NCBI RefSeq assembly: GCF_010500245.1
Contig: NZ_JAAGOX010000002.1
Coordinates: 62,001 to 126,000 of the forward strand
DNA: 64,000 nucleotides
Source: Ruegeria sp. PrR005
Lineage (GTDB): Bacteria > Pseudomonadota > Alphaproteobacteria > Rhodobacterales > Rhodobacteraceae
Direction of reading: 5' to 3'
A program made the position numbers and the translations under genes. Below, one piece after another: positions 1 to 64,000 of the stretch. Below the pieces are notes generated by a model, which did no database searches, was not told where the DNA came from, and saw only the letters and a list, made by a program, of their open reading frames with translations. The first letter of the stretch is position 1. Every line of letters starts with the position of its first letter.

Positions 1-511
1 CGCAGACCGCGCCAGACACGCGATAGGGCATGGTCTTGACGCCCGCACGGCTCTGCTCGACGCCACTGATCCCCAGGTCAAATCGGTCGTCCAGGATGCC
101 GCGTGTCACTTCGTCGGAGGTGTTCACCTCGAAACTGACGAAGAAGGCTGGGTTCATCGCCATGAAGCTGCTGATCTGAGCCACAAGGAAACGATGCGCG
201 TAAGAAGGCGGCGCGATCAGGCGCAAGGTTTCCCGCACCGGTTCGGTTTGCCCGTCGATCCGGTCGAGCGCCTCGAACAGCGGATCAAGCCGCAGGTTCA
301 GCCGCACTGCCTCTTGCGTCGGGCGCAGCCGGCCCGCCTCGCGCTCGAACAGCGCCGTGCCCAACCGGTGCTCCAGACTGGCGACCGAACGGCTGACCGC
401 CGATTGTGACAGGCCCAGCTGATGCGCAGCACCGGTGGTGGTACCGGTCTGCATCAGCGCGCGCAGGGCGAAATACTCGGGCAGCGAGTGCCAGGTCTTG
501 GGCTTTGCCAT
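1..511 (-). CDS. LysR-family transcriptional regulator (partial, C-terminus beyond left edge)
   Basis: DNA-binding transcription regulator. Reading the minus strand from the ATG at 511 gives 170 open residues beginning MAKPKTWHSLPEYFALRAL. Residues about 18-60 form the classical LysR winged HTH (AAHQLGLSQSAVSRSVASLE, then LGTALFERE). The start of the periplasmic-binding-like effector domain follows (LRLIAPPSYAHRFLVAQI). The gene is cut by the window edge. It diverges from the dipeptidase and peptide ABC operon, the usual arrangement for a LysR protein and its target. A perfect 15-bp palindrome with T-N11-A geometry lies between them. The effector is unknown; a peptide or amino acid is an inference from context. 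Confidence 0.9.
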   Translation of the reverse strand, partial: MAKPKTWHSLPEYFALRALMQTGTTTGAAHQLGLSQSAVSRSVASLEHRLGTALFEREAGRLRPTQEAVRLNLRLDPLFEALDRIDGQTEPVRETLRLIAPPSYAHRFLVAQISSFMAMNPAFFVSFEVNTSDEVTRGILDDRFDLGISGVEQSRAGVKTMPYRVSGAVC

Positions 512-537
512 GGGGGTCCCGGATTCAGACTAGCTCT

Positions 538-552
538 ATGAGTTCAACTCAT
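538..552. promoter_or_regulatory. candidate LysR-box operator
   Basis: ATGAGTTCAACTCAT is a perfect inverted repeat (7-bp arms, 1-nt centre) holding the T-N11-A core of LysR-type sites at 539-551. It lies in the short space between the LysR gene start (511) and the dipeptidase start (621), so it could serve both promoters. Its function is inferred from motif and position only. Confidence 0.55.
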
Positions 553-620
553 GCACTTTTCCCTCTGCCATGCAAATTTCTTCTCTATCATCCGGGCAAC
601 CGCCATCGGGGAGGGTTCTC

Positions 621-1679
621 ATGCCGGCAACGCATCCGGCGATCATCGACGGGCATAACGATGTCCTGCTCAAGCTTTATCGCGCGGGCGGGCTGGCGCA
701 GGCGGGAAGCTTTCTGACCGGGCGCGATGGCGCGCTCGACCTGCCCAAGGCGCAGGCGGGCGGTTTTGGCGGTGGTTTCTTTGCCGTCTACGTGCCCTCG
801 CCGATGGATCGCGAAGCGCGCGATGCCGAGATGACCCATTCCAGCTATGACCTGCCGCTGCCTGAACCGATCGACTGGGAGGATGCGCTGCCGGTAGTGC
901 TGAGCCAGGCCGCGATCCTGTTCGAGTTGGAGCGCCAAGGCGCGCTGAGTGTCTGTCGCAGCGTGGGTGAGATGCGCGCGGCGCTGGCGGCGGGGCGGAT
1001 TGCCGCCATTTTCCATATCGAAGGGGCTGAAGGGATCGATCCCGATCTGCACATGCTGGACGTGTTGCATGCCGCCGGGTTGCGTTCGCTGGGCCCGGTC
1101 TGGAGCCGCAACACGATCTTTGGTCACGGCGTGCCGTTCCGCTTCCCCTCGGGGCCGGATATCGGGCCGGGGTTGACCGATCACGGCATCCGGCTGGTGC
1201 GGCGCTGTAATCAGCTGGGCATCCTTATCGACCTGTCGCACATGAATGAAGCAGGGTTCTGGGATGTTGCCCGCCATTCCGACAAACCGCTAGTGGCGAC
1301 CCATTCCAATGCCTATGCGCTCTGTCCCATCTCGCGCAACCTGACCGATGATCAGCTGCGTGCGATTGCCGAGAGCGACGGGATGGTGGGGTTGAATTTC
1401 GCGGTGGCCTTTCTGCGGGAAGACGGGCGCAAGCTGAGCGATGTGCCGGTCGAGACAATGCTGCGCCATCTCGACCATATGATAGCCATTCTGGGCGAGG
1501 ACCGTGTGGGCCTCGGCTCGGATTACGACGGCGCCATCGTGCCCGAGGCGCTGACCACGGTCGCCGACCTGCCGGTCCTGCGTCAGGCCATGGCCGACCA
1601 TGGCTATGGCGCGGCGCTGATCGACAAGCTGTGCCGCGATAACTGGCTCAGGGTTCTGGAGCGGACCTGGGGCGCGTGA
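621..1679 (+). CDS. membrane dipeptidase (peptidase family M19)
   Basis: Zinc-dependent dipeptidase of the renal dipeptidase family, probably hydrolysing dipeptides taken up by the downstream ABC importer. The 352-residue protein shows the M19 landmarks: the N-terminal HxD metal pair in IIDGHND (His12, Asp14), the FHIEGAEGI segment carrying the bridging Glu, the His-containing DLSHMNE and ATHSNA segments, SRNLTDDQ, and GLGSDYDG near the C-terminus. The start at 621 is preferred over an in-frame start at 570 because GGGAGGG lies just upstream and the protein then begins directly before the metal motif. No signal peptide is visible, so it is probably cytoplasmic. The substrate-binding gene follows 50 bp downstream, suggesting one operon. 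Confidence 0.88.
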   Translation: MPATHPAIIDGHNDVLLKLYRAGGLAQAGSFLTGRDGALDLPKAQAGGFGGGFFAVYVPSPMDREARDAEMTHSSYDLPLPEPIDWEDALPVVLSQAAILFELERQGALSVCRSVGEMRAALAAGRIAAIFHIEGAEGIDPDLHMLDVLHAAGLRSLGPVWSRNTIFGHGVPFRFPSGPDIGPGLTDHGIRLVRRCNQLGILIDLSHMNEAGFWDVARHSDKPLVATHSNAYALCPISRNLTDDQLRAIAESDGMVGLNFAVAFLREDGRKLSDVPVETMLRHLDHMIAILGEDRVGLGSDYDGAIVPEALTTVADLPVLRQAMADHGYGAALIDKLCRDNWLRVLERTWGA

Positions 1680-1729
1680 GCACAGCAAGAATTGACCAAG
1701 ACCAAGAAAACAGGAGAGGAAAAGAAAAG

Positions 1730-3334
1730 ATGAACGCTTTGAACCGACTTCTATCAAGCGCCGTGCTGGGTGCTGCGGTCCTGATGACCGCGCCCGCGCC
1801 GATGGCGAAGGCCGAAACCCCGCCCAACATGCTGGTGATTGCACACCGGATCGATGACATCACCACGCTGGACCCGGCCGAAAGCTTTGAATTTGCGGGC
1901 TCTGACCTCAGCCGCAACGTCTATATGCGGTTGGTGAATTTTGACCCGATGGACTTGAAGGCGGGCTATCAGCCCGAGATTGCCGAAAGCTGGACGGTGA
2001 GCGAGGACAAGCGCTCGATCACCTTCACCATCCGCGAGGGGCTGAAATTCCATTCCGGCAACCCTGTCCGGGCCGAGGATGTGGAGTTTTCGCTGCAACG
2101 GGCGGTGATCCTGAACAAGACCCCGGCTTTTATCCTGACCCAGTTCGGCTTTACCGCTGAAAACGCGGCAGAAACCATCAAGGCGGATGGCAACACGGTG
2201 ACCATAACCACCGACAAGCCTTATGCGACTTCGTTTGTGCTGAACTGTCTGACTGCGGTCATTGGTGGCATCGTCGACAAGGAAGTCGTCATGGCCAACG
2301 AGCAGGACGGCGATATGGGCAATACCTGGCTCAAGACCAATACCGCCGGGTCGGGCGCCTATTCGCTGGTCAGCTGGAAGCCGAATGAAAGCATCACAAT
2401 CCAGTCGAACCCCGACTACTATCGCGGCGCCCCGGCGATGGAGCGCGTGATCGTGCGCCACGTACAGGAAAGTGCCAGCCAGCGCCTGCTGCTGGAGCGC
2501 GGCGATATCGACATCGCCCGCAACCTGAACCCCGAGGATATCGCAGGCGCCCGCAATGCTGAGGGCGTCAAGGTCGAGGAAGAGCTGAAGGGGCGGCTGA
2601 TGTATGTGTCGCTCAGCCAGAAACACCCCGAACTGTCGAAGCCGCAGGTGCGCCAGGCCTTCAAGTATCTGGTTGATTACGAAGGGATGAAGAACAGTTT
2701 CCTCAGTGGTCAGTACACCATTCACCAGAATTTCCTGCCGCAGACCTATCTGGGTGCATCGGACGCCGCGCCGTTCACCTATGATGTGGAAAAGGCGAAG
2801 GCGCTGCTGGCCGAGGCGGGCATCCCCGAAGGCATGGAGATCGAGGTCGGCGTGCGCGAGGCGCAGGAGCGGATCGAGATCGCCCAGTCGCTGCAAAACT
2901 CGCTGGGACAGGTGGGGATCAAGATGAACATCACCATCGGCACCGCCAAGCAGATCCTCAGCCGTTACCGGGCACGGGAACTGGATGTCTATCTGGGCGC
3001 CTGGGGGCCGGATTATCCCGATCCGCATACCAATGCGGGCACCTTCGCCTATAACCCGGACAACTCCGATGAGGCGCAGGCCACCGGTCTGCTGGCCTGG
3101 CGCAACAGCTGGGACACCGGCGGGCTGACCGCAAAGACGGACGCCGCCGTGGTGGAAAATGACCGCGACACGCGCGCCAAGATGTACGAGGAGATCCAGG
3201 CCGAGTTCCGCGAAACCTCGCCCTTTGTCATCATGTTCCAGCAGATCGAGCAATCGGCGCAGCGCGACAACGTGATGAACTTCTCGACCGGGCAGGCCAT
3301 CACCTCGGCGTCCTACTGGCAAGTCACCAAGTAA
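1730..3334 (+). CDS. peptide-type ABC transporter substrate-binding protein
   Basis: Periplasmic solute receptor of SBP family 5 (DppA/OppA type), 534 residues. It starts with a Sec signal peptide (residues 1 to about 28, cleavage near MAKAE). The family fold follows, including the early segment IDDITTLDPAESFEF, then FTIREGLKFHSGNPVRAEDVEFSLQRA, and the C-terminal YLGAWGPDYPDPHTN segment. The start at 1730 is chosen over the longer frame from 1676 because AGGAGAGG precedes it and the signal peptide then sits at the N-terminus. It heads a complete importer whose next gene starts directly after its stop codon. A dipeptide or related peptide substrate is inferred from the adjoining M19 dipeptidase; the family also contains nickel and opine receptors. 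Confidence 0.9.
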   Translation: MNALNRLLSSAVLGAAVLMTAPAPMAKAETPPNMLVIAHRIDDITTLDPAESFEFAGSDLSRNVYMRLVNFDPMDLKAGYQPEIAESWTVSEDKRSITFTIREGLKFHSGNPVRAEDVEFSLQRAVILNKTPAFILTQFGFTAENAAETIKADGNTVTITTDKPYATSFVLNCLTAVIGGIVDKEVVMANEQDGDMGNTWLKTNTAGSGAYSLVSWKPNESITIQSNPDYYRGAPAMERVIVRHVQESASQRLLLERGDIDIARNLNPEDIAGARNAEGVKVEEELKGRLMYVSLSQKHPELSKPQVRQAFKYLVDYEGMKNSFLSGQYTIHQNFLPQTYLGASDAAPFTYDVEKAKALLAEAGIPEGMEIEVGVREAQERIEIAQSLQNSLGQVGIKMNITIGTAKQILSRYRARELDVYLGAWGPDYPDPHTNAGTFAYNPDNSDEAQATGLLAWRNSWDTGGLTAKTDAAVVENDRDTRAKMYEEIQAEFRETSPFVIMFQQIEQSAQRDNVMNFSTGQAITSASYWQVTK

Positions 3335-4393
3335 ATGGCACTGAGCGAAAACACTCGTGAGAGGCGCGTTCGCGCGTCTCTCGCCCCTTGGCTGAAGGGG
3401 GTCCTCGTGGCCCTCGGTTCGGTCTCGATCACCATGCTGGGGCTGCTCCTCATCACCTTCATCATAGGTCGGGTGATGCCGATCGACCCGGTGTTGGCGA
3501 TCGTGGGCGAGCGTGCCAGCCAAACCACCTATGATGCGGTCTACGAGCAGTTGGGCCTCGATAAACCGCTGTTGGTGCAGTTTCTCTACTACCTCTGGGA
3601 TGTTCTGCATGGCGATTTCGGCATGTCTCTGTTGAATGCCCGTCCTGTCTCAGAGGATATCAAGCGCGTTTTTCCCGCCACGCTGGAACTGGCCACGCTG
3701 GGCACGCTGATCGGCGTGTTGCTGGGCGTGCCGTTGGGCGTCATCGCCGCCGTGCGCCGGGGCAGCTGGATCGACCAGATCGCCCGCGTCGTGGCGTTGG
3801 TGGGCTATTCGATGCCTATCTTCTGGCTGGGCCTGATGGGCCTTTTGATCTTTTACGGCGTTCTGGGCTGGGTCGGAGGGCCGGGGCGGCTCGATATCTT
3901 CTACCAGGACATCGTGCCCACGCGCACGGGCATGATCCTGATCGACAGTGCCATCGCCGGCGAATGGGGCGTGTTCCGCAATGCGTTTTCCCATATCATC
4001 CTGCCCGCGACGCTTCTGGGCTATTACTCGCTGGCCTATATCAGCCGCATGACGCGATCCTTCATGCTGGAGCAGATGTCGGCCGAATATATCACCACCG
4101 CCCGCGTCAAGGGCATGTCCGAACGCCAGGTGATCTGGGGCCACGCGTTCCGCAACATCCGGGTACAGCTGATCACCGTGATCGCGCTGAGCTATGCCAA
4201 CCTGCTCGAAGGCTCGGTGCTGACCGAGATCATCTTCAGCTGGCCTGGGATTGGCAGCTATATCACTACCGCGCTCCTCAGCGCCGACATGAACGCCGTG
4301 CTGGGCGGAACCGTTGTGGTGGGGCTGATCTTCATCTGTCTCAATCTGTTTTCCGACCTGCTCTACCGGGTCTTCGATCCGAGGTCGAAATGA
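3335..4393 (+). CDS. ABC transporter permease, DppB type
   Basis: Inner-membrane permease of the peptide/nickel importer class, 352 residues. A cytoplasmic N-terminus is followed by a first membrane span (about residues 27-50, VALGSVSITMLGLLLITFIIG), a long periplasmic loop, and about five more spans. The EAA coupling motif is visible as YITTARVKGMSERQVIWGHA. The ATG follows the stop of the receptor gene without a gap. The 3' end overlaps the next permease by ATGA, so translational coupling is likely. It forms the channel together with the following permease. Confidence 0.92.
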   Translation: MALSENTRERRVRASLAPWLKGVLVALGSVSITMLGLLLITFIIGRVMPIDPVLAIVGERASQTTYDAVYEQLGLDKPLLVQFLYYLWDVLHGDFGMSLLNARPVSEDIKRVFPATLELATLGTLIGVLLGVPLGVIAAVRRGSWIDQIARVVALVGYSMPIFWLGLMGLLIFYGVLGWVGGPGRLDIFYQDIVPTRTGMILIDSAIAGEWGVFRNAFSHIILPATLLGYYSLAYISRMTRSFMLEQMSAEYITTARVKGMSERQVIWGHAFRNIRVQLITVIALSYANLLEGSVLTEIIFSWPGIGSYITTALLSADMNAVLGGTVVVGLIFICLNLFSDLLYRVFDPRSK

Positions 4394-5304
4394 GCGAAAC
4401 ACTTACTTTACGGCAATGGCTCTTGACCGACGAGCCGACCTCGCGCCGCCATGCCCGGCTGGCCAGCCTTTACAAGGGCTGGCTGACCCTGCGCGGCAAT
4501 ACCATGGCGATGTTCGGGCTGGGCATTCTGGTGGCGCTGGTGCTGATGGCATTGTTCGCGCCGTTCCTGGCACCACATGATCCCTATGTGCAGAATCTGG
4601 GCAACCGGTTGCAACCGCTGGGTAGCCCCGGTCACCCGTTTGGCACCGATAGTCTGGGCCGCGATATCCTGAGCCGGCTGATCTATGGCAGCCGCATCAC
4701 CCTTTATATCGTGACGCTGGTCGCGCTGATTGCCCCGCTTGCGGGGCTATTGGTGGGTACCGTCGCTGGCTATGTTGGCGGCTGGGTCGACGTGGTGCTG
4801 ATGCGGATCACCGATATCTTTCTGGCCTTTCCCCGGCTGGTTTTGGCGCTGGCCTTTGTGGCGGCGCTGGGCGCGGGGATCGAGAATGCGGTGCTGGCGA
4901 TCTCGCTGACCGCATGGCCGCCCTATGCGCGCATGGCCCGGGCCGAGACGCTGACCATCCGCGCGTCGGACTATATCAGCGCGGTGCGCCTGCAGGGTGC
5001 GAGCCCCGTGCGCATCATCACCCGGCATATCTGGCCGCTTTGCATCTCGTCGCTGATCGTGCGGGTGACGCTGGACATGGCGGGCATCATCCTGGCCGCC
5101 GCGGGTCTGGGCTTTCTCGGGCTTGGCGCCCAACCGCCCAGCCCGGAATGGGGGGCAATGATCTCCGAAGGGCGCCGTTTCATCCTGGACTACTGGTGGG
5201 TTGCCACCATGCCGGGGCTGGCGATCTTTACCGTCAGCCTTGCCTTTAACCTGCTGGGCGACGGCTTGCGCGATGTGCTCGACCCCAAGGAGGGCAGCCA
5301 ATGA
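4390..5304 (+). CDS. ABC transporter permease, DppC type
   Basis: Second channel subunit of the peptide importer, 304 residues. The N-terminal OppC-type segment (LYKGWLTLRGNTMAMFGLGI) leads into the first span. The typical GTDSLGRDILSRLIYG motif sits around residues 85-100, and the EAA loop reads DYISAVRLQGASPVRIITRH. The conserved C-terminal FLGLGAQPPSPEWGAMISEG is present, as in DppC-family proteins. The ATG at 4390 overlaps the stop of the upstream permease, which fixes the start. The same reading frame is open much further upstream, but that part lies inside the first permease and is not coding. Confidence 0.92.
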   Translation: MSETLTLRQWLLTDEPTSRRHARLASLYKGWLTLRGNTMAMFGLGILVALVLMALFAPFLAPHDPYVQNLGNRLQPLGSPGHPFGTDSLGRDILSRLIYGSRITLYIVTLVALIAPLAGLLVGTVAGYVGGWVDVVLMRITDIFLAFPRLVLALAFVAALGAGIENAVLAISLTAWPPYARMARAETLTIRASDYISAVRLQGASPVRIITRHIWPLCISSLIVRVTLDMAGIILAAAGLGFLGLGAQPPSPEWGAMISEGRRFILDYWWVATMPGLAIFTVSLAFNLLGDGLRDVLDPKEGSQ

Positions 5305-6155
5305 GCCTCTTGGACGTAGAAAACCTGTGGGTCAAGTTCCCCACCCGTCAGGGCGTGGTCGAGGCTGTGCGCGGCATCTCCTTCTCTCTGGGGCGCGAGC
5401 GGCTGGGCATCGTGGGCGAAAGCGGTTCGGGCAAGTCGATGACCGGCCGGGCCATCCTGCGCCTTATCCGCCCGCCGGGGATCGTCGAGGCCGACCAGAT
5501 CGCGCTGGAGGGGCAGAACCTGCTCGACCTGACAGAAAAGGACATGCGCGCGGTGCGGGGCGAACGCATCTCGATGGTGATGCAGGACCCCAAGTTCTCG
5601 CTGAACCCGGTGATGCGCGTCGGCGACCAGATCATGGAGGCCTATCTGCTGCACAACAAGGTGGGCAAGGTCGAAGCGCGCAAACGCTCGCTGGAAATGC
5701 TCCAGGCGGTATCGATCCGCGACCCCGAACGGGTGATGCGCGCCTATCCGCACGAGATGTCTGGCGGCATGGGTCAGCGCATCATGATCGCGATGATGCT
5801 GATCCCCAACCCGCAGATCCTGATCGCGGACGAGCCGACTTCGGCGCTCGATGTGTCGGTGCAGCGGCAGGTGCTGAACATCATGGACGATCTGGTGAAA
5901 CAGCGCGGAATGGGCCTGATCTTCATCAGTCACGACCTGAACCTGGTGTCCGAGTTCTGCGACCGGGTGCTGATCATGTATGCCGGGCGCATCGTCGAGG
6001 TTTGCGACGCCGACAAGCTGCATCAGGCGACGCACCCCTATACGCGCGGCCTGTTGAACTCGCTGCCGCGACTGGACCAGCCGCGCGCCAAGCTGGAGGT
6101 GCTGAGCCGCGATCCCACCTGGTCCGAGGCGCCGAGTGTCGGAGGCCGGGCATGA
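5301..6155 (+). CDS. ABC transporter ATP-binding protein, DppD type
   Basis: ATPase of the peptide importer, 284 residues. Walker A is GESGSGKSMT (about residues 39-48), the signature is MSGGMGQRIMIAMML, Walker B is ILIADEPTSALDVS, and the switch is FISHDLN. The oligopeptide-type C-terminal extension (THPYTRGLLNSLPRLD) is present. The signature begins MSGGMGQR rather than LSGGQRQR, a common DppD variant. The ATG overlaps the stop of the permease by ATGA. It probably pairs with the next gene as a heterodimeric ATPase. Confidence 0.92.
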   Translation: MSLLDVENLWVKFPTRQGVVEAVRGISFSLGRERLGIVGESGSGKSMTGRAILRLIRPPGIVEADQIALEGQNLLDLTEKDMRAVRGERISMVMQDPKFSLNPVMRVGDQIMEAYLLHNKVGKVEARKRSLEMLQAVSIRDPERVMRAYPHEMSGGMGQRIMIAMMLIPNPQILIADEPTSALDVSVQRQVLNIMDDLVKQRGMGLIFISHDLNLVSEFCDRVLIMYAGRIVEVCDADKLHQATHPYTRGLLNSLPRLDQPRAKLEVLSRDPTWSEAPSVGGRA

Positions 6156-6916
6156 GCATGATCGAGATCGAGGGACTGAACGTCTGGTTCGGCCATGGTC
6201 ACGACCGGGTCGACGCGGTGCGCGGCGCCAGTTTCTCGGTGGCGCGTGGCGAAAGCTTTGGTCTGGTGGGGGAAAGCGGCTCGGGTAAGTCCACCATCCT
6301 GCGGGCGATCACCGGGCTGGCGCCAGACTGGTCGGGGCGTGTCACCATCGACGGTCAGGCGCTGTCGGGCGGCAAGCGTGACCGTGCCTTTTTCCGCAAG
6401 GTGCAGATGGTGTTTCAGGATCCTTACGCCTCGCTGCATCCGCGCCATTCGGTGGATCAGGTCCTGTCGGAAACGCTGCATCTGCACGGCATCCCCGATA
6501 TTGACGCCCGGGTCCGACGCCTGTTGGACGATGTGGGGCTGGGTGGGCGGTTCCGCTTTCGCTATCCGCATCAGCTTTCGGGCGGTCAGCGGCAACGGGT
6601 GGCGATTGCCCGCGCGCTGGCGGGCGAGCCCGAGATCCTGCTCTTGGACGAGCCGACCTCGGCACTGGACGTGTCGGTTCAGGCTGAAATCCTGAACCTG
6701 CTGACCGATCTTCGTGCGGAACACGGTCTGACTTACCTTATGGTCAGCCACGATCTGCCGGTCATCGGCCATATGTGCGACCGGCTTGCGGTGATGAAGA
6801 ACGGCGAAATCGTCGAGGTGATGGATGTCGATGCGCTGCGTGCCATGCGTGCGGAACATGAATACACCCGCGACTTGTTGTCAGCTTCAGTCGCCCCGGG
6901 GGCACATCCGGTCTGA
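6152..6916 (+). CDS. ABC transporter ATP-binding protein, DppF type
   Basis: Second ATPase of the peptide importer, 254 residues, with Walker A GESGSGKSTI, Q-loop QMVFQDPYASLHPRH, signature LSGGQRQRVAIARAL, Walker B LLLDEPTSALDVS and switch SHDLPVIGHM. The start at 6152 (MSMIEIEGLNVWFG) overlaps the upstream stop codon by ATGA. A much longer open frame begins upstream, but its first part lies inside the DppD gene. It is the last gene of the operon; about 350 bp without a gene follow. Confidence 0.92.
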   Translation: MSMIEIEGLNVWFGHGHDRVDAVRGASFSVARGESFGLVGESGSGKSTILRAITGLAPDWSGRVTIDGQALSGGKRDRAFFRKVQMVFQDPYASLHPRHSVDQVLSETLHLHGIPDIDARVRRLLDDVGLGGRFRFRYPHQLSGGQRQRVAIARALAGEPEILLLDEPTSALDVSVQAEILNLLTDLRAEHGLTYLMVSHDLPVIGHMCDRLAVMKNGEIVEVMDVDALRAMRAEHEYTRDLLSASVAPGAHPV

Positions 6917-7269
6917 ACGGGCCCGTTAACCCGGCCTTCGAACAGAGCCTCGCTTTCTGAATCTGGCCAACGTGTTCTGGCCAGAACTGGATGGCATTTG
7001 CCAGATTTCTCGTTTTGTCCTGCAAGGGACTCACCGCTGGGTACGCTCATGCGGGGCGGGCGGATATCAACGTCAGGTCGAAAATTGAGCCGAAAGTGCG
7101 CGCCGATGGTGCACACCCTTCCTGTCTGGAAAAGAAATATTACCAATTTCGGCAAAAAACACTGAAAAGAATTTGAATGTTTGCGCTCTGTGACTATCGT
7201 TGACGGGTCTGCTTTTGGCGGACAGGGCTTGGTTAGAACAAACCGATTGGCCCGGAAATGGGAGGAGAA
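6917..7269. other. intergenic region upstream of first TRAP operon
   Basis: No gene is supported here. The region is more AT-rich towards its right half (about 7100-7190) and must contain the promoter of the TRAP operon, but no convincing -35/-10 pair or operator could be picked out by eye. No terminator with a clear T-tract was found behind the upstream ABC operon. Confidence 0.5.
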
Positions 7270-8364
7270 ATGACTGAAAAGATGAATCGCAGAAACTTTC
7301 TGCGGGGAACGGCTGTTGCCGGCGCGGGTGTTCTGGCAGCTCCGGCTGTCCATGCACAGGAAGGCGTTACGCTGAAGATGCAGGCCGCATGGGGCGGCGG
7401 TATCTTTCTTGAGAACGCGCAATCCTACGTGAACCGCGTGAACGAAATGTCGGGAGGCCGCCTGACCATAGACCTGCTGCCGGTGGACTCGGTCGTCAAG
7501 ACCAGCCAGATGCAGGATGCCGTGCACCGCGGCGTGCTGGATGCTGCCCATTACGTTCCTGCCTATTGGTACTCCAAGTCCAAGGCAGCCTCGCTGTTTG
7601 GAACCGGCCCGTGCTTTGGCTGGTCGAGCCAGGAAGTCCTGGGCTGGGTCCACTACGGCGGCGGCATGGAGCTCTTTAACGAGCTGATGGAAAGCCTTGG
7701 CCTGAACGTGGTGTCCTTCTTCAACTCGCCGATGCCCGCGCAGCCGCTGGGCTGGTTCAAGCAAGAGATCACGGATGCCAGCCAGATGAAGGGGCTGAAG
7801 TATCGCACCGTGGGCCTTGCGGCAGATGTTCTGCTGGAGATGGGTATGTCGGTGGTGCAGCTGCCGGGCGGCGAAATCCAGCCTGCAATGAAGTCGGGCC
7901 TGATCGACGCGGCCGAGTTCAACAACCCGACCTCGGACCGCGACTTCGGCATGCAGGACGTATCCAAGCACTATCACCTGGCCTCGTTCCACCAGAGCCA
8001 GGAATTCTTCGAGGTCACGTTCAACAAGAAGAAGTACGAGGCCCTGGCGCCCGAGCTTCAGGCGATCCTCAAATACGCCTCCGAGGCCGAGAACTCGAAC
8101 TTCTACTGGCACAACACCAAGCGCTATTCGGAAGATCTGGTGAAACTCCAGACCGAGCAGGGCGTGAACGTCTATCGCACCCCCGACAGCGTCATGGCAG
8201 AGCAGTTGAAGGCGTGGGATGTGGTGGTCGACCGCATCTCGGGCGAGGACGCGTTCTTTGCCAAGGTGGTGGAGAGCCAAAAGGCCTATGCCAAGACGGT
8301 GATGAACTACCTCAACCTGAACCAGCCCGACTACAAACTGGCCTACGGCCATTATTTCGGCTGA
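7270..8364 (+). CDS. TRAP transporter substrate-binding protein (DctP family)
   Basis: Periplasmic receptor of a tripartite ATP-independent transporter, 364 residues. It begins with a twin-arginine-type signal (RRNFLRGTAVAGAGVLAAPAVHA), suggesting export in folded form. The DctP fold follows, with LKYRTVGLAADVLLEMGMSV and the downstream LIDAAEFNNPTSDRDFGM ligand-pocket segment. The latter resembles TakP-type receptors for 2-oxo acids and monocarboxylates (impression only). The start at 7270 is preferred to the ATG at 7258 because GGAGGAG lies directly upstream. It is followed by the Q and M membrane subunits. The ligand is unknown; the amidase downstream hints at an amide or its acid. Confidence 0.9.
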   Translation: MTEKMNRRNFLRGTAVAGAGVLAAPAVHAQEGVTLKMQAAWGGGIFLENAQSYVNRVNEMSGGRLTIDLLPVDSVVKTSQMQDAVHRGVLDAAHYVPAYWYSKSKAASLFGTGPCFGWSSQEVLGWVHYGGGMELFNELMESLGLNVVSFFNSPMPAQPLGWFKQEITDASQMKGLKYRTVGLAADVLLEMGMSVVQLPGGEIQPAMKSGLIDAAEFNNPTSDRDFGMQDVSKHYHLASFHQSQEFFEVTFNKKKYEALAPELQAILKYASEAENSNFYWHNTKRYSEDLVKLQTEQGVNVYRTPDSVMAEQLKAWDVVVDRISGEDAFFAKVVESQKAYAKTVMNYLNLNQPDYKLAYGHYFG

Positions 8365-8442
8365 ACCAAAGGTTCGAACTGACAAGAGCGGCGGCCGCGA
8401 CAGTGGCCCCGCCCCTTGTGGCGCGATGATGGGGGACAGACC

Positions 8443-9051
8443 TTGATCAAAACCATCCATGCCATCGAAGGGCTGAGCCAATGGGTTGGCAAGGCCTTCG
8501 GGTGGTGCATTCTCATTCTGACGCTTTCGGTGTCTTATGAAGTTTTCGTGCGTTACGTGCTGAATTCGCCGACGGTCTGGGCCTTTGACATGATGGTGCA
8601 GATGTACGGGGCGCTGTTCCTGATGTCGGGCGCCTATGCGCTGGCACAGGATACGCATGTGCGTGGCGATGTTCTGTATCGTCTGTTTCCGGTGCGCTGG
8701 CAGGCGCGCGTGGATTTCGTGCTGTATATCCTCTTCTTCTTTCCCGGCATGTTCGCGCTGTTCTGGTACGGCTGGGAGATCGCCTCGGATAGCTGGCGGT
8801 ACAAGGAAGTGAGCTGGAACAGCCCGGCCCGTATCCAGATCTACTTCTTCAAGACCCTGATCCCGGTCGCCGGCGCGCTGCTGATGTTGCAGGGGCTGGC
8901 CGAAATGGCCCGGTGCTGGCTGGCTATGCGCAGCGGCGAGTGGCTGCCGCGTATCGACGACGTGAAAGAGACTGAAGACATGCTGATGCACATGCAGGAA
9001 GACCACCCCGAGATGTACGGGACGCAGGCAGGAGGCCGCGGCAATGAGTGA
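8443..9051 (+). CDS. TRAP transporter small permease (DctQ family)
   Basis: Four-span membrane subunit, about 202 residues. Spans lie near residues 17-38, 50-70, 90-110 and 135-155, with the typical RYVLNSPTVWAFD stretch after the first. The start is uncertain: a TTG at 8443 has GGGGGA about 6 bp upstream and is preferred, an in-frame TTG at 8416 is the alternative, and there is no ATG near the N-terminus. The 3' end overlaps the large permease by 8 bp. The 78-bp gap after the receptor gene contains a GC-rich inverted stretch around 8391-8401 that may lower expression of the membrane subunits relative to the receptor. Confidence 0.88.
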   Translation: MIKTIHAIEGLSQWVGKAFGWCILILTLSVSYEVFVRYVLNSPTVWAFDMMVQMYGALFLMSGAYALAQDTHVRGDVLYRLFPVRWQARVDFVLYILFFFPGMFALFWYGWEIASDSWRYKEVSWNSPARIQIYFFKTLIPVAGALLMLQGLAEMARCWLAMRSGEWLPRIDDVKETEDMLMHMQEDHPEMYGTQAGGRGNE

Positions 9052-10405
9052 TCCTCAGATCGCAATCGTCATGCTCTGCATGTTTATCGTACTGGTTCTA
9101 CTGGGCTTTCCGATCGCCTTTACGCTGCTCGCGATGGGTGTCGGTTTTGGCTACTACGCCTATTATCACAGCCCCCAGTCGATTTCCGAGATCTTCGACA
9201 ACAACATCTTTTATCTCCTGAACCAGAACACCTATTCCGTGATGGAGAACGACACGCTGGTCGCCATCCCGCTGTTCCTGTTCATGGGATACGTGGTGGA
9301 ACGCGCCAATATTGTCGACCGGCTGTTCTTTTCCCTCTATATGGCTGCACGAAACCTGCCGGGCTCGCTGGCAATTGCGGCGCTCTTGACCTGTGCTGTG
9401 TTCTCGACGGCTTCGGGCATCGTTGGCGCGGTGGTCACGCTGATGGGTCTGCTGGCCTATCCGGCGATGAACAAGGCCGGTTACAACCAAAGTTTTGCCG
9501 CCGGGGTGATTTGCGCGGGCGGGACGCTGGGCATCCTCATACCGCCGTCGATCATGCTGATCGTCTATGCAGCGATTGCCGAACTGTCGCCCTTGCGGCT
9601 CTATGCTGCGGCGGTGTTTCCAGGGCTGATGCTGGCCGGTCTCTACATCGTCTACGTGATCATCCGGGTCAGCATCAATCCGGCGCTTGCGCCCAAGCCA
9701 CAGCTGGAAGATGTGCCGCCAAAGCGGGAAATCTACATGAACCTGCTGGTGTCCTTCGTTCCGCTGACCGTTCTGATCTTTCTCGTGCTGGGCTCGATTC
9801 TGGGTGGGTTGGCGACACCGGCCGAAGCAGCCGCGATGGGCGCCCTGGGTGGCCTGGTCCTGGCGATGCTCTACCGGTCTCTGACCTGGGGTAAGGTCAA
9901 GGAAAGCGTGTTCCTTACGGCCAAGGCAACGGCGATGGTGTGCTGGCTGTTCGTGGGCTCATGGACTTTCGCGTCGGTCTTTTCCTATCTCGGTGGGCAT
10001 GACGTGATCGAGCACTGGGTGGTGGGCATGAACCTACAACCCTGGCAGTTCCTGGTATTGGCGCAGCTGATCATCTTCCTATTGGGCTGGCCGCTGGAAT
10101 GGTCGGAGATCCTGATCATTTTCGTGCCGATCTTCCTCCCGATGCTGGATACGTTCGGGGTGAACCCGTATTTCTTCGCCATGCTGGTGGCGTTGAACCT
10201 TCAGACTTCGTTCCTGACACCACCCATGGCGATGTCGGCCTATTACCTCAAGGGCGTTCTGAAGTCGCAGATCGAACTGATCCAGATCTTCAAGGGTTTG
10301 ATGCCGTATCTGGCCATCGTGATCTTGTGCATGGTGCTGATGTACCAGTTCCCGGGCATTGCGCTGTGGTTCCCGGATTACCTGTTCGGCGTGTGGGTCC
10401 CCTGA
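9044..10405 (+). CDS. TRAP transporter large permease (DctM family)
   Basis: Main transport subunit, 453 residues with about 12 hydrophobic segments. DctM features include TASGIVGAVVTLMGLLAYPAM, the AGGTLGILIPPSIMLIVYA stretch and ATPAEAAAMGALGG, the conserved glycine- and proline-rich sites of the ion-transporter superfamily. It overlaps the DctQ gene by 8 bp and is followed within 2 bp by the amidase gene, so one transcript is expected. Confidence 0.92.
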   Translation: MSDPQIAIVMLCMFIVLVLLGFPIAFTLLAMGVGFGYYAYYHSPQSISEIFDNNIFYLLNQNTYSVMENDTLVAIPLFLFMGYVVERANIVDRLFFSLYMAARNLPGSLAIAALLTCAVFSTASGIVGAVVTLMGLLAYPAMNKAGYNQSFAAGVICAGGTLGILIPPSIMLIVYAAIAELSPLRLYAAAVFPGLMLAGLYIVYVIIRVSINPALAPKPQLEDVPPKREIYMNLLVSFVPLTVLIFLVLGSILGGLATPAEAAAMGALGGLVLAMLYRSLTWGKVKESVFLTAKATAMVCWLFVGSWTFASVFSYLGGHDVIEHWVVGMNLQPWQFLVLAQLIIFLLGWPLEWSEILIIFVPIFLPMLDTFGVNPYFFAMLVALNLQTSFLTPPMAMSAYYLKGVLKSQIELIQIFKGLMPYLAIVILCMVLMYQFPGIALWFPDYLFGVWVP

Positions 10406-10406
10406 T

Positions 10407-11762
10407 ATGCGGATGGATCCGACTTTGATGTCAGCAACGCAGGCGGCAGAGGCTATCAGGGCCGGCCGCCTGAGTTCGGAGAACCTCGTGCAAGCTTGTC
10501 TGGCGCGGGTAGCCGAGACTGAACCTGTGGTGCAGGCATGGGCGCATCTGGATGGGGACCATGCGCTGGCCCAGGCGCGGGAACTTGACCGGATCAGGCG
10601 GGCAGGGCGGGCGACAGGTGCCTTGCACGGGGTGCCAGTGGCGCTCAAGGATATCGTGGATACCGCCGACATGCCCACCCAGCGGGGCAGCGTGATCTTC
10701 TCTGGGCGCCAGTCCGGACGCGACGCGCGTCTGGTCGAGCGTCTGCGCGAGGCTGGCGCGGTGATCATGGGCAAGACACGGACCACCGAACTGGCCTATT
10801 TGCACCCGACTGTGACGACCAATCCGCATGATCCGTCACGGACACCGGGCGGGTCCTCAAGCGGATCCGCCGCGGCGGTGGCAGCGCGTCACGTGCCGCT
10901 TGCGATTGGCACACAGACAGGCGGATCGGTCGTCCGTCCGGCCTCGTTCTGCGGTGCATTCGGCTTCAAGCCGAGCCGCGGGATCATTCCGCGCACGGGC
11001 GTCTTCCGCACCTCGATCACACTGGATCAGATCGGCGGCTTTGCCAACACGCTCGAAGACATGGCGCTGCTGGTCGACGCGATTGGGTGCTATGATCAGG
11101 ACGATCCCGCCAGTTTTGCGCGGCCGCGTCCCAGACATCTGGCAGGTGCCAGGGCCGAGGTCCCGGTGGAGCCTGATTTCGCCTGGTTCGACATGCCCTA
11201 TCACGACCGGTTGGATGCGGATGCCCGCGCGGGTCTGGAGTCGGTACTGGACGCTTTGGGCGACCGGGTCGAGCGGTTTCCGGCCGCGCCGCAGCTTGTC
11301 GGACTGACCGATGTTCACAAGGTGATATACGATTACGAGATCGCCGAGAACATGCAGGACATCGCGCGCGATCACGGGGGTACGCTGAGCCAAGAAATGC
11401 GCGCAGCCCTGGAACGAGGTACCGCGATCAGCCGGGCACAATACTGCGAAGCAATAGAGATCAAGGCGTCCGCAGAAGCGTTTTTTGTGGATCACTTCAA
11501 CGATTTCGATGCCATCCTGGCGCCGTCGGCATCGGGTCAGGCCCTGCCGCTGTCAGCGGGAAACACTGGCGACGCGGTCTATTGCACCATCTGGACACTG
11601 GCCGGTCTGCCATGCCTCACCCTGCCGGTGTTGGTTGGTGCGGACGAATTGCCGATTGGGGTGCAACTGATCGGGGCACGGGAACAGGACGACCGCCTGA
11701 TGAGAACGGCGGCATGGATGCAAGCTGCGCTGACGGGTTCAGCCGCGCGAGAGGAGGTTTGA
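10407..11762 (+). CDS. amidase signature enzyme
   Basis: Hydrolase of the amidase-signature family (amide to acid plus ammonia), 451 residues. The Ser-cisSer-Lys triad is visible: Lys81 in VALKDIVDT, the glycine/serine loop GGSSSGSAAAVAA, and the nucleophile region TQTGGSVVRPASFCG. The C-terminal part has the usual LAGLPCLTLPV and LPIGVQLIG. Three in-frame ATGs (10407, 10413, 10428) make the exact start uncertain. It is 2 bp behind the TRAP large permease, so the enzyme probably acts on the imported compound. GatA is unlikely because gatB and gatC are absent and the protein lies in a transport operon. Confidence 0.88.
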   Translation: MRMDPTLMSATQAAEAIRAGRLSSENLVQACLARVAETEPVVQAWAHLDGDHALAQARELDRIRRAGRATGALHGVPVALKDIVDTADMPTQRGSVIFSGRQSGRDARLVERLREAGAVIMGKTRTTELAYLHPTVTTNPHDPSRTPGGSSSGSAAAVAARHVPLAIGTQTGGSVVRPASFCGAFGFKPSRGIIPRTGVFRTSITLDQIGGFANTLEDMALLVDAIGCYDQDDPASFARPRPRHLAGARAEVPVEPDFAWFDMPYHDRLDADARAGLESVLDALGDRVERFPAAPQLVGLTDVHKVIYDYEIAENMQDIARDHGGTLSQEMRAALERGTAISRAQYCEAIEIKASAEAFFVDHFNDFDAILAPSASGQALPLSAGNTGDAVYCTIWTLAGLPCLTLPVLVGADELPIGVQLIGAREQDDRLMRTAAWMQAALTGSAAREEV

Positions 11763-11763
11763 A

Positions 11764-11958
11764 ATGTCGAAACTGGTCAATTTCATCACGGCCACCATCG
11801 GGCTGGGCCTGATGATCACCTTCGTGGTCGGGCTGTCGTACAGCATCTCGACCGGGTTTGCCGGGTTCTGGGGCGGTTTGCCCTTCGCCTTCATCGCAGG
11901 ATTCGTGATCCTGTTGGCGCTTTACAACTACTGGGAAGAAGTGTTCGGCAAGAAATAG
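11764..11958 (+). CDS. small two-span membrane protein, unknown function
   Basis: A 64-residue protein with two hydrophobic segments (about residues 8-28 and 34-55) and a charged C-terminus (NYWEEVFGKK). The ATG is 1 bp after the amidase stop with AGAGGAGG just upstream, so it is translated as part of the TRAP/amidase operon. I do not recognise the family. Position suggests an accessory to the transporter, but nothing in the sequence proves it. Confidence 0.7.
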   Translation: MSKLVNFITATIGLGLMITFVVGLSYSISTGFAGFWGGLPFAFIAGFVILLALYNYWEEVFGKK

Positions 11959-11962
11959 GTCG

Positions 11963-12979
11963 TTACCTGAGCCAGAGCCCCTTGGATTTTATCCGGTTGC
12001 GAATGGCCTGTTCCTTGTGAGGCAGATCCGCGCGGTCGAACATCGCGCGGATTTTCTCGCCTTTGCCCTGATAGACAATCTTTTTCAGCGGTTCGTAATT
12101 CTTCAGCACCTTCTTGATCCGGTTTGGCGCACAGACCTCTTCCAGCACGTTTACCACGTGATCGGCCTCGCGCGCATAAAGCAGGGGGAAAAGGCGGTAA
12201 TGGCAGGTGACCGAACCGTCGAGCAGGCCGTCAGGCAGGGTGTTGCGGCCGCCGCCGAAGGAATGGATCACCAGAGGCAGCGCCACCTGATCGAGCCACG
12301 GATCCAGGCTTTGACACGCCAGTTCCCGCAAAGGCGTATCGCGGATCGAGCGGGCATAGGTCAGGAACCGGTGCCCGAATTTGTGCGGGCATTCGTAAAA
12401 GAAGAAGCCCGCGTTGAAGTAGAGATAGCGTTTCCAATACTCATCGGGCTGATCGAAATCCAGCGAGCTTTCGAAATCCAGCCCGAACCGGGCATAGAGC
12501 GCCCGCCAGATATCGCTGTAGCCCGGACCATAGAGCGTGGGCTGCGGCCAGGTGCCTTCGCGCTTGAGCGAGGCGGTGGGGCGGCTGAAATCGAAGGGCA
12601 CCGACATCAGGTCGCCGGTGACCAGCGTGTCCGTGTCGAAAAAGACAAAAGGTTCGCCCTCGGGCAGGGCCAGCAGCGCCTCGATCTTGTTGCCATGCGG
12701 ATAGGTCTGGCCGAACACCTTGTTCTCAAAAGGCAAAAGCTCGGCCCCCAGCATGTCGAACGTGGCGCGCACCTCGTCGCTCTGGATACTCGGGTCATCG
12801 TACCATTTCGGGCCGGGCTGCGGGTGGGCGATGAACAGGCGGCCATCGAAATCGGGGGTCGAATGGCGCAGCGAGGCGGCGAAGAGTACCGCCTCGTATT
12901 GCAGGCGGTTGTTCTGGCCCACCACCACGATGTTAAAGGGCCTGCGCCCCGTCGTTTTCGCGACCTGTCGTTTTGCCAT
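11963..12979 (-). CDS. glycosyltransferase-like protein
   Basis: A 338-residue soluble protein with an N-terminal Rossmann-like strand (FNIVVVGQNNRLQYEAVLFA) and a DxD motif in FVFFDTDTLVTGDL (about residues 113-126), as in GT-A-fold glycosyltransferases such as GT8. YFNAGFFFY and WLDQVALPLV fit an acceptor/donor site of that fold. The start at 12979 (MAKRQVAKTTGRRP) is chosen because a purine-rich stretch precedes it; the frame is open further upstream to 13159 without good signals. It is convergent with the small membrane gene, leaving only 4 bp between stop codons. The substrate is unknown. Confidence 0.65.
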   Translation of the reverse strand: MAKRQVAKTTGRRPFNIVVVGQNNRLQYEAVLFAASLRHSTPDFDGRLFIAHPQPGPKWYDDPSIQSDEVRATFDMLGAELLPFENKVFGQTYPHGNKIEALLALPEGEPFVFFDTDTLVTGDLMSVPFDFSRPTASLKREGTWPQPTLYGPGYSDIWRALYARFGLDFESSLDFDQPDEYWKRYLYFNAGFFFYECPHKFGHRFLTYARSIRDTPLRELACQSLDPWLDQVALPLVIHSFGGGRNTLPDGLLDGSVTCHYRLFPLLYAREADHVVNVLEEVCAPNRIKKVLKNYEPLKKIVYQGKGEKIRAMFDRADLPHKEQAIRNRIKSKGLWLR

Positions 12980-13097
12980 CTCTGCCCGCCGCCGGATTTG
13001 CTGATGCGGCGCCCCTGTTTTGACGTAGTATAGGGGCAGGGGCCGGGCGCCAAAAGCCCGGATTTCCCGCCAACTGATTTTGAAAGGCCCGTTCCAG

Positions 13098-13658
13098 ATG
13101 CTCGATATTCTGTTGTTCCTCATCGCCGGCGCGGCGCAGTCGTCCCAGGGCGAGAACAAGACGCCCGCGCCAACCGAAAGCGCCGCGGCCGAGGCGCCTG
13201 CCGCGCCCGCGTTCCTGACTCAGGCGCCCTCGGCCGAGGCGCCCGCCGCGCCAGTCTTTCTATCGCCCGCGCCGCAACTCGTGGCCGAACCGCAGGTGCC
13301 CAGCGGCAAGTTCACCACTGCGACCGAGGTGAAGCCGATCCTGAATGCTACGCGTGGCAACTGGGTGGCGCTGCGCGATTATGACGGTCAGGACCTGCTC
13401 TATGTCACGCATCTGTGGTCCTGGCGCTGTGGGCTGGCCCAGATGACTGTCGCGATCAACGGGGCCGCGCCAGAGGTCTGGCCCTTGCCACCTTGCCATG
13501 CCGAGACCGCCGCGCCAAATGCGATCATCGAAAGCGACGGGTTGCCTTTCCGCAGCTTCCCTTCGGGCTCTGTCGCGCAGATCGAGGTCGAGCTGATCTA
13601 TGACGATCTGAGCGCCGACATTGCCAGTTTCGCGCGTGCGCAGGTGCTGATGCCCTGA
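13098..13658 (+). CDS. secreted or lipoprotein-like hypothetical protein with Pro/Ala-rich linker
   Basis: A 186-residue protein with a short hydrophobic N-terminus (MLDILLFLIAGAAQS) and then a low-complexity Ala/Pro/Glu linker (about residues 20-65). The linker contains a repeated segment (PAAPAFLTQAPSAEAPAAPVF is an imperfect tandem). A folded C-terminal domain of about 120 residues follows, with two cysteines flanking MTVAING and PEVWPLPPCHAE that may form a disulfide. The start at 13098 was preferred over an upstream TTG at 13080. It diverges from the glycosyltransferase-like gene. Family not recognised; probably periplasmic. Confidence 0.6.
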   Translation: MLDILLFLIAGAAQSSQGENKTPAPTESAAAEAPAAPAFLTQAPSAEAPAAPVFLSPAPQLVAEPQVPSGKFTTATEVKPILNATRGNWVALRDYDGQDLLYVTHLWSWRCGLAQMTVAINGAAPEVWPLPPCHAETAAPNAIIESDGLPFRSFPSGSVAQIEVELIYDDLSADIASFARAQVLMP

Positions 13659-13683
13659 CGCGTCTGGCGCCTTCTCGAGGCGG

Positions 13684-14943
13684 TCAGATCAATGCGATGC
13701 TGAGGATCGGGAAGTAACTCAGCAAGATCAGCACCGCCGTGACCGCCAGCAGAAAGGGCCAGAGTGCGGCGAAGATGGTGAAAGGCCGCACGCCCGACAT
13801 GGCGGATGCGATATAGAGACCGACGCCCACCGGCGGCGTCAGCAGCCCGAGAACAAGGTTCAGGCTGATCACCACGCCGAACTGATAGGGGCTGATGCCA
13901 TAGCTGTTCATCGCGATGGGCAGCAGGATCGGTGTGATCAGGATCAGCGCCGCGATCCCGTCTATCAGCATGCCGACGAACAGCAGGCACAGGTTGACGA
14001 TCAGCAGGAAGGTGAACGGGTCCGAAGTCACGGTGGTCAGGAACGCCGCCAGCTTCTGCGGCAGCTCTTCGTAGATCACCACCCAGCCAAACACATTCGC
14101 TGCCGCGATCATGAAGATCACCAGCGAGGAATTGGTGGCGGTGCGGACGAACATGGCGCCCAGATCGCGGATATGGATCTCGCGATAGATCAGCCAGCCG
14201 ACGGCAAAGGCGATGAGCGAGGCCACCGCAGCGCTTTCTGTGGGCGTGGCGATGCCAAAGAGGATACCGCCGACGATGGCCAGCGGGATCAGAAAGGCGG
14301 GCAGGGCATCGCGCAGGGCGCGCAGCGCCTGCGGCATGGTCATCCAGTCGCCCTTGGGAAACTCCTGCCACAATCCGATCAGGGCCACGACGACAAAGAA
14401 CGATCCAGCCATGATCAGGCCGGGGATGATCCCGGCGATGAACAGATCACCAATCGGCAATTGCGCCAGAACGCCATAGATCACAAACAGCATCGACGGC
14501 GGAATGACCGGAGCCAGCAACCCGCCAGCAGCGGTGGTGGCGGCGGCGAAACCGGGGTCATAGCCCTCTTCCTTCATTGCGGGCACCATGGCCCGGCTCA
14601 TCACCGCGATCTGGCTGGCCGCCGATCCGATGATCGCGGCCATGAACATATTGGCCAGCAGGTTGATATAGGCCATCCCGCCCCGAAACCCGCCGACAAA
14701 AACGCGTGCGGCACGCACCAGCCGCTGGGTCATGCCGCCTTCGTTCATCAGTTCTCCGGTCAGGATGAACAGCGGAATGGCAAGCAGCCCGTAATTTTCG
14801 ACGCCTGCGAACATCTGCTGGGCGAAACTGTCATAAAGCACCAGATTGCCGCTGTCATAGATGTACCACAGTGCAGTCAGCGCCAGTACCAGTGCGATGG
14901 GGACCGAACCGAACAGGAGCAGGGCGAAAAGAACGGGGGTCAT
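13684..14943 (-). CDS. TRAP transporter large permease (DctM family), second system
   Basis: 419-residue transport subunit with about 12 membrane segments and the DctM hallmarks LTGELMNEGGMTQRLVRAARVFVG, AAGGLLAPVIPPSMLFVIYG and IATPTESAAVASL. The start at 14943 (MTPVLFALLLFGSVPI) overlaps the small-permease stop by ATGA. The longer open frame reaching 15357 lies within the DctQ gene and is not used. It is the last gene of a minus-strand operon that begins with 3-hydroxyanthranilate dioxygenase. Confidence 0.92.
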   Translation of the reverse strand: MTPVLFALLLFGSVPIALVLALTALWYIYDSGNLVLYDSFAQQMFAGVENYGLLAIPLFILTGELMNEGGMTQRLVRAARVFVGGFRGGMAYINLLANMFMAAIIGSAASQIAVMSRAMVPAMKEEGYDPGFAAATTAAGGLLAPVIPPSMLFVIYGVLAQLPIGDLFIAGIIPGLIMAGSFFVVVALIGLWQEFPKGDWMTMPQALRALRDALPAFLIPLAIVGGILFGIATPTESAAVASLIAFAVGWLIYREIHIRDLGAMFVRTATNSSLVIFMIAAANVFGWVVIYEELPQKLAAFLTTVTSDPFTFLLIVNLCLLFVGMLIDGIAALILITPILLPIAMNSYGISPYQFGVVISLNLVLGLLTPPVGVGLYIASAMSGVRPFTIFAALWPFLLAVTAVLILLSYFPILSIALI

Positions 14944-15482
14944 CTCTGGTTCTCCGGCTGGGTGTCCGGGTCGGGGTGGAACAGGTTCGCAAAGGAATGC
15001 AGCAGCAATCCAAAGGTGAAGAGCGGGATCACCAGCCAGACCCAGACCTTCTTCAGGCCGATTGTATTGGTGGGTTCGGCATAGATGAAGTTGAAGGTCT
15101 GCCCCTGGAACAGTTTTGCATCCCATCCTGCCCGCATGAGTTCGAGCGGCATGAACCATCGCAGGCAGATCCAGACCATCAGGCAGGCAAAGAGGAACAA
15201 CACCATGTCGACGGCACGCCCAAGCAGCCGTCGTAGCGGGGCTGTCAGAACCTCGTTCACAATCGTGACGGAAATGGCACTGCGAAAATGCACGGCGGCA
15301 GAGGCTGCCAGAAAGGTCATCCAGACCATGGCATAGATCGCCGCCTCGTCGACCCAATAGATCGCGTTACCGGCGGCCCGGGTCGTTACGTTCAGCAGGA
15401 TCAGCCCGGTCACGGACGCGGCCAGCATCGCGGCGCAAAAGATCTCGACCCTGGCCCAGAAACGGGATGCTCGATACAGCAT
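14940..15482 (-). CDS. TRAP transporter small permease (DctQ family), second system
   Basis: 180-residue four-span protein. YWVDEAAIYAMVWMTFLAASAAVHFRSAISV is the typical second-span region with a W-DE motif followed by the basic stretch. It overlaps the large permease by 4 bp. A 67-bp gap containing a strong hairpin separates it from the receptor gene upstream in transcription. Confidence 0.9.
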   Translation of the reverse strand: MLYRASRFWARVEIFCAAMLAASVTGLILLNVTTRAAGNAIYWVDEAAIYAMVWMTFLAASAAVHFRSAISVTIVNEVLTAPLRRLLGRAVDMVLFLFACLMVWICLRWFMPLELMRAGWDAKLFQGQTFNFIYAEPTNTIGLKKVWVWLVIPLFTFGLLLHSFANLFHPDPDTQPENQR

Positions 15483-15505
15483 GTGCCTGCCTGTTTGTTT
15501 GCGCG

Positions 15506-15534
15506 AAACGGGCCAGTCAGGGACCGGCCCGTTT
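15506..15534 (-). terminator. intra-operon hairpin between TRAP receptor and membrane subunits
   Basis: AAACGGGCC pairs perfectly with GGCCCGTTT around an 11-nt loop. In the minus-strand transcript the stem ends in UUU. This suits a partial terminator or 3'-end-protecting stem that lets the receptor be made in excess over the permeases. No long U-run follows, so it is probably leaky. Confidence 0.6.
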
Positions 15535-15549
15535 GCTGTGTCGCTTGGG

Positions 15550-17436
<1,887 letters not shown>

Positions 17437-18069
17437 ATGCGGATCAACGCGGATTTCAGTCAGCGCTCGGCGGTACATTTCGATCTGACGGAATGGGTGC
17501 CATCACCCGCGCCGGGGGTCGAGCGCAAGATGCTGGACCGGATCGGGGCCGAGGTGGCGCGGGCCACCACCATTGTGCGTTTTGCGCCGGGCAGCGCCTT
17601 TGCCGCCCATACCCATGACGGGGGAGAGGAGTATCTAGTGCTGGACGGTGTGTTCCAGGACGAATTGGGCGATTTTCCGGTTGGCTCTTATGTGCGTAAC
17701 CCGCCGACCTCGTCCCATACACCTGCAACCGAGCCGGGGGCGACCATTCTGGTCAAGCTGCATCAGTTCGATCCTGCGGACCGGACCGAGGTCCGGCGTT
17801 CTATCATCGGCAAAAGCGACGAGACGCTTTTTGCCGATGCGCATGAAGAGGTGCGGTTGGAAAGCTGGGTGGCAGGCGCGCGGGTGATGCGCGATCTTCC
17901 CGGTGGCATCGAGGTCTTCGTGCTGGAGGGCGGGTTTCAGGAAGGTGGCGAGACGTTCTCCCGCTGGGACTGGCTGCGCCTGCCGCCCGGCGCGCGGCTT
18001 GATCTGACCGTGGGCGAGGAGGGAGCGCGTGTCTGGGTGAAATCCGGCCACCTCGCCGGAATGGTCTGA
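17437..18069 (+). CDS. double-cupin protein of the ChrR type
   Basis: 210-residue protein with two cupin halves. The first has FAPGSAFAAHTHDGGEEYLVLDGVFQDELGDFPVGSYVRNPP, carrying the two-His and Glu metal site (HTH, E). The second (about residues 130-205) has VFVLEGGFQEGGETFSRWDWLRLPPG without the full His set. This matches the cupin domain of ChrR-like anti-sigma factors, but the zinc-binding anti-sigma N-terminus is missing, so a metal-dependent enzyme or sensor is more likely. The start at 17437 follows GCAGGAGA; the frame is open from 17260 but that part lies in the palindrome-rich promoter region. A terminator follows. Confidence 0.7.
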   Translation: MRINADFSQRSAVHFDLTEWVPSPAPGVERKMLDRIGAEVARATTIVRFAPGSAFAAHTHDGGEEYLVLDGVFQDELGDFPVGSYVRNPPTSSHTPATEPGATILVKLHQFDPADRTEVRRSIIGKSDETLFADAHEEVRLESWVAGARVMRDLPGGIEVFVLEGGFQEGGETFSRWDWLRLPPGARLDLTVGEEGARVWVKSGHLAGMV

Positions 18070-18127
18070 CATCCTTGCGGCAGGCGGCAACAATTTTCGC
18101 TGAAAATTCTTGCACTCAGCCTTGCGG

Positions 18128-18153
18128 ACCCGGGCGATTTCGCCCGGGTTTTT
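18128..18153 (+). terminator. Rho-independent terminator of the cupin gene
   Basis: ACCCGGGCG and CGCCCGGGT form a perfect 9-bp stem with an ATTT loop, followed by a short T-run. It lies 58 bp behind the cupin stop codon and ahead of the preT promoter. Confidence 0.85.
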
Positions 18154-18171
18154 CATTTTTGACCGAAAGAT

Positions 18172-18195
18172 AAATTTTACCAGTTGATAAAATTT
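18172..18195. promoter_or_regulatory. candidate RutR-type operator upstream of preT
   Basis: TTTACCAGTTGATAAA at 18176-18191 matches 13 of 16 positions of the perfect TTGACCA-NN-TGGTCAA palindrome found at 23001-23016. It is nested in an outer perfect repeat AAATTTTA/TAAAATTT (18172-18179 and 18188-18195). It lies about 55 bp before the preT start, where a repressor or activator of the pyrimidine genes would bind. Assignment rests on similarity only. Confidence 0.55.
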
Positions 18196-18248
18196 ATGGA
18201 TGTGGCAAGCTCATCCCAATAACAAACATATCTTCAGGGAGAAGAGCG

Positions 18249-19583
18249 ATGGCACAGGGCCAGATGGCTCCCGGCATTGTCGCCGGGCGGCTTTCCAGCG
18301 ACGAACTTGCCGCGAATTTCGACGATCTGCATCCGGCCTATGCGCCGCATGAGGCGGCGGTGGCAGCGGATCGCTGCTATTTCTGTTATGATGCGCCGTG
18401 CCAGACGGCCTGTCCGACCGAGATCGACATTCCACTGTTCATCCGTCAGATCCAGACCGGCCATCCCGAGGCCGCGGCGCGCACCATTCTGGAGCAGAAC
18501 ATCCTGGGCGGCATGTGCGCCCGCGTTTGTCCCACTGAAACGCTCTGCGAAGAGGCCTGCGTGCGAGAGGCGGCCGAGGGCAAGCCGGTCGAGATCGGGC
18601 GGCTGCAACGCTATGCCACTGACACGCTGATGGCGCGCGGCGTGCATCCCTTTACCCGTGCGGCGCCCAGTGGCAAGCGCGTGGCGGTTGTTGGCGCGGG
18701 GCCTGCAGGTCTTGCCTGCGCGCATCGTCTGGCGATGCTGGGTCATGACGTGGTCATCCACGAGGCGCGGCCCAAGGCTGGCGGGCTGAACGAATTTGGC
18801 ATTGCCGCCTACAAGGCGACCGGCGGATTTGCCGGGGCCGAGGTGGACTGGCTGCTCAAGATTGGCGGCATCACTGTAGAGCAGGGCTCGGCGCTGGGGC
18901 AGGGTCTTACGCTCGATGCGCTGCGCGCTGACTATGATGCGGTGTTCCTGTCCATCGGTTTAGCCGGAGTGAACGCCCTGCGTGCGGCGGGCGAGGATAA
19001 GGAAGGCGTGCGCGACGCGGTTGATTTCATCGCCGAACTGCGCCAGGCGGGCGATCTGTCGGCACTGCCGGTGGGACGCAACGTGGTGGTGATCGGCGGC
19101 GGCATGACCGCGATCGACGCCGCTGTGCAATCAAAACTGCTGGGCGCCGAGAACGTGACCGTTGCCTATCGCCGCTCGCGTGCCGAAATGGGGGCGAGCC
19201 GCTTCGAACAGGACCTGGCCGCCTCCAAGGGCGTCAGGCTGATGTTCAACGTGATGCCGGTGGCGGTGCATGGTAACAGGTCTGCGGTCGAGATCGAGCT
19301 GGAATACACCACCAGCGCGGGCGGCTCGGTGACCGGCACCGGAGAGACCGTGCGCCTGGCCGCCGATCAGGTGTTCAAGGCCATCGGCCAGACGCTGAAA
19401 GGCGCACCCGAGGGGCTGGAACTGGACGGGCGCAAGATCAGGGTCGACGGATCGGGTCGCACCTCGGTTCCCGGGGTCTGGGCCGGGGGCGACTGTGCCA
19501 GCGGCGGCGAGGACTTGACCGTGACCGCCGTGGCCGAAGGCCGAGACGCGGCCATGGACATCCACACCCAGCTGAGCGCGTGA
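18249..19583 (+). CDS. preT: NAD-dependent dihydropyrimidine dehydrogenase subunit PreT
   Basis: Flavin/Fe-S subunit of dihydropyrimidine dehydrogenase, 444 residues. It passes electrons between NAD(P)H and the PreA subunit for reduction of uracil and thymine. The N-terminal domain carries cysteines for two [4Fe-4S] clusters (CYFCYDAPCQTACPTEIDIP, and GMCARVCPTETLCEEACV). The FAD Rossmann motif VAVVGAGPAGLACAHRLAML follows at about residue 142, then the NAD(P) motif VVVIGGGMTAIDAAVQ. The last part (VPGVWAGGDCASGGEDLTV) closes the FAD site. GGGAGAAG precedes the ATG. It is followed 42 bp later by preA. Confidence 0.92.
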   Translation: MAQGQMAPGIVAGRLSSDELAANFDDLHPAYAPHEAAVAADRCYFCYDAPCQTACPTEIDIPLFIRQIQTGHPEAAARTILEQNILGGMCARVCPTETLCEEACVREAAEGKPVEIGRLQRYATDTLMARGVHPFTRAAPSGKRVAVVGAGPAGLACAHRLAMLGHDVVIHEARPKAGGLNEFGIAAYKATGGFAGAEVDWLLKIGGITVEQGSALGQGLTLDALRADYDAVFLSIGLAGVNALRAAGEDKEGVRDAVDFIAELRQAGDLSALPVGRNVVVIGGGMTAIDAAVQSKLLGAENVTVAYRRSRAEMGASRFEQDLAASKGVRLMFNVMPVAVHGNRSAVEIELEYTTSAGGSVTGTGETVRLAADQVFKAIGQTLKGAPEGLELDGRKIRVDGSGRTSVPGVWAGGDCASGGEDLTVTAVAEGRDAAMDIHTQLSA

Positions 19584-19625
19584 CACCGAACAACGATGCG
19601 AAAGCACATCAGGGAGGCCGTATAA

Positions 19626-20930
19626 ATGGCTGATTTGAAGACTAACTTTCTGGGTATCGAAAGCCCGAACCCGTTCTGGCTGGCCTCGGCGCCACCGACC
19701 GACAAGGAATACAACGTCCGCCGCGCCTTTGAGGCCGGATGGGGCGGCGTCGTGTGGAAGACGCTCGGCTCCGAAGGGCCGCCGGTGGTGAACGTGAATG
19801 GACCGCGCTATGGTGCCATTTATGGCGCTGACCGACGGCTCTTGGGCCTCAACAATATCGAGCTGATCACCGACCGCCCGCTGGAAACCAACTTGGAAGA
19901 GATCGCGCGGGTCAAGGCGGATTATCCCGACCGGGCGGTGATCGTGTCGATCATGGTGCCCTGCGAGGAAGCGGAGTGGAAATCGATCCTCCCGCGGGTG
20001 GCTGAAACCGGGGCCGATGGTATCGAGCTCAATTTCGGCTGCCCGCATGGGATGAGCGAGCGCGGCATGGGCGCGGCGGTGGGCCAGGTGCCCGAATATA
20101 TCGAGATGGTCACCCGCTGGTGCAAGACCTATTACGACAAGCCGGTGATCGTGAAACTGACGCCCAATATCACCGATATCCGCTATCCGGCGCGGGCCGC
20201 CAGGAATGGTGGGGCGGATGCGGTTTCTCTTATCAATACAATCAGTTCCATCACCTCTGTAAACCTGGACAACTTCAGCCCCGAGCCGTCAATCGACGGC
20301 AAGGGCAGCCATGGCGGGTATTGCGGGCCGGCGGTGAAACCGATCGCGATGAACATGGTGGCCGAGATCGCGCGCGACCCGGAAACCCGGGGTCTGCCGA
20401 TCAGCGGGATCGGCGGCGTGACCACCTGGCGCGACGCGGCCGAGTTCATGAGCCTCGGCTGCGGCACGGTGCAGGTCTGCACCGCCGCGATGACCTATGG
20501 CTTCCGCGTGGTGGAAGAGATGAAATCCGGTCTCAGCCAGTGGATGGACGAGAAAGGCTATTCCAGCGTCAACGATTTCGTCGGGCGCGCGGTGCCGAAT
20601 GTGACAGACTGGCAGTATCTGAACCTGAACTACGTCGCCAAGGCCAAGATCGACCAGGATCAGTGCATCAAATGCGGGCGCTGCTATGCCGCCTGCGAGG
20701 ATACCTCGCACCAGGCGATTTCCATGTCCGAGGATCGGGTGTTCGAGGTGATGGATGACGAATGCGTCGCCTGCAATCTCTGCGTCGATGTCTGCCCGAT
20801 CGACGGCTGTATCTCAATGGTGGCGATGCAGCCGGGCGAAACTGACCCGCGAACCGGCAAAGTGGTGCAGGCCGATTATTCCAACTGGACTACACATCCG
20901 AACAACCCGATGGCGCGCGCGGCGGAGTAA
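19626..20930 (+). CDS. preA: NAD-dependent dihydropyrimidine dehydrogenase subunit PreA
   Basis: FMN and Fe-S catalytic subunit reducing uracil or thymine to the dihydro form, 434 residues. The N-terminal two-thirds is a dihydroorotate-dehydrogenase-type barrel (NPFWLASAPPTDKEYNVRRA, ELNFGCPHGMSERGMGAAVGQ, VKLTPNITDI, ISGIGGVTTWRDAAEFMSLG). The C-terminus carries two [4Fe-4S] motifs, CIKCGRCYAACEDTSHQAI and CVACNLCVDVCPIDGC. At position 152 there is Val where mammalian enzymes, as I recall, have the proton-donating Cys (motif LACGQ). An AGGGAGG Shine-Dalgarno lies upstream. It functions with PreT. Confidence 0.92.
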   Translation: MADLKTNFLGIESPNPFWLASAPPTDKEYNVRRAFEAGWGGVVWKTLGSEGPPVVNVNGPRYGAIYGADRRLLGLNNIELITDRPLETNLEEIARVKADYPDRAVIVSIMVPCEEAEWKSILPRVAETGADGIELNFGCPHGMSERGMGAAVGQVPEYIEMVTRWCKTYYDKPVIVKLTPNITDIRYPARAARNGGADAVSLINTISSITSVNLDNFSPEPSIDGKGSHGGYCGPAVKPIAMNMVAEIARDPETRGLPISGIGGVTTWRDAAEFMSLGCGTVQVCTAAMTYGFRVVEEMKSGLSQWMDEKGYSSVNDFVGRAVPNVTDWQYLNLNYVAKAKIDQDQCIKCGRCYAACEDTSHQAISMSEDRVFEVMDDECVACNLCVDVCPIDGCISMVAMQPGETDPRTGKVVQADYSNWTTHPNNPMARAAE

Positions 20931-20988
20931 TCTGCAAGAGAAGAGGCGGCTTGTCTCTTCCGGCGCCACTTGATTAAATTGATCTCAG

Positions 20989-21009
20989 GGGCGGCCCAAT
21001 CGGCCGCCC
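20989..21009 (+). terminator. GC-rich hairpin between preA and the MFS gene
   Basis: GGGCGGCC and GGCCGCCC form a perfect 8-bp stem with a 5-nt loop, followed by TTGGCTTT. It lies 58 bp behind preA and 21 bp before the next start codon, so it may be a weak terminator or an attenuator rather than a full stop. Confidence 0.5.
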
Positions 21010-21030
21010 TTGGCTTTCGGAGACCTGTTC

Positions 21031-22302
21031 ATGGTACGTCAGTTGCTGCCAGTCAGCGCCCTGTTGCTGGGTTCGGCCCTGCTGCTGTTTGCCGGGGGCA
21101 TGAACGGTCTGATTCTGCCGATCAGAGGAACGCAGGAAGGGTTCAGCGCGGCGGCGCTGGGTCTGCTCGGCACCGGCTGGGCTTTGGGTTATGTCGCGGG
21201 CTGCTTCTATACGCCCCGGCTGGTGGGCAAGGTCGGGCATGTGCGCGCCTTCAGCGTGATGTCGGGTTTCGCTGCCGTCGCTGTGTTGCTGTCGTTGCTG
21301 CTCTTGACCCCCTGGACCTGGATACCCCTGCGCGCGATGTCGGGCTTCTGTTTTGCCGGGGCGGCAATGATCGTCGAAAGCTGGCTGAGCGAACGGGCTG
21401 AGCCGAGCACGCGCGGCCGTATCTTTGGCCTCTACACGATGGTGAACCTCGGCGCGTCGACCGCCGGTCAACTGGTGCTGACGATGGGCGACACCTCGGG
21501 GTTTCTGTTCTTCGTGTTGCCCGCGATCTTTTACTGTCTGGCACTGATGCCGACGGCGATGTCGTCCAAAGCGGTGCCCAAACCGCTGGTCAGCGTGCGG
21601 CTCGACCTGATGGCGCTCTGGCGCAACTCGCCCGTGGCGGTGATCGGTGTGCTCTGCGTGGGCGTATCGAACAGCGCTTTTGGCACGCTGTCGGCGGTCT
21701 ATGCAAATGGCATCGGCCTGGCGCTCGCGACCGTGGCGCTGTTCGCCAGTCTGCCGGTGTTGGCGGGTGCAGTATCGCAGATTCCGATCGGCTGGCTGTC
21801 TGATCGGCTGGACCGGCGCGCGGTTCTGATCGGTGTGGCGGCCCTGGCACTGGCGGTCGATATGGTCTTCATCGCGCTGTCGCCCGAGTCGCGGATGCTG
21901 AACCTGGTGCTGGCCTCGCTTTTCGGCGCGGCGATCTATGCCATGTATCCGATCATCATAGCCCATGCCAACGACCATGCCGCAACGGATCAGGCGATCC
22001 AGGTCAGTGGCGGTTTGTTGATGCTCTACGGGGTCGGCGCGATTCTGGGGCCGTTGTTTGCAGGGTTCGGCATGGAAACACTTGGCAGCGCCGGATTGTT
22101 CATGACCTCTGCCGGGGCGCATGTGCTGCTGATCCTGTTCGCGGGCCTGCGCATCCTGCTGCGCGCGCCTGTGGCCGAGGCCGACAAGTCGAGCTTTGTT
22201 CCTAGTCCAGCAGCCCGCGCGACGACGCCCGAAACCGCAGCACTGGCGAGCGCCGAGTCTGATGAGGTTGAGGAGGAGGTGCCTAGTTCGGATGCGGGCT
22301 GA
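21031..22302 (+). CDS. MFS transporter
   Basis: 12-span major facilitator protein, 423 residues. The first span (LLLGSALLLFAGGMNGLIL) and the loop with TGWALGYVAGCFYTPRLVGKVGHVR correspond to the A-motif region of the YcaD/multidrug-type branch. MSGFCFAGAAMIVESWLSERA follows, and WLSDRLDRRAVLIG is the second-half A motif. Start 21031 is chosen over a TTG at 21010 since CGGAGA lies upstream. The C-terminal about 45 residues are charged and cytoplasmic. It stands between preA and the regulator gene, convergent with the latter (ends overlap by 20 bp), so it may move pyrimidines or their breakdown products. Confidence 0.85.
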   Translation: MVRQLLPVSALLLGSALLLFAGGMNGLILPIRGTQEGFSAAALGLLGTGWALGYVAGCFYTPRLVGKVGHVRAFSVMSGFAAVAVLLSLLLLTPWTWIPLRAMSGFCFAGAAMIVESWLSERAEPSTRGRIFGLYTMVNLGASTAGQLVLTMGDTSGFLFFVLPAIFYCLALMPTAMSSKAVPKPLVSVRLDLMALWRNSPVAVIGVLCVGVSNSAFGTLSAVYANGIGLALATVALFASLPVLAGAVSQIPIGWLSDRLDRRAVLIGVAALALAVDMVFIALSPESRMLNLVLASLFGAAIYAMYPIIIAHANDHAATDQAIQVSGGLLMLYGVGAILGPLFAGFGMETLGSAGLFMTSAGAHVLLILFAGLRILLRAPVAEADKSSFVPSPAARATTPETAALASAESDEVEEEVPSSDAG

Positions 22303-22900
22303 GCAGCCGCCGATAGAGTGTGTCGAGGAACACGTCGGCACCGTCGAACGGGTCTTCGTCCCCCAGCACGGCGCGCACCTGCACATCGAAATCCGCATAA
22401 TGCTGGGTCAGCGACCAGATCGAGAACAGCAGGTGATAGGGGTGCACACGGGCGATCCGGCCCGCGTCCATCCAGCTTTCGAGCAGGGCCACCTTGTCAT
22501 CGACCAGCGCCTTCAGATCCTCGCTCAATGCCTGATAAATGCGCGGCGCACCCTGAACGATTTCATTGGCGAAAAGGCGGCTTTCACGGGGATAGTCGCG
22601 GCTCATTTCCAGCTTGCGATGAACGTAGGCGAGTAATTCGGTCAAAGGCTCGCCGCTGTCATCGAGCGCGCGCAGGGGATCGAGCCAGGTATCGAGAAGT
22701 TCGGCCAGAAGCGCCTCGTGCATCGCCTCTTTCGACGGGAAATAATAGAGCAGGTTGGGTTTGCTCAATCCGGCCTCTGTCGCGATCTGGTCCACCGTCG
22801 CCCCGCGGAACCCATGCGCTGAAAACACGTTCAACGCGGCCTCCAGAATGGCTGCGCGGTTTTTCTTCTGGATACGGGTCGGCGCGCGGTCCTGCGGCAT
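22283..22900 (-). CDS. rutR: TetR-family regulator, RutR-like
   Basis: 205-residue regulator with an N-terminal TetR HTH (ILEAALNVFSAHGFRGATVDQIATEAGLSKPNLLYYFPSKEAMHEALL, residues about 18-63). The C-terminal ligand domain resembles RutR (PRESRLFANEIVQGAPRIYQ, WSLTQHYADFDVQV). In E. coli RutR binds uracil and the site TTGACCA-NN-TGGTCAA. A perfect copy of that site lies 100 bp upstream of this gene in the divergent promoter region, which strongly supports the assignment. It probably represses the pyrimidine genes in the absence of uracil or thymine. The 3' end overlaps the convergent MFS gene. Confidence 0.88.
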   Translation of the reverse strand: MPQDRAPTRIQKKNRAAILEAALNVFSAHGFRGATVDQIATEAGLSKPNLLYYFPSKEAMHEALLAELLDTWLDPLRALDDSGEPLTELLAYVHRKLEMSRDYPRESRLFANEIVQGAPRIYQALSEDLKALVDDKVALLESWMDAGRIARVHPYHLLFSIWSLTQHYADFDVQVRAVLGDEDPFDGADVFLDTLYRRLLSPHPN

Positions 22901-22968
22901 GATCTGCTGATTTTTCCTTCGCTTGGCCGTCGAAGTGACGGAATCTTGCAGTGGAACTCGGCTATTTC

Positions 22969-23016
22969 TTGACTGGTGTCAAACCCGTGATAGCGTGAGT
23001 TTGACCAGTTGGTCAA
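22969..23016. promoter_or_regulatory. RutR-type operator in the divergent promoter
   Basis: TTGACCAGTTGGTCAA at 23001-23016 is a perfect 7-2-7 palindrome identical in form to the E. coli RutR consensus. A shorter repeat, TTGACTGGTGTCAA (22969-22982), lies 32 bp away, measured between starts. Both are between rutR (minus) and the carbamoylase gene (plus). Binding is inferred from the sequence match. Confidence 0.8.
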
Positions 23017-23062
23017 ATAGCTAGGCCAGCAAGAACGCAAAGCAAGCAACAGGGGAACAGGT

Positions 23063-24313
23063 ATGGCGGCTCCGGCACAGAATCTCAGAATCAACGGTGA
23101 CCGGTTGTGGGACAGTCTGATGGAGATGGCCAAGATCGGCCCTGGTGTGGCGGGAGGTAACAACCGCCAGACCCTGACGGACGAAGATGGCGAAGGGCGC
23201 GCGCTGTTCCAGAAATGGTGCGAGGCTGCGGGCTGTTCCATGGGGCTCGACCAGATGGGCAACATGTTCGCCATGCGACCGGGCACCGATCCAGAGGCGC
23301 TGCCGGTCTATGTGGGCTCGCATCTGGATACTCAGCCCACGGGCGGCAAATATGACGGGGTGCTGGGCGTGCTGGCGGGGCTTGAAGTGATCCGCACCCT
23401 GAACGATCTGGGCATCCGCACCAAACACCCCATCGTCGCCACCAACTGGTCCAACGAGGAGGGCACGCGCTTTGCCCCCGCTATGCTCAGCTCTGGCGTG
23501 TTTGCCGGCATGCACACGCAGGACTGGGCCTATGCGCGCACCGATGCCGAAGGAAAGAGCTTTGGTGACGAGCTGTCGCGGATCGGCTGGCGTGGCGAGG
23601 AAAAGGTGGGCGCGCGCAGGATGCATGCGTTCTTCGAGCTGCATATCGAACAGGGGCCGATTCTTGAGGCCGAGGGCAAGGATATCGGCGTTGTCACCCA
23701 TGGCCAGGGGCTGAGCTGGACCCAGGTCACGATCACCGGCAAGGACGCGCATACCGGCTCGACCCCGATGCCGATGCGGCGCAACGCGGGGCTGGGTATG
23801 GCGCGGCTGCTGGAAAAGGTGGACGAAATTGCGCTGAGCCATGCGCCCCACGCGGTGGGGGCGGCGGGCCATATCGACGTCTATCCCAACTCGCGCAACG
23901 TGATCCCGGGCAAGGTGGTGTTCACGGTGGATTTCCGCAGCCCCGAGCTGTCGGTGATCGAGGATATGGAGGCGCGGCTGCGCGTCGAGGGCGAGAGGAT
24001 CGCCGATGCGATGGGGCTGGAGATCGCCTTTGAGAAGGTGGGCGGCTTCGATCCGGTGGCCTTTGACGAAGGCTGTGTCTCGGCCATTCGTAACGCGGCT
24101 GAACGGCTGGGATACAGCCATATGAACATCATCTCGGGCGCGGGACACGATGCCTGCTGGATCAACCGGGTGGCACCGACGGCCATGGTGATGTGTCCCT
24201 GCGTGGACGGGCTGAGCCATAACGAGGCCGAAGAGATATCGAAGGAATGGGCTGCGGCCGGGGCCGACGTTTTGTTCCATGCGGTGGTCGAGACGGCGGA
24301 AATCGTGGAGTGA
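23063..24313 (+). CDS. Zn-dependent amidase/carbamoylase of the hydantoinase-associated M20 type (probable beta-ureidopropionase)
   Basis: 416-residue metallohydrolase of the allantoate amidohydrolase/N-carbamoyl amino acid hydrolase group. Metal-site segments are GSHLDTQPTGGKYDGVLGVLAGLEV (His, Asp), NEEGTRFAPAML (Glu) and FFELHIEQGP (His region). The dimerisation domain contains VTITGKDAHTGSTPMPMR, and the late SGAGHDACWI provides the last His. Together with dihydropyrimidinase downstream it would hydrolyse N-carbamoyl-beta-alanine or N-carbamoyl-beta-aminoisobutyrate to the beta-amino acid, CO2 and ammonia. It stands directly behind the RutR-type operator. Confidence 0.9.
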   Translation: MAAPAQNLRINGDRLWDSLMEMAKIGPGVAGGNNRQTLTDEDGEGRALFQKWCEAAGCSMGLDQMGNMFAMRPGTDPEALPVYVGSHLDTQPTGGKYDGVLGVLAGLEVIRTLNDLGIRTKHPIVATNWSNEEGTRFAPAMLSSGVFAGMHTQDWAYARTDAEGKSFGDELSRIGWRGEEKVGARRMHAFFELHIEQGPILEAEGKDIGVVTHGQGLSWTQVTITGKDAHTGSTPMPMRRNAGLGMARLLEKVDEIALSHAPHAVGAAGHIDVYPNSRNVIPGKVVFTVDFRSPELSVIEDMEARLRVEGERIADAMGLEIAFEKVGGFDPVAFDEGCVSAIRNAAERLGYSHMNIISGAGHDACWINRVAPTAMVMCPCVDGLSHNEAEEISKEWAAAGADVLFHAVVETAEIVE

Positions 24314-24331
24314 TTGGGGGCCAGCCCCCAA
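24314..24331. repeat. perfect hairpin behind the carbamoylase gene
   Basis: TTGGGGGC and GCCCCCAA are perfect 8-bp arms around CA, starting at the stop codon of the carbamoylase gene. No T-run follows. Such G/C-run palindromes followed by a GTATTT-like stretch are common between genes in Rhodobacterales, and this one may be a weak terminator or a dispersed element. Confidence 0.5.
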
Positions 24332-24368
24332 ACCCCCGCAGTATTTGAGGCGAAGCGAAGGACAAGGG

Positions 24369-24686
24369 ATGGTGCCGGACACAGCCACAATGCGCAAACG
24401 GATAAGGGCGGCGATCGAGGCCGATCTTTCGGACGCGCCATTGGATGCGGTGGGCCGGGCCACGCTGCGCGATTTCGCGGCCTTGCGGCAAGAGCCGGAG
24501 GCGGTGGAGGTTCAGTTCAGTGGCGGCGTGATGGGGCAAGGTTGGGCGGTCACGCGGCCGAATGGCCCCTACCTGGTCGTCTACCTGCCGCAGGCGGGAT
24601 GTTTCTCGCTTTGTGTCGAGGGGCCGTTCGGGCCGCTCGATATCGGGGTGCATGGCAATGCGATCGGCTGTTTCGGGTCGGTCTGA
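24369..24686 (+). CDS. small conserved-looking protein inside the pyrimidine operon, unknown function
   Basis: A 105-residue soluble protein. The N-terminal part is helical (TMRKRIRAAIEADLSDAPLD) and the C-terminal half is beta-rich, with alternating Gly and aromatic residues (GQGWAVTRPNGPYLVVYLPQ, GCFSLCVEGPFGPLDIGV). An in-frame ATG at 24390 is an alternative start. It lies between the carbamoylase and dihydropyrimidinase genes on the same strand with 24 bp to the latter, so it is probably co-transcribed. I do not recognise the family. Confidence 0.6.
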   Translation: MVPDTATMRKRIRAAIEADLSDAPLDAVGRATLRDFAALRQEPEAVEVQFSGGVMGQGWAVTRPNGPYLVVYLPQAGCFSLCVEGPFGPLDIGVHGNAIGCFGSV

Positions 24687-24710
24687 CAAGAAAACAGGGA
24701 GTTCAAGAAA

Positions 24711-26165
24711 ATGAACACAGTCATCAGGAACGGCACCGTTGTGACCGCCGATCTGACTTATAAGGCCGATGTGCTGATCGATGGTGGCGTGATCACCGAA
24801 ATCGGTGCGGGGTTGAAGGGTGACACCGAGCTGGACGCCACCGGTTGTTACGTGATGCCCGGCGGTATCGACCCGCACGTGCATCTGGAAATGCCCTTCA
24901 TGGGCACCTACTCCAGCGACGATTTCGAGTCCGGCACCCGTGCCGGGCTGGCGGGCGGCACCACAATGGTGGTGGATTTCTGCCTGCCCAACCAGGGTGA
25001 GAGCCTGCTGGACGCGATCAAGCGCTGGGACAACAAATCGACCCGCGCCAATTGCGACTATTCCTTCCACATGGCGGTGACCTGGTGGGGCGAGCAGGTC
25101 TTCAACGACATGAAGACCGTGATCGACACCCGAGGCATCAACACGTTCAAGCATTTCCTTGCTTACAAAGGCGCGCTGATGGTGAACGATGACGAGCTGT
25201 TTGCCTCGTTCAATCGACTGGCCGAACTGGGCGGGATTGCTATGGTTCATGCCGAAAACGGCGATGTGGTGGCCGAGATGACGGCCAAGCTGCTGGCTGC
25301 GGGCAATACCGGCCCCGAGGCGCATGCCTATTCACGCCCCTCTCAGGTCGAGGGCGAGGCCACCAACCGCGCCATCATGATCGCCGATATGGCCGGCGTG
25401 CCGCTTTATGTGGTGCATACCTCGTGCGAAGAGGCGCATGAGGCGATCCGGCGTGCGCGGATGCAAGGCAAGCGCGTCTGGGGTGAACCGCTGATCCAGC
25501 ACCTGACACTGGACGAGAGCGAGTATTTCCACCCCGACTGGGACCATGCCGCCCGCCGCGTGATGTCGCCGCCCTTCCGCAACAAGCAGCATCAGGACAG
25601 CCTGTGGGCAGGTCTGCAATCGGGCTCGCTGAGCGTGGTGGCGACCGATCACTGCGCCTTTACCACCGAGCAGAAACGTTATGGCGTGGGTGATTTTTCC
25701 AAGATCCCCAACGGCACCGGTGGGCTGGAGGACCGGATGCCGATGCTGTGGACCCATGGGGTGGCGACCGGTCGCCTGACGCCCAACGAGTTTGTGGCGG
25801 TCACATCAACAAACATTGCCAAGATATTGAATTGCTATCCAAAAAAGGGAGCGGTTCTGGTGGGCGCCGATGCCGATCTGGTGGTCTGGGATCCGGAAAA
25901 GTCCAAGACGATCAGCGCGGGCAGCCAGCAATCGGCGATTGATTACAACGTGTTCGAGGGCAAGGAGGTCAAGGGCCTGCCGCGCTTTACCCTGACGCGT
26001 GGCCAGGTGGCGGTGCATGACGGCGAGATTCGCACCCAGGAGGGCCATGGCAAGTTCGTGGCGCGCGAGGCGAATACGCCGGTGAACCGTGCGCTGAGCA
26101 GCTGGAAAGAGCTGACCGCGCCACGCCCGGTCCAGCGCAGCGGTATTCCGGCGACGGGGGTCTGA
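24711..26165 (+). CDS. hydA: dihydropyrimidinase
   Basis: Cyclic amidohydrolase opening dihydrouracil and dihydrothymine to N-carbamoyl-beta-amino acids, 484 residues. The two-His metal motif is GGIDPHVHLEMPFMG (His57, His59). FKHFLAYKGALMVNDDELF carries the lysine that is carbamylated in this family, and later metal-site His and Asp occur in VHAENGD, VVHTSCEEA and VVATDHCAF. AGGGAG lies upstream of the ATG. It follows the carbamoylase and the small gene in what looks like one operon and completes the reductive pyrimidine route started by PreTA. Confidence 0.93.
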   Translation: MNTVIRNGTVVTADLTYKADVLIDGGVITEIGAGLKGDTELDATGCYVMPGGIDPHVHLEMPFMGTYSSDDFESGTRAGLAGGTTMVVDFCLPNQGESLLDAIKRWDNKSTRANCDYSFHMAVTWWGEQVFNDMKTVIDTRGINTFKHFLAYKGALMVNDDELFASFNRLAELGGIAMVHAENGDVVAEMTAKLLAAGNTGPEAHAYSRPSQVEGEATNRAIMIADMAGVPLYVVHTSCEEAHEAIRRARMQGKRVWGEPLIQHLTLDESEYFHPDWDHAARRVMSPPFRNKQHQDSLWAGLQSGSLSVVATDHCAFTTEQKRYGVGDFSKIPNGTGGLEDRMPMLWTHGVATGRLTPNEFVAVTSTNIAKILNCYPKKGAVLVGADADLVVWDPEKSKTISAGSQQSAIDYNVFEGKEVKGLPRFTLTRGQVAVHDGEIRTQEGHGKFVAREANTPVNRALSSWKELTAPRPVQRSGIPATGV

Positions 26166-26170
26166 TGCGC

Positions 26171-26584
26171 CTATTCGGGCACAAGCGCGTCCAGGTCGGG
26201 CAGGAGAACGACGCTCTCCTGCTCGTGCGGATCGGTGCGGGCCAGGATGGCGACCGCCTCGGTCTGGCCGGTGTTGATCGGCAGGTGCGGCACACCGGCG
26301 GGGATATAGATCAGATCACCGGCATTGGTTTCCATCCGGTGTTCCAGGGCCGGTCCCCAGTACATGATCGCCGACCCCTCGATCACATAGATCGCGGTCT
26401 CGTGGTCGGCGTGCAGATGGGCCTTGGCCCGGCCACCCGGCGGAATACGCAACATGTGCATGCAAATGGATTGGGCGCCGGTCGTCTCGCGCGCGATCCC
26501 TTGAAAATAATTGAACCCCTGTTTGCCGGCATAGGTTTCGCCAAGGCGGAGTTTTTGGCAGGTTTCTGGCATCTGATCGGGCAT
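26171..26584 (-). CDS. single-domain cupin protein
   Basis: 137-residue cupin with the metal site HLHADHETAIYVIEGSAIMYWG (two His and Glu) in motif 1 and GDLIYIPAGVPHLPINTG (His) in motif 2. It lies antisense between dihydropyrimidinase and the ABC operon, only 5 bp from the stop of the former, and diverges from the ABC genes with a 32-bp gap. Small cupins of this kind may be isomerases, dioxygenases or sensors. A role in pyrimidine breakdown is suggested by position only. Confidence 0.75.
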   Translation of the reverse strand: MPDQMPETCQKLRLGETYAGKQGFNYFQGIARETTGAQSICMHMLRIPPGGRAKAHLHADHETAIYVIEGSAIMYWGPALEHRMETNAGDLIYIPAGVPHLPINTGQTEAVAILARTDPHEQESVVLLPDLDALVPE

Positions 26585-26616
26585 CGCTCGGGGGTCTCCA
26601 ACAGGACAATGACACT

Positions 26617-27420
26617 ATGAATGGGACAGGGCAGCAGCCGGAGTTGTCAAGCGTGGTTTCGGCCAAGGGGCTGGATCTGACGTTTCAGACCAATGATGGG
26701 CCGGTTCACGCGCTCAAGGACGTGAACCTGGAAATCAACAAGGGCGATTTCGTCAGTTTTATCGGGCCGTCAGGTTGTGGTAAGACAACGTTCCTGCGGT
26801 GCATCGCGGCGCTCGAGACACCGACGGGCGGCAGCCTGACGGTGAACGGGATGACACCTGACGAAGCGCGGCGCAAGCGCGCCTATGGCTATGTGTTCCA
26901 GGCGGCGGGGCTGTATCCTTGGCGCACCATCGCCAAGAATATCAAACTGCCGCTCGAAATCATGGGCTACTCCCGGCAAGAGCAGGATGAACGGGTGAGG
27001 AAAGTTCTGGAACTTGTTGATCTTGCTGGATTTGGCGGCAAGTTTCCCTGGCAGCTCTCTGGCGGGATGCAACAGCGGGCGAGTATCGCGCGGGCGCTGG
27101 CCTTTGACGCTGATATCCTGCTGATGGACGAACCGTTCGGGGCGTTGGACGAGATTGTGCGTGACCACCTAAATGAACAATTGCTGGCGCTTTGGGCGCG
27201 GACGGGCAAGACGATCGGCTTTGTCACCCATTCAATTCCCGAGGCGGTTTATCTGAGTACCCGCATCGTGGTGATGAGCCCACGACCGGGCCGGATCACC
27301 GATGTGATCGAAAGCCCGCTGCCCAAGGAGCGGCCGCTCGACATTCGCGACAGCGCCGAGTTCATCGAAGTGGCGCATCGGGTGCGCGAGGGGCTCAGGG
27401 CAGGACACGCCGATGAGTGA
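26617..27420 (+). CDS. ABC transporter ATP-binding protein (nitrate/taurine/pyrimidine type)
   Basis: 267-residue ATPase of the SsuB/TauB/ThiZ group. Walker A is GPSGCGKTTFLR, the Q-loop YVFQAAGLYPWRT, the signature LSGGMQQRASIARALA, Walker B ILLMDEPFGALDE and the H-loop VTHSIPEAVYLS. The late VVMSPRPGRI is typical of this group. The two following permeases and the NMT1-type receptor complete the importer. Given the flanking pyrimidine enzymes, a pyrimidine base or thiamine-pyrimidine-like substrate is likely. Confidence 0.9.
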   Translation: MNGTGQQPELSSVVSAKGLDLTFQTNDGPVHALKDVNLEINKGDFVSFIGPSGCGKTTFLRCIAALETPTGGSLTVNGMTPDEARRKRAYGYVFQAAGLYPWRTIAKNIKLPLEIMGYSRQEQDERVRKVLELVDLAGFGGKFPWQLSGGMQQRASIARALAFDADILLMDEPFGALDEIVRDHLNEQLLALWARTGKTIGFVTHSIPEAVYLSTRIVVMSPRPGRITDVIESPLPKERPLDIRDSAEFIEVAHRVREGLRAGHADE

Positions 27421-27504
27421 GCGGGGTTCAAGTATCAAGGCGGGGTGGACAAGAAATCCCCATGACTTTTCTCCGCCCGTGACAGGTCGGGCCGGAGGTG
27501 CGCC

Positions 27505-28419
27505 ATGAAACAGATAATGGCTGTTTTGACCGTGGTCGCGACGCTGATCGGCCTTTGGTATCTCGCCTGCATTCCGATGAACATGCAAGGCGTTCTGGTC
27601 GAGGCCGAACGCGCGGGGGCGGAGGTAGCGCCGCCAGATGCTGCGGCGCGACGCGAGATGGGGGGCGTATCATTGGCATTGCGCAACGGGTTTGCCGTTC
27701 CGGCAACTTGGGCGCAGGAACGTCCCCGTCTGCCCGCGCCGCATCAGGTGGCGGTCGAGCTGTGGGACACCACGGTTCTGAAGAAGATCACGTCGAAGCG
27801 CAGCCTTGTCTATCACGGCTGGGTAACGCTGAGTGCCACGCTTTTGGGCTTTGGTATCGGCACTGTTTTGGGCGTGTTGCTGGCGGTGGGGATCGTGCAC
27901 AGCCGTGTCATGGACATGTCGGTGATGCCCTGGGCCATTGTCAGTCAGACCATCCCGATCATCGCGCTGGCGCCGATGATCATCGTGGTGCTCTATTCGG
28001 TGGGCGTTCAGGGGATCATCCCCAAGGCGGTAATTTCGGCCTATCTGAGCTTCTTCCCGGTCGTGGTCGGCATGGTCAAGGGGCTGCGCAGCCCCGATGC
28101 GATGCAGCTCGACTTGCTCAGGACCTATAGCGCCTCGAAGGGCGAGACCTTTTGGAAACTGCGCCTGCCTGCGTCGATGCCCTATCTCTTTGCCTCGCTC
28201 AAGATCGGTATCGCCGCTTCGCTGGTCGGCGCCATCGTAGGCGAATTGCCCACTGGTGCGGTTTCCGGCCTCGGCGCGCGCCTGCTGGCAGGTAGTTACT
28301 ATGGCCAGACCGTGCAGATCTGGTCGGCGCTTTTCGGCGCCGCGATCCTGGCGGCCTGCCTTGTCGGGCTGTTGGGGCTGATCGAGAAAACGGTGCTGAA
28401 ACGGATGGGGATGGCCTGA
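27505..28419 (+). CDS. ABC transporter permease (SsuC/TauC type), first
   Basis: 304-residue inner-membrane permease. An N-terminal span (about residues 5-25) is followed by a periplasmic stretch of some 75 residues and then the core of five spans. The coupling motif reads LLRTYSASKGETFWKLRLPASMPYLF. It sits 84 bp behind the ATPase and overlaps the next permease by one base (TGATG). Having two different permeases is usual for pyrimidine/HMP-type importers. Confidence 0.9.
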   Translation: MKQIMAVLTVVATLIGLWYLACIPMNMQGVLVEAERAGAEVAPPDAAARREMGGVSLALRNGFAVPATWAQERPRLPAPHQVAVELWDTTVLKKITSKRSLVYHGWVTLSATLLGFGIGTVLGVLLAVGIVHSRVMDMSVMPWAIVSQTIPIIALAPMIIVVLYSVGVQGIIPKAVISAYLSFFPVVVGMVKGLRSPDAMQLDLLRTYSASKGETFWKLRLPASMPYLFASLKIGIAASLVGAIVGELPTGAVSGLGARLLAGSYYGQTVQIWSALFGAAILAACLVGLLGLIEKTVLKRMGMA

Positions 28420-29264
28420 TGACGCTGGTTGCCTTTGCTCTTGTCCTCTGGGGGTTCGGCTGGTGGCTCAACACTCGGCTGGCCGAAGGGCCGCATTCCG
28501 ACACCCGGGCCGTTAGGTTGGCAATTCCATTGATCTTTGGTGCAACCGTTCTGATCGTGTGGGAGCTGGTGGTGCGCGGATTGAACGTGCCGCTGGTGAT
28601 CCTGCCCGCGCCGTCGCTGATTGCGGCCCGGTTTGCCGGGAGCCTCCCGATCCTTTGGGCCGATTTCGTGCAGACATTCGTCAAGGGGGCGCTGAGCGGT
28701 TATCTGATCGGCTGCGGTGCAGCCTTTCTGATGGCGGTGGCGGTGGACCGGTCCGATTTCCTGCGGCTGGGCCTGTTGCCGGTGGGCAATTTCGTGGCAG
28801 CCCTGCCCATCGTCGGCACCGCGCCGATCCTGGTGATGTGGTTCGGCTTCGACTGGCAGTCGAAGGCCGCCGTGGTAGTGGTGATGGTGTTCTTTCCCAT
28901 GCTGGTCAATACAGTGGCGGGCCTGCGCGAGACCACGGCCATGCAGCGCGACCTTATGGAGACTTATGCCGCCAGCTACTGGCAGAGTTTCTTCAAGCTG
29001 CGTTTACCTGCGGCGATGCCGTTCATTTTCAACGGTTTGAAAATCTCGACCACATTGGCGCTGATCGGGGCAATCGTGGCCGAATTCTTCGGCTCGCCGA
29101 CACTGGGCATGGGGTTCCGCATCTCGACCAGTGTCGGGCAACTGGCCCTGGACATGGTCTGGGCCGAAATCGTTGTGGCGGCGCTGGCGGGAACGCTGTT
29201 CTATGGGCTGGTGGCATTGATCGAACATCATGTCACCTTTTGGCACCCTTCGCAGAGACGCTAG
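28419..29264 (+). CDS. ABC transporter permease (SsuC/TauC type), second
   Basis: 281-residue permease with six spans and the coupling motif LMETYAASYWQSFFKLRLPAAMPFIF, closely similar to that of the preceding permease, so the pair probably arose by duplication. The TGATG junction implies coupled translation. A 72-bp gap with GGAG near 29325 precedes the receptor gene. Confidence 0.9.
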   Translation: MTLVAFALVLWGFGWWLNTRLAEGPHSDTRAVRLAIPLIFGATVLIVWELVVRGLNVPLVILPAPSLIAARFAGSLPILWADFVQTFVKGALSGYLIGCGAAFLMAVAVDRSDFLRLGLLPVGNFVAALPIVGTAPILVMWFGFDWQSKAAVVVVMVFFPMLVNTVAGLRETTAMQRDLMETYAASYWQSFFKLRLPAAMPFIFNGLKISTTLALIGAIVAEFFGSPTLGMGFRISTSVGQLALDMVWAEIVVAALAGTLFYGLVALIEHHVTFWHPSQRR

Positions 29265-29336
29265 GCTGACAGATATGCGACAAGATCCCGGACCGAACCG
29301 GGGCACAGAACTGAACAACCAACAAGGAGTGAAATC

Positions 29337-30323
29337 ATGAAGAAACTGATGAATGGTGCGGCGCTTGCCCTGGCTCTGGCTGCAGGCCCGGCGCTGGCGG
29401 CCGATGAGGTCAAGCTGCAACTGCAATGGGTGACCCAAGCGCAGTTTGCGGGCTATTACGTGGCGCTGGACAAGGGGTTCTATGACGAGGAAGGGCTGGA
29501 CGTGACCATCCTGCCCGGCGGCCCCGACATCGCCCCGCCGCAGGTGCTGGCCGGTGGTGGCGCCGATGCGATGCTGAACTGGATGCCCTCGGCACTGGCG
29601 GCGCGGGAAAAGGGCCTGCCGGTGGTGAATATCGCGCAACCCTTCAAAACTTCGGGCCTGATGCTGACCTGCTGGAAGGATACCGGCATTACCGGACCGC
29701 AGGATTTCAAGGGCAAGACCATCGGCGTCTGGTTCTTTGGCAATGAATACCCGTTCCTCAGCTGGATGAGCCAGGAGGGGATCAGCACCGATGGTGGCGC
29801 CGACGGGGTGACCGTGCTGAAACAGGGTTTCAACGTCGATCCGCTGCTTCAGCGTCAGGCCGACTGCATCTCGACCATGACCTATAACGAATACGGTCAG
29901 GTGCTGGATGCCGGTGTAAGCGAGGACGAGTTGGTCACCTTCAAATACGAAGACATGGGCGTCGCCACTCTTGAGGATGGCATCTATGTGCTCGAGGACA
30001 ACCTCAAGGACGCGGGCTTCAAGGACAAGATGACCCGCTTTGTGCGCGCCTCGATGAAGGGCTGGAAATATGCCGAAGCCAACCCGGAAGAGGCCGCCGG
30101 CATCGTTCTGGACAATGACGCCACCGGTGCCCAGACCGAGGCGCATCAGGTCCGGATGATGGGCGAGATCGCCAAGCTGACCGCCGGTTCGAACGGCGCG
30201 CTGGACCCGGCCGATTTCGACCGTACCGTTGCCACATTGCTGGCGGGCGGCTCTGACCCTGTGATCACCAAGGCGCCCGAGGGCGCCTGGACGCACGAGA
30301 TCACCGATGCGGCGCTGAAGTAA
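29337..30323 (+). CDS. ABC transporter substrate-binding protein (NMT1/THI5-like)
   Basis: 328-residue periplasmic receptor with a Sec signal peptide (residues 1-21, cleavage AALAADE by eye). The fold is of the NMT1 type: LQLQWVTQAQFAGYYVALDKGF and GLDVTILPGGPDIAPPQVLAGGGADAMLNW. The WFFGNEYPFLSWMSQEG segment and the conserved Cys pair around residues 116 and 181 are similar to pyrimidine and HMP receptors. Substrate is inferred: uracil, thymine or a related pyrimidine, because it ends the pyrimidine-catabolic region. A strong terminator follows. Confidence 0.88.
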   Translation: MKKLMNGAALALALAAGPALAADEVKLQLQWVTQAQFAGYYVALDKGFYDEEGLDVTILPGGPDIAPPQVLAGGGADAMLNWMPSALAAREKGLPVVNIAQPFKTSGLMLTCWKDTGITGPQDFKGKTIGVWFFGNEYPFLSWMSQEGISTDGGADGVTVLKQGFNVDPLLQRQADCISTMTYNEYGQVLDAGVSEDELVTFKYEDMGVATLEDGIYVLEDNLKDAGFKDKMTRFVRASMKGWKYAEANPEEAAGIVLDNDATGAQTEAHQVRMMGEIAKLTAGSNGALDPADFDRTVATLLAGGSDPVITKAPEGAWTHEITDAALK

Positions 30324-30357
30324 CGCTTGAGGCCCTACGTCAGGGATTTACCCGGTT

Positions 30358-30386
30358 AGCGCGGTCCCTTTGGGACCGCGCTTTTT
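30358..30386 (+). terminator. Rho-independent terminator after the ABC importer
   Basis: AGCGCGGTCCC and GGGACCGCGCT form a perfect 11-bp stem with a TTT loop, followed by a T-run. It lies 35 bp behind the receptor gene and closes the pyrimidine region. Confidence 0.95.
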
Positions 30387-30431
30387 CGTGTCCGAATGTC
30401 GGTTTTGTTTGAGACGTCGAGGCGGAGCGTG

Positions 30432-30456
30432 GTACGCATTTAGTTGAAATTCATAC
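30432..30456. promoter_or_regulatory. imperfect inverted repeat upstream of tupB
   Basis: GTACGCATTT and AAATTCATAC pair at 8 of 10 positions around AGTTG. A second small repeat, GATA-GCA-TATC (about 30471-30481), lies between it and the start of tupB at 30493. One or both could be operators for a tungstate- or molybdate-responsive regulator; no consensus is known to me that settles this. Confidence 0.35.
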
Positions 30457-30492
30457 GCCTGAGAGCAGAGAGATAGCATATCAGAGAAGATA

Positions 30493-31209
30493 ATGCAGAA
30501 TTTTGCGCAAGAAATGCAAACTGCCTTTGCCCTGATTCTGACCGGCGATTCCGAATTGCTAGGCATTGTCGGGTTGTCGCTGTGGGTGTCGCTGCTTGCG
30601 GTTCTGTTTGCGGCTCTGATCGGCATGCCGCTGGGCGCTGCGCTGGCGGTGGGTCGGTTTCCCGGCCGCCGTGCGCTGGTGGTATTGGTCAATGCGCTGA
30701 TGGGGCTGCCGCCGGTGGTGGTGGGGCTGCTTGTCTATCTTATGTTGTCGCGCTCTGGCCCGCTTGGGGTGTTGCAACTGCTCTACACGCCAACCGCCAT
30801 GATCATCGCGCAGGTGGCGCTGGTCACCCCGATCATCGCTGCGCTGACCCGGCAGGTGATCGAGATGCTGGATGCCGAATATGCCGAGCAGATGCGCAGC
30901 CTAGGCCTGTCGCGGCTGGCCACTGTTCCGGTCCTGTTGTGGGACGGTCGGGTGGCGCTGCTGACCGCGTTGCTGGCCGGTTTTGGGCGCGCCATTGCCG
31001 AGGTTGGCGCGGTGATCATCGTCGGAGGCAATATCAACCACGTCACCCGGGTGATGACCACGACAATCGCTCTGGAGACCTCCAAGGGAAATCTGGCGCT
31101 GGCCTTGGCATTGGGGACGGTCCTGATTGCCATTGCAGTCACTGTAAACGCGATGGTCAGCCTGCTCGGGCAGCAGTCCGAAGCGCAGGACGAGGTCCGG
31201 CATGCGTGA
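30493..31209 (+). CDS. tupB: tungstate ABC transporter permease TupB
   Basis: 238-residue permease with five or six spans, of the tungstate (TupB) type. MGLPPVVVGLLVYLMLSRSGPLG and the coupling region AEQMRSLGLSRLATVPVLLW are visible, followed by RAIAEVGAVIIVGGNINHVT, a signature stretch of TupB-like permeases. The 3' end overlaps or abuts tupC. Adjacent tupC and tupA define the system. The neighbouring formate dehydrogenase explains the tungsten demand. Confidence 0.92.
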   Translation: MQNFAQEMQTAFALILTGDSELLGIVGLSLWVSLLAVLFAALIGMPLGAALAVGRFPGRRALVVLVNALMGLPPVVVGLLVYLMLSRSGPLGVLQLLYTPTAMIIAQVALVTPIIAALTRQVIEMLDAEYAEQMRSLGLSRLATVPVLLWDGRVALLTALLAGFGRAIAEVGAVIIVGGNINHVTRVMTTTIALETSKGNLALALALGTVLIAIAVTVNAMVSLLGQQSEAQDEVRHA

Positions 31210-31228
31210 TTTCTGCGGAGGACATGGT

Positions 31229-31936
31229 GTGCTGATCGAAGCCACGGGCCTGCGCTTGGTACGCGGCGACAAACTCCTTCTGGACATTGCGCATCTGCGG
31301 TTGGGCGGACCGGGGCCGACGGTGATCCTGGGGCCGAACGGTGCCGGAAAGAGCCTGCTGTTGCGCTGCTTGCACGGGCTGATTCGCGCGGATGCGGGGC
31401 AGGTTTTCCAGGACGGGTTGCCGTTGAACAAAGCCCAGCGGATGCGGCAGGCGATGGTCTTTCAGCGCCCGGTCCTGTTGCGCCGCTCGGTGGCGGCCAA
31501 TCTCGACTTTGTGCTGCGAAGAAGGGGTTTGTCGCGCTCCGCGCGGCGAGAGCGGATCGCCGATTTACTGGCAACAGGCGGATTGAGCGGACGGGAGCGG
31601 CAATGGGCGCGCTCGCTGTCGGGGGGTGAGGCTCAGCGCCTCGCGATCCTCAGGGCGTTGGCGACCGAGCCGGATGTACTGTTCCTGGATGAACCGACCA
31701 GTGCGCTCGACCCCGGAGCCACCCAGGCGATCGAGGCCCTGGTGATGCGTGCCAGCGCCCAGGGGGTGCGCATCGTTATGGTGACCCATGACATCGGGCA
31801 GGCCAGGCGTCTGGCGCGGGACGTGGTGGTGATGATCGGCGGGCAGGTGGCCGAACACGGGGACGTGGAACGTGTGTTCGGCGATGCAACGCATGGAACG
31901 GTCCGACGCTTTCTAGCTGGCGACCTGATTTTCTGA
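31229..31936 (+). CDS. tupC: tungstate ABC transporter ATP-binding protein TupC
   Basis: 235-residue ATPase with Walker A GPNGAGKSLLLRCLHGL, Q-loop MVFQRPVLLRRSVAANLDF, signature LSGGEAQRLAILRALA, Walker B VLFLDEPTSALDP and H-loop VTHDIGQARRL. The start is uncertain. A GTG at 31229 has GCGGAGGA about 6 bp upstream and gives the usual N-terminus (LIEATGLRLVRGDKLLL). An ATG at 31202 overlapping the tupB stop is the alternative. Confidence 0.9.
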   Translation: MLIEATGLRLVRGDKLLLDIAHLRLGGPGPTVILGPNGAGKSLLLRCLHGLIRADAGQVFQDGLPLNKAQRMRQAMVFQRPVLLRRSVAANLDFVLRRRGLSRSARRERIADLLATGGLSGRERQWARSLSGGEAQRLAILRALATEPDVLFLDEPTSALDPGATQAIEALVMRASAQGVRIVMVTHDIGQARRLARDVVVMIGGQVAEHGDVERVFGDATHGTVRRFLAGDLIF

Positions 31937-31955
31937 ACAAGACGGAGAGAACTCG

Positions 31956-32774
31956 ATGTTCGAAACATGGATCAAGGCCTGCGCTGTTGCGCTGGCCATC
32001 GTTGGGGCAGGGACCGCACTAGCGGCCGAAGAGTTCATCGTGGTCCAGTCCACCACGTCGACGCAGAACTCGGGGCTTCTCGACCATATCCTTCCCGCGT
32101 TCGAGGCGGAAAGCGGGATCGAGGTGCGGGTCGTCGCCGTTGGGACCGGTCAGGCGATCAAGAATGCGACCAATGGCGATGGAGACGTGTTGTTGGTGCA
32201 TGCAAAAGCGGCGGAAGAGAAATTCGTGGCCGAAGGCTGGGGCGTTCAACGGTTCGACGTGATGTACAACGATTTCGTGCTGGTGGGCCCGGCAGCGGAT
32301 CAGGCAGGTATCAAGGGGGGTGCGGATGTGGTCGCTGCGATGACCGTCATCGCCAAGGCGCAGGCGCCCTTTGCCTCGCGCGGCGATGACAGCGGTACGC
32401 ACAAGGCGGAACTGCGCCACTGGACATCCGCCGGCGTGGATGTCGCCGCCGCTTCGGGCGGCTGGTATCGCGAAACCGGATCGGGGATGGGCGCAACGCT
32501 GAACCTGGCCGCCGGCATGGGTGCCTATGCGCTGACCGACCGCGCGACCTGGATCGCCTTTGCCAACAAAGGCGACCTTGAGATCATGGTCGAAGGCGAC
32601 ACGCGGCTTTTCAACCAGTATGGCGTGATCCTGGTGAACCCGGAGAAGCACCCGGGCGTCAAGGCAATAGCCGGTCAAAGGTTTATCGACTGGCTGATCG
32701 GGCCAGAGGGCCAAGCCGCGATCGCATCCTATACACTGGACGGGCAGCAATTGTTCTTTCCCAACGCCAGGTAA
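31956..32774 (+). CDS. tupA: tungstate-binding protein TupA
   Basis: 272-residue periplasmic tungstate receptor with a signal peptide (residues 1-23, cleavage near ALAAEE). The anion-binding TTST motif is in VVQSTTSTQNSGLLDHILP. ATNGDGDVLLVHAKAAEEKFV and FVLVGPAAD are typical of TupA, and SRGDDSGTHKAELRHW holds further anion-site residues. It ends the tupBCA operon. The first and last parts of this protein match the N-terminal half of the cytochrome fusion at 44379-45107. Confidence 0.93.
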   Translation: MFETWIKACAVALAIVGAGTALAAEEFIVVQSTTSTQNSGLLDHILPAFEAESGIEVRVVAVGTGQAIKNATNGDGDVLLVHAKAAEEKFVAEGWGVQRFDVMYNDFVLVGPAADQAGIKGGADVVAAMTVIAKAQAPFASRGDDSGTHKAELRHWTSAGVDVAAASGGWYRETGSGMGATLNLAAGMGAYALTDRATWIAFANKGDLEIMVEGDTRLFNQYGVILVNPEKHPGVKAIAGQRFIDWLIGPEGQAAIASYTLDGQQLFFPNAR

Positions 32775-32779
32775 GAAGA

Positions 32780-32839
32780 CCGCGCGGAGCGCGGGATTTT
32801 CGTCGAAAAATCCTGCCTCCGGCGGGAGTACTTCCGCCG
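32780..32839. terminator. hairpin-rich convergent spacer behind tupA
   Basis: CCGCGC-GGA-GCGCGG (32780-32794) followed by GATTTT may end the tup operon. Next come a near-perfect GGATTTT/AAAAATCC repeat (32795-32812) and CGGCGG/CCGCCG (32820-32839), which could act for the opposing regulator gene. Such compound palindromes recur between convergent genes in these genomes. Confidence 0.5.
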
Positions 32840-32863
32840 AAATGAAAAGGCTGGAGCCGCGCG

Positions 32864-33736
32864 TCAGCCAGACGCGCCGTTCCGGTGGACTGTCCCAAGC
32901 CCGGAGATGTCATAGCCGTCGAGTTCGGCAGCCCGCGCTGCAAACGCTGGTGATCGCAAGAACTGAATGAGACGTTGCATCGGCGGATCAAACGCAGCGC
33001 GGCGCCAGATCGCCAGATCAAATCGTTCTTCATGCGTAGGGATGTAGCTCAGCCCATGCGACGCGGCCAGCGCGCCCAGGCCAAAACCCACCTCGGCCTT
33101 GCCGGTCTGGAGTAGAACGGCAAGGTCCTCTTCGGTGCGGGCGCGGTTCTCGAGAGGATCGATGTCACCCAGCGTCAGGCCGTAGGCCGAGAGTTCGGCG
33201 CAGAACAGGTGTTGGCTGGCCGCGCTGTCCTGGCGCATCGCGACCTTTCGGCCGCGTAGATCGCCGAAGCCAGCAACACCTTTGACCTCTGGCGACAGCA
33301 ACAGGCCACGGCTGCGGCGGGCGATCTCGATCAGGACCACGGGTGCCTCACCCATGGTTTCGGCCAGGGTTTCGACATTGAATCCGTCATCCTCACGAAT
33401 GTGCAGCGCGACAGCTTGTGCCGTGCGGGCCTTCAGCCGGTCGAGCCCGTCGAAAGACCCATCGTAATAGGTTGCCAGGCCCGATCCGCTTTCGCGCAGC
33501 GCCCAGTCGAGCAGCGGGTCGTGACTGCCAGCCAGGATCGGCGGCAGGGGAGGTTCCGCCACCTGCGGTCCGGCGTGGGAAGCGTTCAGCCAAGCTAGGA
33601 TCTCGGCTCGGGGAAACAGCAGTTTGCCCATGGCGCGCACATGCGGAATCTCACCCGAAGAGGCAAGGTCGTAAGCCTTTCGCTCGCCGATCCGAAGCAG
33701 ATCGGCAAGCTCGCGGGTGGTCAGGTACTCGGGCAT
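32864..33736 (-). CDS. one-component regulator: excisionase/MerR-type HTH fused to a periplasmic-binding-like domain
   Basis: 290-residue cytoplasmic protein. Residues 1-52 are a helix-turn-helix of the excisionase type (YLTTRELADLLRIGERKAYDLASSGEIPHVRAMGKLLFPRAEILAWL). Residues about 70-285 resemble the PBP-like domain found in molybdate-responsive regulators (ILAGSHDPLLDWALRESGSGLATYYDGSFDGLDRL, LRGRKVAMRQDSAASQHLF, KAEVGFGLGALAASHGL). No signal peptide or membrane span is present. It is the last gene of the formate dehydrogenase operon and faces tupBCA, so a tungstate/molybdate-sensing role for both is the natural inference. The ligand is not proven. Confidence 0.8.
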   Translation of the reverse strand: MPEYLTTRELADLLRIGERKAYDLASSGEIPHVRAMGKLLFPRAEILAWLNASHAGPQVAEPPLPPILAGSHDPLLDWALRESGSGLATYYDGSFDGLDRLKARTAQAVALHIREDDGFNVETLAETMGEAPVVLIEIARRSRGLLLSPEVKGVAGFGDLRGRKVAMRQDSAASQHLFCAELSAYGLTLGDIDPLENRARTEEDLAVLLQTGKAEVGFGLGALAASHGLSYIPTHEERFDLAIWRRAAFDPPMQRLIQFLRSPAFAARAAELDGYDISGLGTVHRNGASG

Positions 33737-33862
33737 TCAGTCGAGGCGTACGTCGTTGCCAGTGGCCCGGTCGGCCGCGGAAAAGCCGAACTGGTTCAGC
33801 GCATAGGGGGCGGCCACGGTCACGACGATCATCATGACAACAGCGCTCAGAAAGGCTTTCAT
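33737..33862 (-). CDS. 41-residue membrane or secreted peptide in the formate dehydrogenase operon
   Basis: A single hydrophobic segment (residues 3-20, AFLSAVVMMIVVTVAAPYAL) and a polar tail ending NDVRLD. The ATG at 33862 overlaps the stop of the WD40-cytochrome gene by 4 bp, and the stop codon abuts the start of the regulator gene. This tight packing argues that it is translated. Function unknown; a small membrane anchor or assembly subunit of the complex is possible. Confidence 0.6.
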   Translation of the reverse strand: MKAFLSAVVMMIVVTVAAPYALNQFGFSAADRATGNDVRLD

Positions 33863-35130
33863 TTCTGGTTCTCCACTTGAGTGGCCCGATGCAGGTAGGC
33901 GATCAGATCGGCGCGGTCCTGCGCTTGGGTGATCCTCTGCATCGGCATCTTTGATCCCGGAATGTAATGGTCCGGACCGAGGTCGAAAAGCAAATTGATC
34001 GTTTCGTCGGTCCAGATGATATCCGAACCTTTCAGCGTATCCGAATACAGATAGCCCGGCAGGGTGCCGGCAGGGCGGCCAAATATGCCAAAAAGCGTTG
34101 GGCCGGCCCGGCGCCCGCCACCGGGCGTCAATGCATGGCAGATCGAGCATTTGCGCGCGAACTGACGTTCGCCATTCTCCATCTTGTCCGGGTCTTTCAG
34201 GAAACTACGGTCCGTTTCCGCCATCTTTCCATGCTCGTCCAGTGAATCGATGGGCCAGCTGTACATGGTGTCGGCAATCCCGCCAGCGTGGATGTTCTCG
34301 CCGTCAGGAGAGAACGCCAGCGCCCAGACCGGTCCGTTCAGTGTGGCGCGAAAGTCTCGGGCGATACGCCACTCTGACGTGTCGATCACCATGATGTAGC
34401 CCTCTCCATCTCCTACGGCGAGGTGGTCGCGGTCTGGGCTCAGCGCCAGGGCCAGTATGGGGCGGCGATCCAGGGTGAAGTCACGTTCCGCCCCGGTTTC
34501 GAGATCCAGAATCCGGGTCACCCCATCGACCGCGCCATAGGCTAGCCAGCCATCGCTTTCATTCAGCACGATCTCGTTGATGCCAAAGCCGTGGCGCACA
34601 ACCTGGCGGACTTCCTGCCCGCTGCTCACATCCCAGAGCCGCAGCACGCCGTCCATGCCGGCAGAATAGAGGTGGGAACCGTCAGCGCTGAAGGCGACCG
34701 CGTTCACTCCGCTCCCGCTCGGACTCAGCAAGCGGCCTGTTGTGCCGTCTTGTGGCCAGAGGCCGATGGTTCCGTCCCAACTGGCGGTGGCGACATGGGT
34801 CTCGGACAGCGCCACTCCCACGATCTTGCCCTTGTGCTGTCCGACGACGGCGCCGCCGGGCCAGCGGCGCAGGGTAAAGTCGTCACTGACCGAATAGAGC
34901 GCGGTGCCATTGAATGCGACCGCGTTGACCGCGGCCTCATGCCCCTCCAGCCAGTTGGCCTGCGTCCCGGTCCACAGACCCACGGAATTGTCAAAACTGG
35001 CGGTGGCGATGCGCCCGTCTGGGGCGGTAGCGATTCCCATGATCGGGCCACCGTGCCCCTTGAGGGTAAAGAACTCCGCCGCCCCGGTTGCGGGCAACAG
35101 GATCATCGCCAGCGCCAGCGCCCGCATCAT
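33859..35130 (-). CDS. WD40-repeat protein fused to a C-terminal cytochrome c
   Basis: 423-residue periplasmic protein. The signal peptide is residues 1-18 (MMRALALAMILLPATGAA). WD40-type repeats fill residues about 20-305 (GHGGPIMGIATAPDGRIATASFDNSVGLW, GHEAAVNAVAFNGTALYSVSDDFTLRRW, AFSADGSHLYSAGMDGVLRLWD and others). A class I cytochrome c domain occupies residues about 325-423, with the haem site CSICH and axial-ligand Met in IPGSKMPM. The ATG at 35130 overlaps the gamma-subunit stop by ATGA. It may accept electrons from the formate dehydrogenase or hold it to another partner. The domain architecture is seen; the role is inferred. Confidence 0.85.
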   Translation of the reverse strand: MMRALALAMILLPATGAAEFFTLKGHGGPIMGIATAPDGRIATASFDNSVGLWTGTQANWLEGHEAAVNAVAFNGTALYSVSDDFTLRRWPGGAVVGQHKGKIVGVALSETHVATASWDGTIGLWPQDGTTGRLLSPSGSGVNAVAFSADGSHLYSAGMDGVLRLWDVSSGQEVRQVVRHGFGINEIVLNESDGWLAYGAVDGVTRILDLETGAERDFTLDRRPILALALSPDRDHLAVGDGEGYIMVIDTSEWRIARDFRATLNGPVWALAFSPDGENIHAGGIADTMYSWPIDSLDEHGKMAETDRSFLKDPDKMENGERQFARKCSICHALTPGGGRRAGPTLFGIFGRPAGTLPGYLYSDTLKGSDIIWTDETINLLFDLGPDHYIPGSKMPMQRITQAQDRADLIAYLHRATQVENQK

Positions 35131-36311
35131 TCCGCCGGAGTGGGCTTTCCCTGGGTGGCTTCGGCCGATTTGACCTCGTCCAGCCACAGCGAATGGTGTT
35201 CACGCGCCCATTGCTCTTCGACTTCGCCGGTTCCCATCGCGTCAAAGGCGCCTTCCATGCCCACCGAGCCCAGATAGATATGGGCGATGATGATGGTGAT
35301 GAAGGCAAAGGCCACGATGATGTGCCAGAGCTGGGCGAACTGCATCTCTTGATGCGGTCCCATTGTCTCAGTGAACGTCAGGCCCATCATTTGCGGCAGG
35401 CCGGTGGCATTGGCCAACGCAAAGGTCTTGGCGAACATCGGCATCTCAAACGGGAAGAGCAGCGACAGACCCGAAAGAGAGATGGACACGCCCAGCAGGA
35501 TGCAGAGCCAGAAGATGATCTTCTGCCCGGCATTGAACTTCTTGGCCGGTGGGTGGCTGCCCTTGCTGAACAGCCCGCCGCCGACGGCGAGCCATTTGAG
35601 GTCATGCCGGTTGGGGATGTTATGGGCGATCCAGTTGAGGGTGACGATCACCAGCCCCAGCATAAAGGCCCAGGCGATGTTGTTGTGTAGCCATTTACAG
35701 GCCAGCGCGATGGTCGCAAAACCTTCCTTGCCGAACAGCGGGATCAGGAAATCCCGACCATAGAGGGTGATCAGCCCCGATACGGCCAAGACCAAAAAGG
35801 ATCCGGCGAACAGCCAGTGGCCAAAACGTTCAAAATCAGTGAACCGTGTGACCGTGCGGCCGGTCTTCTCGCCGTCGATGCGGATCTTGCCACGGATCAA
35901 ATAGAAAAGCAGCAGCAAGGCCAGCATACCGCCCAGCGCATAGGTTCCATAATCGCGCAGCGGGCCGGCGCGGAAGGTCACCCACCACATGCCACTATCC
36001 TGGATGATAACGTCCGCCGCAGGTCCGCGGGCCGAGACGGTTACGTCTGCTGACCCGTAGCGCAGGGCGCGGTAAACTTCGCTGTCCGACGCGCCGCCTC
36101 GAATACCAAGCTGGGCCTCATAGGGAGATTCCTGACTTCCAGTATTACTGGAACGATAGGTCGGATCGACCTTTTCTCCACGCTGCCGGGCCAGAATATC
36201 CTCCAGTGTGGTGGCGCCACCGGTGGCAGATCGGTCGGGGGTTGCTTGCTCTTGTGCCCAGGCAGGCAGGGCGAGGCAGATAAGACAGAGGAGGAGTCGC
36301 AGAACCGGCAT
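35127..36311 (-). CDS. formate dehydrogenase gamma subunit (membrane cytochrome b)
   Basis: 394-residue quinone-reducing b-type cytochrome of the membrane formate dehydrogenase. It begins with a signal peptide (MPVLRLLLCLICLALPAWAQ) and a periplasmic extension of about 125 residues. About four to five spans follow, with haem-binding His candidates in RFGHWLFAGSF, KWLHNNIAWAFML and LWHIIVAFAFITIIIAHIYLG. The start at 36311 has GAGGG 6 bp upstream; the longer frame to 36428 overlaps the intergenic space and lacks a good signal. The N-terminal extension is a feature of the non-enteric FDH family. Confidence 0.9.
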   Translation of the reverse strand: MPVLRLLLCLICLALPAWAQEQATPDRSATGGATTLEDILARQRGEKVDPTYRSSNTGSQESPYEAQLGIRGGASDSEVYRALRYGSADVTVSARGPAADVIIQDSGMWWVTFRAGPLRDYGTYALGGMLALLLLFYLIRGKIRIDGEKTGRTVTRFTDFERFGHWLFAGSFLVLAVSGLITLYGRDFLIPLFGKEGFATIALACKWLHNNIAWAFMLGLVIVTLNWIAHNIPNRHDLKWLAVGGGLFSKGSHPPAKKFNAGQKIIFWLCILLGVSISLSGLSLLFPFEMPMFAKTFALANATGLPQMMGLTFTETMGPHQEMQFAQLWHIIVAFAFITIIIAHIYLGSVGMEGAFDAMGTGEVEEQWAREHHSLWLDEVKSAEATQGKPTPAE

Positions 36312-36434
36312 TTTACCCTCTTCGGCGGATCGCAGAAATCTTGCCCGCCACAAGGCGGAGCGGAGCGCTTTCAATGAAAACTCAAGTGGGGGACTGGCGC
36401 GGCAGGGCCGCGCCAGTCTGTTGTTCAAGCGGGA

Positions 36435-37028
36435 TCATCCGCCTTTCTGGTCATAGGCCGTGCCCCAGCCCCAGGCGCCCGAACCGAAGCCACGGGCCAC
36501 TACGCGTTCGCGGTAGATGGCCGAGACCACATCGCCATCGCCCGCCAGAAGTGCCTTGGTCGAACACATTTCGGCGCAGATGGGCAGCTTGCCCTCGGCG
36601 ATCCGGTTGCGCCCGTACTTGGCAAATTCGGCGGTGGAGTGGGTTTCCTCGGGGCCGCCGGCGCAGAAGGTGCACTTGTCCATCTTGCCGCGCGATCCGA
36701 AGTTGCCCGCCTGCGGATATTGCGGCGCGCCAAAGGGGCACGCGTAGAAGCAATAGCCGCAGCCGATGCACAGGTCCTTGGAATGCAGCACCACACCGTC
36801 TTCGGTCTGGTAGAAGCAGTCCACCGGGCAGACCGCCATGCAGGGGGCGTCCGAACAATGCATGCAGGCCACCGAGATCGAGCGCTCGCCCGGCTTGCCG
36901 TCATTGATCGTCACCACCCGGCGGCGGTTGATGCCCCAGGGCACCTCGTGCTCGTTCTTGCACGCGGTGACGCAGGCGTTGCACTCGATGCAGCGTTCAG
37001 CGTCGCAGAGAAACTTTGCTCTTGCCAT
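36435..37028 (-). CDS. fdh3B: formate dehydrogenase beta subunit, four [4Fe-4S] clusters
   Basis: 197-residue electron-transfer subunit with four ferredoxin-type cysteine groups: CIECNACVTACKNEH, CMHCSDAPCMAVCPVDC, CIGCGYCFYACPFGAP, and CTFC with a later CAEMCSTKAL. Unlike E. coli FdnH/FdoH it lacks a C-terminal membrane anchor and is shorter, matching the FDH3-type beta subunit. It sits between alpha (12 bp upstream) and gamma, completing the heterotrimer. Confidence 0.92.
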   Translation of the reverse strand: MARAKFLCDAERCIECNACVTACKNEHEVPWGINRRRVVTINDGKPGERSISVACMHCSDAPCMAVCPVDCFYQTEDGVVLHSKDLCIGCGYCFYACPFGAPQYPQAGNFGSRGKMDKCTFCAGGPEETHSTAEFAKYGRNRIAEGKLPICAEMCSTKALLAGDGDVVSAIYRERVVARGFGSGAWGWGTAYDQKGG

Positions 37029-37040
37029 GATCGGTCCTCC

Positions 37041-39935
37041 TTACGCTGCCCAGATCTTGCAGAGAGTTGCTTTGGTCTCCTGCATCTGGGTCACTGAATC
37101 GTAGCCATAGGTCTGGGCGGTGTTGGACGCTTCGCCCAGGACATAGGGATCGGCCCCGGCCGGATACTTCGACCTGAGATCGTCGCCCTGGAAGTGCCCG
37201 CCAAAATGGAAGGGCATGAAGGCCACGCCGGCACCGACCCTTTCGGTCAGCATCGCCATCACCTTGACCTTGCCGCCTTCGGGACCTTCGACCCAGACCT
37301 GCTGCCCATCGCGAATGCCCAGATTGTTGGCATCGCGGGGGTTGATCTCGACGAACATGTCCTGCTGCAACTCGGCCAGCCACGGGTTCGAACGCGTCTC
37401 GTCGCCGCCGCCCTCGTATTCGACCAATCGGCCCGAGGTCAGGATGATCGGATAATCCTTCGAGAAGTCATTCTTCTGGATCGACGCATAAAGCGTCGGC
37501 AGACGATAGAACTTGCGGTCCTCGTAGGTTGGATAATCCGCCACCAGATCGCGCCGGTTGGTGTAGAGCGGTTCACGGTGTACAGGGATCGGATCCGGGA
37601 AGGTCCAGACCACGGCACGAGCCTTGGCATTGCCGAAGGGCGCGCAGCCATGCTTGATCGCCACCCGCTGGATGCCGCCTGAAAGGTCGGTCTTCCAGTT
37701 GGTCTTTTCGGCCGCCACAGCATCGATCGCCGCACGTTCCTCAGGCGTCAGGTCGCCGTCCCAGCCCAGGTCCATCAGCATCTGCATGGTGAACTCAGGA
37801 TATCCGTCCTGGATCTCCGCACCCGGGTTCGACACGCCTTCGGCCAGAAGGTTGTCGCCATCCCGCTCGACCCCGAAACGTGCCCGGAAGCACAGACCGC
37901 CTTCGGCAACCGGCTTGGACATGTCATAGAGGTTGGGCGTACCCGGATGGCCCATCTCGGCGGTGCCCCAGCAGGGCCAGGGCAGGCCATAGTACTCGCC
38001 GTCGTTGGGACCGCCCACCGCTTGCAGCGTTGTCCTGTCGAACGTGTGCTGGTTGGCCATGTGGCTCTTGATCCGCTCGGGCGACTGGCCGGTATAGCCG
38101 ATTGTCCAAAGGCCCGAGTTGAACTCCCGTGTGATGCTCTCGACGTTGGGCGTTTCCGGGTCATCCATTTCGATGTTCCGGAACAGCCGGTCGGCCCAGC
38201 CGAACTTGTTGGCGAACTTGGCCATGATGACCTCGTCCGGCAGCGATTCGAACAGCGGATCGACAACCTTGTCGCGCCACTGGAGCGAACGGTTCGAGGC
38301 CGTGACCGAGCCGCGGGTTTCGAACTGTGTACAGGCCGGCAGCAGGTAAACTCCGTCGGTCCGGTCATGCATGACAGCCGAGACGGTCGGATAGGGGTCG
38401 ATCACGACAAGCATGTCGAGCTTTTCCATCGCCGTCTTCATTTCCGTGCCACGGGTCTGGCTGTTGGGCGCGTGCCCCCACAGTACCATGGCGCGGACGT
38501 TGTTGGGCTGGTCCATGTTCTCCGGGTTTTCCAGCACGCCGTCGATCCAACGGCTGACCGGAATACCGGTTTCCAGCATCAGCGACTTGTCCTTGCCGTC
38601 CTTGTCCTTGACGGTGGCGAACTGCGCCTTGAGCCAGTCCATGTCCTCGCCCCAGACCCGGCCCCAATGGCCCCAGGCACCAGCTGTCAGGCCATAGTAG
38701 CCCGGCAGGGTATGGCTGAGCACGCCAAGGTCGGTTGCCCCTTGCACGTTGTCATGGCCGCGGAAGATGTTCGTGCCACCTCCGCTCGTGCCCATGTTGC
38801 CCAGCGCCAGCTGGAGCACGCAATAGGCGCGGGTATTGTTGTTGCCATTGGTATGCTGAGTGCCGCCCATGCACCAGATCACGGTGCCGGGGCGGTTGTT
38901 GGCCATCTGCATCGCCACGCGGCGCAACTGGCTTCCGGGCACGCCAGTGACGCGTTCGGTCTCTTCGGGAGTCCATTTCGCGACTTCGGCACGGATCTGG
39001 TCCATGCCCCAGACGCGGGTGCGGATGAATTCCTTGTCTTCCCAGCCGTTTTCAAAGATGTGCCACAGGATGCCCCAGACCAGCGCCACGTCGGTGCCGG
39101 GCCGGAAGCGCACGTATTCATCGGCATGCGCGGCCGTGCGGGTGAAGCGCGGGTCGCAGACGATGAGCGGTGCGTTGTTCTGCTCCTTGGCCTTCAGAAC
39201 GTGCAACAGCGAGACGGGATGCGCCTCGGCCGGGTTGCCGCCAATGATGAAGATGGCCTTGGAATTATGGATGTCGTTGTAGCTGTTCGTCATCGCGCCG
39301 TAGCCCCAGGTGTTGGCAACACCTGCAACGGTCGTCGAGTGACAGATACGCGCCTGATGATCCACGTTGTTCGTGCCCCAATAGGCGGCGAACTTGCGGA
39401 ACAGATAGGCCTGTTCGTTATTGTGCTTGGCTGAGCCCAGCCAGTAGACGCTGTCAGGTCCGCTTTCATCACGGATCTTCATCATGCCGTCGCCGATCTC
39501 GTTGATCGCCTGTTCCCAGCTGATGCGCTTCCACTCGCCGCCCTCTTTCTTCATCGGGTACTTGAGGCGGCGTTCGCCATGGGCATGCTCGCGGACCGAG
39601 GCCCCCTTGGCGCAGTGGGCGCCCAGGTTGAACGGGCTGTCCCAGCCGGGCTCCTGCCCGACCCAGACGCCGCTCTTGACTTCGGCGATGACGGTACAGC
39701 CCACCGAACAATGGGTGCAGACCGATTTCACGGTCTCAACGGCGGATCCGGCTGCCGTCTGGGCGCTGGCCTGCGTCACGGTACCGCCCGTGGCGCTGAT
39801 CGCGGCAAGGCCGCCGATCGCCAGACCCGAACCGCGCAGGAACGCGCGGCGGTCGACATGGGTGTCGCCGACCTGAGACAGGATCGAAGTCCGCTGGGGG
39901 CGTCGCGCAACCCCGTTGGTCTTTTTCCTTAGCAT
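37041..39935 (-). CDS. fdhA: formate dehydrogenase alpha subunit (Mo/W-bis-MGD, Cys type)
   Basis: 964-residue catalytic subunit oxidising formate to CO2, exported folded by Tat (signal DRRAFLRGSGLAIGG, Arg29-Arg30). The N-terminal [4Fe-4S] cluster is bound by Cys73, 76, 80 and 108 (CTHCSVGC, GAHCAKG). The metal ligand is Cys198 next to His199 in DHQARICHSTTVAG, so this is a cysteine and not a selenocysteine enzyme. MGD-binding stretches include WLGSAKHNNEQAYLFRK, IIGGNPAEAHPVSLLHVLKA and the C-terminal molydopterin-binding domain (LTSGRLVEYEGGGDETRSNP). The nearby TupBCA suggests tungsten as the metal. Confidence 0.95.
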   Translation of the reverse strand: MLRKKTNGVARRPQRTSILSQVGDTHVDRRAFLRGSGLAIGGLAAISATGGTVTQASAQTAAGSAVETVKSVCTHCSVGCTVIAEVKSGVWVGQEPGWDSPFNLGAHCAKGASVREHAHGERRLKYPMKKEGGEWKRISWEQAINEIGDGMMKIRDESGPDSVYWLGSAKHNNEQAYLFRKFAAYWGTNNVDHQARICHSTTVAGVANTWGYGAMTNSYNDIHNSKAIFIIGGNPAEAHPVSLLHVLKAKEQNNAPLIVCDPRFTRTAAHADEYVRFRPGTDVALVWGILWHIFENGWEDKEFIRTRVWGMDQIRAEVAKWTPEETERVTGVPGSQLRRVAMQMANNRPGTVIWCMGGTQHTNGNNNTRAYCVLQLALGNMGTSGGGTNIFRGHDNVQGATDLGVLSHTLPGYYGLTAGAWGHWGRVWGEDMDWLKAQFATVKDKDGKDKSLMLETGIPVSRWIDGVLENPENMDQPNNVRAMVLWGHAPNSQTRGTEMKTAMEKLDMLVVIDPYPTVSAVMHDRTDGVYLLPACTQFETRGSVTASNRSLQWRDKVVDPLFESLPDEVIMAKFANKFGWADRLFRNIEMDDPETPNVESITREFNSGLWTIGYTGQSPERIKSHMANQHTFDRTTLQAVGGPNDGEYYGLPWPCWGTAEMGHPGTPNLYDMSKPVAEGGLCFRARFGVERDGDNLLAEGVSNPGAEIQDGYPEFTMQMLMDLGWDGDLTPEERAAIDAVAAEKTNWKTDLSGGIQRVAIKHGCAPFGNAKARAVVWTFPDPIPVHREPLYTNRRDLVADYPTYEDRKFYRLPTLYASIQKNDFSKDYPIILTSGRLVEYEGGGDETRSNPWLAELQQDMFVEINPRDANNLGIRDGQQVWVEGPEGGKVKVMAMLTERVGAGVAFMPFHFGGHFQGDDLRSKYPAGADPYVLGEASNTAQTYGYDSVTQMQETKATLCKIWAA

Positions 39936-40043
39936 CTTGTTCCTCCCGTGCTGGCCACGACCATCGTGGCTGGCTTGGTACTCTCCGAAACCGGTGTCAG
40001 GGCCTCACGCAACCGTCGACCGGGGGGTGACGGCGTCCGGTTT

Positions 40044-40232
40044 TCAGAACCGGGCGCTGTCGAGATAGGCGCGGGTATGCGCGGTGTCCTGAAGACGGGT
40101 TTCGTCCACGGGCAGGTCGGCGGCCTGAGCCTCGCCCCCGATGGCGGCTGCGGCCACCGCGGCGGGCGCGGCGGTGCCGGCCAGTTTCAGGAAGTCGCGG
40201 CGGGTTGCGCCTTCTTCCCTGGTCTTGCTCAT
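40044..40232 (-). CDS. small twin-arginine protein of formate dehydrogenase loci
   Basis: 62-residue protein with a Tat signal (ATRRDFLKLAGTAAPAAVAAAAIGG) and a short polar tail. The ATG at 40232 has AGGAGG at ideal distance; an in-frame start at 40250 is less likely. It is placed between the chaperone and the alpha subunit, as in other formate dehydrogenase loci, where a short Tat-target protein of this kind is a known companion of unclear function. Confidence 0.8.
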   Translation of the reverse strand: MSKTREEGATRRDFLKLAGTAAPAAVAAAAIGGEAQAADLPVDETRLQDTAHTRAYLDSARF

Positions 40233-40294
40233 GGGGTCCTCCTTTCCCATTTGCGGTTCTGGTATCCCGTTCGGGACACCGGCGAAAGGCGGCC

Positions 40295-40906
40295 TCAGGC
40301 CGCCGTCATCCGGAAGGCTTCGCGTTCGATCTCCATGAACACCCGGCCGGCAGAGCCGACCGAGGCATAGAGCACCGAATTTTCGGCGCCTTCCAAATCC
40401 GTGAAGAAATGACCGGCCCAGGGGCCGATATGTCGTGCCCAGAAGGTTTTCTGGTCGTCCAGCGTAGCCGGTTTCCCGAACCGCCCCACGATCATGCCTG
40501 CCATCATTTCCATCAGCGAGGCGATATTGTCCTCGGGCTCATAGACATTCTGGGCGCGGGTAATGCCGCGAGCGGCCATGTCCTGACGCAGCTGCGCCAG
40601 CGGTTTTTCGTTCAGGAACCCGGTGAGGTAGTAACTGGCGTAAGGCAGCAGCTCGCCCCGTCCGAGACCGATGAACAGCGCGTTGAACTCGCGTTCCGCC
40701 GCGGCGGGTTTCGTCACCCGGGCCACACGCGCCATTGAACCGATGGCTTGGCCCAGGTCCGACTCGTCGCCCGATAGCCCTGCCACCTGGTTGAGCAGAA
40801 TCTGGTCAGGCGGCGCGGCCAGGATCAGCCCCAGAAAATTGTAGAAATCCGCGCGCAGCCGGTCCTCTTCGCCGATTGTGGGATTTGCTGTGCTGGTCTG
40901 GGCCAT
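40295..40906 (-). CDS. TorD-family molecular chaperone
   Basis: 203-residue helical cytoplasmic protein of the TorD/DmsD family. It is expected to bind the Tat signal of the alpha subunit and hold it for cofactor insertion. Family features: RADFYNFLGLILAAPPDQ near the N-terminus, EFNALFIGLGRGELLPYASYYLTGFLNEKPLAQLRQDM, DNIASLMEMMAGMIVG and WARHIGPWAGHFFTDL. It is encoded just before the small Tat protein and the alpha subunit. Confidence 0.92.
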   Translation of the reverse strand: MAQTSTANPTIGEEDRLRADFYNFLGLILAAPPDQILLNQVAGLSGDESDLGQAIGSMARVARVTKPAAAEREFNALFIGLGRGELLPYASYYLTGFLNEKPLAQLRQDMAARGITRAQNVYEPEDNIASLMEMMAGMIVGRFGKPATLDDQKTFWARHIGPWAGHFFTDLEGAENSVLYASVGSAGRVFMEIEREAFRMTAA

Positions 40907-40909
40907 TCT

Positions 40910-41524
40910 TTATCCTTCGAACGAAAAACGCATGCGGCGCGGAGCGGGGAGGGCGGGCGCCTCGGGGTCCCGCAAGGGGACCACCTCGTTGTCCGCGTCG
41001 GCTGCGGAAGCAGCCTCCATCTCGGGCGGGGAGGTCTCGGCAAGAGCCAGCGGGACCTCTTCAACCTTGTCTGGTGCGGCGGCGGGCAGATCTTCCTCTT
41101 CGGGATCCTCTTCACCGTTGGCCTGGGCGGCCAGAGCCTCGATATGAGCGAGCATGCCCTTGCCGACCTGATAGGCGGTTTGCAGGTTCTCCACCACAAG
41201 CGCGGCATCCGTATAGTCCTCGCCATAGTCGACCAAACCGTCAACATTCGCCAATACCGGGTTCAGTCGCCAAAGGCGGCGCAAGGCTCGGCGGCGGAGC
41301 CGGTCGGGTACCAGATCCGACATGAACCGTGCAACGTCATCGCCGGGTTGCAGCGTATCCGGATCGGGCAGTTCAAGCCGTTCAAGAATTTCGTCGTCGC
41401 TCTCCTGCTCCAGCGCCGCTTGCGCCTGTGCGCGTGCCTCGGCGCTCTGCGCTGCGGCTTCGGCGTGCTCTTCGGCGACAACCGCCGCGCGCCGCCTTGT
41501 CCAGAAATCGCCGCTTGCGCTCAT
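40910..41524 (-). CDS. DUF3306-type protein
   Basis: 204-residue acidic cytoplasmic protein. The N-terminal SGDFWTRRRAAVVAEEHA is the mark of the DUF3306 family, followed by an Ala/Glu-rich helix. The core reads VARFMSDLVPDRLRRRALRRLWRLNPVLANVDGLVDYGEDYTD. The C-terminal about 60 residues are low-complexity acidic. Its ATG overlaps the stop of the DUF3305 gene. The pair occurs with formate dehydrogenase genes and is presumed to help maturation; the molecular role is unknown. Confidence 0.85.
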   Translation of the reverse strand: MSASGDFWTRRRAAVVAEEHAEAAAQSAEARAQAQAALEQESDDEILERLELPDPDTLQPGDDVARFMSDLVPDRLRRRALRRLWRLNPVLANVDGLVDYGEDYTDAALVVENLQTAYQVGKGMLAHIEALAAQANGEEDPEEEDLPAAAPDKVEEVPLALAETSPPEMEAASAADADNEVVPLRDPEAPALPAPRRMRFSFEG

Positions 41525-42081
41525 TGCACAACCCTCCGGCCCGGCGCGCGGTAGACGTCGCTTTCCTGGCGGATTCGTGCATCGCCGCGCCCGTCTTCGA
41601 CCAGATCGACCCGCTTGCGATCCCGCTTGCGTTTGACAAAGCCCTCGGCCTCGAAATGAGCCAGCGCGAAGTCCCGTACCCAGGCAATCAGGCCCGGGGT
41701 CATCGCAATCTTTTCGACGATGTCATCGGATGTGTCGGCATAGTCCTGGCCTTCATACGGTGACGCCGTCACCAGAACCGCGTCCAGCGGTCGGTCGGCC
41801 GCCTCACTCTCGCGCAGAACCAGGTAGATGGAAGGTGTCCCGTCGGCCAGATTGATCATGTACGCTTCGGCGTCCGAGGACCACAGCACCAGGGGCAGAG
41901 TGGCCGCATGGTATTCGACCGCCTCACCTTCGCGCCGCAATTCCGACCAGTCGGCTGGTCCCGCCCCCGGAAGAACAGCGACGGCGCGCCAGTTCCAGCG
42001 CGCCCAGCGGGTCACGCCCGGCGATTTGCGGACAACCACGCCCAGCGGCATTTCGATGCGATTGTTTGCGGCCTTCGCCAA
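41521..42081 (-). CDS. DUF3305-type protein, first gene of the formate dehydrogenase operon
   Basis: 186-residue cytoplasmic protein with the DUF3305 pattern: an early MPLGVVVRKSPGVTRWARWNWRAVAVLPGA, LVLWSSDAEAYMINLADGTPSIYLVLR in the middle, and VTASPYEGQDYADTSDDIVEKIAM. The C-terminus is basic (KRKRDRKRV). It is transcribed first in the roughly 9-kb operon that runs to the regulator at 32864. The ATG is followed upstream by a GGGGAGAG-rich stretch in the divergent promoter region. Confidence 0.85.
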   Translation of the reverse strand: MAKAANNRIEMPLGVVVRKSPGVTRWARWNWRAVAVLPGAGPADWSELRREGEAVEYHAATLPLVLWSSDAEAYMINLADGTPSIYLVLRESEAADRPLDAVLVTASPYEGQDYADTSDDIVEKIAMTPGLIAWVRDFALAHFEAEGFVKRKRDRKRVDLVEDGRGDARIRQESDVYRAPGRRVVQ

Positions 42082-42375
42082 ACGGTCCTCCCCGGAAAGC
42101 TCTCCCCTTCTTTCCGTCCGTCAAACTATGCGAGGTAAAAACACGTCTGCCAAGGCTTTTGACGTGATTGGCCCTGTTTTCTTACCACAAAAGATATAGT
42201 GAAGATGTATCTTTGTTTGGCCATCTTTGACCAGCTAGCGCGTTTGGTTTGTTGGCAAAGGGAAGATGTACAAATTTTTACCGTTGGCCATGCGGCCTTT
42301 ACCGAGCGCTCTGGCTGGGCCACATTCCACGACGGGAGAAGGAAGGTCCGCAGTACCGGATCGGATGGAGAGAGA
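42082..42375. promoter_or_regulatory. divergent promoter region between the formate dehydrogenase operon and the multi-cluster Fe-S gene
   Basis: 294 bp, AT-rich in the middle (42120-42290), with no gene supported. AGATA-N11-TATCT forms a spaced repeat at 42192-42212, and the octamer GAAGATGT occurs twice (42201 and about 42262). These are candidate sites for the operon-encoded HTH regulator; the evidence is weak. Confidence 0.4.
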
Positions 42376-44325
42376 ATGTCCAAGACTTTGATTCTGTGCG
42401 ATTGTGCCGGGTCCCAGAGCATTGATGCCGAGCGGATCTCTACGGCTTGCGGGGCCGGGTGTTCGCGCGTCTACCGGTCGCTTTGCACCACGGAACTGGA
42501 AAAGGCGGCGAATCTGCTTCAGTCCGGCGAGGCCATTATCGCCTGCGGACAGGAACAGGACGCGTTCACGGCCCTGGCTGAAGACCTGGGCGTCGAAACG
42601 CCCGGATCTGTCGATCTGCGGGACCGTGCGGGCTGGTCCGACCAGGGGGCACAGGCCGCCCCCAAGATGGCGGCGCTGGTGGCCGAGGCATTTATGCCGG
42701 TTCCGGTGACCCCGGCGGTGGATGTGCTCAGCGAGGGGGTATGCCTGATCGCCGGTCCTGCCCAAGCTGTCTGCGATCTGGCAGAGCGACTGTCAGGGGC
42801 ACTGGCGGTGACAGCCCTGATCACCGAAGGCGACCTGCCGATGACACGCGCCTATGACGTGGTGACCGGAAAACTGGTTCGGGTGCAAGGCGCCCTGGGC
42901 GGTTTCCGGTTGCGGATCGACGGGTTCCGTCAGATCCAACCCGGGGGGCGTGGGGCCTTTGAACTGACCGTGCCAAAGGATCGCGCCGTGTCAGAGTGTG
43001 ATATCGTGATCGACCTTACCGGCGGCACACCCATGGTTCCGGCCTGGGAGAAACGCGAAGGGTATCTGCGCGCCGATCCGCGCGACAGGCTGGCGGTCGA
43101 ACGCCTGGCGTTTGAGGCCGCGCAACTGACCGGGACATTCGAAAAACCGCTCTATATCCGGCTGAACGAAAGCCTGTGCGCCCATTCGCGGGCCGAACAG
43201 ACCGGCTGTTCGAATTGCCTCGATATCTGTCCGACCGGGGCGATCACACCGGCGGGCGATCACGTGTCCATCGATCCGATGGTGTGTGCAGGTTGCGGCG
43301 CCTGTGCGGCGCTGTGCCCCTCGACCGCGATCACCTATGAAGACCCCGCGCTTGCCACCCTCCTGGCGCGCATGCAGATCCTGGCGCGGACCTATCGCAA
43401 GGCGGGCGGCGCCGCGCCACGCCTGTTGGTTCATGACGCGCACGGGGCCGAGATGATCCGCCTCGCCGCTCGCTTCGGCCGGGGTTTGCCTGCGGATGTC
43501 ATCCCGTTGGAACTGAACGTTGTTTCCGGTTTCGGCCATGCCGAGATGCTGGCCGGTCTGGCGCATGGGTTTGCTTCGGTATCGGTCCTGTGCGGTCCGA
43601 GGACCGAGCGCGAGGCTCTGGACCGGGAACTGGCGCTGGCCGTGGCGATTGCAGGGCCGGGGCGGGTGAGCCTGCTTGATATGACCGACCCTGACGCCTT
43701 GTCCGAACATCTGTACATGGCGGAGGTCAAAGCACCGCTGGCGGATCCAGTGCTGCCGATGGGCAATCGCAGGCAGGTCACGCGGCTGGCGGCGCAGGCC
43801 CTGAACCCCGGCGGGCCGGTTCTGCCGCTGCCCGAGGCAGCACCCTATGGCGCGGTGGTGGTGAACACGGATGCCTGTACCCTGTGCCTCAGCTGCGTGT
43901 CGCTCTGCCCTTCGGGGGCGTTGATCGACAATCCGGACATGCCTCAGTTGAACTTTCAGGAGGACGCCTGCCTGCAATGCGGCATCTGCCGCAACATCTG
44001 CCCGGAACAGGCGATCACGCTCGAACCTCGGCTCGACCTGTCCGAAGCGGCGCTTGGCCAGCGCGTGCTGAACGAGGAAGAGCCGTTTGCCTGTATCGAA
44101 TGCGGCGCGCTCTTCGGCGTCCGCTCGACCGTCGAACGGATCATGGAGAAGCTCGCGGGCAAACACCCGATGTTCGCCGAAAGCGCGCAGGCGCGGATGA
44201 TCCAGATGTGCGACAATTGCCGGGTGGGTGCCCAGTTCCAGGCGACGGACAACCCGTTTGCCGCCAAGGAACGGCCGCGCACGGTCACTACCGAGGACTA
44301 TTTCAGCAGGCGCAAGGATCATTGA
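42376..44325 (+). CDS. multi-[4Fe-4S] cluster protein of the formate dehydrogenase region
   Basis: 649-residue cytoplasmic iron-sulfur protein. The N-terminus has CDCAGSQ and CGAGCSRVYRSLC. Ferredoxin-type groups are at about residues 278-322 (CSNCLDICPTGAI, CAGCGACAALCPSTAI) and about 500-551 (CTLCLSCVSLCPSGAL, CLQCGICRNICPEQAI). The C-terminus adds CIECGALFG and CDNC. Overall it resembles the HdrA/ferredoxin-like protein commonly annotated next to DUF3305/DUF3306. The start at 42376 follows GGAGAGAG; the frame is open from 42199 but that part covers the promoter. It may shuttle electrons for assembly or link formate oxidation to NAD(P)H; not established. Confidence 0.85.
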   Translation: MSKTLILCDCAGSQSIDAERISTACGAGCSRVYRSLCTTELEKAANLLQSGEAIIACGQEQDAFTALAEDLGVETPGSVDLRDRAGWSDQGAQAAPKMAALVAEAFMPVPVTPAVDVLSEGVCLIAGPAQAVCDLAERLSGALAVTALITEGDLPMTRAYDVVTGKLVRVQGALGGFRLRIDGFRQIQPGGRGAFELTVPKDRAVSECDIVIDLTGGTPMVPAWEKREGYLRADPRDRLAVERLAFEAAQLTGTFEKPLYIRLNESLCAHSRAEQTGCSNCLDICPTGAITPAGDHVSIDPMVCAGCGACAALCPSTAITYEDPALATLLARMQILARTYRKAGGAAPRLLVHDAHGAEMIRLAARFGRGLPADVIPLELNVVSGFGHAEMLAGLAHGFASVSVLCGPRTEREALDRELALAVAIAGPGRVSLLDMTDPDALSEHLYMAEVKAPLADPVLPMGNRRQVTRLAAQALNPGGPVLPLPEAAPYGAVVVNTDACTLCLSCVSLCPSGALIDNPDMPQLNFQEDACLQCGICRNICPEQAITLEPRLDLSEAALGQRVLNEEEPFACIECGALFGVRSTVERIMEKLAGKHPMFAESAQARMIQMCDNCRVGAQFQATDNPFAAKERPRTVTTEDYFSRRKDH

Positions 44326-44378
44326 CCCACGTCCTGTCTTCATTTCGCTGCAAATATTCCGGGATGTATCGTGAGGCG

Positions 44379-45107
44379 CTATTTCATGATCAGCGGCGCG
44401 CCCAGGTCTGCCGCGCCGGTTGCCGCGACAAAGGCAAGGATGGCCTCCAGCTCCTCTGGCGTCAGCGTCACCGGGTGGATTGGCGACGGGCGCTCGGCGT
44501 CAAAAGGCGCCGTGATGCCTTCGACCTGGGTAAAGGCGGGATGCGGGCGCAGAGCGTAGAAAGACTGAAACCGGCTGTCCCAATCGGACAGGGCGCGCAG
44601 CACGCCAAAGGACGGGGTAGAACCGATCCCTTTCATCCGGTTCTGCTCGCCAACCACATGACATCGCCCGCATTTTTCCAGCGACAATTGCGCGCCAACG
44701 GCCGCGTTGCCGTCAAACTGTGGCGCGGCTTCGGGTTCCGCTGTCTCGAAACTGGCGGAGTAAGCGGGGCCGTCCTGTGGCACGAAAGCTTCGATTGTCC
44801 GCTTGCCGATGTCGCTTTGCAACCAGTCCCGGAACCGTTCCTGCCGTTCCGACCCGTCGGTGCGAAGGAAGTAAACCACATCGCCGCGCCAGAAAACCGG
44901 CGCGTTGTCTGTTACGGTCGTCAGTTCCATCGGGCCTTCGGGGTCGATGATAACGCGAATTCCGGTCTTGAGCGAGAAGCGCGGCAGAATATGTTGCAGA
45001 AGACCCGAGCGTGCCACGGCCTCGGGGCTGGCCAGACCGATTGCCTCCTGCGCGGCGCAGGGGCTGGCGAAGGCGAGCAGGCTGAGGCACAAGAGGGCGT
45101 GTCGCAT
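44379..45107 (-). CDS. fusion of a truncated TupA-like domain with cytochrome c
   Basis: 242-residue periplasmic protein. The signal peptide is residues 1-19 (MRHALLCLSLLAFASPCAA). Residues about 28-52 (SPEAVARSGLLQHILPRF, then KTGIRVII) align with the start of TupA (STTSTQNSGLLDHILPAF, ESGIEVRVV). Residues about 92-116 (RFRDWLQSDIGKRTIEAF) align with the end of TupA (RFIDWLIGPEGQAAIASY). The middle 170 residues or so of TupA are missing and its TTST anion motif is replaced. A haem-binding domain with CGRCH follows to the C-terminus. It faces the multi-cluster gene and diverges from the Mrp operon. Probably an electron carrier or partner of the formate dehydrogenase. Confidence 0.8.
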   Translation of the reverse strand: MRHALLCLSLLAFASPCAAQEAIGLASPEAVARSGLLQHILPRFSLKTGIRVIIDPEGPMELTTVTDNAPVFWRGDVVYFLRTDGSERQERFRDWLQSDIGKRTIEAFVPQDGPAYSASFETAEPEAAPQFDGNAAVGAQLSLEKCGRCHVVGEQNRMKGIGSTPSFGVLRALSDWDSRFQSFYALRPHPAFTQVEGITAPFDAERPSPIHPVTLTPEELEAILAFVAATGAADLGAPLIMK

Positions 45108-45175
45108 GTTTCGCAGCGTAATGGCGGTGTGGGCGATGCGTCAATTGATGCGTGGAATACAGGAGAGACCGGCCC

Positions 45176-45373
45176 ATGAGCGGCGATTACAACATGTCGA
45201 TGCGCAAATTCCTCAAGCAGGTGGGCGTCACCAGCCAGCAGGCCATCGAGGAAGGCCTGCGCAAGGCCGGAACCCCCAAGGGCAAGGAATTCAAGGCAAA
45301 AATCGTCCTGACGGTCGAGGGGCTGGACGTTTCCCACGAGGTCACGGGCGTGATCCGGGACGGTGACGCATGA
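45176..45373 (+). CDS. small DUF6494-like protein
   Basis: 65-residue mostly helical protein (NMSMRKFLKQVGVTSQQAIEEGLRKA, then KGKEFKAKIVLTVEGLDVSHEVTGVI). The ATG at 45176 follows CAGGAGAG; a frame opening at 45152 is less likely. It overlaps the Mrp-type gene by ATGA. I recall this type as DUF6494, of unknown function, next to Mrp genes in alphaproteobacteria. Confidence 0.75.
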   Translation: MSGDYNMSMRKFLKQVGVTSQQAIEEGLRKAGTPKGKEFKAKIVLTVEGLDVSHEVTGVIRDGDA

Positions 45374-46431
45374 GCCTGCGTGACGCCGTTCTGGCCAACC
45401 TCAAGAAGATTACCGATCCGGCCTCGGGGCAGGATATCGTCAGCGCCGGAATCGTCCGGGCACTGAACGTGGACGGCGAAAATGTCCGTTTTGTACTCGA
45501 GATCGACCCCAAATTGGCCGAAATGTACAAGCCCGTACAAAGCGCCGCCGAGCAGGCCGCGCAGATGGTCGAAGGGGTCGCCAAGGTCTCGGCGCTGATG
45601 ACGGCGCATTCGGAAAAGGCGCCGCCCGATCTGAAACCGCGTGCCAAGGCAGCACCGCAGGGGCCGCAGCCGGTTGCCGGTGTGGACCGGATCGTTGCCG
45701 TAGCCTCGGGCAAGGGCGGGGTGGGCAAATCCACCGTGTCGGCCAACCTCGCTTGTGCGCTGGCCGCCGAAGGGCGGCGCGTGGGCCTGCTCGACGCCGA
45801 TGTTTATGGCCCGTCGCAGCCGCGCATGCTGGGCGTGTCGGGCCGGCCCGCCAGCCCGGATGGCAAGACCATCCTGCCGCTGAGGAACCATGGCGTGACC
45901 ATGATGTCGATGGGGCTGATGACCAACGAGGGGCAGGCGGTGGTCTGGCGCGGTCCCATGCTGATGGGCGCGCTGCAACAGATGATGAACCAGGTGCAAT
46001 GGGGCGGTCTGGATGTGCTGATCGTCGACCTGCCGCCGGGGACAGGCGATGTGCAACTGACGCTGAGCCAGAAATTCGCGGTGGATGGGGCCATCGTGGT
46101 CTCGACGCCGCAGGATGTGGCGCTGATCGACGCCCGCAAGGGGATCGACATGTTCCGCCAGCTCAAGACGCCGATCCTGGGCATGATCGAGAACATGTCG
46201 ACCCATATCTGCTCCAATTGCGGACATGAAGAGCATGTGTTCGGTCATGGCGGCGTTGCCGCCGAGGCGGAGAAGCTGGGCGTGCCGCTGTTGGGTGAGA
46301 TCCCGCTGCATCTCGACATCCGGGTCGCCGCCGATGGTGGCGCGCCGATCGTTGTCAGCAAGCCCGACAGCCCACAGGCCGAGGCGTTCCGCCGGATCGC
46401 GCGTGAGATGATCGCCAAGGGGCAAGCATGA
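45370..46431 (+). CDS. Mrp/NBP35-family P-loop Fe-S carrier
   Basis: 353-residue cytoplasmic ATPase that holds and delivers [4Fe-4S] clusters. The N-terminal MIP18-like domain (residues 1 to about 75) begins LRDAVLANLKKITDPASGQDIV. The deviant Walker A is GKGGVGKSTVSANLA. DLPPGTGDVQLTLSQ and the Fe-S CxxC in ICSNCGHEEHVFGHGG are characteristic. It overlaps the genes on both sides by 4 bp. The nearby formate dehydrogenase and Fe-S proteins together need at least eight [4Fe-4S] clusters, which makes them likely clients. Confidence 0.93.
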   Translation: MSLRDAVLANLKKITDPASGQDIVSAGIVRALNVDGENVRFVLEIDPKLAEMYKPVQSAAEQAAQMVEGVAKVSALMTAHSEKAPPDLKPRAKAAPQGPQPVAGVDRIVAVASGKGGVGKSTVSANLACALAAEGRRVGLLDADVYGPSQPRMLGVSGRPASPDGKTILPLRNHGVTMMSMGLMTNEGQAVVWRGPMLMGALQQMMNQVQWGGLDVLIVDLPPGTGDVQLTLSQKFAVDGAIVVSTPQDVALIDARKGIDMFRQLKTPILGMIENMSTHICSNCGHEEHVFGHGGVAAEAEKLGVPLLGEIPLHLDIRVAADGGAPIVVSKPDSPQAEAFRRIAREMIAKGQA

Positions 46432-47135
46432 GCACACCCACCTTTCCGCCGCTGATGCAGGGCGTTGCCGTGTCGGGGGGCGAGGCGCCGTTTGACCGCG
46501 CCCGCGCCATGGCGGCGATGGGCTGTGACGGCGGGACGGTGGTGCATAACGTGCAGGCCGACCGGCTGCGGGCGGCGCTGGTCTTTGCCCCCGAGGTGGT
46601 GCTGGCCGAGGCGATGGCGATGCTGCCGCTCTGCGGCGTGGGGTTCCAGAACGCGCTGGGCGCGCTGGCCCCGCCCGAGGTGGCGGTCCACCTGACCTGG
46701 GAGGGCGGCATTCGGGTGAACGGCGCGCTATGCGGGCAGTTGCAGGTGGCGGCGGATACGTCTGACCCGGCGCTGGTGCCCGACTGGCTGGTGGTCGGTC
46801 TGGACCTGGTGCTGTTGCAGACGACTGAGGACCCCGGCGAGACACCGGACCGCACCGCGCTTTATGAAGAGGGCTGTGCCGATGTGCCCGCCGAGCAACT
46901 GCTGGAAAGCTGGGCCCGGCATGTGATGACCTGGATCAACCGCTGGGAAAGCGATGGCAACGGGCCGCTGCATGCGGAATGGATGGGGCTGGTGCCGGGT
47001 GTCGGCGAAGCGGTGACGCGGGCGGGGATATCCGGCACCTTTCTGGGGGTCGACGAGCGGTTTGGCATGCTGATCCGCGATGACGCCACGACCCATCTGG
47101 TGCCGCTGACCGATGTTCTGGAGGATGAGGCATGA
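46428..47135 (+). CDS. biotin/lipoate ligase-like protein (DUF4444-type C-terminus)
   Basis: 235-residue protein. FPPLMQGVAVSGGEAPFDRARAMAAMGCDGGTVVH at the start and VAVHLTWEGGIRVNGALCGQLQVAA in the middle are like a biotin/lipoate-protein-ligase fold. GISGTFLGVDERFGMLIRDDATTHLVPLTDVL at the C-terminus is a small beta domain I recall as DUF4444. The Lys and Arg motifs of an active BirA or LplA are not obvious, so activity is uncertain. Overlaps with both neighbours by 4 bp indicate coupled translation with the Mrp protein. Confidence 0.65.
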   Translation: MSTPTFPPLMQGVAVSGGEAPFDRARAMAAMGCDGGTVVHNVQADRLRAALVFAPEVVLAEAMAMLPLCGVGFQNALGALAPPEVAVHLTWEGGIRVNGALCGQLQVAADTSDPALVPDWLVVGLDLVLLQTTEDPGETPDRTALYEEGCADVPAEQLLESWARHVMTWINRWESDGNGPLHAEWMGLVPGVGEAVTRAGISGTFLGVDERFGMLIRDDATTHLVPLTDVLEDEA

Positions 47136-47611
47136 ACCTGGCCCGGGCGATTCATTTTGACGAGAGCGACACGCGCGTGTTCCATTCGCCCGCGCGCACC
47201 GGGGAGTGGTGCATTTCGGGTGGGTTCGAGTTCTCCAACTGGGGCGAGGCGGATCTGGAGGGCAAGGCGCGGCAGGCTTTTGCCAATGGCTGGCTGGGCT
47301 TGGAAACCTTTGGCCGGGTGACATTTGTGGCGGTGACCCGGGCCGAGCCGCATGAGGTCGAGGCCTTGACCGAGAACCTGGCCCGGCATTTCGTGGCTTT
47401 TTATGGCGCGCCCTCGGTCGAGGCGGCCATGGGCGTGGCGCGGGCCGAGATCGACCATATGGCGGAGCTGTGCGACGGGCATGATCCCAACACGCTGTTG
47501 ACCGTGGCACGCGATCTGACCGAAGCGGGGGTGCGCGAAAGCTTTCGCACAATTGCGCCGCAAGAGGCGGAACTGGACCTGCTGGCGGTGCATGCCACGC
47601 CCGACGAATAG
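47132..47611 (+). CDS. DUF6505-like protein
   Basis: 159-residue soluble protein beginning MNLARAIHFDESDTRVFHSPARTGEW. The central part is beta-rich (GRVTFVAVTRAEPHEVEALTENLARHF) and the C-terminal half helical (ARAEIDHMAELCDGHDPNTLLTVARDL). It is the last gene of the four-gene overlapping Mrp operon. No catalytic motif is seen. I recall it as DUF6505, found in this context in other alphaproteobacteria. Confidence 0.7.
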   Translation: MNLARAIHFDESDTRVFHSPARTGEWCISGGFEFSNWGEADLEGKARQAFANGWLGLETFGRVTFVAVTRAEPHEVEALTENLARHFVAFYGAPSVEAAMGVARAEIDHMAELCDGHDPNTLLTVARDLTEAGVRESFRTIAPQEAELDLLAVHATPDE

Positions 47612-47920
47612 GGCCGGCCCGCGATTTCCGCTGTCAAAAGGAGCGCCTGCGGCGCGCTCTTTTGGTGCCGCGCCTTGCGGCGCGGGATGCGAGGCGCTGC
47701 CTCGCGCTCCGGGATATTTTTGGCAAGAGGAAAAGGGCGGTGCGCCGGAGACAGGCGGTGTCTCGTCCGTCAGGCTGACACGAGAGGGCCGATGGCGCGT
47801 TGGCGCGGACAGGCGCGTCTTTGCCGCCGCGTTTTGTGCCACGGGATGCGAGGCGCTGCCTCGCGCTCCTGGGTGGCTTTGGCGAGCGGAACGGGGCGGG
47901 CGCGGCGTGCCAGGGAGCGG
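47612..47920. repeat. GC-rich spacer with duplicated palindromic element
   Basis: No gene is supported in these 309 bp. A 28-bp sequence is present twice without change (47683-47710 and 47842-47869). Each copy contains GCGAGGC-GCT-GCCTCGC, a perfect 7-bp hairpin. A further palindromic stretch lies at 47643-47658 (GCGCC/GGCGC). It separates the Mrp operon from the convergent flavin-reductase gene. The first copy is followed by GGGATATTTTTGG, which would suit a terminator. Confidence 0.6.
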
Positions 47921-48421
47921 TCAGAGCAGGTCGGTGAAGCCGCCGAACTGTCCGCGCTTGAACATCAGCCCTTTGCCGGGCCGGTGGGTGGCGCTGAGCA
48001 CTTCGCCCACGAGGATCTGGTGATCTCCGGCCGGGTAGCGCGCGTCGAGCCGACAGTCGAACCGGGCCAGCGCATGTTTCAGGGTGGGAACACCGTTGAG
48101 GCCGGGCTGCCAGTCCACATGGGCGAAGGCCAGCCCGTCGCGCGCGAAGCTTTGTGCCAGATCATGCTGATCCTCGGCCATGACATGGATGGCGTAATGG
48201 GGGGCATTGGCAAAGGTGTCGTAGCGCGCCGACCCGTTGGCCAGGCACCAGAGCACCAGCGCCGGGTCGAGCGAGACAGAGGCGAAGGAATTGGCGGTGA
48301 TCCCGGCAGGCCCACGCTCGGTCATGGCGGTGACCACGGTCACCCCGGTGCCGAAGCAGCCGAGCGCGTCGCGAAAGGCGCGCGCGGTCTCGGGGCCGGG
48401 AGTGAAGGTGGTTTCGGTCAT
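47921..48421 (-). CDS. flavin reductase (DIM6/NTAB family)
   Basis: 166-residue FMN-binding protein of the flavin-reductase-like family. FRDALGCFGTGVTVVTAMTERGPAGITANSFASVSLDPALVLWCL is the usual N-terminal FMN region, and VGEVLSATHRPGKGLMFKRGQFGGF closes the fold. The start at 48421 (MTETTF) gives the normal length; the open frame extends to 48529 but adds a non-family N-terminus with no clear ribosome site. Probably partner of a flavin monooxygenase not seen here. Confidence 0.85.
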   Translation of the reverse strand: MTETTFTPGPETARAFRDALGCFGTGVTVVTAMTERGPAGITANSFASVSLDPALVLWCLANGSARYDTFANAPHYAIHVMAEDQHDLAQSFARDGLAFAHVDWQPGLNGVPTLKHALARFDCRLDARYPAGDHQILVGEVLSATHRPGKGLMFKRGQFGGFTDLL

Positions 48422-48606
48422 CTCATGCTCGTGGGCGGGGTTTGCCCCCACGTGCCATGGCACGCGACCTTTGTCCATGGCGGGCACGGCGGTTCCGGCG
48501 GGGCGGGCGAGGGGCGATTTGGTATCCATTTCCGCAGGAAAACACGAAAATACGCTTTTTAGATGTCGGAAAAGCGTCCAAGCGGGGCGCGGATGCGGCC
48601 CGGAGC

Positions 48607-50019
48607 TCAGTTCAGGTCTTCGAGCAGGCGGCCGTGTTTGCGGGTCTCGGCGATAACCTCGCCGAAGCGGGTGATTCCCCGGGCGCGCAGCATCGGCAGC
48701 ATGCGGCAGAGCACCTCGGCGGTGGCCTGGGCGTCGCCAAGTGCGGTGTGGCGCAGCTCGGGCGGGATGGTGACGCCGAGCCGGTCGCAGAGCGCGTCGA
48801 GCGTGTGGGTCTCGCTGGCGCCGAAGAGGACGGCCGACAGGAGCACGGTGTCGAGGATCGGGTGATCCCAGTCGAGGCTGCAGCGTTTGGCGTGGCGGCG
48901 CAGGAAGGCCATGTCGAAAGGCGCGTTATGGGCGACGATCACCGCGTCGCGGGCGAAATGGTGGAATTGCCGTGCAGCGGTGACGATGTCGGGGGCACCG
49001 GCCACCATTGCGTCGGACACGCCATGCACTTTGGTCGAGGCGGGCGGGATCGGGCGGCCGGGGTTCACCAGCTGGTCAATGCGCTCGCCCGGCACGATGC
49101 GGCCCTTGACCACCCGGACGGCGCCGATCTGCACGATCTCGTCCTTGTGCGGCAAAAGCCCGGTGGTCTCGGTGTCGAAGACGGCGAAGCTGAGCGCGTT
49201 CAGGTCCATATCTTCGAGCGCGGCATCGGTGAACTGGCTCAGCAGGTCGAAATCGTAGACCAGCGGCCGGGCGGCCTCGGGGGCGATGCGGGCGCTGGCC
49301 TCGTCGAGGATGAGCATATAGCCGGGCGCGTCGCCCAAGGGCTTCATGCGGGCCTGATAGGTCTGCGCGCCGTCGGCGCCAGAGAGGGTGCAGGGAACTT
49401 CCAGCCCCGTCTTGGCCAGCCGGGCATAAGCCTGTTCGAGGCTGTCGCGCTGGAAATAGTCGAACAGCGAGGCGTTGAGGCGCGGGTGGGCGATCTGGGC
49501 CAGCACTCCGGCGGCCTGACCGTCGTAGAGCACGATCTGGTGGCGCGGATTGGCCAGCAGCATGGCAACCGGGATTTCGGTCAAAAGCGCGGTCAGGCGC
49601 TCTTTCTCGGCCGACAGATGCGCGGTCTCGGCGGCGATGGCGGCAGCGGTGTCGAGGGTTGAGCTGCTGAGCTGCCCGGCGAGACCCGCGGCGGCGGGGG
49701 CCAGATCGCCCAGATAGCGGGCAGCGTGCAGGTCGACCTCGCCCTCGACCCCGGCATGGGCGCGAGCGCGCATCTGGGCGGAGAGACGCTCGATCGGTTT
49801 GGCGATGTTTTCATCGAACAACAGCCAGACGCCGACACAGAGTGCGGCGAGGCCGAAGGCGGAGATCATGCCCGCCAGCACGAAAGCGTTCATCAGATCG
49901 GTGGCCGTGGCCCGCGCATAGGCGATCCAGAGCGCAGCCAGCACCACCGCGATTCCGCCGACAGCCAGCAGGCAGAAGAAGAGAAAGACGCGCAGGCGCA
50001 GACTGAGACCGGTCAGCAT
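48607..50019 (-). CDS. membrane-anchored HAMP/PAS-like protein fused to a DnaQ-type 3'-5' exonuclease
   Basis: 470-residue protein. Two membrane spans (about residues 8-33 and 42-68) precede a HAMP-like linker (FDENIAKPIERLSAQMRAR) and a helical stretch. A PAS-like domain (about residues 144-245, LTEIPVAMLLANPRHQIVLYDGQAAGVL) follows. The C-terminal exonuclease domain is residues about 280-455, with FAVFDTETTGLLPHKDEIVQIG (DEDD first Asp/Glu), AHNAPFDMAFL and HTALGDAQATAEVL. This domain resembles PolC/DnaQ exonucleases. The full architecture suggests a membrane-tethered nuclease with a sensor part. Substrate unknown. It is followed at 2 bp (transcriptionally preceded) by the small membrane gene. 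Confidence 0.85.
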   Translation of the reverse strand: MLTGLSLRLRVFLFFCLLAVGGIAVVLAALWIAYARATATDLMNAFVLAGMISAFGLAALCVGVWLLFDENIAKPIERLSAQMRARAHAGVEGEVDLHAARYLGDLAPAAAGLAGQLSSSTLDTAAAIAAETAHLSAEKERLTALLTEIPVAMLLANPRHQIVLYDGQAAGVLAQIAHPRLNASLFDYFQRDSLEQAYARLAKTGLEVPCTLSGADGAQTYQARMKPLGDAPGYMLILDEASARIAPEAARPLVYDFDLLSQFTDAALEDMDLNALSFAVFDTETTGLLPHKDEIVQIGAVRVVKGRIVPGERIDQLVNPGRPIPPASTKVHGVSDAMVAGAPDIVTAARQFHHFARDAVIVAHNAPFDMAFLRRHAKRCSLDWDHPILDTVLLSAVLFGASETHTLDALCDRLGVTIPPELRHTALGDAQATAEVLCRMLPMLRARGITRFGEVIAETRKHGRLLEDLN

Positions 50020-50020
50020 G

Positions 50021-50539
50021 TCAAACCTCGCAGGTGGCCACGATCAGAGGATCGCCAGCCGGAGGCTGGCGCCAGTCGGCATTGAGCACCGCACCGTCGG
50101 CGCCGAACTCGGCCCCGTCGGCCAGATTGGCGCGGCGGAACCCGTCGCAATCGACCAGAACGGGTAGTTTCGACACCGGCGCCCAGCGGCCGAAGAGATA
50201 GAGATCGACGAGGCGCTGGCCGGGTTGGGCGGGGTTCGTGCGGACCGAGCCCGCGTCGATGGCGGCGAACCGGTTGACGAAGGGCACGACATAGGTCCAG
50301 GGACGGTAGAGCGCCCGGCTTTCCACCGTTTCGATGATCTGCATCGCGTCGGGAAGGGGGGCACGGGTGCGGGCGTACCAGCCGTATTCGCTGGCGATGG
50401 TGACGCCGATCATGCCGCACCCGGCGGCGACGGGCGCCAGCCAGCGCGGCAGACGTCCGCCCAGGAGCCGGTTCAGCGCCATGACCACACCGGCCAGGGC
50501 AAGCCCCGCCACCAGCGTTCCGATCAGTTCCAGAAACAT
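50021..50539 (-). CDS. membrane protein of unknown function, acetate-locus neighbour
   Basis: 172-residue protein with two N-terminal spans (about residues 5-25 and 33-50) and a periplasmic or cytoplasmic domain (SRALYRPWTYVVPFVNRFAAIDAGSV, LVDLYLFGRWAPVSKLPVLVDCDGFRRAN). It is 1 bp upstream of the exonuclease gene and 34 bp downstream of the CBS/DUF294 gene, on the same strand. These three are a recurring set beside acs/actP in related bacteria (from memory). I do not recognise the fold. Confidence 0.6.
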   Translation of the reverse strand: MFLELIGTLVAGLALAGVVMALNRLLGGRLPRWLAPVAAGCGMIGVTIASEYGWYARTRAPLPDAMQIIETVESRALYRPWTYVVPFVNRFAAIDAGSVRTNPAQPGQRLVDLYLFGRWAPVSKLPVLVDCDGFRRANLADGAEFGADGAVLNADWRQPPAGDPLIVATCEV

Positions 50540-50573
50540 TGTCTCTCTCCTCCAGCCTTCCGGTCCCCTCCGG

Positions 50574-52397
50574 TCAGCTCAACATGCCTTTGCCATGGCC
50601 CACGGCCGATTGCATCGTCTTTACCACCACGAAGGCGTCGCGCAGATGACTTCGCTCAAAGTCCGAGAGCGATGTGGGGGCCAGATAGTTGTCCGGCGCC
50701 TCAGCGCGCCGGACCAGCGCGGCCTGATGCTCCAGCCGGGTCTCGGCGATCAGGTCATAGGCGTCCTTGAGATCGCGCGCGCCGGACGGGCTGAGCACGC
50801 CCGCCGCCTCGGCGGCTTCGAGCCGGGCACGGGTGCCGACCTCGGTCAACTCGCCTTGCAGCGCATAGATGCGGCCCAGATCGACCACCGGCACCACGCC
50901 ATTGTGTTTCAGATCGAGCGTGTTGCGGTGCTCGCCCGAACGGATGGTGGCGAAACCGCGCAACAGGCCCAGAGGCGGGGTGTGTTTCAGCGAGTTCGAG
51001 ATCATATGGGCGACAAAGATAGAATTGGCGCGCGCAGCGCGCAGGGTTTCGGCCTGAAGATCGGTGAACAGCGCCTGATGCCCGCCGATCGGGCGCAGGT
51101 CGAACATCACGCTGGCCAGCATCTGTGCCTCGGGGTTCGGCCTGGCGATCCAGCCGCGGAAATAGTCGCGCCAGACCCTGACCGGCTGGCACCAGCGCGG
51201 GTTGGTGGCCATCATGTCGCCCGGGCAATAGACATAGCCGCAAGTATTCAGCCCGTCGCAGACGAACCGCGCCAGGTCCTGGAAGTAGGGCATCTGCGGC
51301 TCTGTCACCGCATCGTCCAGAAGCAGGCAGTTGTCTTGATCCGAGACGCCGGTCTGTTCCTGCCGGCCCTGGCTGCCGCAGGCAAGCCAGAGATATGGCA
51401 CTGGCGGCGGTCCCAGCTTCTCCTCGGCCAGCGCTAGCAGGCGGCGGGTTGCGGTGTCGGCGATATCGGTGATCAGGCGGGTGACCACTTCGTGCCGGTT
51501 GCCGCCCGCCACCAGTTGCACCAGCAGGCGCGGGATCTCGGCGGTGACCTCGGCCATCTCACCGGCGCTGGTGGCGCGGGCGAGGCGGCTGACCAGCTCG
51601 GCGGAACTGACCGCCTGGAACCGGGTCAGGTCGGTCTGGGTGACCATGCCCACCAAGCGCCCGGCCTCGACAATCGGGATATGGCCGATATGGCGCTCCA
51701 TCATCGCATGCAGCACGTCCGAGCCGATGGCCGAGGGGGCCAGCGTCAGGGGGGCAGGGGTCATCACCTGGGCCACGGGCGTGTCGGGGCTGCGCGCCTC
51801 GGCCACCACCTTGCCCGAAAGGTCGCGCTGGGTGAGAATGCCGACCAGCGCGTCCCCCTCGCAAACGCAGAGCGAGGAGATGCCGCGCGCGCGCATGTCC
51901 TGCGCGGCGGCCTGCACCGTGGTACCGGGCGCGCAGGTGGCCGGATCGCGGGCCATCAGGGTTTCGACCCGGCTGGTGGCGAGGCTCTGCACTTGCGGGC
52001 GGGGCGCGCGGGCGCGGTTGAAGAATTTCGCCACCACCGGATGGGCGGCCATGAGTTCGGAGAACAGTTCGGGCGGCAGCACCAGCAGAACCGAATGGGC
52101 ATCGGCCCGGGCCGAGGTGACGGCGTGCCCGTCCCGCATCAGGCCGCGTTCGCCGAAGGAGTTGCGCAGGCCGAGGTGCGAGACCACCGCGTCGTTTTCA
52201 TCGCGGATCTCGACCTGGCCCTCGTAGACGATGAAGAGGCCCGGCAGTTTCTCGCCCAGATCGTAGACGGCGAAATCGCGCTCCACCTCCCAGGCGTCGA
52301 TGCGGGGGGCGATGCGTTCAAGCTCGGCCAGCGGCAGCGCGTCATAGGGGTGGACGGATTTCAGGAACCGGGTGATCTGTTCGGGCGAAAGGGGCAT
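50574..52397 (-). CDS. cNMP-binding/CBS/DUF294 nucleotidyltransferase-like protein
   Basis: 607-residue cytoplasmic protein. A cyclic-nucleotide-binding fold lies at residues about 20-135 (FAVYDLGEKLPGLFIVYEGQVEIRDE, FGERGLM). Two CBS domains are at about 150-275 (VAQVMTPAPLTLAPSAIGSDVLHAMMERHIGHIPIVEAGRLVGM). A GlnD-like nucleotidyltransferase domain (DUF294) is at about 320-430, with LWLACGSQGRQEQTGVSDQDNCLLLDD (GS-x9-DxD-like). A helical C-terminal DUF294 domain follows. The start at 52397 (MPLSPEQITRF) gives the complete N-terminal domain. It lies directly behind the terminator of the acetate operon and is the first gene of its own unit. Thought to be a signalling protein, target unknown. 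Confidence 0.85.
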   Translation of the reverse strand: MPLSPEQITRFLKSVHPYDALPLAELERIAPRIDAWEVERDFAVYDLGEKLPGLFIVYEGQVEIRDENDAVVSHLGLRNSFGERGLMRDGHAVTSARADAHSVLLVLPPELFSELMAAHPVVAKFFNRARAPRPQVQSLATSRVETLMARDPATCAPGTTVQAAAQDMRARGISSLCVCEGDALVGILTQRDLSGKVVAEARSPDTPVAQVMTPAPLTLAPSAIGSDVLHAMMERHIGHIPIVEAGRLVGMVTQTDLTRFQAVSSAELVSRLARATSAGEMAEVTAEIPRLLVQLVAGGNRHEVVTRLITDIADTATRRLLALAEEKLGPPPVPYLWLACGSQGRQEQTGVSDQDNCLLLDDAVTEPQMPYFQDLARFVCDGLNTCGYVYCPGDMMATNPRWCQPVRVWRDYFRGWIARPNPEAQMLASVMFDLRPIGGHQALFTDLQAETLRAARANSIFVAHMISNSLKHTPPLGLLRGFATIRSGEHRNTLDLKHNGVVPVVDLGRIYALQGELTEVGTRARLEAAEAAGVLSPSGARDLKDAYDLIAETRLEHQAALVRRAEAPDNYLAPTSLSDFERSHLRDAFVVVKTMQSAVGHGKGMLS

Positions 52398-52417
52398 GGG
52401 GCACCAGTGTAGCGGAA

Positions 52418-52452
52418 TTAAAAAGTCCCGCCAGGACAAGGCCTGGCGGGAC
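52418..52452 (-). terminator. Rho-independent terminator of the acetate operon
   Basis: On the minus strand GTCCCGCCAGG pairs perfectly with CCTGGCGGGAC (11 bp, 6-nt loop), followed by TTTTTAA. It closes the acs-adk-DUF4212-symporter unit 55 bp behind the symporter stop. Confidence 0.95.
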
Positions 52453-52506
52453 CGTGGTCAGTAAGGGCGGCCCAAAAGAGGGAGGGAAGCAGGACCGCCC
52501 GTCAAC

Positions 52507-54291
52507 TCAGTGATCCTGAGCTGCGCCTGCGCCTCGGGGGATGCGCACGCTTTCGACCAGGTCTTTGATCTCCTGCGGAGTTTCCTCGGTCATGCCGGCA
52601 ACGATATAGGCGACCGCGAAGTTGACCAGGGCACCGATTGCGCCGAACGAGGTCGACTTGACCGTGCCCAGAAGCGGGTCGGCATCGGTGAAGGAGTTGG
52701 TGTCGGGAATGAACATCCAGCCCTTGTGCAGGAAGATGTAGACCAGCGTCACGATCAGACCGGCCAGCATACCGGCCACGGCGCCCCGGTTGTTGATCTT
52801 CTTCGAGAAGATCCCCATCATCAGCGCCGGGAAGATCGAGGCCGCGGCGAGACCGAAGGCGAGCGCCACTGTCTGGGCGGCAAAGCCCGGCGGGTTCAGA
52901 CCCAGATAGGTGGCCACCGCGATCGAGACGGCCATGGCGATCCGGGCGGACAGAAGTTCACCCTTTTCCGAGATCGAGGGGTTGATCGAACCCTTGATCA
53001 GGTCATGGCTGACGGCCGAGGAGATTGCCAGCAACAGACCGGCGGCGGTGGACAGCGCGGCGGCGAGACCACCGGCGGCGACCAGACCGATCACCCAGCC
53101 CGGCAGGTTGGCGATCTCCGGGTTGGCGAGAACCAGGATGTCGTTGTTGAACTTGGTCAGTTCGTTGCCGGCCCAGCCCTTTTCGGCAGCCTTGGCCTGC
53201 ATGGCCTCGGACTTGTCGTTGTAGTACTGGATCTTGCCGTCGCCGTTCTTGTCTTCCCAGCCCAGAAGGCCGGTCTTTTCCCAGGTTGCCATCCAGTCAT
53301 AGCGCGGATCGGTTTCGATCTGCTCCAGCGAGACGGCTTCGGCGTCGGTGCCATTGGGCCACATCATGTCGGTAATGTTGAGCCGTGCCATGGCGCCCAC
53401 GGCGGGGGCGGTCAGGTACAGAAGCGCGATGAACACCAGCGCCCAGCCCGCCGACCAGCGTGCGTCCGACACCTTGGGAACGGTGAAGAAGCGCATGATG
53501 ACGTGGGGCAGACCGGCGGTGCCGATCATCAGCGACAGGGTGAAGAGCACCATGTTGAACGTGTCGCCGTTATGGGTGGTGTATTCGGCAAAGCCCAGCT
53601 CGCGCAGGATCGCGTCCAGCTTGGCCAGCAGAGGCTCGCCGGAAGCGGCATGGTCGCCGAACAGGCCCAGGCCCGGGATCGGGTTGCCGGTCAGTTGCAG
53701 CGAGATGAACACGGCCGGGATGGTATAGGCCATGATCAGCACGACATACTGGGCAACCTGGGTATAGGTCACGCCCTTCATGCCGCCGAACACCGCATAG
53801 GCGAAAACGACCACGGCGCCGATCAAGAGGCCGGTGGTGTTCGACACTTCGAGGAAACGGCCGAAGGCCACGCCGACGCCGGTCATCTGGCCGATCACAT
53901 AGGTCACCGAAGCGACGATCAGACAGATCACGGCCACTAGGCGCGCGGTCGGGCTGTAGAAGCGGTCGCCGATGAATTCCGACACCGTGAATTTGCCGAA
54001 CTTGCGCAGGTAGGGAGCAAGCAGCAGCGCCAGCAGCACATAACCGCCGGTCCAGCCCATCAGGAAGGTCGAGTTGTCATAACCGACAAAGGCGATGAGA
54101 CCGGCCATCGAGATGAACGAGGCCGCCGACATCCAGTCGGCCGCCGTGGCCATGCCGTTCATGACCGGGTGCACGCCGCGACCGGCGGCGTAGAATTCCG
54201 ATGTGGAACCCGCGCGGGCCCAGATCGCGATGCCGATGTAGAGCGCAAAGGAGGCGCCCACGAACAGCAGGTTGATGGTAAACTGATCCAT
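52507..54291 (-). CDS. sodium:solute symporter, ActP/VC_2705-type (acetate permease)
   Basis: 594-residue symporter with about 13 spans. MATAADWMSAASFISMAGLIAFVGYD and FIGDRFYSPTARLVAVICLI are typical of the acetate-permease branch. Residues about 318-385 form a large loop not present in ActP of E. coli, holding DKNGDGKIQYYND, which fits an EF-hand Ca-binding loop except for the last position. The adjacent DUF4212 small subunit is the known companion of this family. Acetate (or another short monocarboxylate) is the likely substrate since acetyl-CoA synthetase is co-transcribed. Confidence 0.88.
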   Translation of the reverse strand: MDQFTINLLFVGASFALYIGIAIWARAGSTSEFYAAGRGVHPVMNGMATAADWMSAASFISMAGLIAFVGYDNSTFLMGWTGGYVLLALLLAPYLRKFGKFTVSEFIGDRFYSPTARLVAVICLIVASVTYVIGQMTGVGVAFGRFLEVSNTTGLLIGAVVVFAYAVFGGMKGVTYTQVAQYVVLIMAYTIPAVFISLQLTGNPIPGLGLFGDHAASGEPLLAKLDAILRELGFAEYTTHNGDTFNMVLFTLSLMIGTAGLPHVIMRFFTVPKVSDARWSAGWALVFIALLYLTAPAVGAMARLNITDMMWPNGTDAEAVSLEQIETDPRYDWMATWEKTGLLGWEDKNGDGKIQYYNDKSEAMQAKAAEKGWAGNELTKFNNDILVLANPEIANLPGWVIGLVAAGGLAAALSTAAGLLLAISSAVSHDLIKGSINPSISEKGELLSARIAMAVSIAVATYLGLNPPGFAAQTVALAFGLAAASIFPALMMGIFSKKINNRGAVAGMLAGLIVTLVYIFLHKGWMFIPDTNSFTDADPLLGTVKSTSFGAIGALVNFAVAYIVAGMTEETPQEIKDLVESVRIPRGAGAAQDH

Positions 54292-54297
54292 GGGTGA

Positions 54298-54582
54298 TTA
54301 CTCCTCTTCCACGCCAAATTCGGCGTCGAGCTTGTTCATGCGCCAGGCGTAGAAAAAGATCAGTGCCAGGAACACCAGGATCGAACCTTGCTGGGCGAAC
54401 CAGAAGCCCAGATCGGTGCCGCCCACGGCGATACCGCTGAGCATGGGGCGCAGCACGATGCCGAACCCGAAAGACACCAGCGCCCAGATGACGAGGCTGA
54501 TGAGAATGATCCGCACATTGGCCTGCCAGTACCCTTTTTGGGCATCGCTGACCTGTGCGGAGGTTGTGGTATGGTCCGCCAT
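54298..54582 (-). CDS. DUF4212 small subunit of the symporter
   Basis: 94-residue protein with two spans (about residues 26-46 and 60-82) and a charged C-terminus (DAEFGVEEE). It is the usual small subunit preceding VC_2705-type symporters. The ATG at 54582 has AGGAGG about 6 bp upstream. It ends 6 bp before the symporter start, so the two are certainly co-translated. Confidence 0.9.
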   Translation of the reverse strand: MADHTTTSAQVSDAQKGYWQANVRIILISLVIWALVSFGFGIVLRPMLSGIAVGGTDLGFWFAQQGSILVFLALIFFYAWRMNKLDAEFGVEEE

Positions 54583-54754
54583 CGCGGGTCCTCCTTGTTT
54601 CCTCCTGAGGCGCCCGGCTGCGGTCCGGGCGGTCTCACTCCTGAACCCCGCCGGTGGGCGGCGGGCATGACTCCTCCGATCCGCCAGGGCGGTCCGTCGG
54701 CATTCCATTTCGGGGGCAGGGGCGGCGCGGGCCGCGCGCCCCGGTCTTTCCCGC
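54583..54754 (-). other. leader with two GC-rich hairpins between adenylate kinase and DUF4212 genes
   Basis: 172 bp without a gene. CGCCCGG/CCGGGCG (54611-54617 and 54625-54631) and CCCGCCG/CGGCGGG (54647-54653 and 54659-54665) are perfect 7-bp stems with short loops. No T-run follows, so they may set transcript stability or attenuation, or this is a separate promoter region for the symporter genes. Confidence 0.45.
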
Positions 54755-55438
54755 CTAGTCCATCGCCCCCTTGACGATGGTGGCGAGGCCCTGGGCGATC
54801 TCGTCGATCCCGCCCATGGCGTCGATCCGTTGCAGCACGCCATGGCCTTCGTAATAGGCGATCAGCGGCGCGGTCTGCGCGTGATAGGCCTCGAGCCGGC
54901 TGGCCACGGTTTCAGCATTGTCATCGGCGCGGCGCTTCATCTCGGTGCCGCCGCACTTGTCGCATTTGCCCGCCTGGACGGGCTGCTTGAACGTGTCGTG
55001 ATAGCCCTCGCCACAGCCGCCACAGGTGTAGCGGCCCGAAATGCGGGTCACCATCTCGGCATCCTCGACCTCGAGGCTGACGGCGGCGTTGATGCGCTGA
55101 CCGCTCTCGGTCAGCAGCGTGTCCAGCGCCTGTGCCTGCACGGTGGTGCGGGGAAAGCCGTCGAGGATCACGCCCTTGGCACAGTCAGGCTCAGCCAGCC
55201 GGTCGCGCAGGATGGCGATGACGATCTCGTCGCTGACCAGGTCGCCCGCCTCCATCACTGCCTTGGCCTGTTTGCCGGCGGGGGTTCCGGCGGCCACGGC
55301 GGCGCGCAACAGATCGCCGGTCGATAGCTGCACAAGCCCGAACTTTTCTTCCAGCATGCGGGCCTGGGTGCCCTTCCCGGCGCCCGGAGGCCCGAGAAGG
55401 ATCAGAACGGCGGGGGTGGTCATCGTGGCAGCGTCCAT
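54755..55438 (-). CDS. adk: adenylate kinase (zinc-lid type)
   Basis: 227-residue phosphotransferase interconverting AMP+ATP and 2 ADP. P-loop GPPGAGKGTQARML, AMP site STGDLLRAAVAAGT, VILDGFPRT. The lid contains four Cys for zinc (CGGCGEG, CDKCGG). The start is ambiguous among 55444, 55438 and 55423; 55438 has AGAGG at the best distance. It follows acs by about 10 bp on the same strand. Since acs makes AMP and PPi, adenylate kinase beside it would recycle AMP. Whether this is the only adk in the genome cannot be judged here. Confidence 0.92.
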   Translation of the reverse strand: MDAATMTTPAVLILLGPPGAGKGTQARMLEEKFGLVQLSTGDLLRAAVAAGTPAGKQAKAVMEAGDLVSDEIVIAILRDRLAEPDCAKGVILDGFPRTTVQAQALDTLLTESGQRINAAVSLEVEDAEMVTRISGRYTCGGCGEGYHDTFKQPVQAGKCDKCGGTEMKRRADDNAETVASRLEAYHAQTAPLIAYYEGHGVLQRIDAMGGIDEIAQGLATIVKGAMD

Positions 55439-55448
55439 GTCCATCCTC

Positions 55449-57413
<1,965 letters not shown>

Positions 57414-57876
57414 GGATGAGGCTCCTCCCTCTCACTGATTTCATTGCGACCGTTTTCACCCATCCCCATGGGTGTTGTCGATCCGCTTCCAACCCTGGGC
57501 GGATCATAGCTTAAACTGAAAATAATGGAATAAATTACTGGAATTCAAAGGATTGCTTGTAAAGAATTTTTTCAAAGCTGGAGTTTTTGTAAATGTTTGC
57601 GCCAAAACTACACAAAAAATGCAATAAAAACGCGGGGGATAGTGTCAACGAATTTTGCCTATGTTGCCTTTGCCCCGATCTGCCGGCAGGCGAGTTTGCG
57701 CTGTCGGGCTGCCGAAAAGGGTGTGACATAATGTTTCGGCAGGTGGTTGAATCGCGAAATCTTGCTGCGCTGCGGCGGCGGGCGACTCGCGGCTTGTGGG
57801 GTTGGCAGGGCCGGATGTTGGCGCTAGCTTGTCGGCAAGCGGCCGAAGACGGGTCGCCACAAAGGGAGAGACATTC
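57414..57876. promoter_or_regulatory. divergent promoter region of acs and the third TRAP operon
   Basis: 463 bp without a supported gene; the part at about 57500-57660 is markedly AT-rich for this window. On the acs side two hairpins are visible near the start codon: CACCCAT/ATGGGTG (57457-57474) and GATCCGC/GCGGATC (57480-57505). They would lie in the acs 5' leader. On the TRAP side GCTTG-TCGG-CAAGC (about 57827-57840) is a small repeat. No operator can be assigned. Confidence 0.5.
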
Positions 57877-58890
57877 ATGAACAAGATGTTGAGTGGAGCG
57901 GTCGCGGCCGCCCTGACCGTTTCTTTTGCCGCCGAAGCCGGGGCCACCGAATGGAACGTGTCGGTCTGGGGCAAGCGGCGCGCGTTCACCGAACATATCG
58001 AGAAGCTGGCCGAGTTGGTCAGCGAAAAGACCGGTGGCAGTTTCACCATGAACGTCAGCTATGGCGGCCTGTCGAAGCCGAAGGAGAACCTGGACGGTAT
58101 CTCGATCGGCGCCTTTGAAATGGCGCAGTTCTGCGCCGGCTATCACGCCGACAAGAACCGGGCCATCACCGTGCTGGAACTGCCCTTCCTGGGGGTCAAC
58201 ACTCTGGAGGAGGAAGTGGCGGTTTCGAACGCGGTCTATGCCCATCCGGCGGTGGCCGCGGAGATGGCGCAGTGGAACGCCAAGCTGCTGATGACCTCGC
58301 CGATGCCGCAGTACAACCTGGTGGGCACCGGCGACCCGCGGGACACGCTGGCCGAATACGAGGGCATGCGGGTGCGTGCGACCGGCGGTCTGGGCGATGC
58401 GTTCAAGGCGGTCGGCGGCGTGCCGACCTCGGTCCCGGCGACCGAAGCCTATAACGCGATGGAATCGGGCGTCGTGGACACCGTGGCCTTTGCCCAGCAT
58501 GCACATCTGAGCTTTGGCACCATCAACAAGGCCGACTGGTGGACCGCCAACCTGAACCCGGGCACGGTGAATTGCCCGGTGGTGGTGAATGTCGATGCCT
58601 ATGAGGCGCTGAGCGATGACGAGCGCGCAGCGCTGGACAGCTCGATCGAGGAATCGATCGCACATTATCTGACGAACTATGGCGAGCTGCTCAAGAAATG
58701 GGACAGCGTTCTGGCCGAGAAGGGCGTTGAAAAGGTAATGATCTCTGACGAGGTGCTGGCCGAGTTCCGCGACAAGGTGGCCGGGCCGATCAGTGCCAAA
58801 TGGGTCGAGGACATGAGCGCCCAGGGCCTGCCCGCGCAGGAACTGCTGGATCTGGTGCATGCGACGCTGAAACAGGCGCAAGGCAGCTGA
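57877..58890 (+). CDS. TRAP transporter substrate-binding protein (DctP family), third system
   Basis: 337-residue periplasmic receptor with a Sec signal peptide (residues 1 to about 24, AEAGATEW). TEHIEKLAELVSEKTGGSFTMNVSYGG, YEGMRVRATGGLGDAFKAVGG (the conserved Arg segment) and TEAYNAMESGVVDTVAFAQHAH are DctP-fold marks. AAGGGAGAG precedes the ATG; the longer open frame from 57796 is less likely. It is the first gene of a unit ending in sulfopyruvate-decarboxylase-type subunits, so an organosulfonate or related 2-oxo acid is a reasonable ligand guess. Confidence 0.9.
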   Translation: MNKMLSGAVAAALTVSFAAEAGATEWNVSVWGKRRAFTEHIEKLAELVSEKTGGSFTMNVSYGGLSKPKENLDGISIGAFEMAQFCAGYHADKNRAITVLELPFLGVNTLEEEVAVSNAVYAHPAVAAEMAQWNAKLLMTSPMPQYNLVGTGDPRDTLAEYEGMRVRATGGLGDAFKAVGGVPTSVPATEAYNAMESGVVDTVAFAQHAHLSFGTINKADWWTANLNPGTVNCPVVVNVDAYEALSDDERAALDSSIEESIAHYLTNYGELLKKWDSVLAEKGVEKVMISDEVLAEFRDKVAGPISAKWVEDMSAQGLPAQELLDLVHATLKQAQGS

Positions 58891-58962
58891 TCGCCATTTG
58901 GGTCGGGCGCTGGTGCGCCTGGCCCGCTGTTGCCCCCGAACTGACTTGAGAGGAGTTCTGCG

Positions 58963-59598
58963 ATGGCAGGACATGCATCCGTATTGGAGGATGACAGCCC
59001 GCTGAGCCGGGCGGACCGGGCCTTGTTACGGCTGGAGCGGTTTCTGGCCCTGCTGAGCGGTCTGGCGGTGTTTTCCCTGATGGTGCTGGCGGTGGTTTCG
59101 GTCGGTGGGCGCAATGCGTTCAATGCGCCGCTGCCGGGATATGTCGACTGGATCGAGCAGGCGATGCCGTTGATCGCCTTTATGGGTATCGCCTATGTGC
59201 AGCGCGACGGCACCCATATCCGGATGGATCTGCTGGTGTCGCGGCTGTCGGGCCGGACGCTGTGGCTGTTTGAACTGATCTCCGTGCTGCTGATCCTGTT
59301 GTTGATGGTGCTGCTGGTCTGGGGCAGCTGGGCGCATTTCCTGCGCGCCTTCGACATGAGCGCGCCGCTGTGGAGCCGCGACAGCTCGATCGACATCGGG
59401 CTGCCGCTGTGGCCCGCGAAGCTTTTGGCGCCGGTGGCCTTTTCGGTGCTATGTCTGCGCCTCTTGATCCAGGTCTGGGGCTATGGCCGGGCGCTGGTTC
59501 TGGGGCTGGAGACACCGGTGGCGGTGCCGCTGATCCAGGATGTCGCCGCCCAGGCGGCGGCCGAGGCCGAGCAGCTGGCGGGGCATGACAATGGATAG
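58963..59598 (+). CDS. TRAP transporter small permease (DctQ family), third system
   Basis: 211-residue four-span protein (spans near residues 25-45, 60-82, 104-125 and 148-172) with NAFNAPLPGYVDWIEQAMPLIAFMGIAYVQRDGTHI, the conserved DctQ region. GAGAGGAG lies upstream of the ATG. It overlaps the large permease by 8 bp. Confidence 0.9.
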   Translation: MAGHASVLEDDSPLSRADRALLRLERFLALLSGLAVFSLMVLAVVSVGGRNAFNAPLPGYVDWIEQAMPLIAFMGIAYVQRDGTHIRMDLLVSRLSGRTLWLFELISVLLILLLMVLLVWGSWAHFLRAFDMSAPLWSRDSSIDIGLPLWPAKLLAPVAFSVLCLRLLIQVWGYGRALVLGLETPVAVPLIQDVAAQAAAEAEQLAGHDNG

Positions 59599-60994
59599 TA
59601 TCGAGATCGGTCTCTGGGTCACTGGCGGGCTGCTGGTGACGGTGCTGCTGGGCATGCGGGTGGCCTTTGCCGCAGCCTTTGCCGGGCTTGTGGGCCTGAT
59701 CTGGATCTTCTGGGCGAAGAAGGGCTATGACCCCGAGGATTTCGGCTGGGCGCTGACCGTGGCGGTCAAGACGGCGGGGCAGGTGCCCCATTCCAAGGTG
59801 GCAAGCCAGGCGCTGAGCCTGATCCCGACCTTCATCCTGATCGGCTATCTGGCTTATTACGCGGGCCTGACGCGGGCGCTGTTCGAGGCAGCCAAGCGCT
59901 GGATGGCCTGGGTGCCGGGCGGGCTGGCGGTCTCGACGGTGTTCGCCACCGCGGGCTTTGCCGCGGTGTCGGGCGCCTCGGTCGCGACCTCGGCGGTGTT
60001 TGCCCGCATCGCCATCCCCGAGATGCTGGCAATTGGCTACAACAAGCGCTTTGCCGCCGGCGTGGTGGCGGCGGCGGGGACGCTGGCTTCGCTGATCCCG
60101 CCTTCGGCGATCCTGGTGATCTATGCCATCATCGTGGAACAGGACGTGGGCAAGCTGTTGCTGGCGGGCTTTGTGCCCGGCGCGTTCAGCGCGGTGATCT
60201 ATGTGGCGCTGATCGTGGGCATCGCGGTGGTGTTCAAATCGGTGGGCCCGCCGGTGACCGGCTTCACCTGGCGGCAGCGGTTTGCCGCGCTGCCGGGCGC
60301 GCTGCCCATCGTGTTTGTCGTCGTGATCATCATCTTCTTTGTCTACAACCCCTTTGGCGGCGATGCCTGGGGCACACCGACCGAGGGAGGGGCGCTGGGG
60401 GCCTTCGTGGTGTTCTGCATGGCTGTGTTGCGCGGCATGAAATGGGCCGAGTTCAAGAGCGCGCTGCTGGAGACCGCCAAGCTGACGGTGATGATCTTCA
60501 CCATCATCTGGGGTGTGCTGATCTATGTACGCTTCCTAGGGTTTGCCGATCTGCCGGGGGCGTTTTCGGACTGGATCACCTCGCTTGCGATGTCGCCGAT
60601 GCTGATCCTGATCTGTATCCTTCTGGCCTATGCGGTGTTGGGCATGTTCATGGATGCCATCGGCATGCTGCTGTTGACCCTGCCGGTGGTCTATCCGGCG
60701 GTGATGGCACTGAACGGGGGCGAGGCGGTCAACGCCGTCGACAGCGCCTTTGGCATGTCGGGGCCGATGTGCGCGATCTGGTTCGGTATCCTGGTGGTCA
60801 AGATGGCCGAGTTCTGCCTGATCACGCCGCCCATCGGGCTCAATTGCTTTGTGGTGGCTGGCGTGCGCCCGGACCTGAGCGTGCAGGATGTGTTTCGTGG
60901 TGTGACCCCGTTCTTTATCGCCGATGCGGTAACAATCGGGCTGCTGGTGGCCTTTCCCGGTATCGTTTTGTGGCTGCCGTCGCTGGCGGGTTAG
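59591..60994 (+). CDS. TRAP transporter large permease (DctM family), third system
   Basis: 467-residue transport subunit with about 12 spans. SGASVATSAVFARIAIPEMLAIGYNKRFAAGVVAAAGTLASLIPPSAILVIYA is the core of the DctM family, and GTPTEGGALGAFVVF is the equivalent of the ATPAEA stretch. Two adjacent ATGs (59585 and 59591) are possible; the second has GGGG at the better distance. A strong hairpin separates it from comD. Confidence 0.92.
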   Translation: MDSIEIGLWVTGGLLVTVLLGMRVAFAAAFAGLVGLIWIFWAKKGYDPEDFGWALTVAVKTAGQVPHSKVASQALSLIPTFILIGYLAYYAGLTRALFEAAKRWMAWVPGGLAVSTVFATAGFAAVSGASVATSAVFARIAIPEMLAIGYNKRFAAGVVAAAGTLASLIPPSAILVIYAIIVEQDVGKLLLAGFVPGAFSAVIYVALIVGIAVVFKSVGPPVTGFTWRQRFAALPGALPIVFVVVIIIFFVYNPFGGDAWGTPTEGGALGAFVVFCMAVLRGMKWAEFKSALLETAKLTVMIFTIIWGVLIYVRFLGFADLPGAFSDWITSLAMSPMLILICILLAYAVLGMFMDAIGMLLLTLPVVYPAVMALNGGEAVNAVDSAFGMSGPMCAIWFGILVVKMAEFCLITPPIGLNCFVVAGVRPDLSVQDVFRGVTPFFIADAVTIGLLVAFPGIVLWLPSLAG

Positions 60995-61044
60995 GCCAGT
61001 TGTCGGAAAGCCAAACACGCGGATTGCGGGTTTGAAATCGGATC

Positions 61045-61083
61045 GAAACCGGGCGGGGGGCGCTTGTGCCGCCCGCCCGTTTC
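61045..61083 (+). terminator. long hairpin between the TRAP genes and comD
   Basis: GAAAC and GTTTC, then GGGCGGG and CCCGCCC, pair into a long stem with one bulged C and a loop holding GCTTGTG. There is no T-run after it, so this is more likely an attenuator or mRNA-protecting stem than a full terminator. comD starts 39 bp downstream. Confidence 0.55.
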
Positions 61084-61121
61084 GTTAGCTTCGCCGCCAC
61101 ATGCCTGAAGGAGAGAAGCCA

Positions 61122-61628
61122 GTGTCGATAGACGCGAGGATAGTTGACGATCTTGTGGCCAACGGGATCGAGTTTGTCACCACCGTGCCCTGCAAGCAGT
61201 TGGCGGGGGTGATCGAGGAAGTGGACCGGCGCGACGGGATCTTTCACATTCCGTCCAACAAGGAAGACGAGGGCATGGGGCTTTGCGCCGGTGCCTGGAT
61301 GGGCGGCAAGCGCCCGGCCATCATCATGCAGAACACGGCCATCGGCGTCACGATCAACACGCTGGCCACGCTGATCCAGTATTACCGGATGCCCTTGCCG
61401 ATGCTGATCTCGTATCGGGGCGAACTGCGCGAGCCGGTGGCCTGCCAGGTCGAGATGGCGGTGCATACCAAGGCGCTGCTGGCACAGCTGAACATCCCTA
61501 CCTACCATTTTCACCGGCAAAGCGATGTCGAGGAGCTCGACATGATCCTGAAATACACCTTCATGTGCTCGAAACCCGTGGCGATCCTGACCGACGCCAA
61601 TTTCTGGGGAGGCTATGGCGACCAATGA
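61122..61628 (+). CDS. comD: sulfopyruvate decarboxylase-type alpha subunit (ComD-like)
   Basis: 168-residue thiamine-diphosphate enzyme subunit carrying the pyrimidine-binding half. IVDDLVANGIEFVTTVPCKQL and the invariant Glu region SNKEDEGMGLCAGAWMGGKRP, then QNTAIGVTINTLATL, are as in sulfopyruvate and phosphonopyruvate decarboxylases. The start is taken as GTG at 61122 with AAGGAGAG upstream; an ATG at 61101 gives 7 more residues. The stop overlaps comE by ATGA. Two separate subunits point to sulfopyruvate rather than phosphonopyruvate decarboxylase, which is usually one chain. Confidence 0.82.
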   Translation: MSIDARIVDDLVANGIEFVTTVPCKQLAGVIEEVDRRDGIFHIPSNKEDEGMGLCAGAWMGGKRPAIIMQNTAIGVTINTLATLIQYYRMPLPMLISYRGELREPVACQVEMAVHTKALLAQLNIPTYHFHRQSDVEELDMILKYTFMCSKPVAILTDANFWGGYGDQ

Positions 61629-62179
61629 TCCGTTCCGAAATCCTGCGCGAGATCGCGCCCATCCTGCGGGACCAGCTTGTGGTCTGCAACATCGGCATTC
61701 CCAGCCAGGAGCTGCATGCGATCGACGACCAGCCCAGCAATTTCTACATGCTGGGGACGATGGGGCTGGCCTCATCCATCGGGTTGGGGCTGGCGCTGGC
61801 GCAGCCCAAGACGGTGATCGTGATTGATGGGGATGGCTCGGTGCTGACCAACCTGGGCACCCTGCCGACGATCGGCAACAATGCGCCGGGCAACTATATC
61901 CTGATGATCATCGACAACGGGTCCTATGGCTCGACCGGGGACCAGCCGACCTATACCGGCAAGAAGACCGATCTGGCCGGGATGGCGCGGGCGGCCGGTT
62001 GCGATAATGTCGTTGTTGTTCAGGATGTTGACACCGGACCCGCGCTGCAAAAGGCGATCGCGGGCGGGCGGGCCACGGTGCTGGTGGTGAAATGCGACAG
62101 CGGCAATGCCAAGATGCCGGTCATCACCATGGACCCCGTCATCATCCGCGACAGATTCATGAAGGCGGTCCGCGCCTGA
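61625..62179 (+). CDS. comE: sulfopyruvate decarboxylase-type beta subunit (ComE-like)
   Basis: 184-residue pyrophosphate-binding subunit. The ThDP/Mg motif is VIVIDGDGSVLTNLG, ending at IIDNGSYGSTGDQ (GDG-x-NG spacing about 27), followed by TYTGKKTDLAGMARAAGCD. With the alpha subunit it would decarboxylate sulfopyruvate to sulfoacetaldehyde. No xsc, suyAB or slcD gene is in the window, so the downstream fate is not visible. The start overlaps the comD stop (ATGA). Confidence 0.82.
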   Translation: MIRSEILREIAPILRDQLVVCNIGIPSQELHAIDDQPSNFYMLGTMGLASSIGLGLALAQPKTVIVIDGDGSVLTNLGTLPTIGNNAPGNYILMIIDNGSYGSTGDQPTYTGKKTDLAGMARAAGCDNVVVVQDVDTGPALQKAIAGGRATVLVVKCDSGNAKMPVITMDPVIIRDRFMKAVRA

Positions 62180-62219
62180 CAGGTCAGGATCGCGGCGCGG
62201 CGCGCCGCGTTCCTCCCGA

Positions 62220-62267
62220 ATTGACCGTTTTGTACAGCTCTGACAGCGGCGATTGACCGTTTTGTAC
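62220..62267. repeat. two 16-bp direct repeats upstream of the cyclase gene
   Basis: ATTGACCGTTTTGTAC occurs at 62220-62235 and again at 62252-62267, spaced by exactly 32 bp, about three turns of the helix. They end 60 bp before the cyclase ATG, in the only regulatory space available. Tandem same-face sites suggest a cooperative regulator, but no known consensus matches. Confidence 0.7.
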
Positions 62268-62327
62268 CCTGCGATCCGGGTCGATTGCGGCTGTTTGGTC
62301 TGCTAGGATCAGGCAAGAGAGGGGCGC

Positions 62328-64000
62328 ATGGAACGACGGATCGCTGCCATTCTTGCTGCTGACATGGTCGGGTTCAGCCGCCTCGTCGAGGCTGACGAGA
62401 TCGGCACGCTTGAGCGGCAGAAAGCCTATCGGCATGACCTGATCGACCCGCTGATCGGGCAGTTCCAGGGACAGGTTGTCAAACTGACCGGCGATGGGTT
62501 GATTGCCGAATTCTCCTCGGTCGTGGCTGCCGTGCAATTTGCGCTGACCCTCCAGCGTCAGGTCACGGCGCGGGAGCAGGGTCAACCGGAGGATCGCCGG
62601 ATCAGGTACCGCTTGGCGGTCAACCTGGGTGATGTGATCTTTGACGAGGGCGATGTCTATGGCGACGGGGTGAACATCGCGGCCCGGATGGAGGAGATGG
62701 CCGAACCCGGTGGGATTGTCGTTTCCGGCACCGTCTTTGATCTGCTGAAATCGAATGTCGATGCACATTATGAACCGCTGGGGGAGAAGCGGCTCAAGAA
62801 CATTGCGACCCCGGTCCGGGTTTACCGGGTGGTTCCGGGTCTGGCGCAAGGCGGCGCACGACCCGAGAAGGCGAGGCGGCGCTGGCCGCTGCTGGCGGTT
62901 TTTTGCGGCGCGGCCACGGCGATGGCGATCTCACTCTGGGTGATCTATGCCGCGCTGGCCGGAAAGCCGGCAGACCTTGCCCCCGGCAAACCGTCTCTGG
63001 CGGTTCTGCCGCTGGACAACCTGAGCGGCGACCCCTCGCAGGATTGGTTTGCCGACGGGCTGAGCGAAGATCTGACCACCGACCTGTCACGGCATCCGGG
63101 GCTGTTTGTCATCGCCCGCAACTCGGCCTTTGCTTCGGCGGAAACCGCGCGTGACCCGGTCGAGGTAGCGCGCATGCTGAAGGTGGCCTATGTGATCGAG
63201 GGCAGCGTTCGCCGGGTGGGCGAGACGCTGCGGATCAATGTGCAACTGGTCGATGCCGGTACCGGCGGGCATGTCTGGGCCGAAAGGTACGACGGCACGC
63301 CCGAGGATGTTCTGGCATTCATGGACGGTGTGTCCGACGCCGTTCTGGGGGCGTTGGATCTGGCCGATCCTCAGAATGGCAAGACCGTGTCCACCGGCGA
63401 AACCGGCAATGCCCGGGCATTCGATGCGTTTCTGGAGGGCTGGGGGCATTACAAGCAGTCCACTCCGACCGGTTTGCAGGCGGCGATCCCGTTATTTGAA
63501 CGAGCGTTGGAGCTTGATCCGGATTACGGACGCGCCCATGCCGCGCTGGCGGCCACCTATTTTGCCGCATGGGAAAGATTCAGAGCCGCAGATCTGGGGT
63601 ATGACATGGAGCAGCGTCGAGCCCTGATGGTGCTGTCCGAACGCTACCTGGAAAAGGCATTGTTGCATCCGACAGGTCTGGCCCATCAAGTTGCGGCGCA
63701 GATTCACCGGTTGAATGGTCGCCAGAAGGACATGTTGCGTTCGGCGCAGGCGGCGGTTGCGCTGGAACCGGGAGACCCCGAAGGCCATGCGGTCCTGAGT
63801 TTTGCGCTGGTTTTGGACGGGCGCGCGGCAGAGGGGCTGGAGGCGATTGAGACGGCAATGGCCATCGAACCTCTTTACCCGCCCAATTACCTTTTGGCGA
63901 AGGGTATCGCACTGTTTCAATTGGGGCGATATGAAGAGGCAGTTGAAGCGCTGGAGCGGACACGGGCACGGGATCCGGTCAATCAGGGCGGGCCGTTGTA
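62328..64000 (+). CDS. class III adenylate/guanylate cyclase with membrane span, TolB-like domain and TPRs (partial)
   Basis: Open from the ATG at 62328 to the right edge (557 residues read). Residues 1 to about 170 are a class III nucleotide cyclase domain: ILAADMVGFSRLVEADE (first metal Asp), LTGDGLIAEF (second Asp), YGDGVNIAARMEEMAEPG. One membrane span at about residues 187-210. Then the domain PSLAVLPLDNLSGDPSQDWFADGLSEDLTTDLSR, typical of TolB-like cyclase partners, and VIEGSVRRVGETLRINVQLVDA. From about residue 360 TPR-like repeats (AFDAFLEGWGHYK, AIPLFERALELDPDYGRAHA). The C-terminus is beyond the window. Synthesised cAMP or cGMP would be cytoplasmic. Confidence 0.9.
   Translation, partial: MERRIAAILAADMVGFSRLVEADEIGTLERQKAYRHDLIDPLIGQFQGQVVKLTGDGLIAEFSSVVAAVQFALTLQRQVTAREQGQPEDRRIRYRLAVNLGDVIFDEGDVYGDGVNIAARMEEMAEPGGIVVSGTVFDLLKSNVDAHYEPLGEKRLKNIATPVRVYRVVPGLAQGGARPEKARRRWPLLAVFCGAATAMAISLWVIYAALAGKPADLAPGKPSLAVLPLDNLSGDPSQDWFADGLSEDLTTDLSRHPGLFVIARNSAFASAETARDPVEVARMLKVAYVIEGSVRRVGETLRINVQLVDAGTGGHVWAERYDGTPEDVLAFMDGVSDAVLGALDLADPQNGKTVSTGETGNARAFDAFLEGWGHYKQSTPTGLQAAIPLFERALELDPDYGRAHAALAATYFAAWERFRAADLGYDMEQRRALMVLSERYLEKALLHPTGLAHQVAAQIHRLNGRQKDMLRSAQAAVALEPGDPEGHAVLSFALVLDGRAAEGLEAIETAMAIEPLYPPNYLLAKGIALFQLGRYEEAVEALERTRARDPVNQGGPL

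Follow-up and report, generated by a model that had tools for sequence, protein, structure and literature searches.

A single TupA-derived lobe fused to a cytochrome c at formate dehydrogenase loci of Rhodobacteraceae

Results

The window analysed here is a 64,000-nt stretch of the genome of Ruegeria sp. PrR005 (NZ_JAAGOX010000002.1, positions 62,001 to 126,000). One of its open reading frames encodes a protein of 242 amino acids with a start resembling a signal peptide; judged from the sequence, its front consists of a minimal lobe A from the tungstate-binding protein TupA, lacking lobe B, the joining strand and the anion site, and a monohaem cytochrome c domain is attached to it. Lobe-bearing fusions of this kind were found in 103 of 295 genomes of the same family (Rhodobacteraceae in the GTDB lineage, rich in marine members). 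The features of the protein and of its neighbourhood are listed in Table 1. The alignment used throughout comprises 105 proteins, from 104 fetched loci and the window, of which 103 carry the N-domain. The CxxCH motif expected of a c-type cytochrome in an exported protein is found in all 105, and the window protein has the signal-peptide-like start.

Table 1. Positions in the window of the fusion gene, its parts and the surrounding genes
Feature	Position	Strand	Basis
TupA-lobe/cytochrome c fusion, 242 aa	44379..45107	-	ORF, alignment
Signal peptide, residues 1-19	45051..45107	-	boundary inferred by eye
First TupA piece, ~residues 21-56 = TupA 25-62; beginning of lobe A, with the anion triplet replaced	44940..45047	-	
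Second TupA piece, ~residues 57-120 = TupA 202-270; return part of lobe A	44748..44939	-	
Arg43 to Lys47	44967..44981	-	alignment
Cytochrome c domain, residues 131-242	44382..44717	-	
CGRCH haem motif, residues 146-150	44658..44672	-	
His189, candidate second axial ligand	44541..44543	-	inferred
tupB, tupC, tupA: tungstate importer, source family of the lobe	30493..32774	+	
FDH gamma subunit (cytochrome b561 type)	35127..36428	-	
FDH beta subunit (4Fe-4S)	36435..37028	-	
Formate dehydrogenase alpha subunit, FDH3 type	37041..39935	-	annotation of relatives
TorD/NarJ-type chaperone	40295..40906	-	
DUF3306	40910..41524	-	
DUF3305	41521..42081	-	
4Fe-4S protein gene, convergent neighbour	42199..44325	+	
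DUF6494 protein, divergent neighbour	45152..45373	+	
Mrp/NUBPL-type Fe-S carrier	45370..46431	+	

Relationship of the N-terminal domain to TupA

An earlier note on this DNA, made from the sequence alone, had reported that the N-terminal part of the protein matches the start and the end of a TupA encoded 12 kb away. The TupA of the window lies at 31956-32774 (+), 11.6 kb from the fusion gene, and both matching patches are significant when profiles are compared. In a BLASTP comparison of the two proteins, residues 1-52 of the fusion align with TupA 6-57 at 35% identity and E = 1e-7, an alignment that takes in TupA's own signal. Queried with the protein, the genome of the window yielded the protein itself, TupA (residues 6-58, E = 8e-4) and one weak match, and TupA genes of further genomes were also matched in the 295-genome survey (in G216, for example, at E = 6.5e-6).

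Profile-profile comparison of 103 cytochrome N-domains with 49 TupAs aligned columns 2-39 of the cytochrome profile with TupA 25-62 (probability 93%, E = 3.6e-7) and columns 40-105 with TupA 202-270 (probability 96%, E = 3.8e-9); one global alignment of the N-domain with TupA reached a probability of 98%. Reversed TupA profiles (two modes) and five column-shuffled ones gave probabilities of at most 0.3%. TupA was matched at E < 1e-3 by 99 of the 103 lobe-bearing members, all except L086, L147, L169 and L172, and both patches matched TupA at E < 0.01 in 88 of 103, compared with 0 of 103 residue-shuffled N-domains. A profile search of the PDB (177,635 distinct sequences) gave seven hits at E <= 10, the best five of which are TupA-type proteins (3muq, 5my5, 3cvg, 3lr1 and 3kn3); all five match the window TupA too, with E-values of 7.6e-50 or lower for four of them and of 2.2e-9 for 3cvg. 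The NCBIfam TupA model was matched by 22 of 69 N-domains (best E = 1e-4), and no other NCBIfam model matched any of the 69 at E <= 0.01; the full window protein had no NCBIfam match.

Structure models, which we consider supportive of the sequence result and insufficient alone, give a similar picture. The N-domain was modelled from five sequences, and the best of five models had a pLDDT of 77.7 (the other four 48.8-64.3) and a pTM of 0.73. In a Foldseek search of the PDB with this model, TupAs occupied the first two ranks, with weak E-values: 3muq (probability 1.00, E = 8.4e-3) and 5my5 (probability 0.98, E = 0.067), the latter with a TM by query of 0.69 and an rmsd of 10.1 over 250 columns, counting gaps. 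A PstS followed at rank 3 and ModAs ranked lower. A predicted fold unrelated to TupA, which the earlier note had named as refuting its proposal, was not obtained. Origin from binding proteins in general, such as ModA or PstS, is not favoured, as TupA is the family named by the sequence searches. The model of the whole protein (mean pLDDT 50.9) lacks the quality needed to position the haem and the lobe, and a fold search with it gave TupA matches of merely 35-36 columns.

The kinship of the N-domain with TupA, in the sense of shared ancestry, is thus well supported by these comparisons. The notion that the likeness arose by chance or convergence could draw on the RFxDWL patch, which by itself reaches only E = 0.098 by BLASTP in the window pair, on the lack of any Pfam match among 69 N-domains, and on the Foldseek search with the N-domain model, which found nothing in the PDB at E <= 0.001. 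Each patch is nevertheless significant by profile, the PDB-wide and NCBIfam-wide searches both point to TupA, and the reversed, column-shuffled and residue-shuffled controls rule out a chance resemblance, so that we regard this notion as extremely improbable. The reading of the gene as a broken TupA copy is likewise rejected, because the 103 fused members retain the same layout and the same residues.

Parts of TupA retained and lost

Passages of PMC5517513 on the Desulfovibrio TupA assign A2-R76 and Y201-E251 to lobe A, A91-Q200 to lobe B and T77-P89 to the strand joining them. Mapped onto these lobes, both matching pieces fall within lobe A, in accordance with the single TupA lobe proposed in the earlier note. 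TupA residues ~63-201, which span the joining strand and lobe B in full, have no counterpart in the window protein; the absence of TupA's middle is therefore borne out, and its size is about 139 residues, not the 170 given earlier. The anion motif is missing as well: the triplet T33/T34/S35, present in 48 of 49 TupAs and a gap in the remaining one, is not conserved in the cytochromes, and H82, R142, T148 and D195, invariant in the 49 TupAs, all lie within the part absent from the cytochromes. From their context, these four are probably the His59, Arg118, Thr124 and Asp170 of PMC5517513. Since neither two lobes around a cleft nor the oxyanion residues of TupA (TT(T)S, His, Arg, Thr, Asp) are found, the fusion protein is not itself a TupA.

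Residues common to the cytochromes and TupA include G35, P42 and W95. Two others are new relative to TupA: Arg43 (103 of 103 members with a letter there; A, E or Q in TupA) and Lys47 (102 of 103; D or E in TupA), and the surface of the lobe has therefore changed at least in part. Gly35, Pro42, Arg43, Phe44, Lys47, Trp95 and Gly101 are each retained in 102 or 103 of the 105 rows. Mean column identity is 39% in the N-domain compared to 58% in the haem domain.

Some members (L164, L162, L167 and L153) have longer N-domains, with 157-167 residues ahead of the haem domain. L164 aligns with the first 84 residues of mature TupA without a large break (33% identity, E = 2e-7) and therefore looks less reduced; this alignment suggests that it may represent an intermediate of the reduction.

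Distribution and gene neighbourhood

The 295 genomes were searched for the cytochrome, the alpha subunit of formate dehydrogenase (FDH) and TupA, with cut-offs of our own choosing for the latter two (E <= 1e-200 and E <= 1e-30, respectively). Matches to the cytochrome were obtained in 112 genomes, of which seven were dropped: six (G030, G037, G083, G093, G179 and G216) where TupA genes matched only via the TupA-like end, and G152, where the stretch holds two stops. The latter (G152:C3:254593-254907) is haem-domain-like, in a genome with FDH and no intact cytochrome, and is perhaps a decaying copy. The resulting counts were 105 genomes with the cytochrome, 136 with the FDH alpha subunit and 194 with TupA.

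Among the 105 cytochrome genomes, 102 have FDH, 103 have tupA and 100 have both; the cytochrome is thus not common where FDH or tup genes are missing; had it been, this would have spoken against the original proposal. The co-occurrence is significant with p = 7e-45 for FDH and p = 4e-22 for TupA by Fisher's exact test, with related genomes treated as independent. The three carriers without a detected FDH (G019, G069 and G158) have the gene on contigs of only 8.3, 7.3 and 5.4 kb, and the FDH may therefore have been missed. The tie to formate dehydrogenase suggested by the earlier note is also positional: in all 94 same-contig pairs, the cytochrome lies upstream of the FDH gene on one strand at a distance of 4.2-6.0 kb. 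In the other 11 carriers the two genes are not on one contig or FDH was not found. FDH occurs without the cytochrome in 34 of 136 genomes, so the cytochrome is not essential to the enzyme, and tupA occurs without it in 91 genomes. None of the 34 FDH loci without the cytochrome contains any match to it; in 16 of the 18 with all three genes visible, the 4Fe-4S gene and the DUF6494 gene lie no more than 191 bases apart. As tup genes are present in 103 of 105 carriers, tungsten is plausible as the metal of the FDH, with molybdenum as the alternative.

The commonest gene orders can be summarized as [tupBCA] BPL< mrp< DUF6494< cyt> 4Fe-4S< DUF3305> DUF3306> torD> fdhA> fdhB> fdhC> [WD40-cytochrome]. 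The cytochrome gene stands alone on its strand, flanked by a divergent and a convergent gene and outside the fdhABC run. Counted over the 104 loci, including stretches cut by contig ends, the 4Fe-4S gene is present in 100, fdhA in 97, mrp in 95, DUF6494 in 88, the WD40-cytochrome in 57 and tupA in 40. A Sagittula plasmid has the same gene order, with fdh3B annotated and the cytochrome called hypothetical. More generally, some Roseobacteraceae have the whole locus or part of it on large plasmids (L175 and L176, of Sagittula and Sulfitobacter), where the cytochrome is annotated as a hypothetical protein or a c-type cytochrome.

Several neighbours deserve mention in their own right. The gene closing the FDH run of the window, at 33859-35187 (-), encodes a protein in which Pfam recognizes a WD40 propeller and a cytochrome c domain, making it the second unusual fusion of a cytochrome at this enzyme. 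Beside tupA, at 32864-33736 (-), lies a regulator-like gene with an HTH domain and a binding-protein-like domain, whose product is possibly a tungstate-responsive regulator. The genes at 45152-47135 (+) encode the DUF6494 protein, the Mrp-type Fe-S carrier and a biotin/lipoate-ligase-like protein, a trio that accompanies the FDH locus in many genomes, including those without the cytochrome.

The haem domain and the origin of the fusion

The attached haem domain noted earlier has its CGRCH motif at residues 146-150, and C146, R148, C149, H150 and H189 are invariant in all 105 proteins. After the motif, Met exceeds 30% in a single column, M158 (71 of 105). The two cysteines and both histidines also stay invariant across 36 aligned haem domains, a set that includes nine lobe-less ones. 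Given these invariant histidines, a bis-histidine haem with His150 and His189 as axial ligands is likely. Pfam PF00034 scores the window protein at 19.1 bits, below the cut-off of 21.3, and a search for solved structures related to the haem domain gave none at E <= 0.01.

The haem domain also occurs without the lobe. Across 385 genomes of the class, two outside the family, both from a single other family (G579 and G656), had the fused form, and eight further genomes had matches to the haem domain alone at E <= 1e-22. Across 349 genomes of the phylum there were ten matches at E <= 1e-6, every one of them in the same class. We examined three loci of lobe-less haem proteins. In L207, the gene lies exactly between the DUF6494 and 4Fe-4S genes of an FDH locus; in L209, it lies in an FDH locus between tupR and the WD40-cytochrome, with tupBCA next to them; in L208, it lies near tupA, mrp and a 4Fe-4S gene, and no fdhA was found within the 12 kb examined. 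Within the family, two of the 105 counted proteins (G004 and G054; L171 and L174) have the haem domain and a signal peptide without the lobe, and no other FDH-locus gene was found in their stretches.

The existence of lobe-less haem domains in other Alphaproteobacteria suggests that the lobe was added later, to an older cytochrome of the FDH locus. A tree of 117 haem domains, which rests on 109 columns and whose bootstrap had not settled, required three changes between the fused and separate states compared to a mean of 11.6 after shuffling. This would fit one gain and two losses of the lobe, with L207 either ancestral or a loss. We infer that a copy of tupA was joined in frame to the older cytochrome gene and its middle lost afterwards.

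Discussion

These results lead us to propose, with somewhat more belief than doubt, that the fusion protein would act in the periplasm as a carrier of electrons or a partner in assembly for the FDH3-type enzyme, with the lobe as its docking module. The haem domain would pass single electrons, probably by way of a bis-histidine haem, while the lobe would no longer bind tungstate and would hold the haem at its partner through the new basic patch on its first helix, formed by Arg43 and Lys47. The most likely partner would be the formate dehydrogenase of the periplasm, whose genes lie 4-6 kb downstream; the cytochrome may relieve this enzyme of electrons or help to activate it. The gene is encoded together with the FDH3-type enzyme, as one expects of a partner. 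By analogy of role, XoxG and XoxJ, which serve the XoxF methanol dehydrogenase, may be seen as a precedent: the sections of PMC7391723 concerned describe XoxF as dependent on both the periplasmic binding protein XoxJ and the cytochrome c XoxG. Such helpers therefore exist as separate proteins, and they differ from the fusion both in being two proteins and in serving another enzyme. Several observations count against this proposal: 34 of the 136 FDH genomes do without the cytochrome, its gene lies outside the fdhABC run, two family members have a haem domain with no lobe, and the separate WD40-cytochrome c (57 of 104 loci) could carry the electrons instead.

It is possible, if less to be expected, that the protein serves FDH3 in maturation or activation instead of carrying electrons, and keeps or brings the enzyme into a reduced, active state during its assembly in the periplasm. 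The flanking genes are indeed maturation-like (the Mrp-type Fe-S carrier, the 4Fe-4S protein, the TorD-type chaperone, DUF3305 and DUF3306), and XoxJ, a relative of periplasmic binding proteins, is suggested in parts of PMC7391723 to activate XoxF. The products of the flanking genes are, however, expected to be cytoplasmic, and the fusion protein would be located outside. To our knowledge, moreover, no maturation step needs a c-type haem. A connection with the importer, in which the lobe still docks on TupB in the way of TupA's own lobe A and the haem ties FDH or the redox state of the periplasm to tungstate uptake, appears unlikely. It would agree with the presence of tupA in 103 of 105 carriers (for 40 of 104 loci, inside the stretch that was fetched) and with the idea in sections of PMC5517513 that TupA meets its dimeric permease via two similar lobes; yet 91 genomes have tupA without the cytochrome, the distance to tupA is not fixed whereas that to FDH is, and Arg43 and Lys47 are new with respect to TupA.

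We consider it very unlikely that the fusion left an inert N-terminal part behind and that the haem domain alone matters. The haem domain does work without the lobe elsewhere, and in two members of the family, and the N-domain is the more variable of the two, but the retention of seven N-domain residues in nearly every row is not expected of an inert leftover. A broader version of the docking proposal, in which the lobe would be a stable docking domain with an evolution of its own, tying the haem to FDH and the tungstate importer alike, is in our judgement rather improbable. If true, it would mean that the metal supply and the electron flow of one enzyme are coupled via the remnant of that enzyme's own metal carrier.

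Compared with TupA (NCBIfam NF041772; PDB 5my5, 3lr1 and 3muq), the fusion shares the pieces of lobe A, the signal peptide and scaffold residues, and differs in having no lobe B and no anion-site residues and in possessing the invariant Arg43/Lys47 and the attached haem domain. Separate monohaem cytochromes at alphaproteobacterial FDH/tup loci (L184-L193 and L207-L209), for which we found no family name, share the CxxCH, STPSF-like and PH motifs with it and in one case (L207) the position in the locus; they differ in having no TupA lobe. The type name FDH3 (fdh3) of Methylobacterium matches the neighbouring enzyme in the annotation of a relative. The Methylobacterium enzyme is described as periplasmic in passages of PMC12180729, which mention no such cytochrome. 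DUF3305 and DUF3306 have been reported with fdh operons (PMC4464133), in a main text that does not use the term 'cytochrome c', and tungsten maturation in Methylorubrum is the topic of PMC13197769, from whose main text cytochromes are absent. In the literature searched, mostly outside the subscription journals, neither a TupA-cytochrome fusion nor this cytochrome was the subject of any paper we found, and a single TupA-derived lobe on a cytochrome of the FDH locus thus appears to be undescribed, as the earlier note had supposed.

The following considerations bear on why such a protein matters. Periplasmic binding proteins are usually regarded as two-lobe devices. In the cytochrome described here, one lobe of a binding protein has been kept, its ligand site stripped and a new invariant surface gained, which makes it a naturally occurring case of a transport protein that was halved and put to another use. 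For the periplasmic formate dehydrogenase of the FDH3 type, it would probably add a redox or assembly partner that has been overlooked.
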